From positions 23,031-87,030 of the IMG/VR virus record IMGVR_UViG_3300005095_000008: a stretch of 64,000 nt of DNA. One strand, given 5' to 3'. Of the stretch, positions 1-64,000 are shown piece after piece. Made by a program: the position numbers and the translations under genes. How positions within the stretch are numbered: position 1 is the stretch's first letter; every line of letters starts with the position of its first letter. The DNA is from a virus. The notes under the pieces were generated by a model. It saw only the letters and a list, made by a program, of their open reading frames with translations. It was not told where the DNA came from and did not search any database.

Positions 1-250
1 CATCATCAAGTACATCTTCTTTACGGTCTCTTACTTTCCAGTCAAGACCAGCATGTGTGATGTGTTTCTCAAGCGCGTCAAAATCTTTAAACCACTTTGA
101 TGCTTTTGCTGCTTCAACAATTTTCTTCGCAAGACGTTTCTCTCCGTATAGTTCCTCTGGAAACCCAATAAAGAGCTCGCCTCTAGCGTCTCTCATAAAT
201 TGAATAATTTCCATACCGCCTCTATTTTTACAAATATTTACCTTTACCAT
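1..250 (-). CDS. Hypothetical protein, 3' end beyond window
   Basis: Only the first 83 codons are inside the window. The ATG at 250 follows a GGAG ribosome binding site lying between it and the stop of the AAA ATPase gene, 12 bases upstream, so the two are surely co-transcribed. The visible protein starts MVKVNICKNRGG and is rich in charged helical segments. I recognise no family. Its position directly after a MoxR-type ATPase suggests a partner or substrate of that ATPase, which is inference only. Confidence 0.75.
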   Translation of the reverse strand, partial: MVKVNICKNRGGMEIIQFMRDARGELFIGFPEELYGEKRLAKKIVEAAKASKWFKDFDALEKHITHAGLDWKVRDRKEDVLDD

Positions 251-262
251 GTTTTCTCCTTT

Positions 263-1117
263 TTATAGCAAGTTTAGTTTTTCTTCATTTGTTAGAACAT
301 CTTCTTTAAACAGTTTAAAGTTTTCTCGTCCATCTTCAGACAGCTCATCGCCAAATTCAGACCGCACAAGACGGCGTTCATAATCATCTAATAGATCAAC
401 GAAGACTTTAATCTTATCTTCGTCCTCCAAGTCAATAACGTCACCATCACCGATACGCTTCTCAAGTTGAGCAAGTTCATTAATAATTCTATTTGACATA
501 GGATACATCGTCTTGTTATTCATGTTTTCTGCATACTTCTCTAAGACTCTGTTGAGTAGTGGTGTCAACTCTACTTTAAACTCTCCATCGTCTTTAAAGC
601 TTATTGTAACAAAACGATCGACAAATGCTCTATCACCAAGGTCTGCAGAGTAATCATTGCCGATATTCATTGTCGCAATGAACGTGAGTTTGTCAGCATC
701 AATAACGATAGACTCTGTAATGGTATTACCCATGTCGTCTTTAACCGCTTTGTTTGTAGTCAACGTAAGTTTTCCTAAATTATCTGGCGTTAGTGTTGGA
801 ACCAGATAGTCCTTGAGTTCCTTTGGTACTCTACCGATTTCATCAAAAATCACACAGACGTCTTCACCTTCTCTAGCGCGAAGGAATGCTTGCGTTAATG
901 GACCTGCTGCGTATTCCATGCCACCTACTTCGTTACGTAGCCACATACCAATCGTGTATGTTTCATCGGTACTACTTGTACCGTTAATAACAAAGATATT
1001 GTTCTCTTTGTAGTTCTCTCTAGCCCATTCATATGTAGTATATGTCTTACCAATACCAGCGTCTCCAGTAATGATTACTGGTTTTAAACCTTTATATAGA
1101 TTCAACTTTTTTTTCAT
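263..1117 (-). CDS. AAA+ ATPase, MoxR/dynein-related (AAA_5-like)
   Basis: A 284-residue single-domain AAA+ ATPase. Walker A is GDAGIGKT (residues 18-25), Walker B is VCVIFDE (87-93), sensor 1 is ATMN (148-151) and likely arginine-finger residues lie in GDRAFVDRF (161-169). This order and spacing are typical of the MoxR/CbbQ/NorQ group of remodelling ATPases, which use ATP to assemble or activate partner proteins. The gene follows an AAAAAGGAAAATAGC leader, a promoter-like ACATATTATA motif and a conserved leader hairpin. It is co-transcribed with the partial gene downstream. The fold is confident; the target in the phage cycle is unknown. Confidence 0.85.
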   Translation of the reverse strand: MKKKLNLYKGLKPVIITGDAGIGKTYTTYEWARENYKENNIFVINGTSSTDETYTIGMWLRNEVGGMEYAAGPLTQAFLRAREGEDVCVIFDEIGRVPKELKDYLVPTLTPDNLGKLTLTTNKAVKDDMGNTITESIVIDADKLTFIATMNIGNDYSADLGDRAFVDRFVTISFKDDGEFKVELTPLLNRVLEKYAENMNNKTMYPMSNRIINELAQLEKRIGDGDVIDLEDEDKIKVFVDLLDDYERRLVRSEFGDELSEDGRENFKLFKEDVLTNEEKLNLL

Positions 1118-1137
1118 GCTATTTTCCTTTTTAACTT

Positions 1138-1172
1138 TAAACTATTTAGATACTTTGTATCACCTCATAACT
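1138..1172 (-). promoter_or_regulatory. Conserved leader hairpin element, copy 1
   Basis: Minus strand reads GAGGTGATACAAAGTATCTA followed by AATAGTTTAAAG. GATAC pairs with GTATC over a three-base loop. Two other copies occur at 8522-8562 and 42763-42800. Confidence 0.55.
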
Positions 1173-1177
1173 ATGAA

Positions 1178-1187
1178 TATAATATGT
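1178..1187 (-). promoter_or_regulatory. Promoter-like motif before AAA ATPase gene
   Basis: ACATATTATA on the minus strand, 61 bases before the start codon. It recurs in front of many other minus-strand genes. Confidence 0.5.
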
Positions 1188-1194
1188 ACTCATA

Positions 1195-2484
1195 TTATTT
1201 TTCAATTCTATATATGTAATTAGCAATACAATTGACTAATGAACAATATAAACCGTAAACTGCATATGTTCTAGGTATTTGCCAGTTTGTATTCGCATTC
1301 TTAATGCTGTACCTGGAATCACGTATATTCATTAGTATTGTTTTGTCATCATTACACTCCGTCATATTTACAGAATACTCTTTAAATACCTCATTCGTTT
1401 CTGGTATAAATTTGTTTAATATTTTTAACGAAGGAAATATATCATTGTCCTTTTCTTCAATCTCTAATGGACCATCAGCGATATCTGTATAAGTTAAACT
1501 ACACTGTTCTGATCTAGGATATGCATCAAAGTTAAATAAGTATTTATTAGAATCATCTTTTCGCGTTTCTAAGAATAGGAACGCTTTTGATAATTTATAA
1601 TAGATGTCTGTGTTACTTAAGTGTTCTAATGTCTTTAGGTCATTCGTATTGTGATTCTTTACAAACTCCAATAACTTTTCAGTCCTTACTGTTAAAGTAT
1701 TCAATAATTCTATAAAATAAAGCGTGTGTGTTGTTAACTTATCATTATAGATTAACGTCATAACGATTAACTCTGTATATTTATGATAAGATTTTATACC
1801 TATGTAACATTCGTTATTATTGCTACGTACCTCACTTTCTGAATCATGAAATAATACATAATTAAATATACTAAAGTTATCACTAAGTATCGTATTAATA
1901 TATGCTATAATCTCTATCTTTTCTTCTATGTTTATGATTCTATCATCATAGATTTTAAAAGAGTTCTTAAATGCAATACCTAAATACTTTCTATCTATTG
2001 GTAGTATATAGTCACCAATCACTTTCTCGCAAGTCATACCTATTATTCTGTATAATATTTTAAAATAATCTAATGCGTCACGCATACTAGAAAAATCATA
2101 TTTCTCAATATCAAAATTACTGAACGTCTTTTTATCGCCCAACATATCATAAAACACTGCCTTATTCTCTATAAAAGATCCTGATGCACCCATAGCAGCA
2201 CCGCTAATGCTTCTTGAGTATAATAAAGAATTTTTCATTGTGATTTTAAGAGATTCTAGATTTATTAAGCTTTCTTCTGTTGTTATGATAATATTATTAC
2301 CAATAAATTTATTAGATTCTAAAATATTTCGAACACGTGCGATGTGTCTCGTTATGCTACTTAAGGAACCTTCTTTTGACATTAGTATTACAATAGTCAA
2401 TTCTGCGTCTTTAAGAGTGCTTTCTACGACTGTGTTAGTAACTGTACCTCTATCCTTAACAATTACAAGATTTACCTTACCCAT
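1195..2484 (-). CDS. Hypothetical protein (429 aa)
   Basis: A large protein with no motif I recognise. It starts at an ATG after AAAAGGAGATAAA. The N-terminal 60 residues alternate hydrophobic strands and helices (VNLVIVKDRG, LTIVILMSKEG), which could form an alpha/beta fold; the rest is rich in Asn, Ile, Lys and Tyr. There is no signal peptide or clear membrane span. It has its own promoter-like element at 2518-2527, so it is probably transcribed separately from the capsid gene downstream, from which it is separated by the palindrome at 2557-2584. Adjacency to the AAA ATPase is suggestive but does not show function. Confidence 0.75.
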   Translation of the reverse strand: MGKVNLVIVKDRGTVTNTVVESTLKDAELTIVILMSKEGSLSSITRHIARVRNILESNKFIGNNIIITTEESLINLESLKITMKNSLLYSRSISGAAMGASGSFIENKAVFYDMLGDKKTFSNFDIEKYDFSSMRDALDYFKILYRIIGMTCEKVIGDYILPIDRKYLGIAFKNSFKIYDDRIINIEEKIEIIAYINTILSDNFSIFNYVLFHDSESEVRSNNNECYIGIKSYHKYTELIVMTLIYNDKLTTHTLYFIELLNTLTVRTEKLLEFVKNHNTNDLKTLEHLSNTDIYYKLSKAFLFLETRKDDSNKYLFNFDAYPRSEQCSLTYTDIADGPLEIEEKDNDIFPSLKILNKFIPETNEVFKEYSVNMTECNDDKTILMNIRDSRYSIKNANTNWQIPRTYAVYGLYCSLVNCIANYIYRIEK

Positions 2485-2517
2485 TTTATCTCCTTTTAAA
2501 CTATTTTAGGCTATAAA

Positions 2518-2527
2518 TATAATATGT
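2518..2527 (-). promoter_or_regulatory. Promoter-like motif before 429-residue protein gene
   Basis: ACATATTATA on the minus strand, 34 bases before the start; followed by a CTAAAATAGTTTAAA leader shared in part with other genes. Confidence 0.5.
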
Positions 2528-2556
2528 CTATAAACATTATTAGAAATAAAAATAGT

Positions 2557-2584
2557 CTACAGACTAGCATATGCTAGTCTGTAG
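2557..2584 (-). terminator. Palindromic terminator of capsid gene
   Basis: A perfect 28-base palindrome with core AGCATATGCT, 10 bases after the capsid stop, followed on the minus strand by a T-rich stretch (TATTTTTATTT). Confidence 0.8.
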
Positions 2585-2594
2585 TTAGATCACA

Positions 2595-4706
2595 TTATAC
2601 GGTATGTACGTTTTGTGGGATTTTTTTGGTAACAGTTTCGAAACCTGTTACGTCAAATTCCGCCAAGATTGGAAGAAGGTTAACGAACTCAAACGCTGGT
2701 TGGTTATAGAGTGCGTTGATTGAAGTTCCATTAATAGAACGTTTTACTTCAACAGTTGGAGTTGGAACGAATGCTCTGAATCCAAAGTTAAGTACGTTCA
2801 ACGCTTTAGAGCCAGTAGTTGGCATTACCATGATTTTGTTAATGAATTGTTTACTACCAGTAGCAACAACTTTAACATTTACATTTCCACCAAGATCAAG
2901 TGGTTGACCATCACCAGTCAATGCTGCTTTGATTTTTCTATCAGTAGCAATGATAATGGTTGGTTTAGCACCAAGATTCATGTTGGTATTTTCGAATGCG
3001 TCAAGATATCCTGAACCGTCCATCATTTCATTTACAGTCTGTGCGATTACAGCACTAATAGCACCTTTGATGTTAGCGGTGATATCTTTAGAGTTTGTAC
3101 TGTCTACCACAGTAGCAAGATCAATCTCTTTATTTGTGTAATATGGATTAACAAGATCTTTAGCAGCACCTGCTAGTTCATTTGTTACCAATTCAATACC
3201 ATTTTCAGTAGCGTTTCTTAGGAATCCTGCATACTTAAGAAGTTTGTTAATTCCAAGAACAGTACTCATTGCTCTCGCTTGGTTTCCGAAAGACTTGATT
3301 TTGTTTGCGTCATTATCAACATCTGCAGTATGGATTTGTGGCTTCAATACAGAGATTGGAGTTCTATATCCAACAGAGTAGATAGTGTTTACAGTTTCAG
3401 CAGAGAGGATATATCCAGTCTGTCTAAGGTTACTATTTGTTGCATATGCATCGACTTCATATCCGATGAATTCCATTGCATCGATAATACCTTTAACAGT
3501 AGTGAACTTAGCATCAGTTTGTGGCACTACATTTCCAGCAGCATCACGAAGTTCTAGCAACTCGAATTTACCTTTAGAAACAGATAGGTCTCCGATTTCT
3601 GTATTTCCAGAACCATAGAGTACACCACGTACTACGATGGTATGACCAGGCATATTAAGGTTATCAAGTACTGCTGATGCAGAACCATCAACTTGTTTAG
3701 TGTTATCAACAGAGATAACGAGACTGTCAGATACAAAGTTAAGAGCAATGTCTTTGCTGTGTCCAGATGCAGTTGGTACCCATCTAGCAGATGTATAACC
3801 AGATACGTTGATAACGTGAGTAGAAGTATCAGTACCATCAGTGAGTGTATAGTATACATTCTCAAGGATTACTGTGTCATCCATTGCGTCAGTGTTATCT
3901 CTAACACCTTGGCTAAGTTGCGCAGCTGTTTGAGAAATTCCCATAAGTGGTGCATCAACATCAGGTTTAATTGGTGCAGTTCTAATAGTTTCGCCTGTAA
4001 CTGTAGTATCATATGCAAGAGTATCTACGAGTACTTCTGCGTTAGTAGCGTTTAGTACAGGAACAAGTCTTGTTTTCTCACCAGCAAGAATTGAATCAGC
4101 ATCAATAAGTGCTTTAACAAGTGATACAGAGTTTCTCTTAAGTCTATCTGCAGAAGCATTACTTCTAAGGTATTGACCTTCAATTTTCTCTACAGTTGCC
4201 GCAACAGCACATCCAGACACACCTGGCTTAAGTACTACAGTTGGATAGATAGTTTCGGTAAATTCATCTTGTCTTGCCATAACCATGTTAACAGCAAAAG
4301 AGTATGGTGTGTTGCTAGATACGACTTGACCGTCGAAAGATTCCATTGCTACGAGTTGGTCGCTATAAACATCAGACTCACCAAACGCACCTGCTTGTAC
4401 TACAACTTGCTTACCAGATTCTACTGCTGGCATAACACGACGTGCTCCAATAGCAGCTGTGGTGTCTTGGTCAAGTAGTGCCCCGTATTGAGCGGCTTGG
4501 ATTTGTGCGTCTTCAAGTCCTGGTACCTCGTCTAGTGCGTCACGCACAATTTCAGATACTGTATTTGTTGCCTCTTCGACGAATGCTCCGTCTACAGAAG
4601 AGTCCTCAAGTCCTAGTGCTGCTTTTGCAACAGCTTCTGGTGCAGCAATTTCTGCAGCCTGTAGACCTTTTTTAACTTCGCCTACGATTTGTCCTAGTGA
4701 TTTCAT
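2595..4706 (-). CDS. Probable major capsid protein (phiKZ gp120-like)
   Basis: A 703-residue protein whose length and composition fit the large major capsid proteins of phiKZ-like phages (about 750 residues from memory). It is Ala/Val/Thr-rich with no signal peptide. An acidic, helical first 100 residues (VKKGLQAAEIAAPEAVAKAA) look like a removable propeptide or delta domain. A segment around ARQDEFTETIYPTVVLKPG resembles the extended arm and strand region of HK97-fold capsids. Codon choice is more regular than in neighbours (GGT, GTA, ACA), as in highly expressed genes. It follows a 191-residue gene and ends in a strong palindromic terminator. Another abundant virion protein is possible. Confidence 0.6.
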   Translation of the reverse strand: MKSLGQIVGEVKKGLQAAEIAAPEAVAKAALGLEDSSVDGAFVEEATNTVSEIVRDALDEVPGLEDAQIQAAQYGALLDQDTTAAIGARRVMPAVESGKQVVVQAGAFGESDVYSDQLVAMESFDGQVVSSNTPYSFAVNMVMARQDEFTETIYPTVVLKPGVSGCAVAATVEKIEGQYLRSNASADRLKRNSVSLVKALIDADSILAGEKTRLVPVLNATNAEVLVDTLAYDTTVTGETIRTAPIKPDVDAPLMGISQTAAQLSQGVRDNTDAMDDTVILENVYYTLTDGTDTSTHVINVSGYTSARWVPTASGHSKDIALNFVSDSLVISVDNTKQVDGSASAVLDNLNMPGHTIVVRGVLYGSGNTEIGDLSVSKGKFELLELRDAAGNVVPQTDAKFTTVKGIIDAMEFIGYEVDAYATNSNLRQTGYILSAETVNTIYSVGYRTPISVLKPQIHTADVDNDANKIKSFGNQARAMSTVLGINKLLKYAGFLRNATENGIELVTNELAGAAKDLVNPYYTNKEIDLATVVDSTNSKDITANIKGAISAVIAQTVNEMMDGSGYLDAFENTNMNLGAKPTIIIATDRKIKAALTGDGQPLDLGGNVNVKVVATGSKQFINKIMVMPTTGSKALNVLNFGFRAFVPTPTVEVKRSINGTSINALYNQPAFEFVNLLPILAEFDVTGFETVTKKIPQNVHTV

Positions 4707-4756
4707 TGTTGTCCTTTTAAAGTATGTTTTTATAAAAACAAACTAACTGATTTGAA

Positions 4757-5332
4757 TCAGAGAGTAAGTGGTAAAATTTGAATAAAATCGGAAATGAATT
4801 GTGAATACTTGTTAAAGTCAGCACCATACACTTCGCTTTCTAAATTGATAAAATTTGCGAGTAGTACTCTTCTAAAGTGTTTCGGTCTAAGAACAAGTAG
4901 TTGCTCCCCTAGTTCAGTAAGTGATACTACAATGGTACCATCTGTAATGACTAGATAGAAAAGTGGCGTCTTTTTATGTAACGCGTCAACATCTTCGCAA
5001 CTTAGTAGTTCTTGACGAATATCTTTAGGAATAAAAATACTATTCATATAAATAGCAGAAGAACCAGAAACAATAGAACCAATTGCATCTATAGCTGTGA
5101 AAAGCGTGCCAATATTTTCTAGTTTATTCTCTAGTGAAAATTCTCTAAGAATAAGTGAAGTAGCATCTAACATATCAGCAATGTCTCTATGTGATACTTT
5201 ATCAGCGATTGTTTTAATAGATTCTAAATCTTTTTTCTCTAAAGAAGCCAATAGCTCAGACATTTCAATGTTTTGCGACTTGAAAGCTCTCTTAACGTGC
5301 GGAGGAACGACCATTAAATTGTATGGTTTCAT
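4757..5332 (-). CDS. Hypothetical protein upstream of capsid gene (191 aa)
   Basis: A mostly alpha-helical, soluble protein of 191 residues starting after AAAGGATACAT. It has no recognised domain. Hydrophobic residues are spaced as in helices through residues 20-110, followed by a strand-like region (FYLVITDGTIVVSLTELGEQLLVL). It stands immediately upstream of the capsid-like gene and has no terminator between, so both are probably one late transcript. A head-assembly or scaffold-related role is inferred from position only. Confidence 0.7.
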   Translation of the reverse strand: MKPYNLMVVPPHVKRAFKSQNIEMSELLASLEKKDLESIKTIADKVSHRDIADMLDATSLILREFSLENKLENIGTLFTAIDAIGSIVSGSSAIYMNSIFIPKDIRQELLSCEDVDALHKKTPLFYLVITDGTIVVSLTELGEQLLVLRPKHFRRVLLANFINLESEVYGADFNKYSQFISDFIQILPLTL

Positions 5333-5441
5333 ATGTATCCTTTAATATATAGTTGTTTCAGTTAAAATGTGAGTTAAATTTATTTCTAAATATAACTTTG
5401 TATGACACCGAGATAATTGATGTATTTATAAAAGGATAAAA

Positions 5442-6947
5442 ATGAAATCATTAGACGCACTATTAATAGCAATTCGACTACTATATCTAGAAAAGACAAT
5501 CGAAAAAGAGAATGGGTCTAATAGTAAAGAGTTGGTACAAAATATACTAGACTTACTCGATAATGAAAAGAGAGCGCTCAATGGTTCTAATAAAGAGATG
5601 ATACAGAACCTTAAAGAGTATGTGCGTACATTCGTAGATATGTTTGACAAAACAGAATATGAACCAAATCTTATTAAACAGAGTCTACTACTAATTCTAG
5701 AAAACAAAGACTTAATAGAAGAACTCATTGCAGATATTACTAGAGAGTCTACCTTAGAAGAGAAACAACAAAGAATACTTCGATTAAGAAGTCTACTCTC
5801 TAGTTACTATGGTGAAGATAAACTTAAGAAGTTATTGAATAAACTCACACATGACATTAACAATAAAAGAAACAAGATTACTGATATTGAGAAGTTTAGA
5901 TTAGAAGCACTCTCGATGTTAGAAACGATTAAGTTGGGTAATGTAGAGAAAGACCCTAACATTGTAACAGAGATTGACTTGAGTGATGTAGAATCTAGTT
6001 CACAAATCATTCATGAGTTACAAGATGAAGCGAGTAGTGGTTTACTATTGAAAACTGGATTCCAAGCAATGAACAGAGTCTTAGATGGCGGTATCCGTAG
6101 AGGAGAGTTAATTACGATTACATCTCAACAGCATAAGTATAAATCTGGATTGGCTAGAAGTCTATTCATGCAGACAATGATTCATAACGTACCGAAACTG
6201 AAAGATGAAAATAAGAAACCATTAATGATTTTCATTAGTTTTGAAGATAACGCTAGATTGGTATTGAAGTTTATGTTTGAATACTTGATGAGTTCAGAAG
6301 GTAAAACAACGAAAATTATGGACGTGAGTTCTGATGATGCAGCAGCTTATATTAAAGGCGCATTAGAAGCCAATGGTTGGAATGTAAAGTTATTAGTTGT
6401 GAATCCATCTGGTTGGGGATACAAGGATATCTTTAATACTGTAGAGAAATACGAGTCTAAAGGATTTGAAGTCTTTGGATTATGTTTGGATTACTTATCA
6501 TTAGTACCTAAGATTGGCTGTATCAATAATGGTGCGACTGGTAGTGATACGAGAGACTTGTTTAGACGCGTAGGAAACTATGGTAGAGCAAGAGATATGT
6601 ATGTTATCACACCACATCAGAGTAGTAGCGGTGTGAAACTATTATTAAGAAATGGTGTAACAGATGAGGACTTAGTCAAAGAGATTTATGGTAAAGGATA
6701 CTTTGCAGATAGTAGTCAACTAGACCAAGAACATGATGTGGGTATTTTAGGACACATTGCAAAAATAGATGGAGAGTCATATCTCACATTAGCAGTAGAC
6801 AAACATAGAGGGTTTGTTATTAATCAAGAGTACGCATTCTTTAGTTATAAGTTTCCAAAGAATGAGATGCCCATTCCTCCAGATATTAATGGGAAGGATA
6901 TGAGTATTAAAGACTTAAGTGTTAGTGGAGACGATGATTTATTTTAA
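5442..6947 (+). CDS. DnaB-like replicative helicase (RecA fold)
   Basis: A 501-residue protein with an N-terminal helical part (1-195) and a C-terminal RecA-like ATPase. The line FQAMNRVLDGGIRRGELITI (207-226) is the usual entry to the DnaB ATPase core. The Walker A position reads SQQHKYKS (228-235), keeping only the Lys-Ser pair. FISFED (264-269) matches motif H1a, FGLCLDYL (345-352) is Walker B, PHQ (391-393) fits H3 and KHRG (454-457) fits the arginine-finger motif H4. Role: hexameric unwinding at the phage fork. It is one of the few plus-strand genes, facing the minus-strand capsid operon head to head. Confidence 0.8.
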   Translation: MKSLDALLIAIRLLYLEKTIEKENGSNSKELVQNILDLLDNEKRALNGSNKEMIQNLKEYVRTFVDMFDKTEYEPNLIKQSLLLILENKDLIEELIADITRESTLEEKQQRILRLRSLLSSYYGEDKLKKLLNKLTHDINNKRNKITDIEKFRLEALSMLETIKLGNVEKDPNIVTEIDLSDVESSSQIIHELQDEASSGLLLKTGFQAMNRVLDGGIRRGELITITSQQHKYKSGLARSLFMQTMIHNVPKLKDENKKPLMIFISFEDNARLVLKFMFEYLMSSEGKTTKIMDVSSDDAAAYIKGALEANGWNVKLLVVNPSGWGYKDIFNTVEKYESKGFEVFGLCLDYLSLVPKIGCINNGATGSDTRDLFRRVGNYGRARDMYVITPHQSSSGVKLLLRNGVTDEDLVKEIYGKGYFADSSQLDQEHDVGILGHIAKIDGESYLTLAVDKHRGFVINQEYAFFSYKFPKNEMPIPPDINGKDMSIKDLSVSGDDDLF

Positions 6948-6965
6948 ATAAAAATAAAATAGACT

Positions 6966-6991
6966 ATGAGTAGACCATATGGTCTACTCAT
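6966..6991. terminator. Bidirectional palindromic terminator
   Basis: A perfect 26-base palindrome with core ACCATATGGT between the convergent helicase gene and the 66-residue gene, whose stop lies in it. Confidence 0.75.
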
Positions 6992-7188
6992 GTGTTTAAG
7001 TATTTCTTATACTCTTTTATCTCTTTATGGTTTATAGAACCATCCTTATTCAGAAGTCTAGAATGATACTTGAGTCTGTCGTAGAAATCTTGTTGTTTCT
7101 GAACATTTAACTCAATACATTTATAAGAGAGTTGTGTCGTGTTAAGAAGTGATGTCTCTTCTTCTAGTAAACACATTTTAGCTTTCAT
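6988..7188 (-). CDS. Small hypothetical protein (66 aa)
   Basis: A 66-residue hydrophilic, helical protein. Its ATG overlaps the TGA of the upstream membrane protein gene (ATGA) and a GAGGAG ribosome binding site lies inside that gene, so the two are translationally coupled. Its own stop lies inside the bidirectional palindrome at 6966-6991. No known family. Confidence 0.7.
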   Translation of the reverse strand: MKAKMCLLEEETSLLNTTQLSYKCIELNVQKQQDFYDRLKYHSRLLNKDGSINHKEIKEYKKYLNT

Positions 7189-7568
7189 AACAACTCCTCT
7201 TGTAAACTCTTATGCCTGCTATACAGTTCTTGCAACATTATCTTTATATTTTTTATAGCATTCGCTTTTTCTATCTCTGTATAAGTATCGTCTGTAACGA
7301 TATGTTCTATTCGTTTATTTAGTTTATCAATATCTTGACATACGCTGTTTATTTGTTCTCTAATAGAGTCTTGTTCTATCTTCATTTGCATGGCTTTGCT
7401 AATAAAGATTATTGCGGTTACAATTGTGTTTACGATTGGAACGAATACAAATAAAACATAAGTAACCTTTTCTGGTATTGATAATCCTACTTTAACCTCG
7501 TTTCTAAACGCATAGGCATTAACACCAATGCTCAAGATGTATATTAACATTAATAGACTAGTTACCAT
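7185..7568 (-). CDS. Small membrane protein with coiled coil (127 aa)
   Basis: Two hydrophobic segments, about residues 3-20 and 33-57 (VTYVLFVFVPIVNTIVTAII), are followed by a charged coiled-coil region (60-127). The start overlaps the end of the DHH gene by 11 bases, with AGGAGG six bases upstream. The gene sits in a three-gene overlapping operon: DHH phosphoesterase, this gene, 66-residue gene. Topology suggests an inner-membrane anchor with a long cytoplasmic coil; function unknown. Confidence 0.75.
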   Translation of the reverse strand: MVTSLLMLIYILSIGVNAYAFRNEVKVGLSIPEKVTYVLFVFVPIVNTIVTAIIFISKAMQMKIEQDSIREQINSVCQDIDKLNKRIEHIVTDDTYTEIEKANAIKNIKIMLQELYSRHKSLQEELL

Positions 7569-8505
7569 TACTTACCTCCTCTGGTGAAGGAATTATACAG
7601 TCTAAAACAAGACGCTCTAGATTTCCTTTAACAGGAATAGAGAATCCTGCAGCAAGTTTATGACCACCGCCTTTATAGACTTTAGCAATATCACTCACGT
7701 CAACATCTCCGACACCTCTTAAAGAGATTACGATGAATGGTTCACCATTCTCATCTTCAGAGATAAACCACTGGCCGCTTATACCAGACGGGTGTTCTCT
7801 AGCAATCTTATTACCAACCTCACTGATAAACTCATGATTGTTAATCATGCCAATAACAGTACCGTTAACATTAACATCTTTGACTTTATCAATATTCCCA
7901 ATCTTATCGACTAGCTCTTCTTTATACTCCACACGAACGGTAGTAACGTCATTGATGAATTGTTTGACGTCATGAATATCAAATTCATCTAGGTCGAATA
8001 GGTTATTTGGTCTAACAAGTTTTTTAAAGCCTTCTGTAAAAGCATGCGTATCTTGTAAGTCATGTAACCACAAGTCTCTATCCTTAATGTATGTAAGACA
8101 CGCAGGAACGTTTTTGTCGCCACTCAAGACTTTATATGTTAACGTAGCTCCAGATTCATTCACATCGAACCACACATTGTCAAGTCCATTAAGTTCTTTT
8201 TGTGCAGTAATGTGGTGGTCAATAACGACTACTTTTTTAGCTACTTTATAAATAGCTTCCATTTCGTCTCGTTTAAGAGAGAAATCTGTAAACAGTACAT
8301 ACTTATCTCTAAACGCATCTACAGTTAATTCAAACGCACCATACTGCGCAAAGTAAACAGAATCATCTAACATACCAGGACTAAGGCCTATTACCTCTGC
8401 CAATGCCCAGACAGATCCCATTCCGTCTGAACAATTCTTATGCGTGACAATAATCAAATTATCACTCATCAATGCTGTTTTAATTTCTCTAGCTAAATTT
8501 GTCAT
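7558..8505 (-). CDS. DHH/DHHA1-family phosphoesterase
   Basis: A 315-residue enzyme of the DHH superfamily (RecJ/NrnA type). Metal ligands are visible in order: THKNCSDGMGS with Asp27, FTDFS with Asp74, VVIDHH (93-98) and KDRDLW (141-146). The C-terminal DHHA1 motif GGGHKLAAG starts near residue 279. The short length without an OB fold is nearer to NrnA-type nanoRNases and cyclic-dinucleotide or pAp phosphatases than to RecJ. Likely role: degrading oligonucleotides or signalling nucleotides during infection. It has the conserved promoter and leader hairpin upstream (8522-8580). The substrate cannot be read from sequence. Confidence 0.88.
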   Translation of the reverse strand: MTNLAREIKTALMSDNLIIVTHKNCSDGMGSVWALAEVIGLSPGMLDDSVYFAQYGAFELTVDAFRDKYVLFTDFSLKRDEMEAIYKVAKKVVVIDHHITAQKELNGLDNVWFDVNESGATLTYKVLSGDKNVPACLTYIKDRDLWLHDLQDTHAFTEGFKKLVRPNNLFDLDEFDIHDVKQFINDVTTVRVEYKEELVDKIGNIDKVKDVNVNGTVIGMINNHEFISEVGNKIAREHPSGISGQWFISEDENGEPFIVISLRGVGDVDVSDIAKVYKGGGHKLAAGFSIPVKGNLERLVLDCIIPSPEEVSNGN

Positions 8506-8521
8506 GTGTTCTCCTTTATTT

Positions 8522-8562
8522 TAGAACTATTTTAAATTAATACATTGTTGTATCACCTCTAG
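8522..8562 (-). promoter_or_regulatory. Conserved leader hairpin element, copy 2
   Basis: Minus strand reads CTAGAGGTGATACAACAATG then TATTAATTTAAAATAGTT. GATACA pairs with TGTATT (last pair weak). It is upstream of the DHH phosphoesterase gene. Confidence 0.5.
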
Positions 8563-8570
8563 ACTAAATA

Positions 8571-8580
8571 TATAATATAT
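8571..8580 (-). promoter_or_regulatory. Promoter-like motif before DHH gene
   Basis: ATATATTATA on the minus strand, 66 bases upstream, followed by the AGGTGATACA leader hairpin. Confidence 0.45.
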
Positions 8581-8605
8581 AAATAAAAAAAGTTTTATTA
8601 TACAA

Positions 8606-8627
8606 GCATGAGTCGTACGACTCATGC
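8606..8627 (-). terminator. Palindromic terminator after 72-residue membrane protein
   Basis: A perfect 22-base palindrome with core GTCGTACGAC, followed on the minus strand by a TA-rich run. Confidence 0.65.
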
Positions 8628-8631
8628 CTGC

Positions 8632-8850
8632 TTATCTCATTGATAACAACCGTTCAATACTATCTTCTATTAAAACGTATAGAAGAATTAATGTAATAGC
8701 AATATTAAATGGCGGTACTAATACTGCTAATATAACAAGATAATATTCATTCTTAGGAATATAACAACCGCCTCTGCATGTAAAATACCAATATAACATG
8801 TTAAACATAGCAGACACTACCAACAAAACTACTATAGTATTTATTTCCAT
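8632..8850 (-). CDS. Small two-span membrane protein (72 aa)
   Basis: Two hydrophobic helices, about residues 4-24 and 38-63, flank a short loop with CRGGC. It starts after AAAAAGGATCGAAA. A palindromic terminator at 8606-8627 follows the stop. It resembles in size and layout the other small phage membrane proteins at 57599 and 58820, but without clear sequence identity. Function unknown. Confidence 0.65.
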   Translation of the reverse strand: MEINTIVVLLVVSAMFNMLYWYFTCRGGCYIPKNEYYLVILAVLVPPFNIAITLILLYVLIEDSIERLLSMR

Positions 8851-8934
8851 TTTCGATCCTTTTTTAGTATTACATTTAAAAGTATGTATGTTATTTTTTA
8901 TTAAGTTTTATTGAAATCACAATGAAGGTATAAA

Positions 8935-9423
8935 ATGAAAAAAGAAACAATTAAATTAGCGTTTTATAAAAATTATAAACGGGATATATTAGATTATTCT
9001 ATAGCAGTATTTCAATTTCTATTTCTTGCTGGAAAACACTCAAAGTATACACATACAGAAATTAATATCAGAGGATTGAGTTATACTAGTTCATATGTCG
9101 ACGGGGGTGTACGAAAAAAGAAGATCAACTATTCTGAAGAAAATTGGGAAGTATTAGAGTTTGAAGTTTCTGCAGAATCTGTAGATAAAATGTTGTCATT
9201 CTTTGAAAATGAGGAAGGCAAGAAATACGATTTATTAAACATTTTCTTTGCGCAATTTTTGCATATACCTATTGAAAGAAAAGATAGATGGATCTGTAGT
9301 GAAATATGTGCAAAAATGCTAGATCTGACTGACGAATTTAAGATGAAACATAGACCAGTTTACTATAGTCCAGCAAAACTACACAAAGAAATAATGAAAA
9401 AAAAAATAAACTATTACATCTAG
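8935..9423 (+). CDS. Permuted papain-like cysteine hydrolase (YiiX/C92-like)
   Basis: A 162-residue protein with the order of catalytic residues seen in circularly permuted NlpC/P60-like (YaeF/YiiX, peptidase family C92) enzymes: KYTHTEI supplies the histidine (His40) with Glu42, and RWICSEICAKML supplies the nucleophile (Cys121). The segment GKKYDLLNIFF (95-105) matches the conserved G-x-Y-D region before the cysteine. Family members cleave peptide or acyl bonds in cell-wall or lipid substrates. There is no signal peptide. It is a single plus-strand gene enclosed by minus-strand operons. Its stop codon lies in a 32-base palindrome shared with the convergent sigma-4-like gene. Confidence 0.7.
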   Translation: MKKETIKLAFYKNYKRDILDYSIAVFQFLFLAGKHSKYTHTEINIRGLSYTSSYVDGGVRKKKINYSEENWEVLEFEVSAESVDKMLSFFENEEGKKYDLLNIFFAQFLHIPIERKDRWICSEICAKMLDLTDEFKMKHRPVYYSPAKLHKEIMKKKINYYI

Positions 9424-9444
9424 CTTAATTAAGCTAGATGTAAT
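9413..9444. terminator. 32-base palindrome holding two convergent stop codons
   Basis: Perfect 32-base palindrome (core AGCTTAATTAAGCT). The TAG of the papain-like gene and the TAA of the sigma-4-like gene both lie within it. Confidence 0.75.
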
Positions 9445-9779
9445 TCTGCTGTGTCGTCCATATGAATAACGTCATTATAGATAATGTCGCTATCCATCGT
9501 GTGTTTACGCAACTTTTCTAAAGCGCGATCGAATAGTTGCTTCGCTCGCTGTTTGGAGACATTTAATCTCTTACCAATTTCCTCAAAAGAGTATTCATGC
9601 GCATTTACTCTTGTACGCGCATTTACAAGCTCTAAATCGGCTTTTGTGCGCAAGAGCATCTCGGTAAGATCGTTGCGTTGCGCAACAAGTATATCCTCCT
9701 TACTTAATAACACCTCTATTTCATTTATAGTTGCTATTAATTTTTGACGATAGTCACTTAGCTTCATTCCTTTTTTCAT
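9429..9779 (-). CDS. Sigma-70 region 4-like HTH protein, copy C
   Basis: A 116-residue protein. Residues 64-92 (SFEEIGKRLNVSKQRAKQLF) form a helix-turn-helix matching sigma-70 region 4.2, the part that reads the -35 element and contacts the RNA polymerase flap. The N-terminal 50 residues form a charged helical hairpin shared with the two upstream genes. The start at 9779 is favoured because AGGAG lies seven bases upstream; the next Met has no spacing. There is no region 2, so it cannot melt promoters alone. It may be a transcription factor, co-activator or flap-binding regulator. It is the last gene of the cassette. Confidence 0.75.
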   Translation of the reverse strand: MKKGMKLSDYRQKLIATINEIEVLLSKEDILVAQRNDLTEMLLRTKADLELVNARTRVNAHEYSFEEIGKRLNVSKQRAKQLFDRALEKLRKHTMDSDIIYNDVIHMDDTAELHLA

Positions 9780-9844
9780 TCGTTTACTCCTATTACATAC
9801 ATACAGTTTATAAAGTCATTTAAAACATATCAACTTGACGTTTT

Positions 9845-10153
9845 CTATTTTTTAATATACTCACGCAACGGCCTGTTAATGGCTGGGTGTTTTATTTTTT
9901 TAAGTGCAGCCGTTAGTATCTGTCTTAATCTCTGTGGTGTTATTTGTAGTTTTCGTGCCAAGTATTGATCCTCTGTTAGCGAACTATGTAGCTCTTTAAC
10001 ATGGTTTAAATCTCTGTATAGCTTTTGACGTAAACTCATTAACTCATCCCTAGTGTTATTAGTAAGGCCATATTGATTTAATAGCGTGTTGATGTGGTTG
10101 ATCTCTTGTTGAATATCATTTTGTATTTCAACAATGTTTCGTTTATTACGCAT
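9845..10153 (-). CDS. Sigma-70 region 4-like HTH protein, copy B
   Basis: A 102-residue paralogue of its neighbours. The HTH is at 62-88 (YLARKLQITPQRLRQIL), followed by KHPAINRPLREYIKK, which parallels the H-P-x-R-x-x-x-L-R tail after the HTH in housekeeping sigma factors. The N-terminal region (IQQEINHINTLLNQYG) repeats the helical hairpin of the other two copies. The ATG lies inside the 3' end of copy A with GGAG upstream, so translation is coupled. The domain assignment is good; the biochemical role is open. Confidence 0.75.
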   Translation of the reverse strand: MRNKRNIVEIQNDIQQEINHINTLLNQYGLTNNTRDELMSLRQKLYRDLNHVKELHSSLTEDQYLARKLQITPQRLRQILTAALKKIKHPAINRPLREYIKK

Positions 10154-10496
10154 GAGACTCTCCTGTATTTAGATCTTTACTATCATAAAGATCTAAATAT
10201 TCTCGTAGTTTTCTTGCTACGTTAGGTGTAGAGAGTTTCCTTAAGGCTTGATTTTGTATTTGCCTAATTCTCTCTTTTGTTAAACCTAACGTCTTACCAA
10301 CAACATCTAGAGGTGTTTGTTGTTTTGCACTGCCTGGTAATTGCAAACGTGTTACGATTACAAGATCATCTCGCAAAGTTCTTAACCTCTTATTGAGCTC
10401 TTCTCTATCTGTGGGAGATAGCTCGTATTCAGAAAGAACACGTTTAATCTCTTTGATATTGAACTCAATGTCTTTTTGTAGTGATTTTAATGTCAT
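10146..10496 (-). CDS. Sigma-70 region 4-like HTH protein, copy A
   Basis: The clearest of the three: residues 63-89 contain LGLTKERIRQIQNQALRKL, almost the textbook region 4.2 helix-turn-helix of sigma-70 factors (T-x-E-R-I-R-Q-I), followed by TPNVARKLREYL as in sigma tails. Residues 1-50 form the shared helical hairpin. I start at the ATG at 10496 because AGGAG is five bases away; a GTG three bases earlier is too close. The ATG overlaps the TGA of the metallopeptidase-like gene upstream, so the protease-like and sigma-like proteins are made as a coupled pair. Confidence 0.82.
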   Translation of the reverse strand: MTLKSLQKDIEFNIKEIKRVLSEYELSPTDREELNKRLRTLRDDLVIVTRLQLPGSAKQQTPLDVVGKTLGLTKERIRQIQNQALRKLSTPNVARKLREYLDLYDSKDLNTGESHA

Positions 10497-11002
10497 CACT
10501 TCTCCTTTTCAACAATAGACTCCTCTTTATAGAATTCCTCTCTAAATGCTTTTGATTTAAAGAGTTCTTCTATATCATCTTTAGAGTACATACACTCTCT
10601 GTCTCCTACCATATCGAGAAAGTGTAGTTCAGCAGCGATTGCTTCTCTTTCCAAATGGTTATCCTCTACCAACACATAGAGGTCCTCTGTGTCATTATAG
10701 AGGTCTTCATATCGACCTTCATTAATTTGGTCGATGTGCACCAACTCATGTACGAGAAATGCCTGCATGATGTTTGTCTCTGCAAGTTCTCGTACTTTTC
10801 TGTAGTCAATGATTCCGATATTAAGACGCTTTCTAGCAGCGTCGACACTGAAGTCGTCATCATTGTTTAGCACTACTTGAAAACCATTTACGAATACTTC
10901 CGTGCCGTATTCCGCTAACGTTATTCCAAGTTGTTCTGTTTTAGGCGCTTTTAAGTTTTTCAGCGCATCTACCAATTCCATTACATTATTAACCATTACC
11001 AT
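10496..11002 (-). CDS. Putative zinc metallopeptidase (HExxH, ImmA-like)
   Basis: A 168-residue protein with AFLVHELVHIDQ: the zinc-binding HELVH is at 85-89, and a likely third ligand lies in LEREAIAAEL (118-127), about 30 residues later, the spacing seen in ImmA/IrrE-type (M78) and similar minimal zincins. ImmA-family enzymes cut a regulatory HTH protein. Here the gene overlaps a sigma-4-like HTH gene by ATGA, which fits that logic by analogy. It has its own promoter-like motif at 11038-11047 and an AAGGAG site. No signal peptide, so cytoplasmic. Peptidase activity is inferred from the motif only. Confidence 0.75.
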   Translation of the reverse strand: MVMVNNVMELVDALKNLKAPKTEQLGITLAEYGTEVFVNGFQVVLNNDDDFSVDAARKRLNIGIIDYRKVRELAETNIMQAFLVHELVHIDQINEGRYEDLYNDTEDLYVLVEDNHLEREAIAAELHFLDMVGDRECMYSKDDIEELFKSKAFREEFYKEESIVEKEK

Positions 11003-11037
11003 TGTTACTCCTTTTTATTTAACTATGTAACTAATGA

Positions 11038-11047
11038 TATAATATGT
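11038..11047 (-). promoter_or_regulatory. Promoter-like motif of protease/sigma-4 cassette
   Basis: ACATATTATA on the minus strand, 36 bases before the first gene (metallopeptidase-like) of the overlapping cassette. Confidence 0.5.
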
Positions 11048-11054
11048 AAATAAA

Positions 11055-11462
11055 CTATTTTCTATTCTTTAAATATGGTTTATAATATTCAGAAGCATAT
11101 TTATATATCTCGGCGTATGTATACTTTAAATTGTAGTTACTACTTAATCTATTAGTAATGTTCTTAATGCCATAAATATTTGGGTTGCGTTTAATATACG
11201 TAGCGTACGCTTCTAGTTCGTAATAGAGTTTCTTCTTATCTGATATTTTATATAACAATGCTTGTAAACCAAACGTTCTAAAGAACTGTTTTGAGTGCAC
11301 TAGTTCATGTTCCAACACAATCTCGTTATTTCTCATCTCTGGCCTAATAAAAATAATAGGACCCCATGAAACACCGACGAACGGTTCTTTAAGAAATTTA
11401 TTTGTATAAACTACCAACACAGGAAAAATCTTGTAAATTGTTTTAATTTTGAAATTCATCAT
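11055..11462 (-). CDS. Putative zinc metallopeptidase (HExxH), second copy
   Basis: A 135-residue basic protein with EHELVHSKQF (HELVH at 52-56) and a likely third ligand in YELEAYATY (81-89). I place the start at 11462 (MMNFKIKTIY) because AAAGGTTAAGT precedes it; a longer frame to 11606 would run into the upstream gene and through the terminator hairpin at 11509-11536. A hydrophobic stretch at 11-20 (KIFPVLVVYT) precedes the core and could be a buried strand or a weak membrane anchor. It lies directly before the promoter of the first metallopeptidase gene. Similar short zincins occur in phages and are mostly uncharacterised. Confidence 0.68.
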   Translation of the reverse strand: MMNFKIKTIYKIFPVLVVYTNKFLKEPFVGVSWGPIIFIRPEMRNNEIVLEHELVHSKQFFRTFGLQALLYKISDKKKLYYELEAYATYIKRNPNIYGIKNITNRLSSNYNLKYTYAEIYKYASEYYKPYLKNRK

Positions 11463-11508
11463 ACTTAACCTTTTTTTTATTTTTAATTCATTTAAGATAA
11501 AAAAGTAG

Positions 11509-11536
11509 ATACAGTAGACCAAATGGTCTACTGTAT
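11509..11536 (-). terminator. Hairpin terminator after acidic coiled-coil gene
   Basis: A 13-base stem around a two-base AA loop (core ACCAAATGGT), followed on the minus strand by CTTTTTTATC. Confidence 0.75.
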
Positions 11537-11541
11537 TAAGA

Positions 11542-12150
11542 CTACTCGTCTCCAGGTGCGTTATCTGCTTCTTCTTGTTCTTTTTTAGCTTTTTCTTGTT
11601 CTTCAATATACGCTAAAAACTTCTCTTTGTGCTTTGGATATGAGTCTCTGTAGAATACTGTAATAACATCAAGCTTCTCTTTAGGAATCTCAAGATCATT
11701 TTTAACCCATACGTCACTAGCGATATTTAGAATTGTCACAGGTGTTTCGTCTGTCACTTCTTTAGACGCATCTTCCATGATGAAAAGCAGATCTTTATTA
11801 AAGTCAATCTTTGCTTGTTTTCCTGTCTGCATAGAGACTACTTTAATAAGCGGGTGTTGTTCAGGATATCTAGCACCAACAATTTGAGCAACGGTATTTA
11901 GAAGTTTAATCTTTTCAATATTAACCGCTTCACCAACAACAGAAGTTACTTGAGCAATTACTTCTAAGACAACTTCAAGCGGTTGTTCTTTTAGTGTTTC
12001 TAAAACAGCTTCTGTTTTTTCGTCTACAAGCTTAAAGAACTTCTCTTCTTGCTCTTTTCTCTCTTCTTCAGTTAGCTCTTTTCTCTCGCTAACAGCTTCT
12101 TCTGAATTTGCTTGCGCCTCTACAACTTCTGCATCTAATGTTTTTGACAT
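11542..12150 (-). CDS. Acidic coiled-coil protein (202 aa)
   Basis: A very acidic protein: residues 1-60 and 165-202 are Glu/Lys-rich and predicted coiled coil (EEERKEQEEKFFKLVDEK; EEQEKAKKEQEEAD), enclosing a less charged middle with a short beta-like region (LLFIMEDASKE). No known domain. It starts after AAAGGATTAATGAA and ends just before a palindromic terminator at 11509-11536. Comparable acidic coiled-coil proteins serve as scaffolds or chaperones in phages, but nothing here proves that. Confidence 0.7.
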   Translation of the reverse strand: MSKTLDAEVVEAQANSEEAVSERKELTEEERKEQEEKFFKLVDEKTEAVLETLKEQPLEVVLEVIAQVTSVVGEAVNIEKIKLLNTVAQIVGARYPEQHPLIKVVSMQTGKQAKIDFNKDLLFIMEDASKEVTDETPVTILNIASDVWVKNDLEIPKEKLDVITVFYRDSYPKHKEKFLAYIEEQEKAKKEQEEADNAPGDE

Positions 12151-12224
12151 TTCATTAATCCTTTATATGTGATTTATATGTTCTTTAATAGAACTCAATA
12201 TAATACTATTGTGAGTATTATTTT

Positions 12225-13190
12225 TTATTTGTTAATTTCAGCAACTGTATCGATCGCATTTAACTCGTCGATTGATGAAGCTGATTTTGCTCGTAATTTT
12301 AAATCGTTCGCGATAGTGAGAAGATGCAACTTTACGGCAGCACCATCGTTGATAACAACTTTTAACTCGTCATTCGTGTGTAGTTTAAATTCCCAATTCT
12401 GGTTATCTGGACTACACTTAAAATATTGATCGACACCTGTAGCAATTGCACCAATGAGATTCAGTTGGTCTTCTTTATCGGATTGATAATAATGTGTATC
12501 GCCTAACGCACTAGACGCGAAACCTCCGATTATTTTATTAGCCACAATAGCATTTATCTCATTGACTTTTAGAGCAATTGCGTCTTCTAAAGGTAACTGA
12601 TCTTTAATATAAATTGTATTTGTTTGTCGTTTTTCTAGTTTACCGTCTTTATAAATATATTGTGTATACTCTTTGCTAAAATTCTCTGGAACATCTTCAT
12701 CTCTAATAAATTTAATGGTGTCTGTTTCTTCAATCGGGACATCAATAATTTCAGTCTTTTTTATTTTTGGTCGGGGTACAGATGTGTCATATCTAATTTT
12801 ATCCATAGACGCTGGTACACGAATCATTGGTGGTTCAGCATCCATATCTAAGATAGGTTCTTTACCAATTACTTTCTTAACGACTGTAGGTTTTGTTGTA
12901 GTCATTACACCATTTTCATCTACAATGGTCTTTACTGTAGAATAATCTAATGTGTCTATCACAATATCTCTATATAGAATTTCACCATTTTCATCTTTTT
13001 TATATGGTCGCACCCAATGTGGGTCTGGTTTTTCAATATATTCTGTGTCATATATAATGTTTCCATCTTCATCCGTTAATGGCGGTGGCGACCAAGCTGG
13101 ATCATCAATTTCTTGCGTAACCTCTTTTTTATAAAATTTATTTCTAATAATAGATGTCACCGTGCCATCATTCGCTATTTCTACAAACAT
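12225..13190 (-). CDS. Tail-associated protein with DUF4376-like C-terminus
   Basis: A 321-residue protein. The first 200 residues are strand-rich with many Asp, Pro and Tyr (LTDEDGNIIYDTEYIEKPDP), as in tail appendages. Residues 205-321 (VNEINAIVANKIIGGFASSA...YYQSDKEDQLNLIGAI...LKLRAKSASSIDEL) match my memory of the DUF4376 pattern found at the C-terminus of phage tail-fibre-linked proteins: paired helices enclosing a small sheet with a D-Q-x-N-L motif. Role: fibre attachment or assembly, by inference. ATG follows AAAAGGATACAT. Confidence 0.6.
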   Translation of the reverse strand: MFVEIANDGTVTSIIRNKFYKKEVTQEIDDPAWSPPPLTDEDGNIIYDTEYIEKPDPHWVRPYKKDENGEILYRDIVIDTLDYSTVKTIVDENGVMTTTKPTVVKKVIGKEPILDMDAEPPMIRVPASMDKIRYDTSVPRPKIKKTEIIDVPIEETDTIKFIRDEDVPENFSKEYTQYIYKDGKLEKRQTNTIYIKDQLPLEDAIALKVNEINAIVANKIIGGFASSALGDTHYYQSDKEDQLNLIGAIATGVDQYFKCSPDNQNWEFKLHTNDELKVVINDGAAVKLHLLTIANDLKLRAKSASSIDELNAIDTVAEINK

Positions 13191-13224
13191 ATGTATCCTT
13201 TTATGTGGTTTTCATTAAAACCAA

Positions 13225-14061
13225 CTATTTAATAAACGATTTAATCGTTTTTGCTAGCAATCTAAATTCATATTGCGTGTGTGAATCAGTTCGTAAGTTT
13301 AAATAATTTGTTAATTGACTCTTTCTGAAGCCAGACCAGATATCAGTCAACATCGCTTGTGGTATAATACGCCGTGCGTCTTCTGGTTTAACACCGTCTT
13401 TAATCGCTGCGTTATAGTGTTCTACACAGATGTCATAAATGTCTTGTGTCGTTCTTCCATTAGATACTACATTTTTCATTTTTTCAGAGGTATAAAACGC
13501 AAATGGAACACGTTTACCAGACACGTAACGTCTCGACAATTCTTGCCAGTTCACTCTGTGTCTTATATTTTGAGAACGTGTTGGTAAATCTAATGTTTGT
13601 AAGAACACAAAGAAATTATCATAAATTATTGCTCTCTCTTCTTCTGTATTATTAAATATCATTTCAGGATCGCACGAATAGGCTTTCTCACCAAATTTTG
13701 CTTTATCTGTCACAATAGCTCTATAGTTTGTAAGATAGTAATGCACAGCAACTACTTCTCCAAACTTACATACATTATTCTCTTTATCATTTTTATAAAC
13801 AATCTCTCTATGTAGAGGGTTATCTAAATTCAATAACACAGGAATAAACTCAAATGATGAAGACGGTAAACCAATAGACTCTCTCTTTAGTCTATTGTAC
13901 AATATTTCACTATCAAGTGCTGTTGGTGACTGATAGCAAATTGATGCTACTTTTGTAATTGCGTGTATTCTACTTTTTTCATCTTTATTCGCTGTTGAGA
14001 AATCCCATCTAGATACAGACATACCATCTAAAAACATTTTACTGTCTAATTCTTTTATCAT
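13225..14061 (-). CDS. thyX: Flavin-dependent thymidylate synthase ThyX
   Basis: A 278-residue ThyX, which methylates dUMP to dTMP with FAD and methylene-tetrahydrofolate, supplying thymidine for replication. The signature is RHRVNWQELSRRY (167-179), one residue shorter than the classic RHRxxSxNExSxRY. The C-terminal hallmark LNLRTDSHTQYEFRLLA (254-270) is well conserved and includes the substrate-binding arginine region. I start at 14061 (MIKELDSK) because AAAGG lies just upstream; an in-frame ATG ten codons earlier has no such site. It lies a few kilobases from the ribonucleotide reductase genes, so dNTP synthesis is loosely clustered. Confidence 0.85.
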   Translation of the reverse strand: MIKELDSKMFLDGMSVSRWDFSTANKDEKSRIHAITKVASICYQSPTALDSEILYNRLKRESIGLPSSSFEFIPVLLNLDNPLHREIVYKNDKENNVCKFGEVVAVHYYLTNYRAIVTDKAKFGEKAYSCDPEMIFNNTEEERAIIYDNFFVFLQTLDLPTRSQNIRHRVNWQELSRRYVSGKRVPFAFYTSEKMKNVVSNGRTTQDIYDICVEHYNAAIKDGVKPEDARRIIPQAMLTDIWSGFRKSQLTNYLNLRTDSHTQYEFRLLAKTIKSFIK

Positions 14062-14170
14062 TTTTAAACCTTTTATATATGTTAATGTCACTATATAGCA
14101 GACATAGAAACTTTTTAATGAGAGATTGTATTAACTTTATAATCATTTCCAATATCTATAAAGGGTTAAC

Positions 14171-14377
14171 ATGCAGGATCATGTATCAATGCTTAAAAAT
14201 ATTGTCCCGAATGTCATTGTAATCTTCACAACGTTATACGTAGCGAGTAAAGATTCACCATTGGCATTCTTCACAGGTGTAGCGATTACGTTACTAACAG
14301 CCGCAATCATATTGTTTATTAGCGGAGTAAGGAAGAGAAATGGAGAGAAAAACATCAACACAAGTGAGTCGCACTAA
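14171..14377 (+). CDS. Holin-like two-span membrane protein (68 aa)
   Basis: Two hydrophobic helices (about residues 10-26 and 32-51), then a basic, polar tail beginning RKRNGEK: the layout of small class II holins. AAAGGGTTAAC precedes the ATG. It is the first of two overlapping plus-strand genes set between minus-strand operons. Holins open the inner membrane for endolysin; the endolysin-like gene at 21744 is 7 kb away, so the link is by type only. Any small membrane protein would look similar. Confidence 0.55.
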   Translation: MQDHVSMLKNIVPNVIVIFTTLYVASKDSPLAFFTGVAITLLTAAIILFISGVRKRNGEKNINTSESH

Positions 14378-14681
14378 TACGACCACAAACACTGATGTTG
14401 AAACTGGAGAGATTACAACTTCTGAAAAGATAGAAGATGTTAAGAAAACAGATGAAGACGTGTTAAAACAAAAGCCCGATTCTGATAGATTCTACCGTTG
14501 GACATCTTTTCTATTTATTGTTGGTATTGTAGTAGCTGATTATATGGGTTTCACATCCCAATACTCTACTGTAATACTGGGAGCTTCAGCCAGCATGTAT
14601 GTATTTGGTCGTAAAGGATTAGAAGCATTTACGAGCGCCTGGTTAAAAGGCATTGCGAATGCGATTGCGTCTAAAAAATAA
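14340..14681 (+). CDS. Membrane protein with acidic N-terminal arm, holin-like
   Basis: A 113-residue protein with a polar Thr/Glu/Lys-rich arm (1-50), then two hydrophobic segments (about 53-68, RWTSFLFIVGIVVADYMG, and 74-90) and a short amphipathic end. It overlaps the preceding holin-like gene by 38 bases in another frame; AGGAAGAGAA precedes the ATG. Overlapping pairs of small membrane proteins are common in lysis cassettes (holin/antiholin). A 32-base perfect palindrome ends the unit at 14683-14714. Confidence 0.6.
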   Translation: MERKTSTQVSRTNTTTNTDVETGEITTSEKIEDVKKTDEDVLKQKPDSDRFYRWTSFLFIVGIVVADYMGFTSQYSTVILGASASMYVFGRKGLEAFTSAWLKGIANAIASKK

Positions 14682-14682
14682 C

Positions 14683-14714
14683 TATCTCAGTGTAGCATAT
14701 GCTACACTGAGATA
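14683..14714. terminator. Bidirectional palindromic terminator after holin-like pair
   Basis: Perfect 32-base palindrome with core AGCATATGCT between convergent genes, followed on the plus strand by CTTTTTAATC. Confidence 0.78.
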
Positions 14715-14718
14715 CTTT

Positions 14719-15093
14719 TTAATCGAAAATAATTTTTTGTGTGAATGCGTTACACATATCTACAACATGTTGAATATACCAGATATACGTAGTAAATAGA
14801 ATATATGTGGTTAACATCACAAGCGCTTTTCCATCGTCATCTAACACACCGTACCTGTAAAAACACCCTAAAGTAATGATACTCATTACAGTAACGAAAA
14901 TGTTGACATATGTTTTCTTATTTTGTAGATCTATTTTAAAGCGAGAATTAAAGAATTCAATATCATAAAGAAGTATTGCTGTAGTACTCGCAATAAATGG
15001 AACGATGTATGAAATCTGTATCGCAGTTATCATAGTCATCGGTATAGCAGACACAATCGCTAAGAATAGCGATATGTTAATCTTTTGTTTCAT
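14719..15093 (-). CDS. Multi-span membrane protein (124 aa)
   Basis: Starting at 15093 (MKQKINISLF), just after the HNH gene stop and preceded by AGGTTAGGAAG, this gives a 124-residue protein with four hydrophobic stretches (about 6-22, 25-40, 60-76, 87-106). A longer in-frame start at 15240 would lie inside the HNH gene. It is transcribed with the HNH gene. Function unknown. Confidence 0.65.
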   Translation of the reverse strand: MKQKINISLFLAIVSAIPMTMITAIQISYIVPFIASTTAILLYDIEFFNSRFKIDLQNKKTYVNIFVTVMSIITLGCFYRYGVLDDDGKALVMLTTYILFTTYIWYIQHVVDMCNAFTQKIIFD

Positions 15094-15097
15094 CTTC

Positions 15098-15385
15098 CTA
15101 ACCTTTAATATTATCATATAATTTATGGAACCTATCGTAATCAGACTCTGTTGTTTTCTTACGTGTAGATCCCATGAATAAACCATGAAAATTTGTGAGA
15201 TGACAATGTCTACAAAGACAAATACCATTCTCTTCATCAAACCGTTTATCTGGAAAATATGAACCAGAGTTTAAATGGTGTGCGTGTCTATTTTGACGTG
15301 AACCACAAAGTTGACAAACTTTATCTCGTCGTATAACTGTCGCTCTCCATATTCTGTAGTTCCTTGTCTGTCTCCAATTAGACAT
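15098..15385 (-). CDS. HNH endonuclease
   Basis: A compact 95-residue HNH nuclease with a complete motif: CQLC (24-27) and CRHCH (58-62) hold the structural zinc, HAHH (34-37) carries the catalytic histidine and Asn53 lies in EENGICL. Small free-standing HNH proteins in large phages may be homing endonucleases or packaging or recombination nucleases. Nothing adjacent is an intron or terminase, so a solitary homing or defence role is possible. AAAAAGGATTAGC precedes the ATG. Confidence 0.85.
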   Translation of the reverse strand: MSNWRQTRNYRIWRATVIRRDKVCQLCGSRQNRHAHHLNSGSYFPDKRFDEENGICLCRHCHLTNFHGLFMGSTRKKTTESDYDRFHKLYDNIKG

Positions 15386-15441
15386 GCTAATCCTTTTTTA
15401 TAAAGTTTATCATCTTCATAGAAAATAAAAAAAGTAATTTG

Positions 15442-15462
15442 CAGAGGACTATGCGTCCTCTG
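15442..15462 (-). terminator. Hairpin at end of 256-residue protein gene
   Basis: CAGAGGAC and GTCCTCTG pair over a five-base loop. The stop codon lies in it, and a T-rich stretch follows on either strand. Confidence 0.65.
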
Positions 15463-16219
15463 TTTTTTCTGTCTCGATAAATGGAAACACAGCTTCGTTA
15501 CCATCGATGTAAAATATAGAAGAGTTATCTATGTTTACAGCCATAGTCTCCTTAATGTGTAATACACCGTCTATATTAATAGGTTTCTCTATTACGCCTT
15601 CTGTTAATTGTTCAGATATGATTTCACCAGAAGTCAAGTCTAGTGTTAATACATGATTCGTTCTGTGTGTTGTTTTAATTGTTTGCGGTGGTTGACTGGC
15701 GATTACCATAGAGACTGTATTTGGACGTATTGTAAATACTTGTCCAACTAACAGATATTTCTGCGACATTACATAATCTACAGCGAGCAAGTATTTATCT
15801 TTCTCGATTGTATTATATCCTCTCTCTTTAAAATACCCATCTACCATGAGATGTATCGGTATGTGTAACGTCTTAAACAAATGTTTCTTTTTATCATCCT
15901 GCTTATACTGTTTCTTAATAAATTCATATTTTGGCTTAATATCTTTTGTCGTAATATCATATCTCATAATATATACAACAGCATCAAAACCTAAAGTGAT
16001 TTCAAACAATGTATCCCTGATGCGTTCTATAAACGCAAAATGGAACTTATTGTCTATTTTGTTTGTATAGATAGTGTTTGTTTCTACTTTAAAGTTGTTT
16101 GTGACAGAATAAAACTCTATATGAAATATGTTATTTATAAAACGCTTTCTTATAAATGTAAACAGCATCTTTGTTGTAAATGGATTATGTATATATAATT
16201 CATAATTAAATAGTTTCAT
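15449..16219 (-). CDS. Hypothetical protein (256 aa)
   Basis: Start chosen at 16219 (MKLFNYELYIHNPF) because AAGGTTAAAA precedes it; it overlaps the upstream gene by 14 bases. The protein is rich in aromatic residues and beta-branched strands throughout, with no membrane span. The protein upstream is likewise strand-rich with many Tyr and Ile, so the two may be diverged relatives. No known domain. The stop lies inside a hairpin (15442-15462) that serves as terminator. Confidence 0.68.
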   Translation of the reverse strand: MKLFNYELYIHNPFTTKMLFTFIRKRFINNIFHIEFYSVTNNFKVETNTIYTNKIDNKFHFAFIERIRDTLFEITLGFDAVVYIMRYDITTKDIKPKYEFIKKQYKQDDKKKHLFKTLHIPIHLMVDGYFKERGYNTIEKDKYLLAVDYVMSQKYLLVGQVFTIRPNTVSMVIASQPPQTIKTTHRTNHVLTLDLTSGEIISEQLTEGVIEKPINIDGVLHIKETMAVNIDNSSIFYIDGNEAVFPFIETEKTEDA

Positions 16220-16934
16220 TTTTAACCTTATGCACAAAACGTTCAGCATCGTTAAACGCTAACTCTGTATCAATATTTAATAATGGTATGAGTAGTGTAA
16301 TCTTACCATTTACTGTTTCGATATAACACTCATCATATTTAGTCCGTGTAAACTCTTTGACTGTCATATCTTTATAAACAATCTTAGAAAGGTTTCCAAT
16401 CTCATCATAGGTATAAACCATATCATCATTTGAGATATAAATATCTTGATTACCAGAGACCATATGCTTACATTTACATCTATCATAGTGTTGTGTATAG
16501 TGAATATATGTAGGTGTATCTTTCTCTGTTACTTCAATCGTATAAAGTTTATCATCTCTATAAGTATAAAAACGCTCCAATCTGCGTTCTCCAATAGTAA
16601 CGATCTCCCTAGATAGTTTCCCATCAATATATTCGAACTCTATCTTCTTAGAACGACTCTCTCGTGTAATAGGATATAGAGATTTATTTAACAGTATTGT
16701 CACACACTCTTTGCCATCAAAATACTCTATCATGCTCTTATCGTCAGATATATATGCATTCTTAAATTTCGTCTGTAAACGTTTTACATAAACATCATTA
16801 TCAGACACAACCAGTGTATTAAGAATATTACTCACCTTACACTGTTTGATGTTACGAAGAAACCATTCTTGTACATCCATTCTAATCGCCATCGCTCTTA
16901 ACGTTGTTTCATTAATTACGTTAATCTTTTTCAT
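16206..16934 (-). CDS. Hypothetical protein (242 aa)
   Basis: ATG at 16934 with AAAGGAG seven bases upstream; a GTG two codons earlier overlaps the ribosome binding site and is unlikely. Residues 75-242 show repeated short beta-hairpins with Tyr and Asp (IEYFDGKE, FEYIDGKL, FYTYRDDKLYTIE, YTYDEIGNLSKIVYKD), similar in rhythm to YD/RHS-type or MORN-like strand repeats. CKCKH (about 156-160) might bind metal. It has a promoter-like motif at 16961-16970. Function unknown. Confidence 0.7.
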   Translation of the reverse strand: MKKINVINETTLRAMAIRMDVQEWFLRNIKQCKVSNILNTLVVSDNDVYVKRLQTKFKNAYISDDKSMIEYFDGKECVTILLNKSLYPITRESRSKKIEFEYIDGKLSREIVTIGERRLERFYTYRDDKLYTIEVTEKDTPTYIHYTQHYDRCKCKHMVSGNQDIYISNDDMVYTYDEIGNLSKIVYKDMTVKEFTRTKYDECYIETVNGKITLLIPLLNIDTELAFNDAERFVHKVKNETI

Positions 16935-16960
16935 TGTCACTCCTTTTAAGTTAGTATTAC

Positions 16961-16970
16961 TATAATATAC
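16961..16970 (-). promoter_or_regulatory. Promoter-like motif before 242-residue protein gene
   Basis: GTATATTATA on the minus strand, 27 bases before the ATG. One position differs from the consensus. Confidence 0.4.
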
Positions 16971-16986
16971 AAATATAAAACTTTAC

Positions 16987-17012
16987 ATAGATAGACCATA
17001 TGGTCTATCTAT
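16987..17012 (-). terminator. Palindromic terminator after nrdB
   Basis: A perfect 26-base palindrome with core ACCATATGGT next to the nrdB stop. Confidence 0.7.
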
Positions 17013-18090
17013 AATATATTTCTTTTAGTTCTGAAAGTCGCGACCTTAGATCATTCTTAAGTACACCCTTATTGTATGCAGTATTAGATTTCTCTTGCAT
17101 CGCCGTATTTTGTTTTTTAATATCGCGATAGTCATTGAACCATGTGATAACATCATTCTTTTCTCTCTTATAAATTGGTTCTAAACCGATGTCTTTGAGA
17201 CACTTGTCTGCAAAGTATTCGATTATATATTCGTTAATATCGTGTGTGAAACCTGGAATTGGTCCGTATTTAAGTAAGTAGTCAGACCACTCTTTCTCTT
17301 TTGCTACAACTTCTTTTACGTATTCATAAATGAAGTGTTCGTCATATACATCTTGAAATCCTTGCGAAGGGTCTTTACGAATGATTCTAAGGACATTCTT
17401 ATTAAGAGGTACGTGAAAGTCTAATTCATCTTGTGCAATGAGTCTAAGAAGCGCAGAAAATCCTTGTACACCGCCCTCAAAGTTTCTATTAATGTTCCAC
17501 GTCGTATAGAAACTAAACGGAAACTTAATAGATTCTAATACATAAGTAGCTACAATTGCCTTAAAAAGAATTTCATAGTTCTCTTCGCCATTCTTGATAA
17601 CAGATTCAAAAAGTTCGTCTGCAAAGTCTTTTTCGTTATCAATTCTACTACGAATGAATGGGTCTGTGAGTGCTAAATTAATTTTATCTTCTGCTTCACT
17701 ACCAAACATTTGACTCAAACCATAACTATAACTAGTAGCATGTACAGATTCGTTCTGCGCTACATATTGATATGCTAATCGCATCTCTGTATTGGTAGCA
17801 GCGAGTGCTAAGTAGTTATAGATACCTACAACACCAGAATCCATAATGGTCTGGTATCCATTTGTCTTCAGAAAGATATCTTGTGCTCTCTCTGAAAGTT
17901 TATCCCATCCTGTAATATCAGAAGAGAAGTCTACTGCTGTCCATGCCCATACGTCAGAGAACCCTTTCTTAAATGTATTCATAATACTGTTATGGGAAAT
18001 TTTATCTATTCTAAAGATACCTGTCTGTCCAAAGAATAGTTTACTATTATCTGTATCGATCTTCAAATCGAGTATTGTTCTGTTTTCCAT
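17005..18090 (-). CDS. nrdB: Ribonucleotide reductase class Ia, beta subunit
   Basis: A 361-residue small subunit carrying the di-iron site and tyrosyl radical. All ligands are present: Asp54 (AVDF), Glu114 and His117 (QNESVHATSY), Glu186 (VLESIKF), Glu222 and His225 (DELDFH). Tyr121, four residues after His117, is the radical tyrosine position. The C-terminus ends SELKEIYYR with paired tyrosines, as needed to dock on NrdA. It sits eight bases downstream of nrdA, and a palindromic terminator follows (16987-17012). Reaction: reduction of NDPs to dNDPs. Confidence 0.95.
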   Translation of the reverse strand: MENRTILDLKIDTDNSKLFFGQTGIFRIDKISHNSIMNTFKKGFSDVWAWTAVDFSSDITGWDKLSERAQDIFLKTNGYQTIMDSGVVGIYNYLALAATNTEMRLAYQYVAQNESVHATSYSYGLSQMFGSEAEDKINLALTDPFIRSRIDNEKDFADELFESVIKNGEENYEILFKAIVATYVLESIKFPFSFYTTWNINRNFEGGVQGFSALLRLIAQDELDFHVPLNKNVLRIIRKDPSQGFQDVYDEHFIYEYVKEVVAKEKEWSDYLLKYGPIPGFTHDINEYIIEYFADKCLKDIGLEPIYKREKNDVITWFNDYRDIKKQNTAMQEKSNTAYNKGVLKNDLRSRLSELKEIYYR

Positions 18091-18098
18091 TATATCTC

Positions 18099-20360
18099 CT
18101 AAACCTTACAACTTTCACATTCTACTTCATCGTTCTTTGTAGATTTTGCATAGTAGAGTCCTTTCATACCAAGTCTATCTGCTGTGAGAATATCTCTCAA
18201 TAGATCAAATGCGGTTGTCTTCTCTGGTATATAATAAAGTGTTACACTCTGTCCTTGGTCTAACCAACGTTGTCTTACAGCTGCATTAGTTAAAATATCA
18301 TTAGAATCGATATCAAATGCAAGTTCATACTTGTGTCCTAGTGTCGCTACATTTGGCGCTAACTGTGGACAAGTATATGTGCCATCTTTCATAGCTGATA
18401 ACGCATGTAGTGGTTCTGTACCTTCTGTAGAGTTCATAATGAGTGAACTCGTAGCAGTAGGCGCAATCGCCATCACTGTTGAGAATCTAGCGCCACATGC
18501 CAATAGATCTTGACGTAGTGTTTCCCAATCATAATTGAGTGGATATTCAACATCTCCTGCAAATAATTCAAATGTGAACTTTCCATCTTTATATTTTGTT
18601 TCGTTAAACTTCTTAAACCTGCCTCTCTCTTTAGCGAGTCTAATTGATGCTTTCATTAGATGGTAATAGACTGATTCCATTACATCATTCACAAACTGTA
18701 ATGTATCTTCACCACCCCATTTTAAAGTGTTTTTAGCAAGTAATTGCGCGAGGTTTGTTACACCTACACCAATCGCTCTAAACTCTTTGTTAAATCGTTC
18801 CCCTTCTTTCGTAGGATAAAACGCATAGTCAATGAGATTATCAGATGCTCTTAGTAGATTATACGCAATACGTTCTCTCTTTTCGTCATCATGGTAAAAC
18901 CAACGCATAAGGTTAATAGAACTAAGATTACAGAGTGCGATATAACCAGGTTCATACTCTTCTGTAAGCGTAACTTCATCGGTAGACATATTTTCAGAAA
19001 GTTCGAAGTCTTTGAATTCTACAGCTTTTGTAGGAAGATAGATTTCATTACAGAGATTAGAGCTGTAGATCTTATGATTAAAGTTATTTTGCTTCTCTAC
19101 ATTCTCTTCTAAGAAGATATAGATATTACCTGTTTCGAATCTTTGTTTTACGAGTTCGAATAGATAGTCAAGTGCATTGACTGTTTTCTTCATAATGCCT
19201 TGTTTCTTCTCGTACTCTTCATAGAGCGTATTGAATGCTTCGCCAGTAGTCTCTTCTAATAGAGGTACTTCTTTAGGATCAAAGAGTGTCATCTCTTGAT
19301 CGTTGAGTGCTCTCTCTAAAAAGAGTTTATTAATCTTGACACCATACATAAGTCCTCTAGCACGTCTATCTTCTGTACCACCCTCTTCTTTAAGCTCAAG
19401 CATATCAGGAGCATCATAGTGCCATAGAGAGAAGTAGACTGCACACGCACCGGGTCTGGTTCCATCTTGGTTATAGGCTTTTACGCCTGCTTCTGTAAGC
19501 TTAATGAATGGAATTGGTCCAGAAGAAGTTCCTGTTGTTCCAATAAGAGAATTTGACGCTCTTACAGAAGTAATATCTGTAGCGAGTCCACCAGAGTGTT
19601 TTGAATACAAGAACAAGTTAGAGTTAGTCTTATTGATTCCTCTAGAGTTATCTGGCATCTTAGAGACGACACAGGATGACATCTGTGGATTGTACGAGAG
19701 TGAGTTTTTAAACTTTGGTGTGGCTTCAGAGAACTCATGTTGAGATACATCATCATAACGTTCTTTAATTAGAGCCATTCTGACGTCTTTTGGTTCTTTC
19801 CAGAAGGCGAACATAGCCAAACGCATGAAACCGTGTTGAGGTAGCTCTAGGATACGTTTACGAGTATATCTTTTCGCTTGCTTGTCGAAGAATACCCTAA
19901 GACCAAGATAATTAATATCGAAATCTCTCTCTTGTACGATATAAGAGTTTAATTCGATGATTTCTTGTTCTGAAAACGAGTTTACTACTTCTTTATCATA
20001 GACTTTATATTTCACACCTTTTTTAAGGACATCTCCATAGAATGGATATTTATCTCTTTTCATTCCCCATAGTTCTTTATACTGTTTTAGAATTAGTAGG
20101 TTTCGAGCAACGGTATCTGCTAAAGGAAACTCTTTAGAAATCATATTCTCTACAGTGTTTAGTACTTCATTATAGAGTTTTGTGATTTGGATCTTATCAT
20201 AGATTTTGAGTTTGACACTTTTGAGTATCTCTTCTACCATGATTTCATTATTTTCAGCCGCCCACATCAATACTTTATGCAACTTCTCTTCGCTAAATGG
20301 TTCTGTTCTTCCGTCACGTTTAATAACTGTGTGACTTTTGCCATCCATAAGTGTTATCAT
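18099..20360 (-). CDS. nrdA: Ribonucleotide reductase class Ia, alpha subunit
   Basis: A 753-residue large subunit with an N-terminal ATP-cone (IKRDGRTEPFSEEKLHKVL, about 12-30), so allosteric dATP control is likely kept. The active-site cysteines are seen in QMSSCVV and SSNLCNEIYLP. The C-terminal CESCKV (748-753) is the swinging redox pair. Start at 20360 (MITLMDGK) has AAAGGA upstream; a longer frame to 20456 has no such site and adds a nonconserved hydrophobic tail. It forms an operon with nrdB and provides deoxynucleotides for the AT-rich phage genome. Confidence 0.95.
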   Translation of the reverse strand: MITLMDGKSHTVIKRDGRTEPFSEEKLHKVLMWAAENNEIMVEEILKSVKLKIYDKIQITKLYNEVLNTVENMISKEFPLADTVARNLLILKQYKELWGMKRDKYPFYGDVLKKGVKYKVYDKEVVNSFSEQEIIELNSYIVQERDFDINYLGLRVFFDKQAKRYTRKRILELPQHGFMRLAMFAFWKEPKDVRMALIKERYDDVSQHEFSEATPKFKNSLSYNPQMSSCVVSKMPDNSRGINKTNSNLFLYSKHSGGLATDITSVRASNSLIGTTGTSSGPIPFIKLTEAGVKAYNQDGTRPGACAVYFSLWHYDAPDMLELKEEGGTEDRRARGLMYGVKINKLFLERALNDQEMTLFDPKEVPLLEETTGEAFNTLYEEYEKKQGIMKKTVNALDYLFELVKQRFETGNIYIFLEENVEKQNNFNHKIYSSNLCNEIYLPTKAVEFKDFELSENMSTDEVTLTEEYEPGYIALCNLSSINLMRWFYHDDEKRERIAYNLLRASDNLIDYAFYPTKEGERFNKEFRAIGVGVTNLAQLLAKNTLKWGGEDTLQFVNDVMESVYYHLMKASIRLAKERGRFKKFNETKYKDGKFTFELFAGDVEYPLNYDWETLRQDLLACGARFSTVMAIAPTATSSLIMNSTEGTEPLHALSAMKDGTYTCPQLAPNVATLGHKYELAFDIDSNDILTNAAVRQRWLDQGQSVTLYYIPEKTTAFDLLRDILTADRLGMKGLYYAKSTKNDEVECESCKV

Positions 20361-20443
20361 CTCTATTCCTTTAAAATTATCAAAAAATAATAGTAATTTT
20401 TTATGCATTAAAATATGATGTATCGGAATAAAAATAAAAAAGC

Positions 20444-20470
20444 CTCTACAGACCATATTGGTCTGTAGAG
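20444..20470 (-). terminator. Hairpin after putative internal head protein gene
   Basis: A 12-base stem with a three-base loop (core CCATATTGG), followed on the minus strand by CTTTTTTATTTTTATT. Confidence 0.78.
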
Positions 20471-20483
20471 TTTATGTTATTTA

Positions 20484-21716
20484 TTACGCTTCTTTAAGAT
20501 TTTGAAGGTATACTTTGCCTAATCCATCTACTGCAGTTGGAATGTTCCAATATGTTTTTGTAAGAACGAGTAATGTAAACGGAAGATATGGATAAATGCC
20601 TACAGTCTCCCATTTAGCAGCTTCATCGATTTTATCAATCTCTTTTGAGCCTTTTTTAAGAATATTAAAAACAGATTCCTTAACTTTCTTACGATTTTGA
20701 ACAATTTTTAGAGCTTCATCACATAATTTAATAAGTTCTTTCAGATCTGGTGTCGTGAAAGTTGGTGTGATTCCAAAACCATCTACCATGCTAAAAGGAA
20801 TGCTGCGCGTTGTATAATGATACGGCATCATATCACTTGTAATATGCAAAGGTTTACATCTATTCAAAAACCAGGCTTGATTATTTGTGGCGCCAACAAG
20901 CAAGTAATCCCTATCTCCGCTTTTACAAAAGAATTTAAATACTTTCTCAATCCATGAACGTTGTACTTGTTTAAGTGCTGATGTGTTATCGAAAATCTGT
21001 TCGACATCACCATCTTTTGTCATCATAGATATGATTGCGTTTGTTGTTTTATCAATAAAGTCTGCAGAACCATATTTCTTAATAATACCATTCATTGCTT
21101 TAATTGGATCTTTTGTTCCACCGAATCCCATGATACCGATAAATTTACCTGTTTGCCAGCCAATCACATTTGTATCAGATATTTCACTAAGAGTCAGTTT
21201 CTTACCTGATTTCTCATATTCTTCAAGTTTAGATTTTGTATCTTCAAGGTCTGTAAATAACTTATCTATAACAATGTTTAATTTATCCATAAATTTTAAA
21301 AGACTAGCTTCTAATCTAGCAAATGTTTTGTTAATTGCGATAATTATTTTCGTAATTGCTGATTTTGATTCTTCTACGGCAGAAATAAGACTAGATGTTG
21401 GGTCTGTAATTTCTTCAAGTCCAATTTCAGAGAAGTCTAAACCTTCAAAACCTAATACATCGAATGATTTTTGTACGCTTGTCAAATATTGTGCAACAAA
21501 TAATTTATCTACTGTTCCGTTTTCTAAAGCTACTTCTGCTGTTTTAATATCTTTCTCAAGCATAGCTACTTGTTGCTTACCATCTTCAATAGCAGCATAA
21601 ATTTTTAGAATTTCTGCTTCAGCCATTGATTGTTCTTCCATTGCTAAAACTGTGCTCTCAAACGTAGAAACTTTTTCAAATGTTTCTTCCATTGCAATTT
21701 CGTCAAATAATTTCAT
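20484..21716 (-). CDS. Putative virion/internal head protein (410 aa)
   Basis: A soluble protein with an acidic N-terminal 35 residues (MKLFDEIAMEETFEKVSTFE), a long coiled-coil region (about 40-185) and a globular C-terminal half. The composition and acidic leader resemble internal head or tail proteins of giant phages that are trimmed by the prohead protease, but I see no definite family. It lies upstream of a terminator (20444-20470) and downstream of the endolysin gene in the same direction. Structural role is inferred from context. Confidence 0.6.
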   Translation of the reverse strand: MKLFDEIAMEETFEKVSTFESTVLAMEEQSMAEAEILKIYAAIEDGKQQVAMLEKDIKTAEVALENGTVDKLFVAQYLTSVQKSFDVLGFEGLDFSEIGLEEITDPTSSLISAVEESKSAITKIIIAINKTFARLEASLLKFMDKLNIVIDKLFTDLEDTKSKLEEYEKSGKKLTLSEISDTNVIGWQTGKFIGIMGFGGTKDPIKAMNGIIKKYGSADFIDKTTNAIISMMTKDGDVEQIFDNTSALKQVQRSWIEKVFKFFCKSGDRDYLLVGATNNQAWFLNRCKPLHITSDMMPYHYTTRSIPFSMVDGFGITPTFTTPDLKELIKLCDEALKIVQNRKKVKESVFNILKKGSKEIDKIDEAAKWETVGIYPYLPFTLLVLTKTYWNIPTAVDGLGKVYLQNLKEA

Positions 21717-21743
21717 TTTTTAAACCTTTAGTATTTATTTCAT

Positions 21744-22583
21744 TTAAACGTATCTAAACCCTAGATTTTTCAATCTATTATACCACCCTCTCTTAAAGCG
21801 AGCGTATCTCTTTGGATTGTTCTTTATTAATCTATTGTAAAAGTGATACATTTCAGCCAACATCAATTGGTTCAAAATTTCATCAGAACCTTTAAACGTC
21901 CTCACAGCTGTTCTTGTTTTTTTACCAAGAATACCATCTGCTTTCAACTTCAATGCTTTCTGTAATACTTTTACACCTCTTGCCTTTCCACCATTTACAG
22001 AATTAGAAAAGAAAGTCAGCGCGCTATTGTAAAATTTCATCTCTTCAAAGATAGCATTCAACTTCTTATCTAAGAAATGTTTTACATAAAATGCATAGGC
22101 TAAAATTCTAATCTGTTCTTTCTCATCATTACTCAATAAGTAATTCAATTTAATAGCATTTCCTGGCGTTTCTCTTAACGCATATTTCTTAAAGAGTGAG
22201 TCAATATACTTAATAATTTTACTATTTGGAAATGATTTCTTATAAACACCATACGGTGATGTATAAGCAGACTCTCTTCTATTCCAGTGTATCACTGTGC
22301 CTTCAGCTCTTCCAAGGTACTCTAGTATCCTATCTTCTAATCGAATGTGTTTTTCTTTTTCTATCAATAACTTTGCAATGTTATCGAAAAATACATACTT
22401 GTCTATTTTTAGTAATGCGTCTAATGTTCTGTATCCAACGATACCATCTTCTACGACATTACCGTTAGATAGATTAATCGCTTTTTGTAATAGTAAATCT
22501 AATTTTTGTTCTAACAAAAACTCTACTGTTAAAAATAAATCAGTATCAGCATGCTTCTTAAAAAGTGCTAACGAGCTCTTCAT
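21744..22583 (-). CDS. Endolysin, GH108-type muramidase with two PG-binding motifs
   Basis: A 279-residue lysin. The C-terminal part, FFSNSVNGGKARGVKVLQKA through DGILGKKTRTAV (191-227), is the peptidoglycan-binding motif found in GH108 (ZliS-like) N-acetylmuramidases. A similar motif, LLQKAINLSNGNVVEDGIVG (31-50), lies near the N-terminus. Between them, GRAEGTVIHWNRRESAYTSP (91-110) with Glu94 and PYGVYKKSFPNS likely holds the catalytic site. Function: cleaves peptidoglycan glycan strands for lysis or, if virion-bound, for entry. There is no signal peptide, so a holin or virion delivery is needed. Confidence 0.72.
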   Translation of the reverse strand: MKSSLALFKKHADTDLFLTVEFLLEQKLDLLLQKAINLSNGNVVEDGIVGYRTLDALLKIDKYVFFDNIAKLLIEKEKHIRLEDRILEYLGRAEGTVIHWNRRESAYTSPYGVYKKSFPNSKIIKYIDSLFKKYALRETPGNAIKLNYLLSNDEKEQIRILAYAFYVKHFLDKKLNAIFEEMKFYNSALTFFSNSVNGGKARGVKVLQKALKLKADGILGKKTRTAVRTFKGSDEILNQLMLAEMYHFYNRLIKNNPKRYARFKRGWYNRLKNLGFRYV

Positions 22584-22584
22584 A

Positions 22585-22833
22585 TCAATCTCCTGTTGTC
22601 TCTAATACATACGGTATATCAATTGTTTTATATTCATCTTGCATAAAATAAAATGGTTGTGTTATTGTTACTCTCTCTCCATGCTTTGCTTCAAACCAAG
22701 GTTCTTCTAACACACCGTCTGTAGAGACATAGAGAAGTGCGTGTTTTGCCTTCATAATATTTTGTATAATAATAGTACCATCACCAGGATCTAGCAATAC
22801 AGGTACTTCTCTCTCTAATGTTACAAAATCCAT
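22585..22833 (-). CDS. Small hypothetical protein (82 aa)
   Basis: A strand-rich 82-residue acidic protein (GDGTIIIQNIMKAKHALLYV) that ends one base before the endolysin start, which lies behind its own AGGAG. This close coupling suggests a partner in lysis or a structural appendage. No family recognised. Confidence 0.65.
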   Translation of the reverse strand: MDFVTLEREVPVLLDPGDGTIIIQNIMKAKHALLYVSTDGVLEEPWFEAKHGERVTITQPFYFMQDEYKTIDIPYVLETTGD

Positions 22834-22858
22834 AGGTTCTCCTCTGTTCTAAATATAG

Positions 22859-22890
22859 ACATGAGACTGTCAATTTAGACAGTCTCATGT
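22859..22890 (-). terminator. Hairpin after 150-residue tail protein gene
   Basis: A 13-base stem (ACATGAGACTGTC) with a six-base loop, touching the stop codon. No strong T-run follows. Confidence 0.6.
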
Positions 22891-23342
22891 TAGTTAATCG
22901 TAATTGGAGGTTGTTTAATCTCAAAATCTACACCAGAGAAATCAAGACTATCTAACTTCTCTTTAATAGACATAAGTTCGTCATGCTCTTCTTTACTCAA
23001 ACCACTTCCAACAGCTACAGTTGGAACTGTTGATGTTTGATTCAACACGGTAGCACCATTTATCTTTACAAATGGGCTTTCATAATCATCAGAGAACAAG
23101 TTAAACTTTACATCTAGATCGCAACCATCTGCAACAACAACCCACCCATTCGTCATAAAGTAGAAAGCTGGTGCGGATGCATTATTACCTAGATCATCTC
23201 CACCAACAACGCGCATCGCTCTTAAATAATTAGGATGATCTACCGCCCAACGTTTCCACGCAGAGTATAGATCTACACGTACATCAATGGACGTCTCATC
23301 TGTTATGGTTATCTGTTTAGTCGTACCATTGAATGTTATCAT
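22890..23342 (-). CDS. Tail/appendage structural protein (150 aa)
   Basis: A short protein with a pattern I have seen in phage tail-appendage proteins: an N-terminal strand pair (MITFNGTTKQITITDETSID), LYSAWKRWA (26-34), a GGD turn and FYFMTNGWVVV (61-71), then a linker and a C-terminal helix. The next gene shares this theme. It follows AAGGATAGAAC and ends at a hairpin (22859-22890). Likely a baseplate or fibre-proximal protein, by inference. Confidence 0.6.
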   Translation of the reverse strand: MITFNGTTKQITITDETSIDVRVDLYSAWKRWAVDHPNYLRAMRVVGGDDLGNNASAPAFYFMTNGWVVVADGCDLDVKFNLFSDDYESPFVKINGATVLNQTSTVPTVAVGSGLSKEEHDELMSIKEKLDSLDFSGVDFEIKQPPITIN

Positions 23343-23351
23343 GTTCTATCC

Positions 23352-24695
23352 TTAATTATTTACATATGTCATTTCTGTGTTCGCTACGAGAGATAGTTTA
23401 ATAGTTTTAGAACGTGTGATTGTACCTGTGGCTACGACATATTGCGCAGAATCTAGACCAATACCTACGAGTGTAACAGGAGCGTCTGTTCCTTCTGTTC
23501 CAGCTCCACGCTGATCGTTACTGTCAAAGTCATAATCAAATGGAATACTTGCATTACCATCAATCGTTCCAGCAATTGGAATACCACTAGCATCTTCAAC
23601 AGTGATAGCATTATCAGTACCAAAATCATTACCATTGCCGTCTGTCGTAAAGAATAAATGATAGATCGCTTCTGGGTCTGCTTGTAATGGTGCGTTAAAC
23701 TCAAGAATACCAGCAGATGTAAATGGATTTACTCTTTCACTTCCGCTATCATCAATAAAGACAACTCTGTTTGAATCTTCTTGACGTACATTGTCGATAT
23801 AACCATTGACGTAGAGTGTGTCACCAATAAAATACATAAGTGTATCGGCAGTGTCACCACGAACATCACCTTCGCCATTATCGATATCTGACTCTTGTCG
23901 CATAAGATATTGGTGTTTCTCATAAATTTGCTCTAGTGTCTTGTTATCACCTTCTACAATAACAGAGAAGTCATAGTTAGTACCACCAACATCTCTCTGT
24001 TGTGCGTCATCATAGTATGTAATCGTGATATTATCATACGGCGCTTGTGCGATTTCAGCATCGCTATGTGTAACTTTTGTATCTAGCTTATCTGATAGCG
24101 GTAGTGCGTATTTCTTATAAGTAAGCGCTGAAATATTCTGACCTACAATAAGATCATATTGATCGTATGTCTTTTGTTCTTCACGTAGGAAGATTGTAAA
24201 TGCATTTCTTTTATCAAAATCGCCATTATCAGCGTCTCCATAAATTTTAATACATTGATTTACTTCACCTGGTAGAATCGTATCTACTGGAGAGTTTGGG
24301 TCTCCTTGAATATAATATGCTTGGTCAACAGTAGGATCATAGAACGCACCAAGTGATGTAATATTCATCCACTCTTCTGCAGTCGTACCATCATCTTTCT
24401 TAACAGCAAATCCACCATCTCTAATAAGATTGATAGTATCAACATCTTTCCATTTCCAACCATTTACGAGGTCGAACTGTGTCCCTGATGGACCATCAAT
24501 TGGTGTGAATGGGAATGGATGTCTAATCAATGTATCATCACTTTTCCATTCTTCTTTTGTAAATGAATAGACAGCTTGCAACGCGACGCCATCATCCGAT
24601 AGGTTGCCTGCTTTAATCAATTCGATTGTTCTATTTGCTGTATCAAAATTAAGCTCTGTTCCTTGATTCAAATCATCTGGATCTATAATCTTCAT
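23352..24695 (-). CDS. Tail/appendage structural protein (447 aa)
   Basis: A 447-residue, strand-rich, acidic protein. Residues 12-120 (FDTANRTIELIKAGNLSDDG, YSFTKEEWK, LVNGWKWKD, TINLIRDGGF) resemble an enlarged form of the domain in the 150-residue gene downstream. The C-terminal half has Ig-like strands with repeated Asp/Gly turns. Such proteins decorate tail fibres or baseplates. The ATG lies three bases from the stop of the 62-residue gene upstream, so they are one operon. Confidence 0.6.
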   Translation of the reverse strand: MKIIDPDDLNQGTELNFDTANRTIELIKAGNLSDDGVALQAVYSFTKEEWKSDDTLIRHPFPFTPIDGPSGTQFDLVNGWKWKDVDTINLIRDGGFAVKKDDGTTAEEWMNITSLGAFYDPTVDQAYYIQGDPNSPVDTILPGEVNQCIKIYGDADNGDFDKRNAFTIFLREEQKTYDQYDLIVGQNISALTYKKYALPLSDKLDTKVTHSDAEIAQAPYDNITITYYDDAQQRDVGGTNYDFSVIVEGDNKTLEQIYEKHQYLMRQESDIDNGEGDVRGDTADTLMYFIGDTLYVNGYIDNVRQEDSNRVVFIDDSGSERVNPFTSAGILEFNAPLQADPEAIYHLFFTTDGNGNDFGTDNAITVEDASGIPIAGTIDGNASIPFDYDFDSNDQRGAGTEGTDAPVTLVGIGLDSAQYVVATGTITRSKTIKLSLVANTEMTYVNN

Positions 24696-24698
24696 TAC

Positions 24699-24887
24699 TT
24701 ACCTTTCTTTTAATTTCTTTAATTTTATTGTAAAATTGCTATTAATAATTAAAAAATAATTATCTATTTCTAAAATTTTATCAGCTTCGATTCCGTATAA
24801 TAGTGCGACTTCTTTACTTACTTCAGGAACATCGAATGTCATTCCTAAATATTTGCCATCAGTTGTTTCTACAACTTTGACTCTCAT
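24699..24887 (-). CDS. Small hypothetical protein (62 aa)
   Basis: A 62-residue protein starting after AAAAGGATAAATT. It shows an alternating strand pattern (MRVKVVETTDGKYLGMTFDV; YFLIINSNFTIKLKKL), like a small beta-barrel or chaperone-tip protein. It lies between two tail-appendage genes in one operon, so an accessory virion role is likely. Confidence 0.6.
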   Translation of the reverse strand: MRVKVVETTDGKYLGMTFDVPEVSKEVALLYGIEADKILEIDNYFLIINSNFTIKLKKLKER

Positions 24888-24898
24888 AATTTATCCTT

Positions 24899-26452
24899 TT
24901 ATGGGTTTATATAGGCACTATCTGGAATTTGCTTTATTGGAAGAGTTGCGTTTGTTCCATCGAGCTGTACTGTTAACCTAATAGGCGCATAATCTTTATT
25001 ATAAATAATAAGGACTGCATTATCGTAATTACCTTGGTAATCAATAACAACATCTCCAGAACTTGATTCTATTGCATAAATCTCCTCATTTAAATCTTCT
25101 GTATATAACCGCACCTCTGTGTTGTCAACCAAACCAGTTATTGTTAGTGTTCCAGCAGCCTGTATGTCAACTTGTCCATTATCTGTTCCTGGATCATTTG
25201 CGTCTAATTGACATGAAGTAGCGATAATTGTGACTTTTGTATTTGGATTATAATTATAGACTTTTCCATAACACCGAACGTCAGACATTTTTATAACAAC
25301 ATCTTCATCGCAATCTATCCATATATTACCATCGACAATATGGTTAATGTAATCTGTATCGTCCTTAAGTCTAATAGAATTATCAGTTTTGGTAATAGAA
25401 CCACCGCCTTGTAGTGTGTCATTAACACGTTCTACTTCTGCTGGTACAGAAAGCTCATAAGCATTAGAACCGTTACAATTTTCAATATGTAGCTCACCTG
25501 TACCAACAAACTGAATGTGGATGTCACGTAGCTCATCTACGCGTTTAAACTTTATATTATCCAATAATAAAGTATAATCAGTGGCATCAGTCGCTTGCAC
25601 TATCCTGATAGCACAATTCTTATCTTCATATACCGTACCAATTAAGTTATCTAAAGCGATTTGTTGATTTTCAACTGTGTCTGCTTCTAGTGTAACTTCG
25701 GCTAAGGTAGTTCGTTCAAAAATATCGCGTAGAATATCTTCACCCCATATCTCATGGTTTTTTATAAACCATAAATTCGCCCATGTTTCACGAATAGCTG
25801 ATTTGATTGTTCCTTCGTTATATGACTTCAAATCATCATCGGTATTACCTATAACAATATCTCCAGAGTGATTTGGGAACACATCAGTTCCGTTTAACTG
25901 TACTGTCTCTTGTAAGACACCATTAATATAAAAATCAACAGCGTTATAGCCATTTCTTTGGTATTCCCATGTACCTGTTAAGAAATAGTTTCTGTTTACT
26001 TGTGCTTGTAAATTAGACTGTGCGATTAGAAACGGTTGTCCGTCATCAGCTGCTTGCCAGGTAATCGCTTTACCGATTCCTACAAAAAAAGCAAAGTTAT
26101 TGACGTACGCGCCTTCTTCAAAAATACAACTAGGCGTAATATTCTGGCTAAATCGACACCATATCCCAAGTGTCTTTCCAGTAGCGCCATATGTGTTAGG
26201 TACGTCAGTATTGATGTCTGCAGCATTATCAAATGACGCACCATTCTCACGGTCTTCATATGACGTTGAATCATTTGATTTTAAAGCGTATGTAAAACCT
26301 TCACAACAGGGTTCTTCTACCCATGTATAGTTTCCACCATTAACTTTGGTTGGTGTCTCTGTTGTAACACCATCTTCTTCCGCACCTTTATAATCGAGCG
26401 TAATCAAATGTGTCATGCCTAGGTCGCCTATTAACAAATCGTTAAGCGCCAT
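24899..26452 (-). CDS. LamG/concanavalin-like tail appendage protein (517 aa)
   Basis: Residues about 45-220 form a LamG (concanavalin A-like lectin) domain: KTLGIWCRFSQN, FAFFVGIGKAITWQ, GTWEYQRNGYNAVDFYING and SGDIVIGNTDDD are its typical strands. The C-terminal half has short beta repeats (IWIDCDEDVVIKMSDV) that could form a beta-helix-like stalk. Phages use such domains in tail spikes for binding surface sugars. It sits in the appendage operon between a small protein and a membrane-anchored protein. Confidence 0.65.
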   Translation of the reverse strand: MALNDLLIGDLGMTHLITLDYKGAEEDGVTTETPTKVNGGNYTWVEEPCCEGFTYALKSNDSTSYEDRENGASFDNAADINTDVPNTYGATGKTLGIWCRFSQNITPSCIFEEGAYVNNFAFFVGIGKAITWQAADDGQPFLIAQSNLQAQVNRNYFLTGTWEYQRNGYNAVDFYINGVLQETVQLNGTDVFPNHSGDIVIGNTDDDLKSYNEGTIKSAIRETWANLWFIKNHEIWGEDILRDIFERTTLAEVTLEADTVENQQIALDNLIGTVYEDKNCAIRIVQATDATDYTLLLDNIKFKRVDELRDIHIQFVGTGELHIENCNGSNAYELSVPAEVERVNDTLQGGGSITKTDNSIRLKDDTDYINHIVDGNIWIDCDEDVVIKMSDVRCYGKVYNYNPNTKVTIIATSCQLDANDPGTDNGQVDIQAAGTLTITGLVDNTEVRLYTEDLNEEIYAIESSSGDVVIDYQGNYDNAVLIIYNKDYAPIRLTVQLDGTNATLPIKQIPDSAYINP

Positions 26453-26466
26453 CTTTTATCCTTTTT

Positions 26467-27003
26467 TTATTTATTTTTTAACAGTTTAGACATCTGATCT
26501 GTTTTATTTTTACTACCTACTGATGAACCGACCCAAAATGATACAACCATAATAATTACTGTTTTTATAAACTCTATCGTGTTCTGAACAATAGGCCTAT
26601 TTACATCTAATAGATCTGTAAATGATGCTAAGAACAAGTAACCAAATCCAATAAACAAGATTACTAAACTTAAAATAGGAACGAATCGTGTAAGAAATTT
26701 ATCATCACTCGTGGCTAAAAATTCTGTTAGTTCTCTAGCATCTTCAAAATCATCAGTCTCGATAATGTCATAGTCTTTAAATGTTAAATCTAATTCTTTT
26801 AACGTGTCTGAATCAATACTCTTTAAAAACTGCACGTCATCTTCTGTTAATTTATATTCTTCATCAGTGATGTCAATTTTATACTTAGAAGATACATATG
26901 TTAAAAAATCTTTCTCTTCTAACTCTTCCATTTTTTCATAAATATCATGCAGTACGTAATAGAGTTCATTATCGCGCAGCTGCTTCATTATATTCTTATA
27001 CAT
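26467..27003 (-). CDS. Membrane protein with cytoplasmic helical domain (178 aa)
   Basis: Residues 1-95 are acidic and helical (KMEELEEKDFLTYV; LTEDDVQFLKSID). Two hydrophobic helices follow at about 101-122 (PILSLVILFIGFGYLFLASF) and 136-157 (FIKTVIIMVVSFWVGSSVG), with a basic end. A membrane protein within a tail-fibre operon is unusual; it could be a lysis or infection-stage protein. It begins after AAAAAAGGATATTT and is separated from the fibre gene downstream by a palindrome. Confidence 0.65.
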   Translation of the reverse strand: MYKNIMKQLRDNELYYVLHDIYEKMEELEEKDFLTYVSSKYKIDITDEEYKLTEDDVQFLKSIDSDTLKELDLTFKDYDIIETDDFEDARELTEFLATSDDKFLTRFVPILSLVILFIGFGYLFLASFTDLLDVNRPIVQNTIEFIKTVIIMVVSFWVGSSVGSKNKTDQMSKLLKNK

Positions 27004-27039
27004 AAATATCCTTTTTTAATGTATTTCAACTAAACATTA

Positions 27040-27067
27040 CTATAGAGTACCATATGGTACTCTATAG
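27040..27067 (-). terminator. Palindromic terminator after fibre 1
   Basis: A perfect 28-base palindrome (core TACCATATGGTA) just after the fibre 1 stop. The same 28 bases follow fibre 2. Confidence 0.75.
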
Positions 27068-27068
27068 G

Positions 27069-30000
27069 TCATGAATTGTTTTCTAATTCATTTAAACGTT
27101 TTTCCAAAGCGTCTATTAAGTTTTGTTGTTTTTCTGCTGTTTCGATTAAAACGTCAATTCGCTTATCTTGTTCATTAATGTGCGAATCTAATTCTTGGAT
27201 CGCTTTGGTAACAATTGGCATAAGCTCTGCGTATGCAATTGTATATTTTTCTGGATTTATATCGTCAAATAAGCTTGTGTCTTTAAGTACTGGAAATTTC
27301 TCAATAAGCTCTTTGAAATCTTGCGCGATAAAACCAATTTGTGTTCCTTTTCGACCAGGTGAACCATCACGTCTGTTCCATTCAAATGTTGAAGGCTTTA
27401 AGAACCTAATCGCGTCTAACCCAACAGGAATCTCTTGAATGTTTTTCTTATCACGTTTATCAGAGAGAGATGATATTGATGAAACGTTACATCGTAAGGT
27501 TTCAATAGTTGAATCTCCTAAAACAACGACATTGCTTTCGCTCGCGCTGTTTGGTTCTGCGTTATAACCTAGTAATGTAACATAACTTCCAGTAAGGCCA
27601 GTGTTACCAGAATAAGCGCCTACAACAGTACATTTTTCTCCGCCTTTCCAGCTTCCTCCTGCGTCGTAACCAATAAGCGTATTATAATTACCGATATCAT
27701 CACTATCTGGAATACCGGCAAACGCGCCTATTGCTGTGTTTGCGACACTATCTTCAATTAGACTTACTGAACCTCCTAATGCTTTTCTACCGTATGTTGT
27801 TGTATTTTCTACCATACTAATATATTTAACTGTCGATAGGCTTCCGTTAGCTTCTGTTGCGTTAACCAAAACTCTAGAATTTCGATGTGTAAATGAACTA
27901 ATAGCAGAACCATATTCTACTGTACTAGTTGTAACCATAAGAGATGAAGACGGGATTGTATTATTTTGCATATTTGCTGTTAATAACACATAACTATCGG
28001 CCGATACGATGTTCCATTCTGTGTTCATGCTGGCTACGCTATCATAACCATTCCTATCACGCAGCCATTCCCATAGATAATCAGCTCTATCTGGTTCTCC
28101 AGCATGTGTTTGCACACAAGAGTCAGAAACAAGCTGTAAACCTGCTTGATTTGTCTTTCGTCTTAAGCGGAATCCTGGACCATAAATAACATCTTGCTCT
28201 AACCCAACACCAGACTCAATAGATCCTGCAAAGTAGTTAGGAACATCACTATGGATATAAACGCCATATGTCGAACCGCTAAGTTCGTCGTCGTAAGACC
28301 CGTAAAATAAATATGATTTTTCACATTGATCTGCATAAGAAAAATCTATACGACTTTTAACTCCGTATGCGGTATTTAAAGTAGCAGCGTGACTGTCTAT
28401 ATGAACAAAACCATATAAACCTGTTGCTATATATGTACCATTATCATTATCAACATCAATATCGTCAGTAACCCAATATTCAAAATGTCCAGCAGTTGCT
28501 TCTCCTGAACGTCCTGCTGTAGGACTTTTTGTAATATATGTTTTTACTCCAATCTCTTTGCTAAATGCATTTACGCTATCGATAGTATTTGTATTCTTTA
28601 CACTAAGACGATTTATCGTTCCATATACTTCATATGGCTCACTTGTTTCTTGCGTAATTAAATAGTTATACAAACCTGTGATACTATCAGGAGCTCCTGT
28701 GTTGTGATATGCGATATTATATAAACCTTTACCATGTGTAAAATCATCACCAAATTCACTATAGTTAACAAATGATTCAAATATTAAGTCGTTGTCATTT
28801 CTTTCTGTATTTCCTGCAAAACGTGTATCGAAGTATAGATGTCTATACGTGCGAGTATCTGTAAGCGACGCAGCATTATCTAATCTGAATGTCTTACGAT
28901 TAAAGATTATTGAATCGTCTATCCCATCATTAGTAATATCATAATAACGTGTATCGATAGGATTGCCATTAATAGCCCAATAATCTTTACCATCGTTATA
29001 GACCCATTCAATATACGACATAAGTGTATCGTTAACATGCGGTTGAATTGTAAATTTTTCACCTGTGTCGTATAAATTTAAAATAACGTCTGTATTGTTA
29101 CCATTTAATGTGTATAGTCCCAATTCATTATGTTTTAATATACTAAACTTGTCGTCTCTATCGCCAATGTATAATTGACCTTTAAGATAACTTTCAACGT
29201 CACTATCGATGTATATGCCATACACATTTTCATTAACAGTGCTATTGTATTTACCATAGAATAAATACGACGCGTCTACATTATCAACGTTATTAAAGTT
29301 TAATTCTGCATTATACCCATATACGCTATTAAAAGTTGCAGTGGTACTTTGTACGTCAATTATTGATCTAACACCATATGCATTTGTAGCACCATTATCC
29401 ACGTCCGTATCACTGTTATAATACGTTAATGCATTATAGGAACCAATCATTTCATATGTTGAATCTGACGTTGGAGATTTCTTAATCCTAACAGACGATC
29501 CGATTTCAGAACTCACGCCATCGATATGTGTTGCATCTAAATTAATATCAATATCAATACCTAACAGTTTATCGATAACTGTTCCTGGATATGATTGCAT
29601 AAAGTTATTTATACCAACGGCGTTCGTCAAGTTTTGTGTGCCAAGTATAAATTTATTATTAATACCAATAGCTGCTGTAGCGTCTGTACCTACTGCCGTA
29701 GTGTTAGAAAAACCAGATACGATATAGGTTTTATCATTAAGATCTGTGTTGTTTATAAATACACTACTTAAACCAAAATGAGCAGTATCTACATCGCCAC
29801 CTAAAGTTTGATCTCCGCTTAATGTTAGTGATTTAATGTTAAAACCACGTAACGTCAATGGTGTTGTTAACTGTACATCATATGTAATTGTGTCAATCTC
29901 ATGACCATTATATTTCCATATGTCAGCACCTCTTGTATAATCATTTTTATACCACTCAATAGTCTTACCGTTAGTAGGTGTAATAGTAAATTTACTATTA

Positions 30001-32486
30001 TCATCTGTCATATCCATTTTAACAGATGTATCTGACGACATAAACTCTAATTCGTTACTATATAGCCTTAAATAATTTTGTGTGGCTAAATCACCTATCT
30101 TCCATTCTTTACTCGTAGGCGTTTCAATTATATCGCTTGCTTTTAATACTATATTGCCGTTTTGGAATAACTCTAATACGCCATCTCCATTTTGTCGGAT
30201 ACCAGTGCCTGCATCGCCTAGAATGATAGCTTTATCATTATTTAAACTAGAGCCATAACCTGCAGTTCCTATTCCGATTAATAAAGAGCCACCAAGGTAA
30301 TTGTTGATTACAGATTCAATATATATACCCCAGGAGTAGTCGGCTAATTTGCCAGTTACTGCTCCATAATATAAAATTGAATTCGACATTACACTATCTG
30401 CTGTATTATATACATTAGCTTCATTTACAACAACAGTTCGTTGGTTAGAGTTACTATTATTCGATATGAAACGACTACTAGAAACAACCGCATACTCTAT
30501 GCCATTATCATTACCAGAATCACTAGCCTCAATTTCAATTATATTTTCATTTCCATATGCAAAAGTTAAATTAGACGATACTGCTTTACTAACGATTCTA
30601 TTTCTATTTCCTACCAATACTGTTTCTGATGTTGCATGTGTAGCATAATCAAATATCTCACTCAATGTGTTATAAAACTTTCCTACAACATCGCCATTAC
30701 TAAGAATATTAGTCTTCGTATAGCTATTTTCAACATTCTTCACAGTATTATTAATTTGTGTTGTTGAAAGTTTATGACGCAATACACCATCGACTGGTTC
30801 ATTTACAAATAGCTCGCTGCTATCTTTAGTTAAGTCAAATGTATAAGTTGTTGTATCTAAAACAATATTATCTGTTAGTGCTGAATAATTACCTATATAG
30901 CTATGATTATCTGTTAAAGTAACATCATCAGCAGTTAACACTAATGATTTATTATATAAGATACTGTCACTATCGTTAACATTAAATGTATTTATATAGC
31001 TGTATGTTTCTATTGGATTATCGTCAATTAACCAAGCGCTTCTTTGAAGTACGCTGTCATAATGAACATATTCTAATATCGACCCTGTTATATCGTTTAA
31101 AAGTGGTCTAAATTGGAAACCTGCGCTCGTTGATTTTTGTTCGATATGTAACCATTGCACAGTATCGGTTAAACTTACTGCAGAATCACTTACTCTAACT
31201 TCATTATTCGTATTTAGATTTTGTATAATTAATGTTTGATCTGGAATAAATACATAATCTGTTGTATAAGAGATAACTTTCGCATCATTAACATATAAAC
31301 GCATACTGGTTGAGTCTGTTGCAATACCAGTCGTTCCTGTCTGGAATGCTAAAGAATTTTCGACAAGGTTGCCTCTTGCTATAGCGTCCCTACCAATCGT
31401 AACATTTGTTTTTGTCCAAATCGTATCTCCGATACCGACCGATGGAACACCATAAGTGCACCAAAGTAATTGGTGTCCTTTAGCATACAACTTATTGTCG
31501 ACGTCATCGTTATATTTATACAGAAGACCATAAAAGTTATTATAGTCAGTACCGTCATCATTTAACGCGTTATATCGCGATACACCCCATACATTTGTTA
31601 ACTTATCAGAATTAAAGCCAGGTCCGTACAAACCAGAATTAGAAATAGAACTATTTTGAAAAATCTTTCCTGATAATCTCGTATCGATATCGCTACGAAG
31701 TAATTGATACGCATGAACACCATCTACCTTATCGGCATCCAAACCACTACCAGACCCATCTCCACTACTCAACGCGCTAAGTAAACTCTCTGCTGGCAAA
31801 CTCTCTGCTAATTGAGCAGGTGTACTCATTCTTACATAGTTATCTGTGCTATTATCGCCTTGCTCTACCTGTGTTAAAATATAACCAATATTATCATTTG
31901 TTTCAGTATTCGTTAGTCTTACTGTATTAACTGTAATGTCAGCATTAGAATCTCTAACAGCAATCGTGTTTGGAACGCTATAGGTATTGATAGACGCACC
32001 TGTCATATTTAATGCTGTATCAGCCATGATGTTTAAAATATTAAAACAATCATTTTCTAAATCATGTTCAATGTGATATACAAAACCTGGCTTTAAAAAC
32101 CCATTCTCAAGTTCTGCACCATTTCGTTTTAATGGTTTCTTATTAGAACTTCCTAATATTTGTATTGTTACAGCACTAGTGTTTGTTTGTTCTACTTGGA
32201 ACTTAAATGAACAATTCGTTGTTTCTATATAGCTTGCATTTGTTTTTCCATATTTATTTTCTAATATCAAATCATTGTCGCCCGTTGCTTTAAATACGTT
32301 TTGCAGACGTAATTCATTTATAGCATAAACGAGCTCTTTAGATCCAAATGCAGCATAATCATTAGTTGCTTCGTTTAGTATTTCTTTTAAATTATCTACA
32401 ACTGTATTAATTTCTGTTGAATATATCTGTCCTTGATGCGACGCATCATAGTCTTGTTTACGTTCGATATTTCTAATGCTAGCCAT
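27069..32486 (-). CDS. Giant tail fibre 1 with S74 chaperone domain (1805 aa)
   Basis: A trimeric-fibre type protein. Residues 1-150 form an N-terminal anchor nearly the same as in fibre 2 (ASHQGQIY, KELVYAINELRLQNVFKATG, ENKYGKTNASYI). The long middle consists of Asp/Asn/Tyr-rich strand repeats with modules such as GDAGTGIRQNGDGVLELFQ and GVYIHSDVPNYFAGS. Residues 1673-1805 are an intramolecular chaperone (endosialidase, peptidase S74) with the autoproteolysis dyad Ser1675 and Lys1680 (SDKRDK), followed by a coiled coil. The chaperone trimerises the shaft and is cut off in maturation. Role: host-surface binding. Ends at a CCATATGG palindrome. Confidence 0.88.
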   Translation of the reverse strand: MASIRNIERKQDYDASHQGQIYSTEINTVVDNLKEILNEATNDYAAFGSKELVYAINELRLQNVFKATGDNDLILENKYGKTNASYIETTNCSFKFQVEQTNTSAVTIQILGSSNKKPLKRNGAELENGFLKPGFVYHIEHDLENDCFNILNIMADTALNMTGASINTYSVPNTIAVRDSNADITVNTVRLTNTETNDNIGYILTQVEQGDNSTDNYVRMSTPAQLAESLPAESLLSALSSGDGSGSGLDADKVDGVHAYQLLRSDIDTRLSGKIFQNSSISNSGLYGPGFNSDKLTNVWGVSRYNALNDDGTDYNNFYGLLYKYNDDVDNKLYAKGHQLLWCTYGVPSVGIGDTIWTKTNVTIGRDAIARGNLVENSLAFQTGTTGIATDSTSMRLYVNDAKVISYTTDYVFIPDQTLIIQNLNTNNEVRVSDSAVSLTDTVQWLHIEQKSTSAGFQFRPLLNDITGSILEYVHYDSVLQRSAWLIDDNPIETYSYINTFNVNDSDSILYNKSLVLTADDVTLTDNHSYIGNYSALTDNIVLDTTTYTFDLTKDSSELFVNEPVDGVLRHKLSTTQINNTVKNVENSYTKTNILSNGDVVGKFYNTLSEIFDYATHATSETVLVGNRNRIVSKAVSSNLTFAYGNENIIEIEASDSGNDNGIEYAVVSSSRFISNNSNSNQRTVVVNEANVYNTADSVMSNSILYYGAVTGKLADYSWGIYIESVINNYLGGSLLIGIGTAGYGSSLNNDKAIILGDAGTGIRQNGDGVLELFQNGNIVLKASDIIETPTSKEWKIGDLATQNYLRLYSNELEFMSSDTSVKMDMTDDNSKFTITPTNGKTIEWYKNDYTRGADIWKYNGHEIDTITYDVQLTTPLTLRGFNIKSLTLSGDQTLGGDVDTAHFGLSSVFINNTDLNDKTYIVSGFSNTTAVGTDATAAIGINNKFILGTQNLTNAVGINNFMQSYPGTVIDKLLGIDIDINLDATHIDGVSSEIGSSVRIKKSPTSDSTYEMIGSYNALTYYNSDTDVDNGATNAYGVRSIIDVQSTTATFNSVYGYNAELNFNNVDNVDASYLFYGKYNSTVNENVYGIYIDSDVESYLKGQLYIGDRDDKFSILKHNELGLYTLNGNNTDVILNLYDTGEKFTIQPHVNDTLMSYIEWVYNDGKDYWAINGNPIDTRYYDITNDGIDDSIIFNRKTFRLDNAASLTDTRTYRHLYFDTRFAGNTERNDNDLIFESFVNYSEFGDDFTHGKGLYNIAYHNTGAPDSITGLYNYLITQETSEPYEVYGTINRLSVKNTNTIDSVNAFSKEIGVKTYITKSPTAGRSGEATAGHFEYWVTDDIDVDNDNGTYIATGLYGFVHIDSHAATLNTAYGVKSRIDFSYADQCEKSYLFYGSYDDELSGSTYGVYIHSDVPNYFAGSIESGVGLEQDVIYGPGFRLRRKTNQAGLQLVSDSCVQTHAGEPDRADYLWEWLRDRNGYDSVASMNTEWNIVSADSYVLLTANMQNNTIPSSSLMVTTSTVEYGSAISSFTHRNSRVLVNATEANGSLSTVKYISMVENTTTYGRKALGGSVSLIEDSVANTAIGAFAGIPDSDDIGNYNTLIGYDAGGSWKGGEKCTVVGAYSGNTGLTGSYVTLLGYNAEPNSASESNVVVLGDSTIETLRCNVSSISSLSDKRDKKNIQEIPVGLDAIRFLKPSTFEWNRRDGSPGRKGTQIGFIAQDFKELIEKFPVLKDTSLFDDINPEKYTIAYAELMPIVTKAIQELDSHINEQDKRIDVLIETAEKQQNLIDALEKRLNELENNS

Positions 32487-32555
32487 TATTGTATCCTTTT
32501 TTATATTTATAGTGGTTAAACTAATTCAATAAAATGGTCTATGAACCAAAATACG

Positions 32556-32583
32556 CTATAGAGTACCATATGGTACTCTATAG
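32556..32583 (-). terminator. Palindromic terminator after fibre 2
   Basis: Identical to the palindrome after fibre 1, suggesting that the terminator was copied or exchanged together with the gene end. Confidence 0.75.
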
Positions 32584-32584
32584 G

Positions 32585-35500
32585 TTAATTGTTTTCTAGT
32601 TCTTCGATTCTAGATGTAAGGTCATTGATGACTGATAGCAGTTCTGAAATTGTTTTTTGTTGTTGTTCTACTTTTTCATCTAGCTCTTGAAGTGCTTTTG
32701 TAAGAACTGGAATCATGGCTGTTTCAGTAATGATAAGTCTTTCTTTATTCTTATCTTTTACTATTACATTTTCACCAAAGTATTCTAATTCTTTCTCAAG
32801 CACTTCTTGTGCACCAAACCCATAATGCTTTATAGTATCTTTTTTGGTACCATCAGGTTTTCTATCTTCGTATCTAAATCTATCATCATAGACATACGAT
32901 ATTGGTCTAAGTTCTTTTACAAATTCCAATGATGATGGTAATGTTTCTATATCTGTTTTATCTCGTAAGTCAGATGGTGTATCCCATTGAACTTTACACA
33001 GAGCAGATGTGATGTTAGCATTACCCATAATGATTTGGTTATCATCTAAGATATCAAAATCACCTTGACCATCACCTGCTTGATAACCGATCGCAATAGA
33101 GTTTGTAACTGTTACTTCTTCTTCTGGACCAACATCATTACCAATAAACACACATTCAACAAGATCAAGACATGTATTCGCAGACCAATGTCCTATTACA
33201 ACGCTATCTTTATAATAAGAGTTTTTAGACATAGTGTTAGTACCTATCGCAATATTGTGCTGCGAGAAGTATGGTGTTTTTAAAGCGTTAGATCCGATTG
33301 CGATATTATTATAGTGCGCGTCTACATATCTGTTATTATCAGAGTCAGTCGGTTCTGGTGTTGGACTATAAAATGCATAATCGCCAATGGCGATATTCTT
33401 AGAGCTATCATTACCATCAACTCCTGGAGCCATCATACCCATTGCGTATGCGCCAACAGCCGTATTAAACTGTTGTATAGCGTCAGATGTGCCTGTGTAT
33501 GATAATGCATGATAGCCAATAGCAATTGCATAGCTTAGTATATTTGCATTTAATCCTGCGTTAAGACCAATAAAAGAGTCATAATAACTTACGTCAATGA
33601 TTGGTTCGATAGATCCTGCCATGTATTTTAAACGCCGACTTGATAATATAAGCTCACTATCGTAGGAATCATTTAACGTTATAGAAAACGTACTTGTGTC
33701 TGTACCGATGCCATTATTCGCAATAATCTCTCCACCAAAATACGATGGAAAATTACCATCGATATATATACCGTATATCTTGCTTGTATTAGAGCTATAT
33801 GTAGAATTACCATAAAACATAGCTGCTGTTCCAAAATCTCCAGAATCAGAATCAATGTTTATAGTCGACATATAACCAGCTAATATATCGCTTGTAGCGT
33901 ATTCTGAATCTATTTGAATTTTAGATCTAAACCCGCTTATGGTGTCAGCGCCATTATCATATGCATTATCATCATCATCTGATTTAGAGAAATAGTCAAT
34001 ATCAATAAGAACATCATTTCCTATAAGAACACCAGAGTGTTTACTTCTAGGGTCTTTATTTAACGATACCTTAGACCCATAGAAATTTGTTATTTCGTTA
34101 AAGTCTAAACATGTTGTCGTAAATTGTGTTCCTATCAAACTTGTTATGACCGATGCGTTAGATGATGCTGACAAACTTAACATTGTTTCATAAGAATTTT
34201 CTTTTCTAGCGTCATAAGATATTGTTAAAGGACCTCCTAAATATGAAAATGCTGTTGACGGTAAATATAAGTTATATGCTATCGATGGTGTGTTCGTCTC
34301 ATATCTACCTTCATATAAGGCGTAAATGTTATTAGCGTCATCGTATGTGATATTAATACGAGAAGAATGTCCATACGCTTCTGTATAGATATTTTCTGGG
34401 TTCTGTACATCTAAACTTGAGACTGTTCCTACTATACTTTCAGCATCATTTCTGCCAGTATCAGCAATATCCTGAACTCTTACCACATTATATGCGCCCC
34501 ATAATTTACCACTAAGAGACGGATTTACTGATTTTATTACTTCTGATTTGCTTCCAATAAAAACACCGTCATCATAACTACTTGTTAATAGATCAATTTT
34601 AGAATATGTTGCGACCGTCTCAGTGTACACTTGAGCATCTGACTCGATAGTAAGTTTGTTATTAATCCCAAAAACATTTTCACACGACATTGCTTCTAAT
34701 ACAGTTTCATTTAGTATCGTATTTGCCGCAGTCAAATCCGTAGCGAATTTAGTATATTTCTTATATGCGTTAACAGTTAGTGTGTTACTGTTTAATGTTG
34801 TATCAGGAGAGTATGAATTAAAATTATAGGTAATGTTATGTATTGTATCTTCACTAATATCTACTGTACCATTATCACAATTAAAAATGATAGATTGTGC
34901 CGTGCTCGAGTCCGATGCAAACTCGTAATCAAGCGTTCCGCTATCAGTAACAGAACTATCTGAACCAACAACATCGCCTTCTAAAAGAATGCGTTTATCG
35001 TTAATTGTCCAGTAATCTCCATTATCACCATCATTCCTCCATTTTAACGAACTAAATGACGTACTGTTATCTTTAGGTGTTATTTCAAAAATTGGGTCAA
35101 CGTCATATAAGTTAAGATATATACGCAAATCATTATTTGACGCGCCCTTCAATGTTATTTCGTTACGACGAATTGTAGTGCGTTTATCGTCTTCCATACC
35201 TATCGTTAAAGTAGTATCGTTATACATATAGACATTATTTGTACTATCAAATATTAATCTATCAATTCCATTATTCGCCATTGCAAAGAAACCAGTCGTG
35301 TTAATTCTTGAAGACGTGTTTCTAAAATCAATATCCTTTGGAATAGACATGGTATCTGTAGTAAACTCATATCTATACGCTATAGCGCCATCTGCTTGCA
35401 GACCTGGGTTAATAACTATATTACCATCAGCTGTAACTAAATTGTACTCTGACGTAATCTCTTCTACCGTATCAAAGCCTAAATCTGTCGCTAAATCTAG

Positions 35501-38500
35501 CAAATACACATTGGTGCGAATACGTTCTCCAGCATGTGTCATAAATATAGAGTCTGACGCGTATACGAGACCACCTTGGTTCGTTACACGTCTTATTGAG
35601 AATGAATTATCACTCCCATTATAACGCATAATATATTCACCTACTTCTGCACCACTATAGATAGACCCTCTAAGGTAGTTTGGTACATTAGAGTCAATAT
35701 AGACACCATAGCTGTTAGGTAGTATTGGACCATCATATATTCCGTAATAGAGTGCGTTTCTATTACTGCCTACGCCATCTTGTGAAGTTATTTTAGCATA
35801 ATTAGCATATAAAGTATTAAATGTATTTTCACTACTACCTGTGCGTATATTAGAATATGTTCCAGCAACATCGACTGCGCCATTATCATGGTCTGAATCT
35901 ACGATATAAACTTCATTATATGCCGCCCTAATATAGCCAGAATCCTTTACAGATGCGTCGCTCTTAAGAACTCTATTATATACTCCAATAGTGTTATTTT
36001 GTGGTGATGTAGAGTATAAATACACGTTATTGCGAGTTCCATAAATTGCTCCAGTAACTTTAGCATCGTTTTTAATATATAAAACACTTCTTACTGATGT
36101 AGCATACACATACTCACCAGAATTAAGTTTTGGATAAATCATATAATTTGTTACATCATAACAGCTAGTATTATAATATGCGTTATCGTACATATTGTAA
36201 GCATAAAGTTTTTTATCGTTTAAATCTACAATTGGTTCATAATTTAAAAAACGATATGTGACTTTATGTTCTCTATCGTCTGTTAATGTAAAATCACCAG
36301 TAATCGTTACTGCTTTATTTTCAAATGTTCTGTATTCGTCACTAAACCCTATTGCTGTATCCCGTCGAATTGTATCAATTTCGTTATCGTTATAGATCCA
36401 AATATCAGTTTTTCGTAGAGAATCATCTCTAACCCATTCTAATGTTTTTTTGTAACTATCATTTACAGACGGACGCATAATAAATCCACTACAGTTATCT
36501 CTGTTGTTAAGTTCCATTTCAACGACATCGATACCGTCATTTGTTCCGAGATAAATATTATTGCTGTTGGAAATAATTGTGTATAGACTACCATCATTTT
36601 GTCCGAATTTCCACATATGACCTTTAGCGTTTACATTGCTACCTGTAGCTTGTAGAAATATATTACTATCGTGGAATAACTCTAATACACCATCTCCATT
36701 TTGTCTAATGCCTGTACCAGAGTCTCCTAAGATCAATGCTTTACTATTATCCATACTAGAAATACTAGATGTTCCAATTTGTACAGAGCCTGCAAAGTAG
36801 TTAGGTGTATCTGAATCGATATAAATACCCCATGCATTCTGTAAAATAGTATTTTCCATATATGAACCATAAAACAACGCATTAAAATTAGAAGTTACTT
36901 CCCCATTCGTTTCGATACGCGATGATGTCCCAATAATCGAATCAAATGTATTGTTGTTGTTACCAGCATAAATTTTAGAATACGTAGCAACAATATCGGC
37001 AGCGCCATTATCATGGTCAGCTTCTGTGATGTATATTTCATTATGCGTTGCTCTAATATATCCAGAATCCTTTACAGATGTGTCGCTCTTAAGAACTCTA
37101 TTATAAGAACAGACAGTATGGTTTTGTTGCTCGCTAGAAAAACTATATACGTCATTACGCATACAATATATCACATCACTTACTTTTGAATCATTTTTTA
37201 AATGTGTAATATTCATACTGCCATATATATAATTATAATTTCCTTCTTCTAAAACTGGATAATTATAAACATTTGTTACACTATATGCGTCATTATGGTA
37301 ATGTGCTTCGTTATAAATATTTTCTATAAAAAAGTTATAACCATTTGTATCTACATTTGCTTCATAATCGAACAACAAATATTGATTTCTATGTAACGCA
37401 TCGTTAGTGAGTGTTACGTCACCTATTGCTGTTGTGAATTGACTTTTCAACGAAATCGTAGCGTCATAAACAGTAAATGTTAAATTAGCGTCAATTGTAG
37501 CAATTTCATTACCATTATATGTCCAAATATCTGTTCCTCTGGTGCTATCGAATTTAACCCACGAAAGTCTTTTATAGTCCGTACCACTTTCATCACTTTG
37601 CGAAATGTTAAACGCACTACCATCGTCAAGAAGATTCATACGTATAGTTGTGTCTGGAGAAATAAAATTAATTTCGTTTTTATATAAATTTAAATAAAGT
37701 TTATTATAAATATCACCAATGCGCCAAGTTCTCGGTGTAGGTGTTTCTATTGCATTAGAGTTAGCTTGTAAAAATATATTTTCATCTTGAAAGAACTCTA
37801 ATACGCCTGTGCCATTTTGTCTAATGCCTGTACCAGAGTCTCCTAAGATCAATGCTTTACTATTATCTAAAGCACCAAATAAATTACACGTGCCAATACC
37901 TAACGAATTTGCGGTCCAAATACTATCTCCTATAGAAACCGTAGGCGTTCCGTTATTAGCCCATACAAATTGATGTCCACCAGCCATTTCACCATATGTG
38001 CCATTATTAGAATGGTAATATGCTGCACCATATAAATTTCCAAAGTCACTGCCGTTAGCGTTTAGATAATACGCTTCTCCAATTGACCAAATATGACTCA
38101 CTTTTGTAGAATCATATACGCCATATAAACCAGCTGTTCTATTGTCCGTGTCGCCTTGTGTTATTTTACCATAAATTTTATCATCAATATCACTTCGTAG
38201 GTATTGATCTGCTGTTACACCACCTAATGTATCGATACCATCTACATATGTGCTAATAATATTATAACAATTATTATCTTTATCGTGCTCTATCTCGTAG
38301 ACCATGCCAGCTTTAATGTCACCAGCTTCTAATGAGTTCCCATTTTTATATAGTGGTTTTGATAGTGCGCTACCAGTGATTTTAATTTCTACTTCGCCAG
38401 TATTGTCTTCTTCAGCTTGAAACTTAAAAATACAACTAGAATTTAAAATATAACTCGCATTTGTTTTACCATATTTATTCTCTAGTGTTAGTTCATTTGT

Positions 38501-38707
38501 ACCAGTTGCTTTAAATACTGACTTTAACCTCAATTCATTTAATGCATAGACCAACTCTTTCTCACCAAAGGCGGTGTAATCTCCACCTGCTTCGTCAATT
38601 ATCTGTTTTAAATTACCAACAACAATATTTACCTCATCGGCATATAGTTGTCCTTGATGAGAATCGTCATAATTATACTTCTCTTCAATGTCTTTTATAC
38701 TGGCCAT
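32585..38707 (-). CDS. Giant tail fibre 2 with S74 chaperone domain (2040 aa)
   Basis: Paralogue of fibre 1. The N-terminal 150 residues match it closely (SHQGQLY, KELVYALNELRLKSVFKATG, ENKYGKTNASYI), so both likely dock on the same tail site. The shaft holds two copies of a roughly 375-residue unit (LILGDSGTGIRQNG, DHDNGA...TYS, YGIYIDSDTPNYFAGS). Near the end, repeats such as NIAIGSNAL, NIAIGTNTM and SIAIGYQAG resemble head repeats of trimeric adhesins. The S74 chaperone begins at Ser1912 with Lys1917 (SDLRDK) and ends in a coiled coil. Both fibres present gives the phage two receptor-binding options. Confidence 0.88.
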   Translation of the reverse strand: MASIKDIEEKYNYDDSHQGQLYADEVNIVVGNLKQIIDEAGGDYTAFGEKELVYALNELRLKSVFKATGTNELTLENKYGKTNASYILNSSCIFKFQAEEDNTGEVEIKITGSALSKPLYKNGNSLEAGDIKAGMVYEIEHDKDNNCYNIISTYVDGIDTLGGVTADQYLRSDIDDKIYGKITQGDTDNRTAGLYGVYDSTKVSHIWSIGEAYYLNANGSDFGNLYGAAYYHSNNGTYGEMAGGHQFVWANNGTPTVSIGDSIWTANSLGIGTCNLFGALDNSKALILGDSGTGIRQNGTGVLEFFQDENIFLQANSNAIETPTPRTWRIGDIYNKLYLNLYKNEINFISPDTTIRMNLLDDGSAFNISQSDESGTDYKRLSWVKFDSTRGTDIWTYNGNEIATIDANLTFTVYDATISLKSQFTTAIGDVTLTNDALHRNQYLLFDYEANVDTNGYNFFIENIYNEAHYHNDAYSVTNVYNYPVLEEGNYNYIYGSMNITHLKNDSKVSDVIYCMRNDVYSFSSEQQNHTVCSYNRVLKSDTSVKDSGYIRATHNEIYITEADHDNGAADIVATYSKIYAGNNNNTFDSIIGTSSRIETNGEVTSNFNALFYGSYMENTILQNAWGIYIDSDTPNYFAGSVQIGTSSISSMDNSKALILGDSGTGIRQNGDGVLELFHDSNIFLQATGSNVNAKGHMWKFGQNDGSLYTIISNSNNIYLGTNDGIDVVEMELNNRDNCSGFIMRPSVNDSYKKTLEWVRDDSLRKTDIWIYNDNEIDTIRRDTAIGFSDEYRTFENKAVTITGDFTLTDDREHKVTYRFLNYEPIVDLNDKKLYAYNMYDNAYYNTSCYDVTNYMIYPKLNSGEYVYATSVRSVLYIKNDAKVTGAIYGTRNNVYLYSTSPQNNTIGVYNRVLKSDASVKDSGYIRAAYNEVYIVDSDHDNGAVDVAGTYSNIRTGSSENTFNTLYANYAKITSQDGVGSNRNALYYGIYDGPILPNSYGVYIDSNVPNYLRGSIYSGAEVGEYIMRYNGSDNSFSIRRVTNQGGLVYASDSIFMTHAGERIRTNVYLLDLATDLGFDTVEEITSEYNLVTADGNIVINPGLQADGAIAYRYEFTTDTMSIPKDIDFRNTSSRINTTGFFAMANNGIDRLIFDSTNNVYMYNDTTLTIGMEDDKRTTIRRNEITLKGASNNDLRIYLNLYDVDPIFEITPKDNSTSFSSLKWRNDGDNGDYWTINDKRILLEGDVVGSDSSVTDSGTLDYEFASDSSTAQSIIFNCDNGTVDISEDTIHNITYNFNSYSPDTTLNSNTLTVNAYKKYTKFATDLTAANTILNETVLEAMSCENVFGINNKLTIESDAQVYTETVATYSKIDLLTSSYDDGVFIGSKSEVIKSVNPSLSGKLWGAYNVVRVQDIADTGRNDAESIVGTVSSLDVQNPENIYTEAYGHSSRINITYDDANNIYALYEGRYETNTPSIAYNLYLPSTAFSYLGGPLTISYDARKENSYETMLSLSASSNASVITSLIGTQFTTTCLDFNEITNFYGSKVSLNKDPRSKHSGVLIGNDVLIDIDYFSKSDDDDNAYDNGADTISGFRSKIQIDSEYATSDILAGYMSTINIDSDSGDFGTAAMFYGNSTYSSNTSKIYGIYIDGNFPSYFGGEIIANNGIGTDTSTFSITLNDSYDSELILSSRRLKYMAGSIEPIIDVSYYDSFIGLNAGLNANILSYAIAIGYHALSYTGTSDAIQQFNTAVGAYAMGMMAPGVDGNDSSKNIAIGDYAFYSPTPEPTDSDNNRYVDAHYNNIAIGSNALKTPYFSQHNIAIGTNTMSKNSYYKDSVVIGHWSANTCLDLVECVFIGNDVGPEEEVTVTNSIAIGYQAGDGQGDFDILDDNQIIMGNANITSALCKVQWDTPSDLRDKTDIETLPSSLEFVKELRPISYVYDDRFRYEDRKPDGTKKDTIKHYGFGAQEVLEKELEYFGENVIVKDKNKERLIITETAMIPVLTKALQELDEKVEQQQKTISELLSVINDLTSRIEELENN
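36678..36751 (-). repeat. Direct repeat in fibre 2, copy A
   Basis: The 56 bases at 36696-36751 equal 37812-37867. They encode GDSGTGIRQNG and neighbouring residues of the repeated shaft module. Confidence 0.85.
37794..37867 (-). repeat. Direct repeat in fibre 2, copy B
   Basis: Partner of 36678-36751, 1116 bases away; marks a tandem shaft unit of about 370 residues. Confidence 0.85.
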
Positions 38708-38761
38708 GACCGTATCCTTTTTACTGTAAGTTATAGTCTATAGACTAATTCAATAAAACAA

Positions 38762-38794
38762 CTCACTACCAATCCAAAACGGATTGGTAGTGAG
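38762..38794 (-). terminator. Hairpin after fibronectin-like gene
   Basis: A 14-base stem with a five-base AAAAC loop, 11 bases after the stop. Confidence 0.65.
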
Positions 38795-38805
38795 GACATT
38801 TTGTC

Positions 38806-39759
38806 TTAATTTAATTCTGTAGGCAACGTTACTGGTAGTTCCGAACCACCATCTTTTTGTTTTATAAATAACCAATATATCCATTCTTCATTATTGGTTG
38901 CTAATTTTGATTTTGCGCGTACTGTAACAAATCCACGTGCATCATACTCTGGATTTGTTATTTCGTATACATCACTATCTTCAATCGTTTCTACAACGAC
39001 ATCGTCTCGAATAATTTCAATAATAGAACCTGTGGCGTTACTAGCCTTCTCTATCTCAATTCGTATCTTATCTTCTGTGTTATACGTTCCATTTGCAGTA
39101 CTTGTATCTGTACTATCTGGATAATATTTTGGCACGTATTTTGTAAGTTTAGAACGTGGAGTGTAAATAAATGCGCTAGACGCAACACTAGCATCGCCAT
39201 TCCACATATGATATTGTGCTGTGATTTTATAAATACTATTTTCGTCTAAAATAATATCTACATACAGGTATGATAAATTATCTTCATCGTTTGGTCTAAA
39301 TAAAACCACATTCTCATCAAGGTCTTGTATAAGCCAACTCACACTCTTTATTTTCTCTTCAGAGTTCTGGAATACTTCTTTTAGTCTCACGTAGAAGTTT
39401 GTAAATGGAACTTCGTTATTTTCGTATGGCTCATCGAAGTAAAACTGCGGTGGCATGATACGTCTAGGTTCTTTTGTATTAAACCAGTCATCGTTTGCTT
39501 CGTCTGTATGCGCGATTGGTACATTAGACCAATTGCTTAAACCAGCAATATCTGAAATCGTTCTTGCTCTAGCGATATACTCTTGCCCAAGTTCCATTTG
39601 CTTATCAACGAGTAGGATGTAGAGATGCTCTGTATCTTCTCCTGTGTCAACGAATGGGTTTTCAAAGTTTGGATCGTCTGCTGTTGTCACCTGCCACTCT
39701 GTTGAGAGGTGTGTGTCATCAGGACTCAATTCAAACGGATTGAGTTTTAGAATTATCAT
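38806..39759 (-). CDS. Fibronectin-like tail protein (317 aa)
   Basis: Start set at 39759 (MIILKLNPFEL) since GGAG lies five bases upstream; a TTG six codons earlier is less likely. Residues 10-75 read like a fibronectin type III domain (STEWQVTTADDPNFENPFVD; GQEYIARARTISD), and two more Ig-like stretches follow (about 100-185 and 215-305). Such proteins join fibres to baseplates or decorate tails. It is the first gene of the fibre operon and has a hairpin terminator at 38762-38794 after its stop. Confidence 0.65.
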   Translation of the reverse strand: MIILKLNPFELSPDDTHLSTEWQVTTADDPNFENPFVDTGEDTEHLYILLVDKQMELGQEYIARARTISDIAGLSNWSNVPIAHTDEANDDWFNTKEPRRIMPPQFYFDEPYENNEVPFTNFYVRLKEVFQNSEEKIKSVSWLIQDLDENVVLFRPNDEDNLSYLYVDIILDENSIYKITAQYHMWNGDASVASSAFIYTPRSKLTKYVPKYYPDSTDTSTANGTYNTEDKIRIEIEKASNATGSIIEIIRDDVVVETIEDSDVYEITNPEYDARGFVTVRAKSKLATNNEEWIYWLFIKQKDGGSELPVTLPTELN

Positions 39760-39917
39760 AGCGTCTCCGATCTTCAAGTTTGATTTTGACTAAGTTATCA
39801 AACAAAGGAATTTTTGAAGAATTTTATTTCTCACACAAAAGAACTCTTGGCAAATTTATTCTCTAGGTCATCAGACCATCCTCATCAAACAATTTTCAAA
39901 ATTCTCTTACTATAAAT

Positions 39918-39945
39918 CGCGCGGTCACGCGTGTGCGTGTGCGCG
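39918..39945. repeat. GC-rich hairpin in AT-rich region
   Basis: CGCGC and GCGCG pair, with inner CAC/GTG pairing. This is the only strongly GC-rich stretch in the gene-free region. Confidence 0.6.
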
Positions 39946-40087
39946 GTTCAAAGATAATATTTAATAATAAATTATTAAATATATTATATAAATATATCAA
40001 AGATATTAATTATCTAAATTAATAAATTAATTTATCTAATTAAATAACAACTAAAGAATAATATATATACTTAAAGAAAAAGAAAAA

Positions 40088-40138
40088 GACTCTATGTATA
40101 TATATATTAACGTAGTTAATATATATATACATAGAGTC
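40088..40138. repeat. Perfect 23-base inverted repeat with 5-base loop
   Basis: Arms 40088-40110 and 40116-40138 match exactly around CGTAG. On the minus strand a run of TTTTTCTTTTTCTTT follows, so it may also terminate transcription. Confidence 0.85.
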
Positions 40139-40585
40139 CAAAAGAAAAAGAATTTTTTTAGAAAAAAAAATTCTAAAAATCTCTATTTAGTGATGAGTCA
40201 AAAGGATTTCTGAAAGAGAAATCCGTTGAAAATTTAGAGAAAATAAAAAATCTAAAGAATGTCTATTTAGTGAATCTCTCGAATTAGAAAAGATAAAATT
40301 GAGAAATGAAATTTCGAAAGTTTAGATTTGAGAATGAGAGAACAGAAGTCAAACTGAATTTAGAGTGTCGAATCGACACTCGATGATTTTGACTCTAGAT
40401 GTGAAAATAGTATTAAAATAGTAGAATTATAAATTGAGTATATAATTTAGTATATGTTTAAATTAACAGAATGGTATCTAGAATCCATTTTCATAGGCTT
40501 ACTAATATGAAGACATAGGTGAAGTACTTAAAACGATTTAAGGGTGATTTTTAAGAGTAGTGATTTAAAGTGAAATCGTTGACAG

Positions 40586-40637
40586 ATATTTGTTTTTATT
40601 CGTTCAAAAGTTTCTTCTTTTGAATAAAAACAAATAT
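40586..40637. repeat. Long hairpin with four-base bulge
   Basis: The arm at 40586-40610 matches the reverse complement of 40617-40637 over 21 pairs, apart from one GTTC insertion. It lies next to the terminator at 40650. Confidence 0.8.
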
Positions 40638-40649
40638 AAAAAACAAGAG

Positions 40650-40680
40650 ATAGATACAGACCAAAATGGTCTGTATCTAT
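40650..40680 (-). terminator. Hairpin after ImmA-like copy 1
   Basis: A 14-base stem (core ACCAAAATGGT) directly after the stop, followed on the minus strand by a T-rich run. Confidence 0.75.
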
Positions 40681-41118
40681 TTAAACTTTTAAGTCTAATC
40701 TGTTAACTTGTTGCATAATGATTGTTTCTGATGTTCTAAAGATATCTGCTAAAACGAGAGAATCTAGTGTTTTTCTATCATAAACGACTTCTTTTAATTT
40801 ATCTCCTGGAATGAGAATATCGAGTGCTTTTCCTTTTAATTCAGAGATTTCTGTATTAAGTACGTCAAAATCTGAAGATGTGACTGTGAGTGGTTCAAAT
40901 ATAGTTACGGTGTCATCTGGAGGAGGTATTACTGTTAAGAGATGAGCCACTACGAAGGTTTGAAGGGTTTCTTCGAGATCTTCTTTAATCTTAAGTAGAT
41001 ACCCTCCGTCAGACTCTTCGATAGTACCATAGGTATCATCAGAGAAAGTGGTATAATCAAGTGTAGCGTTGTTGTCTGTGAGTAGTGTATCAAAATCGGT
41101 ACAGAAGTTACAAGCCAT
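40681..41118 (-). CDS. Degenerate ImmA/IrrE-like protein, copy 1 (145 aa)
   Basis: A paralogue of the next gene. It starts MACNFC with a C-x-x-C pair. The middle FVVAHLL (56-62) occupies the place of the ImmA/IrrE active-site helix but keeps only one histidine. KALDILIPGDKLKE (97-110) and LVLADIFRTSETIIMQQVNR (121-140) parallel the family's A-x-x-L-L-M-P segment and the C-terminal helix-turn-helix-like end of M78 proteins. It is therefore probably a non-catalytic member. The partner is unknown. The gene follows AAAGGATTACAT and ends at a palindrome (40650-40680). Confidence 0.6.
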   Translation of the reverse strand: MACNFCTDFDTLLTDNNATLDYTTFSDDTYGTIEESDGGYLLKIKEDLEETLQTFVVAHLLTVIPPPDDTVTIFEPLTVTSSDFDVLNTEISELKGKALDILIPGDKLKEVVYDRKTLDSLVLADIFRTSETIIMQQVNRLDLKV

Positions 41119-41168
41119 ATGTAATCCTTTAATGTGTATTCAGTAGATAGAAGAAAAAGAAAACACAG

Positions 41169-41188
41169 AGGGAATGTACTCCCTCTAT
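41169..41188 (-). terminator. Hairpin at end of ImmA-like copy 2
   Basis: AGAGGGA and TCCCTCT pair over six bases. The stop codon lies within it. Confidence 0.6.
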
Positions 41189-41616
41189 GATGGTTTAATG
41201 TCTATAATATCTAGATAAAATAATACCATATTCTCAGTGACTCTGAAGAGGTCTGCTAAGATTGCAATATCTTTGACATCTTTATCAAGCATAAGATATT
41301 TGAGTTTAACATCAGGCATGAGCGTAGACGCGACTTTGAGATTGAGTTCTTCTGTTTCTTCGTTGTTTAGCTTCAGTCTGTCTGCTGTATATACAAACAT
41401 CTCTATATCAGGATTGTCTAGCATATGATATAACACATGCAAGATAATAAACTTTTGAACTTCTTCTGATTTATTGGTGTTCACATTGATGATGAGTTCA
41501 TCATTGAGTATACGGTCAGCAGTAGCAATTGCGTTATCTGGTAACTCTACATATTCTACCGTAGCATTGTGTTCTTGTAGAATAGCAGCTACATCTGTGC
41601 AAAATTTACAGCTCAT
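41185..41616 (-). CDS. Degenerate ImmA/IrrE-like protein, copy 2 (143 aa)
   Basis: Layout follows ImmA/IrrE (M78): IINVNTNKSEEVQKFIILHV (42-61) corresponds to the strand and helix before the active site, HVLYH (60-64) takes the place of HExxH with Glu replaced by Val, KVASTLMP (94-101) matches the family's FAxxLLMP, and ILADLFRVTENMVLFYL (119-135) matches its LAxxFxVSxxAVxxRL end. MSCKFC at the start repeats copy 1. Loss of the glutamate should abolish peptidase activity. It may bind HTH regulators without cutting them. The ATG follows GAGGAG and overlaps the upstream stop. Confidence 0.65.
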   Translation of the reverse strand: MSCKFCTDVAAILQEHNATVEYVELPDNAIATADRILNDELIINVNTNKSEEVQKFIILHVLYHMLDNPDIEMFVYTADRLKLNNEETEELNLKVASTLMPDVKLKYLMLDKDVKDIAILADLFRVTENMVLFYLDIIDIKPS

Positions 41617-41912
41617 GAATACTCCTCTAGTGTTTGTGTTTTGTCGTCTAGTATGAATAGACGAATATTGTTTTCAGAAGCTTGTTTGATAAACCATGCA
41701 GTATGGTAATTGTTGTACACGTTTTTAGAGACAACAATTGCATCTCCAACAATTAATCTGCATCTATCTTCAAATTCTGATGAAGATAGAATATAATCTT
41801 CATGTATGCCATACTCTAGACAGGCTTCTTCGATTGCGGGTGTGTCTGTGATACACCAGAGAATAGCTGTCTCTGATGCGTTATATTCTTCACATAGTTC
41901 TTCTAACAACAT
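41613..41912 (-). CDS. Hypothetical protein (99 aa)
   Basis: A 99-residue acidic protein with an alternating helix/strand pattern (MLLEELCEEYNASETAILWC; RCRLIVGDAIVVSKNVY; NIRLFILDDKTQTLEEYS) that could be a small alpha/beta fold. It overlaps both neighbours by a few bases, in an operon with the unknown 280-residue protein upstream and the two ImmA-like genes downstream. No family recognised. Confidence 0.65.
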   Translation of the reverse strand: MLLEELCEEYNASETAILWCITDTPAIEEACLEYGIHEDYILSSSEFEDRCRLIVGDAIVVSKNVYNNYHTAWFIKQASENNIRLFILDDKTQTLEEYS

Positions 41913-42745
41913 TGGTTGCCCTTTACGTATCTTCCAGAGATATATGGATTTTGTTGCATACTGAGATTTGCTTGGTTAATTGCATTACCATAACGTGGGT
42001 CAACAGGTGCTCCATATTGGTAGTTAAAAGGCTGGTTTACATTTTGTAAACATTGTTGATGTTGTTGTGTATAGTATGGTTCAGTACTCATTGCAGTGAT
42101 GTTATTGATCGCTTTATAAACTAGCGCGAGTCTATCTACCAACTCTTTCTTTAATTCTGGATCTAACATAACATTTTCGAATCCATTAGGATTGAATCCG
42201 TTATTAGTTAAATACATAAAGTATTTATAGTTAGATCCAGTGAGTGTGGTTGTCTTAACAATTTCAGTACCGCCTTTTGTTTCGAATTCAACTACATTAT
42301 TCGACATGATACGGAATTCACTGGTTTCATTTCTTTTGCCAGAAATCTCTAGTATGAGTGAAGATACTGCTATGATATCCCCACAACCCATATTAGATGT
42401 ATATGAACCACTCTTAACATTGATGTTAAGATTCTTATTGTCAGTACAAGAGATAACATATGGAGCATATATATTATCCATTACCTCTTTAGCTGTTTCA
42501 GAGAATGGTTCGATTTTAACATTCTTAAATACTTTGTTTACTTCGTCATAATCAAAGTACTCTTGTGGGTTTGGCAATAAGATAGTATTTGATTTGTATG
42601 CATATACATCATCTTTTATAATTAAACTATGTGTTGATAGAAAATTATCTGGTAACTCAACGTACTTCTTATTTACATCAGTTTCATTATCTATACCGCA
42701 CTCTGCTACTAAACCTTTATTCTTTACGAAAAAGTATTTTTTCAT
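41903..42745 (-). CDS. Hypothetical protein with Gln/Asn/Tyr-rich tail (280 aa)
   Basis: Residues 1-205 form a globular strand-rich part; residues 215-280 are a low-complexity tail rich in Gln, Asn, Tyr and Pro (YYTQQHQQCLQNVNQPFNYQ) ending in CC. A similar tail is found on the protein at 51881. The gene heads an operon with three small genes and carries the full promoter plus conserved leader hairpin (42763-42817). Function unknown; the tail could promote assembly or condensation. Confidence 0.68.
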   Translation of the reverse strand: MKKYFFVKNKGLVAECGIDNETDVNKKYVELPDNFLSTHSLIIKDDVYAYKSNTILLPNPQEYFDYDEVNKVFKNVKIEPFSETAKEVMDNIYAPYVISCTDNKNLNINVKSGSYTSNMGCGDIIAVSSLILEISGKRNETSEFRIMSNNVVEFETKGGTEIVKTTTLTGSNYKYFMYLTNNGFNPNGFENVMLDPELKKELVDRLALVYKAINNITAMSTEPYYTQQHQQCLQNVNQPFNYQYGAPVDPRYGNAINQANLSMQQNPYISGRYVKGNQCC

Positions 42746-42762
42746 TGTTTGTCCTTTTTTCT

Positions 42763-42800
42763 TTTAAACTATTTAGATACATTTCTGTATCACCTCTAGA
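42763..42800 (-). promoter_or_regulatory. Conserved leader hairpin element, copy 3
   Basis: Minus strand reads CTAGAGGTGATACAGAAATG then TATCTAAATAGTTTAAA. GATACA pairs with TGTATC over a GAAA tetraloop. It is upstream of the 280-residue protein operon. Confidence 0.55.
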
Positions 42801-42807
42801 CTAGTAA

Positions 42808-42817
42808 TATAATATGT
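42808..42817 (-). promoter_or_regulatory. Promoter-like motif before 280-residue protein operon
   Basis: ACATATTATA on the minus strand, 63 bases upstream, in a divergent region. Its plus-strand reading TATAATATGT could also serve the gene at 42863. Confidence 0.5.
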
Positions 42818-42862
42818 ATATAAAAATAAAACGATTTAGTGAAACTATATTAAAGGACGCCT

Positions 42863-43351
42863 ATGGACGAACTATTTGACTTTAAAGAAGATAGACAACC
42901 ACTCTCATTGTTTATCGACCAACATGTAAAGTATGGATACAATCTAACATCATTGACTGAAGAGGTATTGACAGAATGGAAAACGAATCTATTAAATGGC
43001 GCAGCATTACTCATTGGACAATTGGTATTCCTCAAGAGTACTGATGCAACGAATGTATTGGGAACAGTACCTGCATTGGTAACAGATGTAAGGCGATTTA
43101 ATACAACGAGTCTAGAGTATACGTTTACATTGTTGTTAGGAGACTTGAACGGTGAATTGGTAGCTGTAAAACTAACGAATGACCAATTGGTAGATACAGT
43201 AGATGTAGATAGTGATTTGGTAGCTGTGAAAGATGCGGTGATTAACACGAAGTTAGGTCAAGAGAATGATATTAGTCTAAAGAGTGTTTATGGCATTGAC
43301 CATATTCTAATTCTAGATAAACAAAATGAAATATTTAATTCACACAGATAG
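42863..43351 (+). CDS. Hypothetical protein (162 aa)
   Basis: A plus-strand gene beginning after AAAGGACGCCT. The protein is acidic and rich in Leu, Val, Asp and Thr with a beta-rich middle (ALLIGQLVFLKSTDATNVLG; TFTLLLGDLNGELVAV). It lies between a divergent minus-strand operon and the convergent M16 protease gene. Its stop is inside the palindrome at 43344-43369. No domain recognised. Confidence 0.68.
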   Translation: MDELFDFKEDRQPLSLFIDQHVKYGYNLTSLTEEVLTEWKTNLLNGAALLIGQLVFLKSTDATNVLGTVPALVTDVRRFNTTSLEYTFTLLLGDLNGELVAVKLTNDQLVDTVDVDSDLVAVKDAVINTKLGQENDISLKSVYGIDHILILDKQNEIFNSHR

Positions 43352-43369
43352 ACCATATGGTCTATCTGT
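43344..43369. terminator. Bidirectional palindromic terminator
   Basis: A perfect 26-base palindrome with core ACCATATGGT between the convergent 162-residue gene, whose stop it holds, and the M16 gene. Confidence 0.75.
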
Positions 43370-43370
43370 A

Positions 43371-44669
43371 CTATTTGTTTATGATTACTTTATATTCTTT
43401 GTTTTCGATTACATGCTTGAGGTTTTCAAAGTATGCGACAACATCTTCATATCTACCATAATGTAGAATCTCTACTTCATAGTATCTACTAATATCAGTT
43501 TTGAAGACATCTTCTACGATTTTAAAATCGTCTGGATAGTACATCCCAACAGCATATATGTTTTCATATAGTCCTAAGTTCATATGCGCTATTTTATCTT
43601 TTAGCGTAATAGTATCTACTAGTTCTTGATAATCATCTCTAGTAAATGTATTGATAGCGTTCAGAATTGTTTCGTGTGCTAATGTCAATACCTTACCTCT
43701 AGTTTCTGGTCTACAGTTTACATAGAGTTCTGTATAGTCTTTCTGTTTTAATCTTGATTTACTAAGACTAACGCCATAACTATAACCATTCTCTTCACGA
43801 ATAGTATGGAAGAGTGATTTATCATGTGCTAACTTTTCTAAGTATTGATTTCCTATAAACCGCGCAGTGAAGCCTGAGTCTGTTGGGTAGAGTACCGACA
43901 ATAGTTCTTGGTCGATATCTACAGGAATTTCAATATCGTTAGATGTAAGTGTTGGTTCTAGTGGTGGTAGTATTCTATTATCTACATCAAACTTATTCGC
44001 ATAGTCTAATGCATCGATAGCGCTCTTTACTTTAGAGACCAAGAAGTCTGGTTTATTTACTTCAGGATCATATACGATAGCCACTGCACGTTTAGAGGTA
44101 TCGGCACACATTAATTTCTTAATTGCACGTACATCGTTTAACGTAATCTCTTTCAGTGTTTCAGGTGTGCCGATAATATTATCATCCATATCACTACACA
44201 TAAACTGTCCTCTATGCGTGAGTTTAAACCATAGTTCTTTATTGTCGATGTATTGTTGTACTTCAGAGATAACCGTTTTCTTTTCGTTCTCAAACTCTTC
44301 TTCAGTCACAAGTGATAAGTCATTGAGTGCAATATCAATTACAATATCAATCGCTTTATCGGTATGTTCACTCGTAGTCTTATACCAATAGTTTATGTAA
44401 TCATAATACGTACCTGCATTATGTTGGCCATATTTACGTAACATCTTCTGTAGTTCATCTGTATCGAACTGCGCAGTACTCTTAAAACTCATATGTTCAA
44501 TAAGGTGTGAAATACCAAACAACTTCTTGCCAATGAGGTTACTGTAGTATTTCTCATAATCAGAACCTGCTCTATTGTAGAACGTTAGTTTAAAGATATC
44601 TGTACCTGGCAATGCAATCATATGGTACTTAATACCGCCTACCTCTTTTACTTCATATGTCTTATTCAA
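43371..44669 (-). CDS. M16-family zinc metalloprotease (insulinase/PqqF-like)
   Basis: A 432-residue single-unit M16 peptidase. The inverted zinc motif is HLIEH (55-59) with a third ligand at Glu136 (VISEVQ), 77 residues on, as the family demands. GTYYDYINYWYKT (86-98) matches the substrate-binding strand, and IREENGYSYGVSLSKSR contains the Arg/Tyr pair of the second domain. M16 enzymes degrade or process peptides up to small proteins in a closed chamber, usually as dimers. A phage copy may mature virion proteins or destroy host peptides. A hairpin (44696-44720) separates it from the helicase gene upstream. Confidence 0.88.
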   Translation of the reverse strand: MNKTYEVKEVGGIKYHMIALPGTDIFKLTFYNRAGSDYEKYYSNLIGKKLFGISHLIEHMSFKSTAQFDTDELQKMLRKYGQHNAGTYYDYINYWYKTTSEHTDKAIDIVIDIALNDLSLVTEEEFENEKKTVISEVQQYIDNKELWFKLTHRGQFMCSDMDDNIIGTPETLKEITLNDVRAIKKLMCADTSKRAVAIVYDPEVNKPDFLVSKVKSAIDALDYANKFDVDNRILPPLEPTLTSNDIEIPVDIDQELLSVLYPTDSGFTARFIGNQYLEKLAHDKSLFHTIREENGYSYGVSLSKSRLKQKDYTELYVNCRPETRGKVLTLAHETILNAINTFTRDDYQELVDTITLKDKIAHMNLGLYENIYAVGMYYPDDFKIVEDVFKTDISRYYEVEILHYGRYEDVVAYFENLKHVIENKEYKVIINK

Positions 44670-44695
44670 TTTATCTCCTTTAAAAATAAATGTAT

Positions 44696-44720
44696 CCTAG
44701 ATAGACAGAATCTATCTAGG
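44696..44720 (-). terminator. Hairpin at end of SF2 helicase gene
   Basis: CCTAGATAG and CTATCTAGG pair over seven bases, holding the helicase stop; T-rich sequence follows on the minus strand. Confidence 0.6.
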
Positions 44721-46223
44721 CATATACATCTCTTGATGTAACTTCTCTACTCTGTCGCTGAATAATTGTACTCTATCTCTATGGTACCGTACGTGTTGAT
44801 CTATTTGTGCACAGTAGAAATACACAAATCTTACTTCTCTATTCTCTAGCTTTCTAAGTCTGCCTAACATCTGTAGATTCAGTTGTGTAGAGTTAGTAGC
44901 AATACCGCTCAAGACAGTAATCAATCCTGGAATGTCTAGTGCAGTACCAGATGAACCAGGTGTGCTCACAATGATATCACCCTTCATCATCTGGTCATAA
45001 CTATCTCCAGTAACATACCGTCTAATCTTTAACTTCTTATACTGATGATTCAATACATTCACCATCATATTACACATATCAATAGACCCAAAGAACAGTA
45101 TACATTTATCACCCTTCTGTCTACGTTTTACATAGTGTTCTTCTACATACTGTAAAAACATCTTCTTAAAGAGTTTCTTAATGTGTTTCTGTTTTAGGAT
45201 AGATTGTTCGAATCTCGTCTGTGAGTATCCATATCCACCTTGCATATATTTGAATTGTCTATTCAATGGTAAGTTATATCTAACAGCATATACGTGTTGG
45301 TACTTATCTAATGCAAGGAAAGAGAGTCTCGTCTCTTTAGGATAGAGTAACTCATAGAGTCTATTGATTTTCTTATCTTTGTGTTGTAGCGTAGCACTCA
45401 AACCTATCAATAGTGTAGGGTCTAGTGCAATGGTAGTCTTATACCCAGAATGGAACTCTTGGTGTGCTTCATCGATGACTAGAATAGAGACATTCAAATG
45501 GTCTAACAAATCATTCGGCATTACAGGAAACTTAAAGTGTTCCTTAAATTGTAACGTCTCATACTCTTTGATATAGAAGTACATCGTCCTGTTACTAAAG
45601 ATAATGAATTTCGGTAATTCATCTTGACTCATATTCATGAGTTCCATTAATGTATCACCACCTCTTACAATAAAGATATCACTCTTTTTCAGTTTGAAAT
45701 AAGCGTGTAACTCTTTCGTCCACTTCTCAATGTATTTCGGTAGAATTAAGAAAGCAGTCCTGTATCCAATGTCTGCAATAGTCTTGCACGCAATGACACC
45801 TTTCCCTTTACCAGTCTGTAAGTCTACTAGAAAGGTATGGTTCTTTTTAAGGGAAGCAGTCATCGTACGCACATACTTCTTTTGGTAGTCTCTCAAGTCA
45901 TACTTAAATATGAACTCAAAATCAACCCTAAATCGTTTTGGTTTATCTTTGTAAATCGTGTTCACATCTGAAGAGTTGAAACCGTGTTGCCGCAACTCTA
46001 TTGCAAAGTTTCTCAATGCAGTGATGGGGTAGTAATACTCTTTGAAAATCTCATTCGTCACTAAGTATATCTTGTCTTTTACGACGACTACTCTGTTTCT
46101 AATAAAGTCTTTTCTATATGTTTGGTATTGTTTATTAAACGATTCGATTACAGGTAATAGTTTTTGAGTTAATAGTGTAATCTTAAACGAGTGCCTACCT
46201 ATTTCTATTTCTAAATGTTTCAT
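44712..46223 (-). CDS. SF2 DNA/RNA helicase (UvsW-like)
   Basis: A 503-residue helicase starting at 46223 (MKHLEIE), preceded by AAAGGACTATCT. Motifs: RDYQ (111-114), motif I DLQTGKGKG (134-142), motif II VIDEAH (249-254), motif III LSATLQ (275-280) and motif VI QMLGRLRK near 449. This order is that of UvsW/RadD-like SF2 enzymes, which remodel branched DNA and R-loops and assist recombination-driven replication. The N-terminal 100 residues are a separate small domain. It has a promoter-like motif at 46303-46312. Confidence 0.88.
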   Translation of the reverse strand: MKHLEIEIGRHSFKITLLTQKLLPVIESFNKQYQTYRKDFIRNRVVVVKDKIYLVTNEIFKEYYYPITALRNFAIELRQHGFNSSDVNTIYKDKPKRFRVDFEFIFKYDLRDYQKKYVRTMTASLKKNHTFLVDLQTGKGKGVIACKTIADIGYRTAFLILPKYIEKWTKELHAYFKLKKSDIFIVRGGDTLMELMNMSQDELPKFIIFSNRTMYFYIKEYETLQFKEHFKFPVMPNDLLDHLNVSILVIDEAHQEFHSGYKTTIALDPTLLIGLSATLQHKDKKINRLYELLYPKETRLSFLALDKYQHVYAVRYNLPLNRQFKYMQGGYGYSQTRFEQSILKQKHIKKLFKKMFLQYVEEHYVKRRQKGDKCILFFGSIDMCNMMVNVLNHQYKKLKIRRYVTGDSYDQMMKGDIIVSTPGSSGTALDIPGLITVLSGIATNSTQLNLQMLGRLRKLENREVRFVYFYCAQIDQHVRYHRDRVQLFSDRVEKLHQEMYMPR

Positions 46224-46302
46224 AGATAGTCCTTTTAATGTCAAATTCAATTAAGATATACACGTAGCATTTATATACACTTATAGGTACATATATCTAC
46301 TA

Positions 46303-46312
46303 TATAATATAC
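46303..46312 (-). promoter_or_regulatory. Promoter-like motif before SF2 helicase gene
   Basis: GTATATTATA on the minus strand, 80 bases upstream of the chosen start. Confidence 0.4.
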
Positions 46313-46335
46313 TATTTTTTTATAATATTTATCTA

Positions 46336-46734
46336 TTATTTTGTTAAACCAAGTTCGGATACATAAGACACATATACTTCTTGTGCTGTGATATCGATAC
46401 CCATCTCTTTTAAAGATTTGTCACATGTTAGCATGCTATCATAACTAAGACGTTCATATGATGATGTAGACCACACAAGTTCTTGTGTATTCAAAAGTAC
46501 AAATGTGCTATTTTGCAAAATATGTCTAATCATAAAATGTTTATCCATTTTCATTAACTGTTGTCCAGGTTTATTAAGAGAACTAGATGGTCTGTAATAG
46601 TTATACTCTGCGAGTATCTCTATCAGACTTTGTAACGTATAATCGTCTTTAAACTCAAATACCACATCAAATTCAATTACTTCGTCGATAGTTGGTAATT
46701 CTACATTGTTTGTTAACGCGTATTCTAAAGTCAT
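46336..46734 (-). CDS. Hypothetical protein (132 aa)
   Basis: Start at 46734 (MTLEYALTNN) with AAAGGAG upstream; a TTG five codons earlier overlaps the ribosome binding site. The protein is acidic, mixed helix and strand, with no membrane span. It follows the RNA polymerase beta' gene across a hairpin (46763-46788). No family recognised. Confidence 0.65.
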   Translation of the reverse strand: MTLEYALTNNVELPTIDEVIEFDVVFEFKDDYTLQSLIEILAEYNYYRPSSSLNKPGQQLMKMDKHFMIRHILQNSTFVLLNTQELVWSTSSYERLSYDSMLTCDKSLKEMGIDITAQEVYVSYVSELGLTK

Positions 46735-46762
46735 TGCTTCTCCTTTCAAAAAGAAATATCGA

Positions 46763-46788
46763 TATGAGAGCGTCTATACGCTCTCATA
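46763..46788 (-). terminator. Hairpin at end of RNA polymerase beta' gene
   Basis: A 10-base stem (TATGAGAGCG) with a six-base loop; the beta' stop lies inside and TTTCTTTTT follows on the minus strand. Confidence 0.65.
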
Positions 46789-48780
46789 CTTTTTCTTATA
46801 TTCTTCGATTGATTCCTGTTTGTAATACAGCGCATCTAATGGGTGAGATGGCTTATTACTCGTCTGGAACATATATGGTTTAAAGAGTTTCTTTGTAACA
46901 GCGTTATAACCCATTGCAGCACTCGCACTCCGTCTATCAATAGCATTTGCTAATGAAATCAATTGAGGGTCTTCACTTCCTCGTCCTAAGTCAAAGTTAT
47001 TCTTCTCTAACTCTTTAGCCATAAAGGTATAAATCATACCACTGATATTCGCAATGTTGATACTCAACTTCTTGTTAATCAGCATGAACAATGAACTCAA
47101 CAACTCTTCAGGTGTTTCACTACTCTTACCACCTTTCAGAATGTTTCTGTTTTTCACCATTGAACGTATCTCATTCACTAATGTGTAGAAGTCATACTCT
47201 TTATCTTGTAACTTGATAATAGGAGCAGAACTCCTAAACTTTGTTACGTCTAATAATACATTGTCATTATCGTCTGCTTTAATACCCGCATTAACGACAT
47301 GCACTAAGAATTTCTTTGTAAAGCTTCCGAATCTATTCCCTTGCACAATCGTACACGGATAAACCTCTTCACCTTTATCTGTCTCTATTACTACTGTCAT
47401 TTCACTAATATTGCTCAATTTCTCATAATTGATTCTGTTTAACGTAGCGATATTCTTTACTTCTAACAAACCATTACACTGTTGTCTATCGATAACAAAT
47501 GTAATCTTATTTGCTCTTTTAAAGATGTCTTTCTTTAAGGCAAATCCAGATGGTCTTGTCTCGAATATCTGTGCTGTAATGTCGTCAATACTAATATTAC
47601 CAGACTCTGCAGAACCCATGTGGTGTTTTGTAGACAATAGCGCTTGTGACGCTGCTTGTGTCACATTCGTAGTCGTAATGTGACCAACATTTGCTTTAAC
47701 TGGTATATTAAATGCCAATCCACCAAAGCAAGTAGCGCATACGCCATGTTTATCAGGATGTTTACACTTCAACACATTTCTAAGTAAAATTGTCTTACCG
47801 ACAATATCAGTAGACTTAGACGTGATGCGTTTCAGTTCATCATCAGGATTAATTTTGTAATACGCACCTATCAGATTCACTAAGTCACCTTTATAATCGG
47901 CACTCTTAGGCGTGACATAGAATGATACATATTCCTCTGTACCACAATCACCAGGATAGATATGTTCTAAATACATTGCTCCTAATTGTAACTCTCTAGA
48001 GAGATACTCTGATTGTTTAATACTGCTCGTACTACTCATCAATGCGAATGCTGCAGATCTGGATTCTACAGCCATCTCATAGATATTTCTTAATCCTTTT
48101 GTAAAACTACTTAGTATTGGTCTCTTAAAGATAGTAGAATCTATCTCTATAATAAAACCTCTAATGCCGAGTAACTGCTTCACTTGTCCTTTATTAACGA
48201 CACCTGCCCTATACATTTTAGCGATAGGGTTTCTTTCATATTTTGAATCGTTCATAAGAATGTCGTCCAATACATCATGTACGTATTGTATTGCTTTACC
48301 TGTCTGTTCTTTTTCAGCTTTCGCAATTGCTGCTTTCAGTTTAGGGTGTGTCGTAATTGCAATCAAGTCTTCAATGTTTACAGATGTGATGCCTGTACTC
48401 ATATCGTCATTCGTTTCGTTAAAGATGAAATTCGTGATATCATACATGATACCATAGAGTCGCAATGCCTCTTTTTGTAAGTCAGCATGATGAATTGTGA
48501 TAATGTCAATCAGATCTTTCATGATTGTTTCTAATGCGCTGCTCAACGTTCCACCAGAGAAGAAGCCATTTTCATAATATGAGCGTGTGCTATAGGTATG
48601 TTTAATAGGAAGTTTATAGCCACTCTCTTTGATTAGGCTAAACACTACTCTATCCATCATGAGCACACCAGGTGTAACTTTTGCGGTAACACCATCATCA
48701 TATACCACCTCAACAACCTCATTGATCGTTTTATAGAAGCTATATGGTTTATCACATATTTCACTCGCTTTTATTTTCAT
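46774..48780 (-). CDS. Phage RNA polymerase beta' subunit, C-terminal part
   Basis: A 668-residue fragment of a multisubunit RNA polymerase largest subunit. Seen: QLLGIRG (202-208) and PILSSFTKGLRNIYEMAVES (221-240) through SEYLSREL, the bridge-helix and following region; DCGT (278-281), C339, C348 and C351 give a complete second zinc-binding site; SQALLSTKHHMGS (378-390) is the counterpart of the trigger-loop region. The catalytic NADFDGD part is not in this gene and must be encoded elsewhere, as in phiKZ-like phages that split both large subunits. Start at 48780 (MKIKASEIC) has GGAG upstream. Confidence 0.92.
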   Translation of the reverse strand: MKIKASEICDKPYSFYKTINEVVEVVYDDGVTAKVTPGVLMMDRVVFSLIKESGYKLPIKHTYSTRSYYENGFFSGGTLSSALETIMKDLIDIITIHHADLQKEALRLYGIMYDITNFIFNETNDDMSTGITSVNIEDLIAITTHPKLKAAIAKAEKEQTGKAIQYVHDVLDDILMNDSKYERNPIAKMYRAGVVNKGQVKQLLGIRGFIIEIDSTIFKRPILSSFTKGLRNIYEMAVESRSAAFALMSSTSSIKQSEYLSRELQLGAMYLEHIYPGDCGTEEYVSFYVTPKSADYKGDLVNLIGAYYKINPDDELKRITSKSTDIVGKTILLRNVLKCKHPDKHGVCATCFGGLAFNIPVKANVGHITTTNVTQAASQALLSTKHHMGSAESGNISIDDITAQIFETRPSGFALKKDIFKRANKITFVIDRQQCNGLLEVKNIATLNRINYEKLSNISEMTVVIETDKGEEVYPCTIVQGNRFGSFTKKFLVHVVNAGIKADDNDNVLLDVTKFRSSAPIIKLQDKEYDFYTLVNEIRSMVKNRNILKGGKSSETPEELLSSLFMLINKKLSINIANISGMIYTFMAKELEKNNFDLGRGSEDPQLISLANAIDRRSASAAMGYNAVTKKLFKPYMFQTSNKPSHPLDALYYKQESIEEYKKKYESV

Positions 48781-48961
48781 CAGAACGCTCCATACTAACA
48801 ATTTTAAAATAGTTATTTCCTACATCATATGCTTTTACAGCACAGTGTGCATTTTTTATAACCCACATACGTTCTTCGTTTAAACTGGTAAGGTAATCAT
48901 AGCGTAGATGAGCTAAATTATATTCGTTACCAACGATAAGTTCACATAATTCTATATTCAT
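48761..48961 (-). CDS. Small protein between RNA polymerase genes (66 aa)
   Basis: A 66-residue protein set between beta and beta'. Its ATG directly follows the beta TGA, with GAGGAG upstream, and its end overlaps the start of beta' by 20 bases, so the three are one coupled operon. Composition is mixed (CELIVGNEYNLAHLRYDYLT; GNNYFKIVSME). An accessory or omega-like subunit is possible from position; sequence does not decide. Confidence 0.7.
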   Translation of the reverse strand: MNIELCELIVGNEYNLAHLRYDYLTSLNEERMWVIKNAHCAVKAYDVGNNYFKIVSMERSDENKSE

Positions 48962-49896
48962 TCTTCATTCTCCTCGACATAAATTGTTTCCACGCCTCCA
49001 ACATTAAGAATGGCCTCTAAGAGATTCACAGGTTTGTCTCCATTCCAACCACAACTACTTCTATCAACTACTTTAGAAATAGCAGTTGGTTTGTCTGCTC
49101 TAAGGATATTGCCATAGATATGTTTATGTGTCTCTACAGACGCAGATCGGTCTCTTAGTTCAGCAAGCGCTTCTCGACCAGCATACGATGCATACAATCT
49201 TGTCTCTGTCTCTCCTGTTTTCACAGGATTAGGATTCCAAGGCTGTCGTTTCTTATTCGCTTTACTCGTAGAGATTGGTACACCAAAGTGATTGATTTTA
49301 GCAGTAGACGCTGCAAGGCCAGTATCAGCAATCTTAGACAATACTAACATGTAAACCGTTTCAATCGCAATTGGATCTTCAGAGCTATATGTAATACCAT
49401 CTAGTGTGAACGTAATTGGTGTTTTCTTAACATGATATGGTGTATTGATGAGATCAGCTACAATATCATGTGGTGTCTTTTTATTATCGATAGGGAACAT
49501 AACATAGAACTCATGCTCCACAATTTCAGTAATGACTTCTAGAATTTTCTGTGTATTTGTACACTTGCTATAGACTTCATACTGCTGTACTTCTAGTATT
49601 TTTAGATAGTCTAGAATGTACTTCCACAATGGTTCTATAGTATTCTTAAAGAATGTTTTGTTTGTGTTTGGTAGATTTAGTTTCTTCTTACCGTTTGTCT
49701 CTGTGATAAACTCTTTTAGTTGTTCTTCTACATAACGTTTTACTTTACGTGCTGTAGAGGTGATGTATCCATCATAGAGTTTACCAGAGTTCATACGAGA
49801 CGCTACAGATTTTTGGTCCATAATAGCATCTGCTCTTATGCCATTAGCATCTACTGGCATTTCCTCTTTTGGAACAATTTTACAGACGACTCCTTT
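48958..49896 (-). CDS. Phage RNA polymerase beta subunit C-terminal part, exon 2
   Basis: The second exon carries the end of beta. It resumes at KGVVCKIV, continuing the GxKMxGxxGxKG motif from exon 1, and then shows the universal NGIRADAIMDQKSVASRMNS segment (bacterial beta: P-x-D-I-x-x-x-P-x-x-x-P-S-R-M). Residues after that form helices that pack with beta'. Read alone, the frame would begin at an ATG at 49905 inside the intron, without a good ribosome binding site, which supports splicing. The mature protein would be 389 plus 312 residues. This exon is followed by the 66-residue gene and beta'. Confidence 0.88.
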   Translation of the reverse strand, partial: KGVVCKIVPKEEMPVDANGIRADAIMDQKSVASRMNSGKLYDGYITSTARKVKRYVEEQLKEFITETNGKKKLNLPNTNKTFFKNTIEPLWKYILDYLKILEVQQYEVYSKCTNTQKILEVITEIVEHEFYVMFPIDNKKTPHDIVADLINTPYHVKKTPITFTLDGITYSSEDPIAIETVYMLVLSKIADTGLAASTAKINHFGVPISTSKANKKRQPWNPNPVKTGETETRLYASYAGREALAELRDRSASVETHKHIYGNILRADKPTAISKVVDRSSCGWNGDKPVNLLEAILNVGGVETIYVEENEE

Positions 49897-50218
49897 CGCT
49901 TGCATTCAATATGGTTCGTTAGACCATACCCGCAGCATTACCTGCAGCTGCATGTCTCCATGCAGGCTAGACTATATCTTCACCATACAGCTATGCTGGT
50001 TAGGTGTCTCCCATTTCGAGTTCACTTGAACCCTACGTCTTACGACTAGTCGTTGAACGTTCTCCTATACGGAGCTTCGCTGCTGATTGTCTCTATTCAC
50101 ATTTTATCAAACATTCATAGACTATTTCTAATCTATTGTAGTAATGTGACGTCACGAGAGTTCCCAGCAATTAGAGAGAATTCACATTAGATATTTCTAC
50201 CTAAGTGGACTATTATTA
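49897..50218 (-). ncRNA. Group I self-splicing intron in RNA polymerase beta gene
   Basis: A 322-base insertion between GAT (Asp codon, ends 50219) and AAA (Lys codon, begins 49896). Read on the minus strand it holds group I core elements in order: P-like AATTGCTGGGAACTC, Q-like AATCAGCAGCGAAGCTCC, R-like GTTCAACGACTAG and S-like AAGATATAGTC, with R and S able to form P7. The 5' exon ends in U and the intron ends in G, as required; GAUU can pair with AGUC to form P1 with a U-G pair at the splice site. Joining restores the conserved GLYG-D-KGVV motif. There is no internal endonuclease gene. Exact ends are inferred. Confidence 0.88.
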
Positions 50219-51385
50219 ATCACCATAGAGTCCGCTCATTTTTGTTCCAATGTTTAATTTATGACTATATTCTACCACTACTTCTACAAAATATAAATCT
50301 AATGGAGATTGATTCAGTACGTTTGTTAGTCGTGGGTCGCGTATACTATAGAGATCCACCATCATCTTATGTAACTTATCACCAATGACTATTTCATTGT
50401 TATACTTTGCCTGTATCTCTTCTATTGTACGTATGAATGTATTGATAAAATCATTCATGCTGTTTACATACTTTTCCATCTGCTGGTCTATTTGAGTGTA
50501 TGTATATAGTTTCTTCTGTTTTGGAGATTTAATGACTTTTATGTCAATAACTTTACCACCAGCCTTACTGGTAAATTGACACTTGTCAAACAATGGTCTT
50601 GGGCATCTCAAGTGTCTATTGCTCATCAATGCTGGGTAAAGACTCTCGTCGCCATTTTCATTACTGTTTCTAGTAGCAAACAAAATACCATCATCATTGA
50701 CATATTCTCCAATATCAGGCATGATTTTGTAATACTCATCATCACCATAGAGGTTCAATGGTACATCTTGATATCCAAACTCTAACCTAAATGTTTCATA
50801 TGTCTTGAAACTTCCTCTTTCTGCTAATTCATCAGAGATAACAATTGGGTCTTCTCCTACGTCTTTGAATGATGCCAGACAGATATTTACATTTAACCCT
50901 ATCGTCAATTCTCCTCTCTCATTTTCAGAATTTGTTCTTGATAATTTTGTACCTGCTGGTAACTCATCACCATACTCGATATCGTCTAACGCATTCGTTT
51001 CACGATGTGTAAAACCAAACTTAGGGTTAAACTTCTCATGGTTTGGTATGTTGATATAATTCAATTCATCTTTCACTAAGTCGTGATAGATAACAAACCT
51101 CTCTACAGTCGTATCGATTCTATCCGCTGTTCTTCCATCGTACCTATCAATGATTGCTAGTACTTTACTGTCGTTCTCTACCTTACGACTAAAGAGTGTT
51201 TTGATAAACTCTTCTTCCGTGCCAGACAATACGATCTTAGGTTCGCCATTGTCTAATGGAATGTACTGTCCTAGAAAGTTAGAGAACATAACGAATCTTG
51301 AACTACTACACGCCATACCAAAGTTACTAAGACTTGCGAACCCTAATAGCCTTCTATCTATTCCCAATAATGTGCTATCATCCAT
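50219..51385 (-). CDS. Phage RNA polymerase beta subunit C-terminal part, exon 1
   Basis: A 389-residue exon. It begins MDDSTLLGIDRRLLGFASLS. IGLNVNICLASFKDVGEDPI (about 173-192) corresponds to the bacterial G-x-N-x-x-V-A-x-x-x-W-x-G-y-N-F-E-D motif of the beta active-site half, and it ends with NIGTKMSGLYGD, the GDKMxGRxGNKG loop interrupted by the intron. Without splicing a stop follows at 50218-50216. It has a promoter-like motif at 51451-51460 and a leader hairpin at 51413-51434. Role: part of the phage's own transcription enzyme, which frees it from host polymerase. Confidence 0.9.
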
Positions 51386-51412
51386 TCTATCTCCTTTATT
51401 TTGTGTACAACT

Positions 51413-51434
51413 AAAAAATCCATAGAGATTTTTT
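51413..51434 (-). promoter_or_regulatory. Leader hairpin ending in T-run before RNA polymerase gene
   Basis: AAAAAATC and GATTTTTT pair over a six-base loop in the leader of the beta gene. It could be an attenuator or a processing site. Confidence 0.4.
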
Positions 51435-51450
51435 AATTGAATGACATTTA

Positions 51451-51460
51451 AATAATATGT
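51451..51460 (-). promoter_or_regulatory. Promoter-like motif before RNA polymerase operon
   Basis: ACATATTATT on the minus strand, 66 bases before the beta gene. A leader hairpin (51413-51434) lies between them. Confidence 0.45.
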
Positions 51461-51500
51461 ATCTAAATTTTTTTAGAGTATATACCACGAAAGGACATGC

Positions 51501-51845
51501 ATGGCGCTATATGAACTCTGTACCTTTGCTGAAAATAGATTCAGTAATTCTGCTGAAGAGATGCTAAACGATAATGCGCTTAGTATCTTTAAGGCGCAAA
51601 ACGAACATTCTGTTGAAATGCAAATAGAACAAGAATTAGCAAATCGATATGTAGGAGACTTTTATGGTCTATTACAAGAACTAGGCAGAAAGGTAAATAC
51701 ATTCTATATAGAAACCGTCCTTAATGGTTTTAACTCAAGTGTTGACTACGATGGACGTACTACTATAAAACTACTAGAAAACGATTTTAGTAAACGGATA
51801 CTAAAACTGAAACCTATAGAGAGTAGCATTCCAAAAATAAAATAG
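51501..51845 (+). CDS. Hypothetical protein (114 aa)
   Basis: A plus-strand, helical, acidic protein of 114 residues (FAENRFSNSAEEMLNDNALS; VEMQIEQELANRYVGDFYGL) beginning after CGAAAGGACATGC. It is divergent from the RNA polymerase operon and convergent with the Gln-rich protein gene, with a shared hairpin between (51847-51874). No family recognised; size and helicity would suit a small virion or regulatory protein. Confidence 0.65.
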   Translation: MALYELCTFAENRFSNSAEEMLNDNALSIFKAQNEHSVEMQIEQELANRYVGDFYGLLQELGRKVNTFYIETVLNGFNSSVDYDGRTTIKLLENDFSKRILKLKPIESSIPKIK

Positions 51846-51846
51846 C

Positions 51847-51874
51847 ACATAGAGTACCAAACGGTACTCTATGT
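51847..51874. terminator. Bidirectional hairpin between convergent genes
   Basis: A 12-base stem (ACATAGAGTACC) with a four-base AAAC loop between the 114-residue gene and the Gln/Pro-rich protein gene. Confidence 0.7.
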
Positions 51875-51880
51875 ATGCTT

Positions 51881-53266
51881 TTATCTGTATTGAGGCATGG
51901 ACGCGTACGGTCCATTGAAGGGTACACCAGGTGCAGCACTATTCATATATTGCTGTTGACCATAGGCTGGTTGGCCGTATTGTTGTTGCATCGGCATTCC
52001 TGTAGGTTGAGGAGTGATGCCTTGGTTCATAGACCGCATCGGTTGTCCATACATTTGCTGTTGAGGCGGACAATACGCTTGTTGCATTGGAACACCAGTA
52101 GGTTGTGGAATAATAGGTTGGTTCTGCGGAACCATTGGTTGCTGGTACTGTTGGTTACGAGACGGGCCTCCACCATACAGCAATTGCTTAACCTCTTCTT
52201 CGCTCATTACATCACTGTTTGATTGCGGTGTAGTTTGATGTACTTGTTGTTGTGTTGGTTGCATTGTCTGTGTTTGTTGTGGCGTATCATCTACCATAGC
52301 TTGTTGCAATGCTGCCTGATATGGATCAAATTGCTCTACATTATTGCTACGGTTATTCAGATCAGTCGTCATTACGTTTGCACCATTTTCAGTTACTTCT
52401 GGTAACATAGCGATTTCTGTTGCGTATTTCTCAAAATGTAGCTTATCCATATCGTAATGGATTGGCACAATTGTTTTATTCACAATTTCTTTGTCGATGA
52501 ATTCTAACGACTTTAATAGATCATTGATTCTATTCGTAAACATCATATAGCCTTTTGCTAATGCAGTGAACGACGGACTATAGTCGTTATTACTATATGA
52601 TAGAATGAAGTTTTCATTCTCTGTTCCCTTCTTAAGCAGGAAGTTTACAAGAATCTTATAGACACGCTTCTCTTTGCCTCTAAGGTTAGACTCTTCTACC
52701 ACATCCAAAATCGGAGAGTCTAACACAATACCTCTGTAAAACTTTTCACCTTGTACCTCAATGTTTTTCTTCAAATAGTACTTAGCGATTCTGTGCTTAT
52801 TAGACGTCACAGATTCACTTACCAATTTCGTCCAATGGTCCATTACACCATCGTCTATCAGTTCCTTAATGTTTTTAGAACGTGCTTGTTCTAGTAGAAT
52901 TAAGAACTGATTTAAAGAGATAGGTAAATCTTTTACATTGTCTAGTCTACCTAATTGCAATAACAGGCGAGATGCTGCCGCTAACTGCACATTCGCAGTG
53001 ATTTCTGCAATCTTCATGAGTTTCTTGACAATAGGCGACTCGCCTTTCACAAGGTTCTCTTTGAGTGGGTTAAACAGGTATTTAACAGGTTTGAATTCTC
53101 CTGTTTCTGTCGCAGCAGTTAATGTTTCGATATGTTCTTTTGTAGGTAGTACAACAGGCAAACCGTCGATCGTTAAGTTCTTATTGTTGTATTTAATAAA
53201 ACCATCTGACGTTACGTCTAGTTGAAATGACTTGATAATATCTTTATATGCTTCTAATAATCCCAT
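51881..53266 (-). CDS. Large protein with Gln/Pro-rich repeat tail (461 aa)
   Basis: Residues 1-310 are globular and mainly helical. Residues 315-461 form a low-complexity tail rich in Gln, Pro, Tyr and Met, with repeats IPQPTGVPMQQ and ITPQPTGMPMQQ about 40 residues apart. Such tails often drive multivalent binding or phase separation. The gene ends a three-gene operon of large unknown proteins (56272 down to 51881) with spacings of 2-10 bases, which suggests a shared complex. No domain recognised in the head part. Confidence 0.72.
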   Translation of the reverse strand: MGLLEAYKDIIKSFQLDVTSDGFIKYNNKNLTIDGLPVVLPTKEHIETLTAATETGEFKPVKYLFNPLKENLVKGESPIVKKLMKIAEITANVQLAAASRLLLQLGRLDNVKDLPISLNQFLILLEQARSKNIKELIDDGVMDHWTKLVSESVTSNKHRIAKYYLKKNIEVQGEKFYRGIVLDSPILDVVEESNLRGKEKRVYKILVNFLLKKGTENENFILSYSNNDYSPSFTALAKGYMMFTNRINDLLKSLEFIDKEIVNKTIVPIHYDMDKLHFEKYATEIAMLPEVTENGANVMTTDLNNRSNNVEQFDPYQAALQQAMVDDTPQQTQTMQPTQQQVHQTTPQSNSDVMSEEEVKQLLYGGGPSRNQQYQQPMVPQNQPIIPQPTGVPMQQAYCPPQQQMYGQPMRSMNQGITPQPTGMPMQQQYGQPAYGQQQYMNSAAPGVPFNGPYASMPQYR

Positions 53267-53276
53267 GTTTTTCCTT

Positions 53277-54725
53277 TTAATTTTCTACTATTAATGACAA
53301 TAGTCCTTGATAGTCTTTGAGACTACTTTGTAGTTTCTCTTCCGTCGTGATAACTGGGTCAAATAATGAGTTACTATATGTAGGAATAGCAAACACTATT
53401 GGTGGCTGACCATTAACAGATACAGATATTCTGCTCTCATTGATAAGATCAATGTTTACAAGAATATCGATCGCAAACGTATTGTTTAATGTTAATTGCG
53501 GTAGAATAAGTGTCATGAATTGATGTTCAAACTCAATAACAGATTGTTCTACATTTAATACAGGAATTTCCGTATTATAATTCAGTGGTGTAAACACTGG
53601 CACACCGCCTAACACACCTGTTTGAACTGTAAACATAATTGATGTCAACATTAGTTTACTTGCTAGCGCTGATGCAGACTCTGAAATCGTAGATGCAATT
53701 CTCGCCTCTTGACTAGTGACTGCTAATGTTTCTGGATCGTTTGTTAGTAGAATGTTTTGTTCATGATGTTGAAACGCACCTGTGTCAATTGGTACTTGGT
53801 CTGCAATGGTCCATCTGATGGAAGTTTTATTTTGAACGCCTGGATCTACAGCGACAATATCGTTATATGTAAACTCACCAGTATTCATTCCTTTCATTGT
53901 AGAAATTTCTCTCATGAAAGGCGTGTCTACGACAGATGGTTCTGCAAGCGTGCCAGCACCGCCCATGTAGATATCAGATGGATCATTTGTCACACTAGCA
54001 ATAGATGCAGATGCAGCTGTTGCATTGATAATATCAGTGACTTGATTTGCACCAATTCTATTGTTTGCTTTGCTTGTATCTACAACACCAGAAACTTTCG
54101 ATATTACATTGGTAACTGGAATGTAATCGCCATATCTATGTGTTGTATGTAGTTCAATCAACGTATCAATTGGTCTCAATAGTCTAAATTTACTATTGTC
54201 ATATTCTAGATTGTGCATGTTGGTTGTTCTGTCATAGACCAATGTAAATGCTGAGTGCGGCATGTGCTTAATCGTATTTGTTCCAGGTATGACGGTCTCT
54301 ATTACGTTTACGATACTGTTTACATAGAATATCATATTTGGATCTATTTGACCTGTTGCTTTATTTGCACCAAGATAATTGGTATACCCTTGAATATATG
54401 ATGCAAAGACAGAACCATCACTTCTTTGTGTTTTTGTTTTCATAATGAATATAAAACGTTCTGTCTGCCAACCATTATCAATACCTACCTTTAGGTCTGG
54501 TGCCATACCCATTGACAACAGTTCAGGTGTTTTGGTAGCAATCGCTTCTGCTGATACTTTACCAAATCGATTGATGTCCTCCTCAATCAGTCGATAGTCT
54601 CTGTTTGTTAGCTTGAGATGATACCCCCTTTGTACCATATCATTCTTTTGCTTTGTATTAATCAGTATTAAATCTGTTACGTGCGTCTGTGGTTGAATGT
54701 GTTGTTCTTGTCCGAATGCATCCAT
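53277..54725 (-). CDS. Hypothetical protein, possibly virion-associated (482 aa)
   Basis: A 482-residue protein without membrane spans, starting after AAAGGAGAATAATA. Strand-rich sections (VYDRTTNMHNLEYDNSKFRL; IDILVNIDLINESRISVSVN) alternate with an Ala/Ser-rich region in the middle (INATAASASIASV). The pattern would suit a virion protein, but I recognise no family. It is packed between two large unknown genes of the same operon. Confidence 0.7.
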   Translation of the reverse strand: MDAFGQEQHIQPQTHVTDLILINTKQKNDMVQRGYHLKLTNRDYRLIEEDINRFGKVSAEAIATKTPELLSMGMAPDLKVGIDNGWQTERFIFIMKTKTQRSDGSVFASYIQGYTNYLGANKATGQIDPNMIFYVNSIVNVIETVIPGTNTIKHMPHSAFTLVYDRTTNMHNLEYDNSKFRLLRPIDTLIELHTTHRYGDYIPVTNVISKVSGVVDTSKANNRIGANQVTDIINATAASASIASVTNDPSDIYMGGAGTLAEPSVVDTPFMREISTMKGMNTGEFTYNDIVAVDPGVQNKTSIRWTIADQVPIDTGAFQHHEQNILLTNDPETLAVTSQEARIASTISESASALASKLMLTSIMFTVQTGVLGGVPVFTPLNYNTEIPVLNVEQSVIEFEHQFMTLILPQLTLNNTFAIDILVNIDLINESRISVSVNGQPPIVFAIPTYSNSLFDPVITTEEKLQSSLKDYQGLLSLIVEN

Positions 54726-54727
54726 TA

Positions 54728-56272
54728 TTATTCTCCTTTATGTAGTGCTATTAATAACTTGGCAATTTGCTCTCTCAAATCTTCAGGAATGGAGACTGCT
54801 CTACTCTTTCCTTTTAGATATTTTGGCGTTGCTAGATACCTATAGCTACTATTGTATAACATTACGACTAAATCATTAATTGCTTTCGCGATCAAATCTT
54901 GTGTTTGTAACGGTTTGTTTTTTATCTCTAGTTCTTTGTCTACAGAATAGTATTGCTTAAGCTCCTTTAACGTATCTTTACCAATATGCTCTTTCCCAAG
55001 TGTAGATTGAATTGGTACATCTTCATCTGTTCTTAACGCACTAAGCAGTAATGCAATTTCTGGGAAACCTCTATACCATGCAATTGTAAATCCTAATGCC
55101 ATCACATTGACAAGGTGCTCGATATCAAGATAGAAGATTGCTTCAGGATCAATAATGCCTACCTCTCGTTTACCATTATCTGGTGTAATAGAGATAATCC
55201 ATATCATTAACTTTACGATGTTTGGATCGATATCATTACTCTTTGTCATAGGTCGTAGGAACTGTAAGACATCATTCATTACACCGTCTGTATCTGTAAT
55301 GTTGTAGAAGCGCAACAATTTATGTGGATCATCCGTAAAGAACTTAAACTCTTCTGGAATACCAACCATTACATCTGTTGCCATTCTATAGATTTCTAAC
55401 GAAGACTCTGTCTCTTCACCATCAGATTTTGCAGTCTTTTGACGCACATTGTTTGGTGGTTTGATAGCGTCTTTAATAGAGCTATAGATGAATGTGATAA
55501 GGTTTGTGGTAATCTTATCATTACGCGGTATATTGACAGGCATGATTTTAAAGAGTGTCAAACCTAACAGATAATATTTAATATCATCTGTAGAAATCAT
55601 CTTTTGTAAGAGTACTGTCTTGTTTGCGGTACCACTCATATTGGTACTGATGAATCTATCAAAGCTACCAAGCAGTTTCTGTACTGGTTTACTATTCATG
55701 ATATGGTGAGAATCCATAATCATTTGCACAAGAGAAAGTTCTTTCGTTTGCATAATGATTGCTGATGGATTGCTATATGTAAACTCACCAAATGGCCCTA
55801 CAATTGCTTTACTTACTACAGATAGTGCTACCAGATCAATGTACTCATCTTTGGTGTAGGTTTGTACTCTTGTACCTAATCCATCTTTAACAATAGATTC
55901 GTCAAAGTTCTCTTTCAAATTCGATGGTGCTCTGATGTAATCAAGCGTCTGAATAAACGCTTTGATTTCTTCAATATCTAGCATGTCTAGAATGCTGGTG
56001 ATTACTCTACCGAAACTCTCTACAGGACTATCGAGAATATCTGAAGATGCTTCGAATGCTTTAATACATAGGTCAAAGTATCTATCTTGAAACTCTTCGC
56101 CTTTGAAGTCCATGTATTGTTCGAGTAATTCGAACTGGTGTGGACTATCTAGTTTATGCTTCTTGGTCTTGTCGAAGAGTGATTTGACGACAAAGACAAC
56201 TTCGTCCTCCCCGTGTCGTACGGAGAGAGACAGTTTTGCTGTGTTGTTGACATTTACATAACGGAATTCCAT
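54728..56272 (-). CDS. Hypothetical protein (514 aa)
   Basis: First gene of the three-gene unit, starting after AAAAGGAGCATAC, with a promoter-like motif at 56331-56340. The 514-residue protein is mostly helical with an N-terminal strand section (MEFRYVNVNNTAKLSLSVRH). No motif or known domain is visible. It keeps company with the tail-rich protein at 51881, so the three probably work together. Confidence 0.72.
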   Translation of the reverse strand: MEFRYVNVNNTAKLSLSVRHGEDEVVFVVKSLFDKTKKHKLDSPHQFELLEQYMDFKGEEFQDRYFDLCIKAFEASSDILDSPVESFGRVITSILDMLDIEEIKAFIQTLDYIRAPSNLKENFDESIVKDGLGTRVQTYTKDEYIDLVALSVVSKAIVGPFGEFTYSNPSAIIMQTKELSLVQMIMDSHHIMNSKPVQKLLGSFDRFISTNMSGTANKTVLLQKMISTDDIKYYLLGLTLFKIMPVNIPRNDKITTNLITFIYSSIKDAIKPPNNVRQKTAKSDGEETESSLEIYRMATDVMVGIPEEFKFFTDDPHKLLRFYNITDTDGVMNDVLQFLRPMTKSNDIDPNIVKLMIWIISITPDNGKREVGIIDPEAIFYLDIEHLVNVMALGFTIAWYRGFPEIALLLSALRTDEDVPIQSTLGKEHIGKDTLKELKQYYSVDKELEIKNKPLQTQDLIAKAINDLVVMLYNSSYRYLATPKYLKGKSRAVSIPEDLREQIAKLLIALHKGE

Positions 56273-56330
56273 GTATGCTCCTTTTTAAAAGTGTCAATAG
56301 GTTCACGATAAAACCTAAGAGACCTACATG

Positions 56331-56340
56331 TATAATATGT
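56331..56340 (-). promoter_or_regulatory. Promoter-like motif before three large unknown genes
   Basis: ACATATTATA on the minus strand, 59 bases before the 514-residue protein gene. A small TAGGTT/AACCTA hairpin (56298-56317) lies in the leader. Confidence 0.5.
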
Positions 56341-56394
56341 GTACCAATTATTTTTCATTTATACAGTTAACTATTTACGAGAGAAAAAAGATTG

Positions 56395-56418
56395 CACTAC
56401 AGACATCAGTCTGTAGTG
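56395..56418 (-). terminator. Hairpin after small acidic protein gene
   Basis: A 10-base stem (CACTACAGAC) with a four-base loop, followed on the minus strand by ATCTTTTTTCTC. It supports the 42-residue gene. Confidence 0.72.
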
Positions 56419-56534
56419 TCGTCGTTAGTGTCTTCTTCTGAACCGTCTTCCAATACATTATACATATACTCATCTTGAGGAATTTCAATATCTAAGAATT
56501 GCGCAATATAACTTGGTATTGTTACAGTGTCCAT
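56406..56534 (-). CDS. Small acidic protein (42 aa)
   Basis: A short gene read by eye: ATG at 56534 preceded by AAGGAG five bases away, 42 codons, stop TGA at 56408-56406. The protein begins MDTVTIPSYIAQFLDIEIPQ and ends in a strongly acidic stretch (EDGSEEDTNDDTTD). The stop lies within the hairpin at 56395-56418, as in other genes of this phage. The good ribosome binding site and terminator support it. It may be a DNA mimic or inhibitor, which is speculation. Confidence 0.6.
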   Translation of the reverse strand: MDTVTIPSYIAQFLDIEIPQDEYMYNVLEDGSEEDTNDDTTD

Positions 56535-56543
56535 AACTTCTCC

Positions 56544-56960
56544 TTAGAATCTATATTTATTACGTAAGTACCTAGAGTCCCACTTCTGAAAAAATAAAGT
56601 CATATATTTAAAGATGACAGGACTATGGAGATACATATTTGCTTCTCCAGTTCCTAGTCCTTTCTTAGGCAAGCCTATCTTTTTACCTTTCTTTAATAAC
56701 TGCTCTATCTCCATAATGGTTCTACGTACCAATAGCATTTCGTCTATCCTATCAGAGAAGAAACAGTACTTGTGTTTTGTACATGGTCTTCTCTTTGTGT
56801 AGATAGGAATCGTATTCGGTAAATCTTTTACCACCGCTGTTTCATTTCTTCCATGATTCATCATATTGGTTTCATAGATGAATATTCTATCAGGTTCTGC
56901 TTTTACAATATCTACTGTGTACTCCTTGTAAAACCTGATTTGATTCTTTTTATGTTTCAT
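56544..56960 (-). CDS. Macro-like protein (DUF7831-type pattern)
   Basis: A 138-residue protein with the pattern IFIYETNMMNHGRNETAVVK (27-46), PNTIPIYTKRRP (48-59), then IGLPKKGLGTGEANM (95-109) and IFKYMTLFF. This resembles small macro-domain-like phage proteins with F-G-x-N-x-x-G, G-I-P-T-K and G-x-G-x-G segments that bind ADP-ribose-like ligands. The assignment is from memory of the pattern, not from a search. It overlaps the upstream gene by 11 bases. Confidence 0.55.
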   Translation of the reverse strand: MKHKKNQIRFYKEYTVDIVKAEPDRIFIYETNMMNHGRNETAVVKDLPNTIPIYTKRRPCTKHKYCFFSDRIDEMLLVRRTIMEIEQLLKKGKKIGLPKKGLGTGEANMYLHSPVIFKYMTLFFQKWDSRYLRNKYRF

Positions 56961-57606
56961 CCTCGCTCTTTTCTAAGTCATTTTGTTTATCTATCATACT
57001 AATAGACGCACGTTCCTTAGCGAGTCTGACTACTTCTTTTAACTTGAGCTTTTTCTCTTTCTTCTCTATAAACTTCTTCACGTTCTTTTTAGGTTTCTGT
57101 TTTACCACCTTTTTCTTTTTGCCACGTTTAGGTTTCTCTTTCTTTGACTTCGCTTTACGTACTTGTTCAGTTGGTAAGTCAATCCCATAGTGTTCTTTGA
57201 AATAGTCGTTAAAGAAGAAGATAATCTTTAGGAGTTCTAGTTTATCTTCTCTAGGAATATCTTTCTCTGTGAGATATGGTTTAATACCAAGATAATCCTT
57301 ATGGTCTTTTTCAGAGAACATAGAAGAGAGATATTCTAGAAATACATACAATGCATCTCCAGAGATTTTGTACTCTGTAGTTTCTTGTTGTGCTTTCCAT
57401 AACTCCATCGCTTTCTTAGTGAGTTCTGCGTCTTTAATAGGATTGATACTTTTCATTACCAATAGAGTTCTATAAACATTATTGTAGAGATTTGTTAGGT
57501 ATAATCTATCTAGTGTTCCGATAGTCGTAAATGTACCAAACATAAATCTAGCAACGATATATCCTCGTTCTACCTTTGGCGGTATTGTTTTGTATTGTTT
57601 ACTCAT
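56950..57606 (-). CDS. Hypothetical protein with lysine-rich tail (218 aa)
   Basis: Residues 1-145 form a helical domain; residues 148-185 are a run of lysine- and arginine-rich sequence (KAKSKKEKPKRGKKKKVVKQ) followed by a charged helix. The basic region probably binds nucleic acid. It overlaps both neighbours by a few bases, so it is in a coupled operon with a membrane protein upstream and the macro-like protein downstream. No family recognised. Confidence 0.7.
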   Translation of the reverse strand: MSKQYKTIPPKVERGYIVARFMFGTFTTIGTLDRLYLTNLYNNVYRTLLVMKSINPIKDAELTKKAMELWKAQQETTEYKISGDALYVFLEYLSSMFSEKDHKDYLGIKPYLTEKDIPREDKLELLKIIFFFNDYFKEHYGIDLPTEQVRKAKSKKEKPKRGKKKKVVKQKPKKNVKKFIEKKEKKLKLKEVVRLAKERASISMIDKQNDLEKSEDET

Positions 57607-57868
57607 CTTTACCTGTATACCATTTATTTATTTTGTCGTAATTAAACATTTTGTTAAAAAGTTCTATAATAATGCCTAATAGAAACAACAAAACCATAAA
57701 CCATGAAAATAGAGCTGCAAAAGCTGCTTCATTCAATTCAAAACTTTCATGCCGTGTAAATGTTGTATAGAAACCTATTTTCGTCAATCTATTAATTATA
57801 AAACCAACTATAAGTGCTGTAACGTACCCTATCGCGTATATAATAAATGCTATAATCATATCGTTCAT
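57599..57868 (-). CDS. Two-span membrane protein (89 aa)
   Basis: Hydrophobic helices at about 5-25 (IAFIIYAIGYVTALIVGFII) and 48-71 (AALFSWFMVLLFLLGIIIEL), with an FSWxMV motif and a charged end containing INKWYTGKD. The gene at 58820 has the same layout and the same FSWxMV and KW signatures, so they are probably old paralogues. ATG follows AAAGGAGAAGTAAG. Function unknown. Confidence 0.7.
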   Translation of the reverse strand: MNDMIIAFIIYAIGYVTALIVGFIINRLTKIGFYTTFTRHESFELNEAAFAALFSWFMVLLFLLGIIIELFNKMFNYDKINKWYTGKDE

Positions 57869-57931
57869 CTTACTTCTCCTTTATCGATAATAACATATTT
57901 GTCATAAACAATAGTGAGGTATATTTACCTA

Positions 57932-58807
57932 CTATTTATATTTTAAACCATATTGTAAGATTGCATTCAAATCATTTCTGATATCTGTATTACTCTTCAG
58001 ATTTGCAATCACCTTCTCTTCTGTTGTCAATGGCGTCCATTTGTACTTTTCAGAAATTGCAGTAATTTCACTCTTGTAATCAGACATTGGTTTAGGAAAT
58101 ATAAGATTATCTCCAATTAGTCTTAACAAGATTTCGTTAAACGGCAATCTGTCCCTACCAAGAGCAGTGCTTCTAGGATATTTAGTGTTCCACTCTTTAC
58201 GTGTTTTTACTACGCCAGTGTGTGATTCCAATAACTCTAGATTAGGTACAAATTTATAACACAACAAATCAGGACTGATGTGTGTCGTAATCAATACCTT
58301 ATCTTTTGTTTTTTCTAACTTATGCGTATCAGATAGAAAGTTTACATTCTCTTTTTCTAACAAGTCTGTAATCTTTCCAATCATATTGATAGTATTGATA
58401 TGCATCTTATCTTTCTTAGAGAGTTTCTTTAAGGCGTTCATAAATACCTTATTAGAAACTTTACTGTAATCTGGTAAAAAGTATACCAATTTACAATTTA
58501 GATTTCTAAAGAGTTGTTCTAAAATAGCTACTTCTGAAAGTACTACTTGTATCACATCTCTCTCATGACCATTTCTATCTAATAGCACATTGAGTTTTTT
58601 CGACTCTAATGCTGTATAGATATTACGTACTAATGTATAAATATTAAAATAGTAAAAAGAATAACTATTAATATCTACACGATTAAATGTACGTGTCTTG
58701 TCGTAAGAGTCTTCTTGTAAACCAAAGATAGACTCAATAGCGAGTGAAGTACCAATACTCAACCCGAACCCTCCTGTGGTTCGAGTGAGTAGAATCTGCA
58801 TAGACAT
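57932..58807 (-). CDS. Hypothetical protein (291 aa)
   Basis: A soluble alpha/beta protein: LVYFLPDYSKVSNKVF (106-121) and KVLITTHISPDLLCY (169-183) look like strand-turn-helix units of a Rossmann-like or nuclease-like core, and HTGVVKTRKEWNTKYP has a charged patch that could be an active site. I cannot name a family. It lies between two related membrane protein genes and starts after AAAGGAGTTCAACT. Confidence 0.68.
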   Translation of the reverse strand: MSMQILLTRTTGGFGLSIGTSLAIESIFGLQEDSYDKTRTFNRVDINSYSFYYFNIYTLVRNIYTALESKKLNVLLDRNGHERDVIQVVLSEVAILEQLFRNLNCKLVYFLPDYSKVSNKVFMNALKKLSKKDKMHINTINMIGKITDLLEKENVNFLSDTHKLEKTKDKVLITTHISPDLLCYKFVPNLELLESHTGVVKTRKEWNTKYPRSTALGRDRLPFNEILLRLIGDNLIFPKPMSDYKSEITAISEKYKWTPLTTEEKVIANLKSNTDIRNDLNAILQYGLKYK

Positions 58808-58819
58808 AGTTGAACTCCT

Positions 58820-59056
58820 TTAGTCAATGTTCTTAAACCACTTATCCATTTTTTCATAAAATTCAGTAGAGTGTAAGTCTTCCTTTACAAATACAATAAT
58901 GCCAAAAAACACCATTGTCCATGAAAATAATGACCAACCAATGCCTTCTATTAAAGAAAGTTTATTATGTTCATGCTCTTCAAAACTATTAAGCTTACGA
59001 ATTAACATAAAGCTAATAACGCATCCACTGATATACCATAATATCACATTAACCAT
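58820..59056 (-). CDS. Two-span membrane protein (78 aa)
   Basis: Hydrophobic helices at about 3-20 and 37-57 (GIGWSLFSWTMVFFGIIVFV) and a charged C-terminus with MDKWFKNID. It shares the FSWxMV signature and layout with the 89-residue protein at 57599. It has a promoter-like motif at 59086-59095 and AAAAGGAGATTAAA before the ATG. Function unknown. Confidence 0.7.
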   Translation of the reverse strand: MVNVILWYISGCVISFMLIRKLNSFEEHEHNKLSLIEGIGWSLFSWTMVFFGIIVFVKEDLHSTEFYEKMDKWFKNID

Positions 59057-59085
59057 TTTAATCTCCTTTTCAGTTCATTTATTTA

Positions 59086-59095
59086 AATAATATGT
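59086..59095 (-). promoter_or_regulatory. Promoter-like motif before 78-residue membrane protein gene
   Basis: ACATATTATT on the minus strand, 30 bases upstream. Confidence 0.45.
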
Positions 59096-59107
59096 ATATG
59101 TAAACAT

Positions 59108-60217
59108 TTAGAGTATTTTCTGTAATGTATCTTCTAAAATCTTCCAGTCGCTATGGTTCAACATATCTCTACCAATCTCTTCTTTCATCAATGGTATTAA
59201 ATTATCTTTCGTAATAGAAAATGCTTCTTGTTTTTCTAAAAATAATACCTTCTGTTCTTTCTCTTCTTTTTTATCAGTGTATTCTATATCGATATGATAC
59301 TGCTTAAATGTATTTCGTAATATATCTACACTCTTCTTTAATTCACTCCCTGCTTTTACCCTAATACGTAGTCTACTCTTAGGCGGTAATTTCAAACTAC
59401 GAATATCTTTCATTAACTCTTCAATAGTGATATTCTGATAATGTAATGTCTTATATACTTTCGCTAAAGTATTCTCTAAGAACAAATACTCTCGTACTGC
59501 GCCATTAACATAAATTAACAATCCACCCTTTTTCTCTTCTTCATTATGTGTTAGTCTATCAAAACTACCAGGTGTCAATATTCTATCATACGCACTATGG
59601 TTATGAATATGTCCACACACTACATAATGTTTCGTAATACTTAAATAGTCACTCTCCCTATGTGATACTGGTGAGGTAAACATTGGTAAATGATAGTGAA
59701 ACTGTCCATGAATAATGGTAAAGTCTACTTGTGTTAATTCTAGACTATGCAGTAATGACTGTACCTCTTCCCATGTCTCCTCTGCAGTCTCATTAATTTC
59801 ATCTGGTATGTAGAGTATATGTATACCCAAGTCTTCCATATACTCGATATGTATCTTATCAAAATACTTAAAATCCACTTCTATATTCAACTTCGTTAAA
59901 ACAGTATTAAATGTTTTCAACTGTTTAAAGTCATGTGATGGTGTTCCTTCTAATATTCGTAATTTAATATTATTCGTTTTACAATACTTTGCTACATTAC
60001 TCAACCACTCTACCGCTAGCTGATACTCTTTACTATTATTCGGCAATAACCTATCGAAAATATCACCAGATATCATAAGTATATCAATGTCGTACAATAC
60101 TTTGTCATACTTCTGAAAGAACTGATACAAATGATCTACAATCTCTTCTGTCGTTGTTTTGTTATGTCCTAAATGAATATCTGATAAATCTAACATCTTT
60201 ACTTTTTGTATATTCAT
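59108..60217 (-). CDS. SbcD/Mre11-like nuclease subunit (T4 gp47-like)
   Basis: A 369-residue calcineurin-type phosphoesterase with all metal motifs: DIH (13-15), GDIFD (51-55), GTPSHD (91-96, in place of GNHD), IIHGQFH (168-174) and GHIHNH (202-207). The C-terminal 130 residues form the capping and coiled-coil docking region. In phages the protein works with an SbcC/Rad50-like partner (T4 gp46) to resect DNA ends for recombination-dependent replication; that partner is not in this window. ATG follows AAAGGAGTAGAA. Confidence 0.9.
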   Translation of the reverse strand: MNIQKVKMLDLSDIHLGHNKTTTEEIVDHLYQFFQKYDKVLYDIDILMISGDIFDRLLPNNSKEYQLAVEWLSNVAKYCKTNNIKLRILEGTPSHDFKQLKTFNTVLTKLNIEVDFKYFDKIHIEYMEDLGIHILYIPDEINETAEETWEEVQSLLHSLELTQVDFTIIHGQFHYHLPMFTSPVSHRESDYLSITKHYVVCGHIHNHSAYDRILTPGSFDRLTHNEEEKKGGLLIYVNGAVREYLFLENTLAKVYKTLHYQNITIEELMKDIRSLKLPPKSRLRIRVKAGSELKKSVDILRNTFKQYHIDIEYTDKKEEKEQKVLFLEKQEAFSITKDNLIPLMKEEIGRDMLNHSDWKILEDTLQKIL

Positions 60218-60288
60218 TTCTACTCCTTTATGTCATTAATAAAATACCAACATCATTTTTTATGAGTAATACACATATAGGATTCATA

Positions 60289-60699
60289 ATGAATACACAA
60301 TTACCAACACTCACAGATGATAGAATATTAGAAAACGATATGTTAAAAATAAACAAGCTATATGAGTATTTTATAGCGAGTGAACATAGTCAATCATTCT
60401 TTTATAAAAATAATGTAGAATCTTTAAAATATCTTATTTCAGAATATACGATTGAAAATGGTAACTTAGAGACAGAGATTCGTAAATCTTTAGAAAAAAT
60501 GTACAGCAGGTACTTTGATGAGGTAAGCGTTCTTTGTAGCGTAGAACCAGAAGAAGAAGATTCTAATAACTATACAATTGCAATTGATATACAAATTATA
60601 AATAATGAGGTGTCGCACACATTGATGCGATCTGTAAACGTCTCTCATAACAGAATAGACTTTATGAAGACGAATAATATATTACTATATAAAAATTAA
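60289..60699 (+). CDS. Possible baseplate wedge gp25-like protein (136 aa)
   Basis: Start taken at 60289 (MNTQLPTLTD), behind AGGATTCATA; a longer frame from 60154 overlaps the nuclease gene and lacks a ribosome binding site. The 136 residues show helices up to about 85, then strands (DEVSVLCSVEPEEEDSNNYT; IAIDIQIINN), the helix-then-sheet plan and length of gp25 baseplate proteins, though the E-P-R signature is not evident. It pairs with the gene at 60710. Confidence in the gene is high, in the name low. Confidence 0.6.
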   Translation: MNTQLPTLTDDRILENDMLKINKLYEYFIASEHSQSFFYKNNVESLKYLISEYTIENGNLETEIRKSLEKMYSRYFDEVSVLCSVEPEEEDSNNYTIAIDIQIINNEVSHTLMRSVNVSHNRIDFMKTNNILLYKN

Positions 60700-60709
60700 G
60701 GAAGAAGAG

Positions 60710-61237
60710 ATGGCTGGAATGGAGAGCTATGTAGAAGAATTACAACAATCACAAATGAATAGATCTAATAAAGAATTAGAAGAGATTAAGAAGCATATGG
60801 AACACGGTAAGAATAAACAGATGCCAAAAGCAGTGTATGACGAAGTGTTTAAACCATACTTTACAGGACAGAAACCAGTAGATGAAAATACACCTATCAT
60901 TAGTAAATGGGTAGAGTATGCCGGTAATGTAAGAACACCGGTGGATTTAGTAGATGAGAATGGCGTCGTTGTAGAGACAGTGCCTGGCATTATTAGACCA
61001 ACGCCTGCAGACTTTGTACAAGGGTTAGGTATTGACTTTAGGAAGTTAGGTACTGAATATGAGTTGTTAAAAGATAGAAATGCATTAGAAGCAGAATTAA
61101 ACGTGAAACGTGCGATGGACAAGATAGCAAATGAGGCTATAAAGATAGAACCAGACATGAGTGCGTTTCAAGAGATTGTGGAGAGTGGTGAAGCAATTCC
61201 ACATGACGATAGCGATGAGTTTGTCATTTATGATTAA
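60710..61237 (+). CDS. Hypothetical protein, likely virion-associated (175 aa)
   Basis: Second gene of a two-gene plus-strand unit, starting after AAGGAAGAAGAG. It has a charged helical N-terminus (QSQMNRSNKELEEIKKHMEH), a strand-rich middle with GIIRPTPADF and an acidic end (HDDSDEFVIYD). No family recognised. It ends at the hairpin 61257-61284 shared with the convergent coiled-coil gene. Confidence 0.65.
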   Translation: MAGMESYVEELQQSQMNRSNKELEEIKKHMEHGKNKQMPKAVYDEVFKPYFTGQKPVDENTPIISKWVEYAGNVRTPVDLVDENGVVVETVPGIIRPTPADFVQGLGIDFRKLGTEYELLKDRNALEAELNVKRAMDKIANEAIKIEPDMSAFQEIVESGEAIPHDDSDEFVIYD

Positions 61238-61256
61238 AAAAATAAAAAGTGTTTGG

Positions 61257-61284
61257 CATGTAGAGACCGTATGGTCTCTACATG
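61257..61284. terminator. Bidirectional hairpin between convergent genes
   Basis: A 12-base stem (CATGTAGAGACC) with a four-base loop between the 175-residue and the coiled-coil genes. Confidence 0.7.
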
Positions 61285-61286
61285 TA

Positions 61287-61853
61287 TTATGCTGTTGCTT
61301 CTAGTCTTGCTTTAGCTGCAGCGAGTTCTTTCTTCGCTGCTTCTGCGAACGCGCCAGGCAGGTATTTGATACTGTGTTTTAGTTCTTCAACATACTGCTG
61401 AAGAGTGCTTTTCTCTTCGCTGTTCGCATTTTGTTTCTCTTTCCCAAACGCAGCAAGCTCTTTCTCCTTTTCTGCCAGCTTTGCTTCTAGATCTGCTATT
61501 TTCTTTTCCATTTCTTTTTTTACGATACTGTTCATGATTTCTTCCTTCTTATTATTTGTGGTTTTAGACTTTTCAGTCACCTCTTCTTTCATCTTATTAA
61601 GACGAACAATCTCGTCTTCAAGTGCTTCTTCTGCTACTTTTAGCATATAAACTTGACCGTTCTTCAAAACATAACCACAGATCTCTTCAGTAGGTACGTT
61701 TGTAGGTTTTACAACATTGAGAACGATCTTGTGTTCATTCTCATCTGCATCTGCCGTAATAACCATCTCAAATTTAGATGGTTGTTTAATAACAGATCGA
61801 TATTTAGACCGTCCCGTAGCTGCTTCAATAGCTCTTAGTAGTTCTTTACTCAT
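61287..61853 (-). CDS. Coiled-coil protein (188 aa)
   Basis: Residues 1-75 form a small strand-rich domain (FEMVITADADENEHKIVLNV); residues 80-188 are a long Lys/Glu/Ala coiled coil (EKKIADLEAKLAEKEKELAA). A scaffolding or fibre role is possible. AGGAGATAAAA precedes the ATG, and the upstream micro-gene overlaps it by eight bases. Ends at the shared hairpin 61257-61284. Confidence 0.7.
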   Translation of the reverse strand: MSKELLRAIEAATGRSKYRSVIKQPSKFEMVITADADENEHKIVLNVVKPTNVPTEEICGYVLKNGQVYMLKVAEEALEDEIVRLNKMKEEVTEKSKTTNNKKEEIMNSIVKKEMEKKIADLEAKLAEKEKELAAFGKEKQNANSEEKSTLQQYVEELKHSIKYLPGAFAEAAKKELAAAKARLEATA

Positions 61854-61968
61854 TTTTATCTCCTCTCAAGTTTTTACCAAACTCATAACCTTTATCGAAA
61901 CCATTCGCATAACCTTGCTGAAAACCTCTTTTAAATCCGATAAAAAAATCTTTAATTGCTTGTAGCAT
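61846..61968 (-). CDS. Gly-aromatic repeat microprotein (40 aa)
   Basis: Read by eye: ATG at 61968 with AGGAG seven bases upstream, 40 codons, stop TAA overlapping the next gene. The sequence FIGFKRGFQQGYANGFDKGY is built of a G-[FY]-x-x repeat every four residues, forming an amphipathic helix with Gly and aromatic faces. Another frame starting at an ATG five bases earlier has too short a spacing and no such pattern. A promoter-like motif lies at 62003-62012. Possibly membrane- or virion-associated. Confidence 0.6.
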   Translation of the reverse strand: MLQAIKDFFIGFKRGFQQGYANGFDKGYEFGKNLRGDKNE

Positions 61969-62002
61969 GTCATTACTCCTTTTAGTTTAGTTAGACTATT
62001 AG

Positions 62003-62012
62003 TATAATATAT
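62003..62012 (-). promoter_or_regulatory. Promoter-like motif before Gly-aromatic microprotein gene
   Basis: ATATATTATA on the minus strand, 35 bases before the ATG at 61968; supports that small gene as the head of the unit. Confidence 0.45.
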
Positions 62013-62032
62013 AAACCAAACTAAATCGGATC

Positions 62033-63394
62033 TTAAAACATAGACAACATCTTTTGTAGCGCACCACTATTCTCTGTACTATTTAATACTCTATTAGACG
62101 TCGGTTCTAATTCTACAGCAATCATCAAGACAGCGACTTCTATTTTTCTATTATTATCTGTACTAATATGAACGCCCTGTAGTGTTCCTTTATAAAATTT
62201 CACACCACCGTCTTCTTCTACAATATACGTTAATCCCATGCCAGGTGTTAAAAGTCTTGCATTACTGAAATGCCATTCTACTTGTATAAATTTACTATCA
62301 GACTTTAATACAGATGAGCGTACGTCATATCCATTTGTTTTTACTGTGTACTGTTCTTTCTTAGTGGAGCCATCTCGTAAGTTCTTGTGTATATAGGTGC
62401 GTTTTAAATTATCTTTTGCTGTTTCTATTTTATCTTCAGAAACTTTAACAGGTCTTTTCATAATTGCCTCTGCTTCTGTGTACTCCACACCTACACCTTT
62501 ATTCTTTAAATCAACAGCGCCTTTATTGCTTGTTGGTGATAGTGATGTTACAAGTATTTTTAAAACATCATCACTCATACCATATGTACAATCTACAGAA
62601 CTTATGGTTGCACTGCTTACAGCGATAATTTCTAATTTATTCTTGGTGTATTGATAGTTGTCTTTTCTATATAAAGGGTATACAAATACCGTTTCTTCAT
62701 TATCTACGACTTGTACATATGTTCCAATACCACCATTATAGACACCATAATCTCCATGTTGCAAATAAGATGGTAAATCTAATGCATGCACTGTATCTGG
62801 TATAAGTATCTGTTCATAAACTCTGTTATTGTTTGGAGGAATGATATCTATGTTCCTACTTAAATTAAAATCAAATATATCTATCTTACCCATAGCATCA
62901 TTTAGACCTAATGAAATAACATCTCCAACTGTCGCTTTCTTATAGACACCATAGACAGTCGTATCTCTAATTTGTTCGATGGTCTTACTTAAACATTGTG
63001 CAATAATATTCGTCATACCATTCTTATTCAATTCTTGAATAGTTTGGTCGCTATACGCTTTCTGTTCAATTCCTTTATCCATCTCCATAATCAATAACTT
63101 AAATCGTTGTTTCACTACTTTACCAACAGTATGATAGATGAGTTCTATCTCTAAATTATCTCTATCTGGATAGAACCCATGTACAAAGTCTCCTAATGGT
63201 AAAAGAAAAGAGATAGTCATAAAGTCTGAAATCCCAGCGTTATAATCTCTTTTAATATCGACATACTCTATAATTGGTATATAGATTTCTCTATCTTTAC
63301 TATGTAGATATCCTTCATATCTAGCTCCCATATCCTGTAGACCTGCTGCACCTGAAATAGCTAGTACTTCTGATTCTATATGATAGTCTCTCAT
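62033..63394 (-). CDS. Putative baseplate hub/tail protein (453 aa)
   Basis: The N-terminal part reads like a phage hub domain: a strand pair with EIYIPIIEYVDIKRDY, then SFLLPLGDFVHGFYPDRDNL (61-80) and EIELIYHTVGK, the P-x-G-D-F/Y-x-x-x-x-Y-P-x-R-D-N-L pattern of myovirus hub proteins. The middle has helical and strand parts, and the end is strand-rich (VKFYKGTLQGVHI). The tail position is supported by the possible gp25-like gene nearby. Moderate confidence. Confidence 0.55.
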   Translation of the reverse strand: MRDYHIESEVLAISGAAGLQDMGARYEGYLHSKDREIYIPIIEYVDIKRDYNAGISDFMTISFLLPLGDFVHGFYPDRDNLEIELIYHTVGKVVKQRFKLLIMEMDKGIEQKAYSDQTIQELNKNGMTNIIAQCLSKTIEQIRDTTVYGVYKKATVGDVISLGLNDAMGKIDIFDFNLSRNIDIIPPNNNRVYEQILIPDTVHALDLPSYLQHGDYGVYNGGIGTYVQVVDNEETVFVYPLYRKDNYQYTKNKLEIIAVSSATISSVDCTYGMSDDVLKILVTSLSPTSNKGAVDLKNKGVGVEYTEAEAIMKRPVKVSEDKIETAKDNLKRTYIHKNLRDGSTKKEQYTVKTNGYDVRSSVLKSDSKFIQVEWHFSNARLLTPGMGLTYIVEEDGGVKFYKGTLQGVHISTDNNRKIEVAVLMIAVELEPTSNRVLNSTENSGALQKMLSMF

Positions 63395-63443
63395 GGTTTT
63401 CCTTTACTTAAAATCATTAAAAATGAAAAGAGAATATTAATAT

Positions 63444-63471
63444 CTATCTAGAGACATATGTCTCTAGATAG
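63444..63471 (-). terminator. Palindromic terminator at right end
   Basis: A perfect 28-base palindrome (core GACATATGTC) containing the stop of the partial gene at the window edge. Confidence 0.7.
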
Positions 63472-64000
63472 TTTGTTTATACAAGTTACACATTGTTTCT
63501 ACGTCGTTACACGTATCTTTAATGTGTTCTCTATGTTCTACCAATGGTGTTAAAGTTTTAAATACATTCTCTAATACTAGTGTGTGGATAATGAATACAG
63601 TATCGTTTATACTTATCTCTAGCAAGTTCAACGTCTCAAAATACTCTACAAGCATTTCTAATAGTTTTACGATTTCCATTTTCATTTCTTCTGTGAAATT
63701 AAAACCAAAGAGTTTATCAGTATATTTATTTACATCACACTCTTTATTTGCTCTAATGAATGTAGAATCGTTTTTTAACTTACCAGTATATAATTTCTCT
63801 ACTGATACCAAAACAGTATTAATAAATTCACTATCGCTATCGTTAATGAAATAGAGCGTTTTTAAATCACCATTCAACGTAGAAAGGTTTTTAAGAATGT
63901 GGAATGTGTCTTCAATAGCATTACACAAATTATCTTTAGACTCTTCTAGATGTGGTTTCAGTGTCTTCTCTACGAATTCTGATCCTTCTTTTACAACCAC
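63464..64000 (-). CDS. Hypothetical helical protein, 5' end beyond window
   Basis: Open to the right edge of the window, so the true start is outside; 178 codons are visible and end at a stop inside the palindrome 63444-63471. The visible protein is acidic and helical (EESKDNLCNAIEDTFHILKN; TEEMKMEIVKLLEMLVEYF), with no known motif. It lies upstream of the putative hub gene and may belong to the same virion module. Confidence 0.7.
   Translation of the reverse strand: MVVKEGSEFVEKTLKPHLEESKDNLCNAIEDTFHILKNLSTLNGDLKTLYFINDSDSEFINTVLVSVEKLYTGKLKNDSTFIRANKECDVNKYTDKLFGFNFTEEMKMEIVKLLEMLVEYFETLNLLEISINDTVFIIHTLVLENVFKTLTPLVEHREHIKDTCNDVETMCNLYKQTI

Follow-up and report, generated by a model that had tools for sequence, protein, structure and literature searches.

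The window analysed here, a 64,000-nt stretch of viral DNA from an 87-kb parent record, carries on its minus strand an RNA polymerase gene whose reading frame is broken by a 322-nt insert in the loop of the active centre (Table 1). Exon 1 ends with CTC TAT GGT GAT and exon 2, which matches Pfam RNA_pol_Rpb2_6 (3.8e-8), opens with AAA GGA GTC GTC, with the 3′ end of the insert reading GCAAGCG|AAA. When the 322 nt are taken out, a single frame of 701 codons results, which reads GLYGD|KGVV across the join, and in the predicted spliced message GGTGAT is joined to AAAGGAGTC. In an earlier note, made from the letters alone, it had been proposed that the frame stops after GLYGD and resumes at KGVV; this is borne out base for base, and the coordinates given there are exact. 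The last base of exon 1 is a U and the last base of the insert a G, both of which fit the group I splice rule as the note had held, and the guide matches the exon. Since the insert opens with three in-frame stops, an unspliced message would be translated only to D389 and yield nothing but a 389-residue fragment. The next RNA polymerase gene probably encodes a gp74-type beta′ subunit, to judge from its motif LSTKHH, and the order beta to beta′ is the same as in phiKZ-like phages (compared with KTN4_095-097).

Table 1. Features of the interrupted beta gene, its intron and other genes named in the text (window positions)
Feature	Position	Strand	Description	Basis
Exon 1	50219-51385	minus	Residues 1-389, C-terminal beta subunit, phiKZ gp71-73 homologue; ends KMSGLYGD	Open frame; tblastn to jumbo-phage beta genes; profile alignment with 7ogp_C and 7s00_C
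Group I intron	49897-50218	minus	322 nt, 41% G+C, without endonuclease frame	RF00028; in-frame join; covariation
In-frame stops	50210-50218	minus	UAA UAA UAG, first bases of intron	
Internal guide	50208-50210	minus	GUC, pairs with exon GAU (50219-50221)	P1 with splice-site U.G pair; 14-intron table
P2 hairpin	50187-50204	minus	Helix 1	Double changes at 6/6 pairs
P3 5′ strand	50174-50179	minus	UCUCUC, partner GGGAGA at 50007-50012; helix 2	100% of cells paired; double changes at 5/6 pairs
P element	50163-50172	minus	5′ strand of P4	RF00028 alignment
Q element	50079-50088	minus	3′ strand of P4	RF00028 alignment
R element and P7 5′ strand	50047-50058	minus	GACUA (P7)	RF00028 alignment; P7 100% paired in 12 introns
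P7.1 and P7.2 hairpins	50018-50046	minus	Helices 7 and 8	Double changes at 9/9 pairs
P8 hairpin	49981-50006	minus	Helix 9	97.9% of cells paired
S element and P7 3′ strand	49968-49980	minus	UAGUC (P7)	RF00028 alignment
P9 hairpin	49948-49965	minus	Helix 10	Double changes at 6/7 pairs
Terminal guanosine (omega G)	49897	minus		Common to 14/14 introns tabulated
Exon 2	48958-49896	minus	Residues 390-701 and stop; first residue is invariant K390 (KGVVCKIVP)	
Next RNA polymerase gene	46774-48801	minus	Probable C-terminal beta′ (phiKZ gp74 type)	Frame; order against KTN4_095-097
HNH protein	15098-15385	minus	Freestanding, 95 aa	CxxC/CxxC zinc pattern

In a tblastn search the spliced protein matched 312 phage records, and the matches listed are nearly all phiKZ-type jumbo phages at about 20-31% identity. 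As a query on its own it retrieved zero relatives from IMG/VR, and a profile was required to reach them. The profile of these relatives aligns end to end with the phiKZ gp71-73 (7ogp_C, E=7.5e-267) and AR9 (7s00_C) chains, and it matches cellular beta subunits more weakly. Because of this full-length alignment, the interrupted gene is assigned to the C-terminal beta subunit of a phiKZ-type non-virion RNA polymerase. The earlier description of a phage beta gene with an insert in its catalytic loop therefore holds for the gene and for the position in the loop, but the product corresponds to the C-terminal half of a split beta (gp71-73 type) and not to a whole beta subunit. In the alignment of relatives K382 and K390 of the window protein are invariant; their phiKZ counterparts are K386 and K394, the pair of conserved lysines in the active centre (PMC8287921), and these lysines touch RNA (PMC7618050). 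The insert lies between the codons for D389 and K390, and thus directly 5′ of the second invariant lysine in the active-centre loop. The E. coli equivalents are K1065 and K1073.

The proposal that the insert is a group I intron was put to a covariance search, the test which the earlier note had named as able to overturn it, and a full core was returned. RF00028, the Rfam family of group I introns, matches positions 49948-50227 on the correct strand over model positions 1-253 with 92.5 bits (gathering score 50, E=1.9e-22 for the 64-kb window). This is the sole Rfam match in the window and the sole RF00028 match in the parent record, and the score is the highest, or a fraction of a bit below the highest, among the beta-loop introns scored. 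The P, Q, R and S core sequences which the earlier note had reported in the insert were all located through this alignment. Support for the fold comes from 12 aligned introns of the beta loop, onto which a 51-pair structure drawn from the window sequence was laid. Standard pairs are found in 91.6% of cells and double changes at 35 of the 51 pairs; the covariation score is 0.559, compared with 0.209 in shuffles and at most 0.149 for slid structures, and none of 500 shuffles matches any measure of the structure. As a structure derived from a single sequence biases the cells-paired control (control b), we place the weight on the double changes. Covariation within the pseudoknot helices P3 and P7 is seen in P3 only, which is paired throughout, P7 being almost invariant. 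The P7.1 and P7.2 hairpins between P7 and P3 are backed at every pair, and on this ground the intron is assigned to subgroup IA. An internal endonuclease is absent, as had been stated before: in the sense frames of the insert, open stretches reach a few dozen codons at most.

The exact 5′ splice site receives independent support from a comparison across introns. Each of the 14 introns tabulated has a U opposite a guide G at the end of its 5′ exon, pairs at positions -2 and -3 as well, and a G as its own last base. Exon and guide vary together, with GGU/GCC in 12 of the 14, GAU/GUC in the window and AGU/GCU in L045. The first intron of Bacillus phage BpSp, inspected by eye, follows the same rule, its exon GGAGAUUU pairing with the guide GGGUCUCC. 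P1 of the window intron is short, with three pairs followed by a 2 x 2 mismatch, and that of phiKZ is built likewise; a P10 pairing, sought by eye in the window intron, is weak or absent and none was convincing. P1 as placed by the Rfam alignment proved to be the wrong pairing, and the guide was reassigned once relatives had been compared. Moving the splice sites back by one codon (YG|AKGVV) would leave an A as the last intron base and a guide that does not fit, and this alternative was dismissed. A group II intron (reverse transcriptase/maturase, domain V) was ruled out with RF00028 as the only Rfam match, an intein was ruled out as the insert opens with three stops, and a frameshift was considered and dropped.

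The core, its conserved pairing, the match between guide and exon, the exact frame and the introns of relatives at the same boundary can all be read directly from the DNA, and we infer that the window intron splices. We are nearly certain that a subgroup IA self-splicing group I intron lies between the D389 and K390 codons of this phiKZ-type beta gene. According to the predicted pathway, the guide GUC would pair with the exon end GAU so that the U.G pair marks the 5′ splice site, a guanosine held in P7 would cut there, and the freed exon end would then attack after the terminal G, giving a joined message and one protein of 701 residues.

An interrupted beta gene in phiKZ (gp71-73) had been named as a parallel in the earlier note, and this is borne out: introns were found at the identical codon boundary (HGG|KGV) in KTN4 (species phiKZ, locus L003) and in gp65 of PhiPA3 (L002). 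The KTN4 intron is a 307-nt group I intron (84.2 bits) following 393 codons, and exon 2 starts at the lysine to which the phiKZ structures give the number K394; the PhiPA3 intron has 450 nt (79.2 bits). The group I intron of FBPa36 is 1218 nt long (79.1 bits) and encodes an HNH enzyme within its P1 loop, and OMKO1 gave a tblastn match with an enlarged span like that of FBPa36. Like the window intron, the phiKZ intron, as read in KTN4, lies in the same gene and at the same codon boundary, has the same core fold and a P1 of a U.G pair, two further pairs and a mismatch, and is without an endonuclease. However, its exon/guide pair is GGU/GCC rather than GAU/GUC, its P1 is extended by a stem and its P5 region is shorter, its FBPa36 copy carries an HNH enzyme whereas the window copy has none, and the two same-site introns are not nearest kin in the intron tree. 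The PhiPA3 gp65 intron agrees with that of the window in gene and codon boundary but differs in its length and longer P1 loop. In the same phage the gene for the virion polymerase beta subunit, gp210, is interrupted by a group I intron following the residue that aligns with E. coli D675 (Birkholz et al. 2024, PMC11620839). Here too the group I intron of a jumbo-phage beta gene sits in one of its highly conserved motifs, although the subunit belongs to the virion polymerase and the intron has an active HNH homing enzyme (PMC11620839). The introns of Madawaska and BpSp are also of group I and lie within one to three codons of the window site; that of Madawaska, a Staphylococcus phage, has only 178 nt and sits one codon upstream, while BpSp has two introns around a 12-nt micro-exon, one of them with a LAGLIDADG enzyme. 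The td intron of phage T4, which also belongs to subgroup IA, likewise opens with an in-frame UAA and lies in a conserved motif of an enzyme, but it encodes I-TevI and its gene is that of thymidylate synthase.

Some further details of these phages may be recorded here. The group I introns of BpSp (KT895374; L008 3960-5720) flank the micro-exon GGGAACAAGGGT (GGG AAC AAG GGT, GNKG of the loop), the second of them carries the LAGLIDADG_2 enzyme, a third intron core lies a few dozen codons downstream, and the deposited gene models miss the introns. The Madawaska intron (L007 4018-4195) is a miniature below Rfam detection in which the P, R and S elements are readable, and relatives, for example PB50 (L014), have several more interruptions in the beta gene.

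Two readings of the locus would dispense with splicing. Exon 1 and the frame starting at ATG-49905 (MQAKGVV) might be two polypeptides separated by 322 nt of plain spacer, an idea favoured by the position of this ATG three codons ahead of K390 and by the fact that jumbo-phage polymerases are split elsewhere into several polypeptides (PMC7598289). We regard this as very improbable: the supposed spacer is a covarying group I core, the exon/guide match and the terminal G agree with splicing, the break would fall in the active-site loop beside an invariant lysine, a Shine-Dalgarno-like sequence is missing ahead of 49905, and KTN4 and L068 are without an in-frame ATG at the corresponding bases before exon 2. 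In addition, phiKZ gp71-73 is one 74-kDa polypeptide in the purified enzyme (PMC4666361), and the orthologous junction is therefore joined in phiKZ. We give next to no weight to the other reading, a decayed intron that no longer splices and has left the beta gene broken. An endonuclease gene has indeed been lost or was never present, and the contig is an 87-kb fragment of a genome in which a second beta copy is possible; against this, every core pair is intact, the RF00028 score is at or near the top of the beta-loop introns scored, the polymerase is expected to be essential, and both exons are open and conserved to their ends, with up to 37% identity to relatives over about 700 residues. The nearest relatives of the window phage in the beta tree are themselves only 37% identical, and no near-identical intronless sister is found among them.

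With a spliced intron as the preferred reading, its distribution among relatives becomes relevant. Relatives in IMG/VR were gathered by patterns inside exon 1, so that neither the interrupted nor the intact state was favoured, and the ranking of loci by single segments would, if anything, pick up too few interrupted genes. The loop is interrupted in 19 of 103 related loci and a group I core was identified in 18 of the 19, by an RF00028 match that is either direct or via a near-duplicate. The exception, L149, gave no RF00028 match at the gathering score and is counted as interrupted with its core unconfirmed, and L150, which ends near the contig end, was left out of the interrupted count. When intronless orthologues were aligned, a check suggested in the earlier note, they read straight through the loop; the loop is without an intron in Staphylococcus phage SA1 and in Phabio, which is PhiPA3's nearest relative in the tree. 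The interruption lies before the lysine in the window phage, phiKZ, PhiPA3, L045, L067, L068, L074 and L076, which upholds the suggestion of a recurrent site. It lies one codon upstream (G|GK) in Madawaska, L065, L069 and L086, at F|GNKG and KG|V in BpSp and within the following valine codon in L081. The enzymes borne by these loop introns are of several kinds: HNH/NUMOD enzymes in FBPa36, L065, L067, L074 and L086, DUF723 proteins with a C-terminal LIEYDGEQHF in L035, L046 and L081, a motif which to us recalls the Vsr-like family, and a LAGLIDADG_2 enzyme in BpSp (E=2e-20). Those of the window, KTN4, L068, L069, L076 and Madawaska are without an enzyme.

An insertion can be seen before and after the event in one pair of relatives. 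L081, with intron and enzyme, and the intronless L056 are 98.9% identical over 7.5 kb except for a precise 1597-nt insertion in the loop, and the same difference separates the contig sets L081/L082 (with) and L056/L023 (without). Substitutions between L081 and L056 cluster at the insertion: nine bases hold three of them, and their excess extends to about -360 and +190, the pattern to be expected from co-conversion of the flanking exon. This comparison of contigs shows insertion into the loop by a homing-like process for the relative L081, and not for the window phage.

It might be argued that the site intron was inherited vertically from a phiKZ-like common ancestor rather than gained repeatedly. 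The identical codon boundary in phiKZ, PhiPA3, the window phage and several contigs speaks for this, and many losses together with gene conversion could imitate part of the scatter described below; nevertheless we consider it unlikely. In a beta tree of 85 proteins, with the loop excluded, 12 changes are needed, and the well-supported branches require no fewer than 11 gains or losses (9 changes, 7 of them forced, in an earlier tree of 71 proteins), the tree being a quick one with some long branches and an interruption label that pools nearby sites. Introns are found at offset positions in the loop too. In a tree of 49 intron cores the site introns are scattered and form no clade (12 changes, 7 forced, with 109 of 500 shuffles as low). 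The window intron has as its sister there (95/97 support) an intron of KTN4 in or next to gp55, the beta′ gene, instead of the KTN4 intron from the matching codon boundary. For some site introns the nearest kin is an intron from another place on their own contig, as for L065 with L104. Because this tree rests on an alignment of only 289 columns, made with an HMM of the site introns, we hold the claim of multiple lineages with moderate confidence. Repeated invasion by different lineages appears more likely than single descent on this evidence, although gene conversion could blur the picture. A probable reading is that different lineages of group I introns converge on the lysine loop of jumbo-phage beta as a landing site and have invaded it repeatedly. 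Some of these lineages seem to move from gene to gene inside a phage family, at least three endonuclease families accompany them, and polymerase active-centre motifs may on this reading be a main battleground of interference between phages.

For the window intron itself, the simplest origin would be a copy that lost its endonuclease or arrived without one. It could persist because imprecise removal at the lysine codon would destroy the polymerase, and without an enzyme of its own this copy is unlikely to be mobile now. That it might be moved in trans by another phage endonuclease, such as the HNH protein at 15098 named in the earlier note, is highly doubtful. The protein exists (PF01844, 20.6 bits, just below the cut-off of 21.4), and relatives do bear endonucleases at the same site. 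However, this zinc-type HNH protein of 95 residues does not resemble the HNH/NUMOD and HNH_3 enzymes of the relatives' site introns, which makes its role in mobility only a guess; nothing links it to the intron locus, and a search of the parent record, a partial genome, for a trans-acting HNH enzyme found no support.

Group I introns at this boundary in phiKZ-type gp71/73 and in PhiPA3 gp65 are already known, and what is added here is the scale of the recurrence. Recurrence in the non-virion beta loop is undescribed in the reviews and intron surveys searched, which take in the original phiKZ and AR9 papers in part. Jumbo-phage records often list the pieces of a split beta gene as separate hypothetical proteins; these should be joined, and the guide/exon rule tells at which base. 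The well-studied case of PhiPA3 gp210 in the virion polymerase is extended to the non-virion polymerase and to many lineages, so that interference by intron endonucleases at polymerase genes may be common.

Several minor observations were made along the way. In KTN4 two group I introns with HNH/NUMOD-like enzymes appear to break the beta′ gene gp55 (50000-55500, L127), one within an NRAPTLHR-like motif (HRN|PTLQR) and one just upstream of the catalytic ADFDGD motif. Two close group I cores are present in the one beta gene region of L046 (3849-4144 and 5653-5972), L035 (5426-5698 and 7032-7356) and L045 (5767-6087 and 7691-7995), suggesting tandem or nested introns, and L035 repeats the peptide NKLTD just within its insert. 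On the minus strand of the window, two adjacent, very large frames of 1805 and 2040 aa (27069-38707) have N-terminal sequence in common and a C-terminal peptidase-S74-like chaperone segment (SDKRDK), and are likely to be paralogous tail-fibre proteins. On the same strand, consecutive frames of 116, 102 and 117 aa (9429-10499) form a tandem family with a sigma-like helix-turn-helix C-terminal segment, ERIRQIQNQALRKL.
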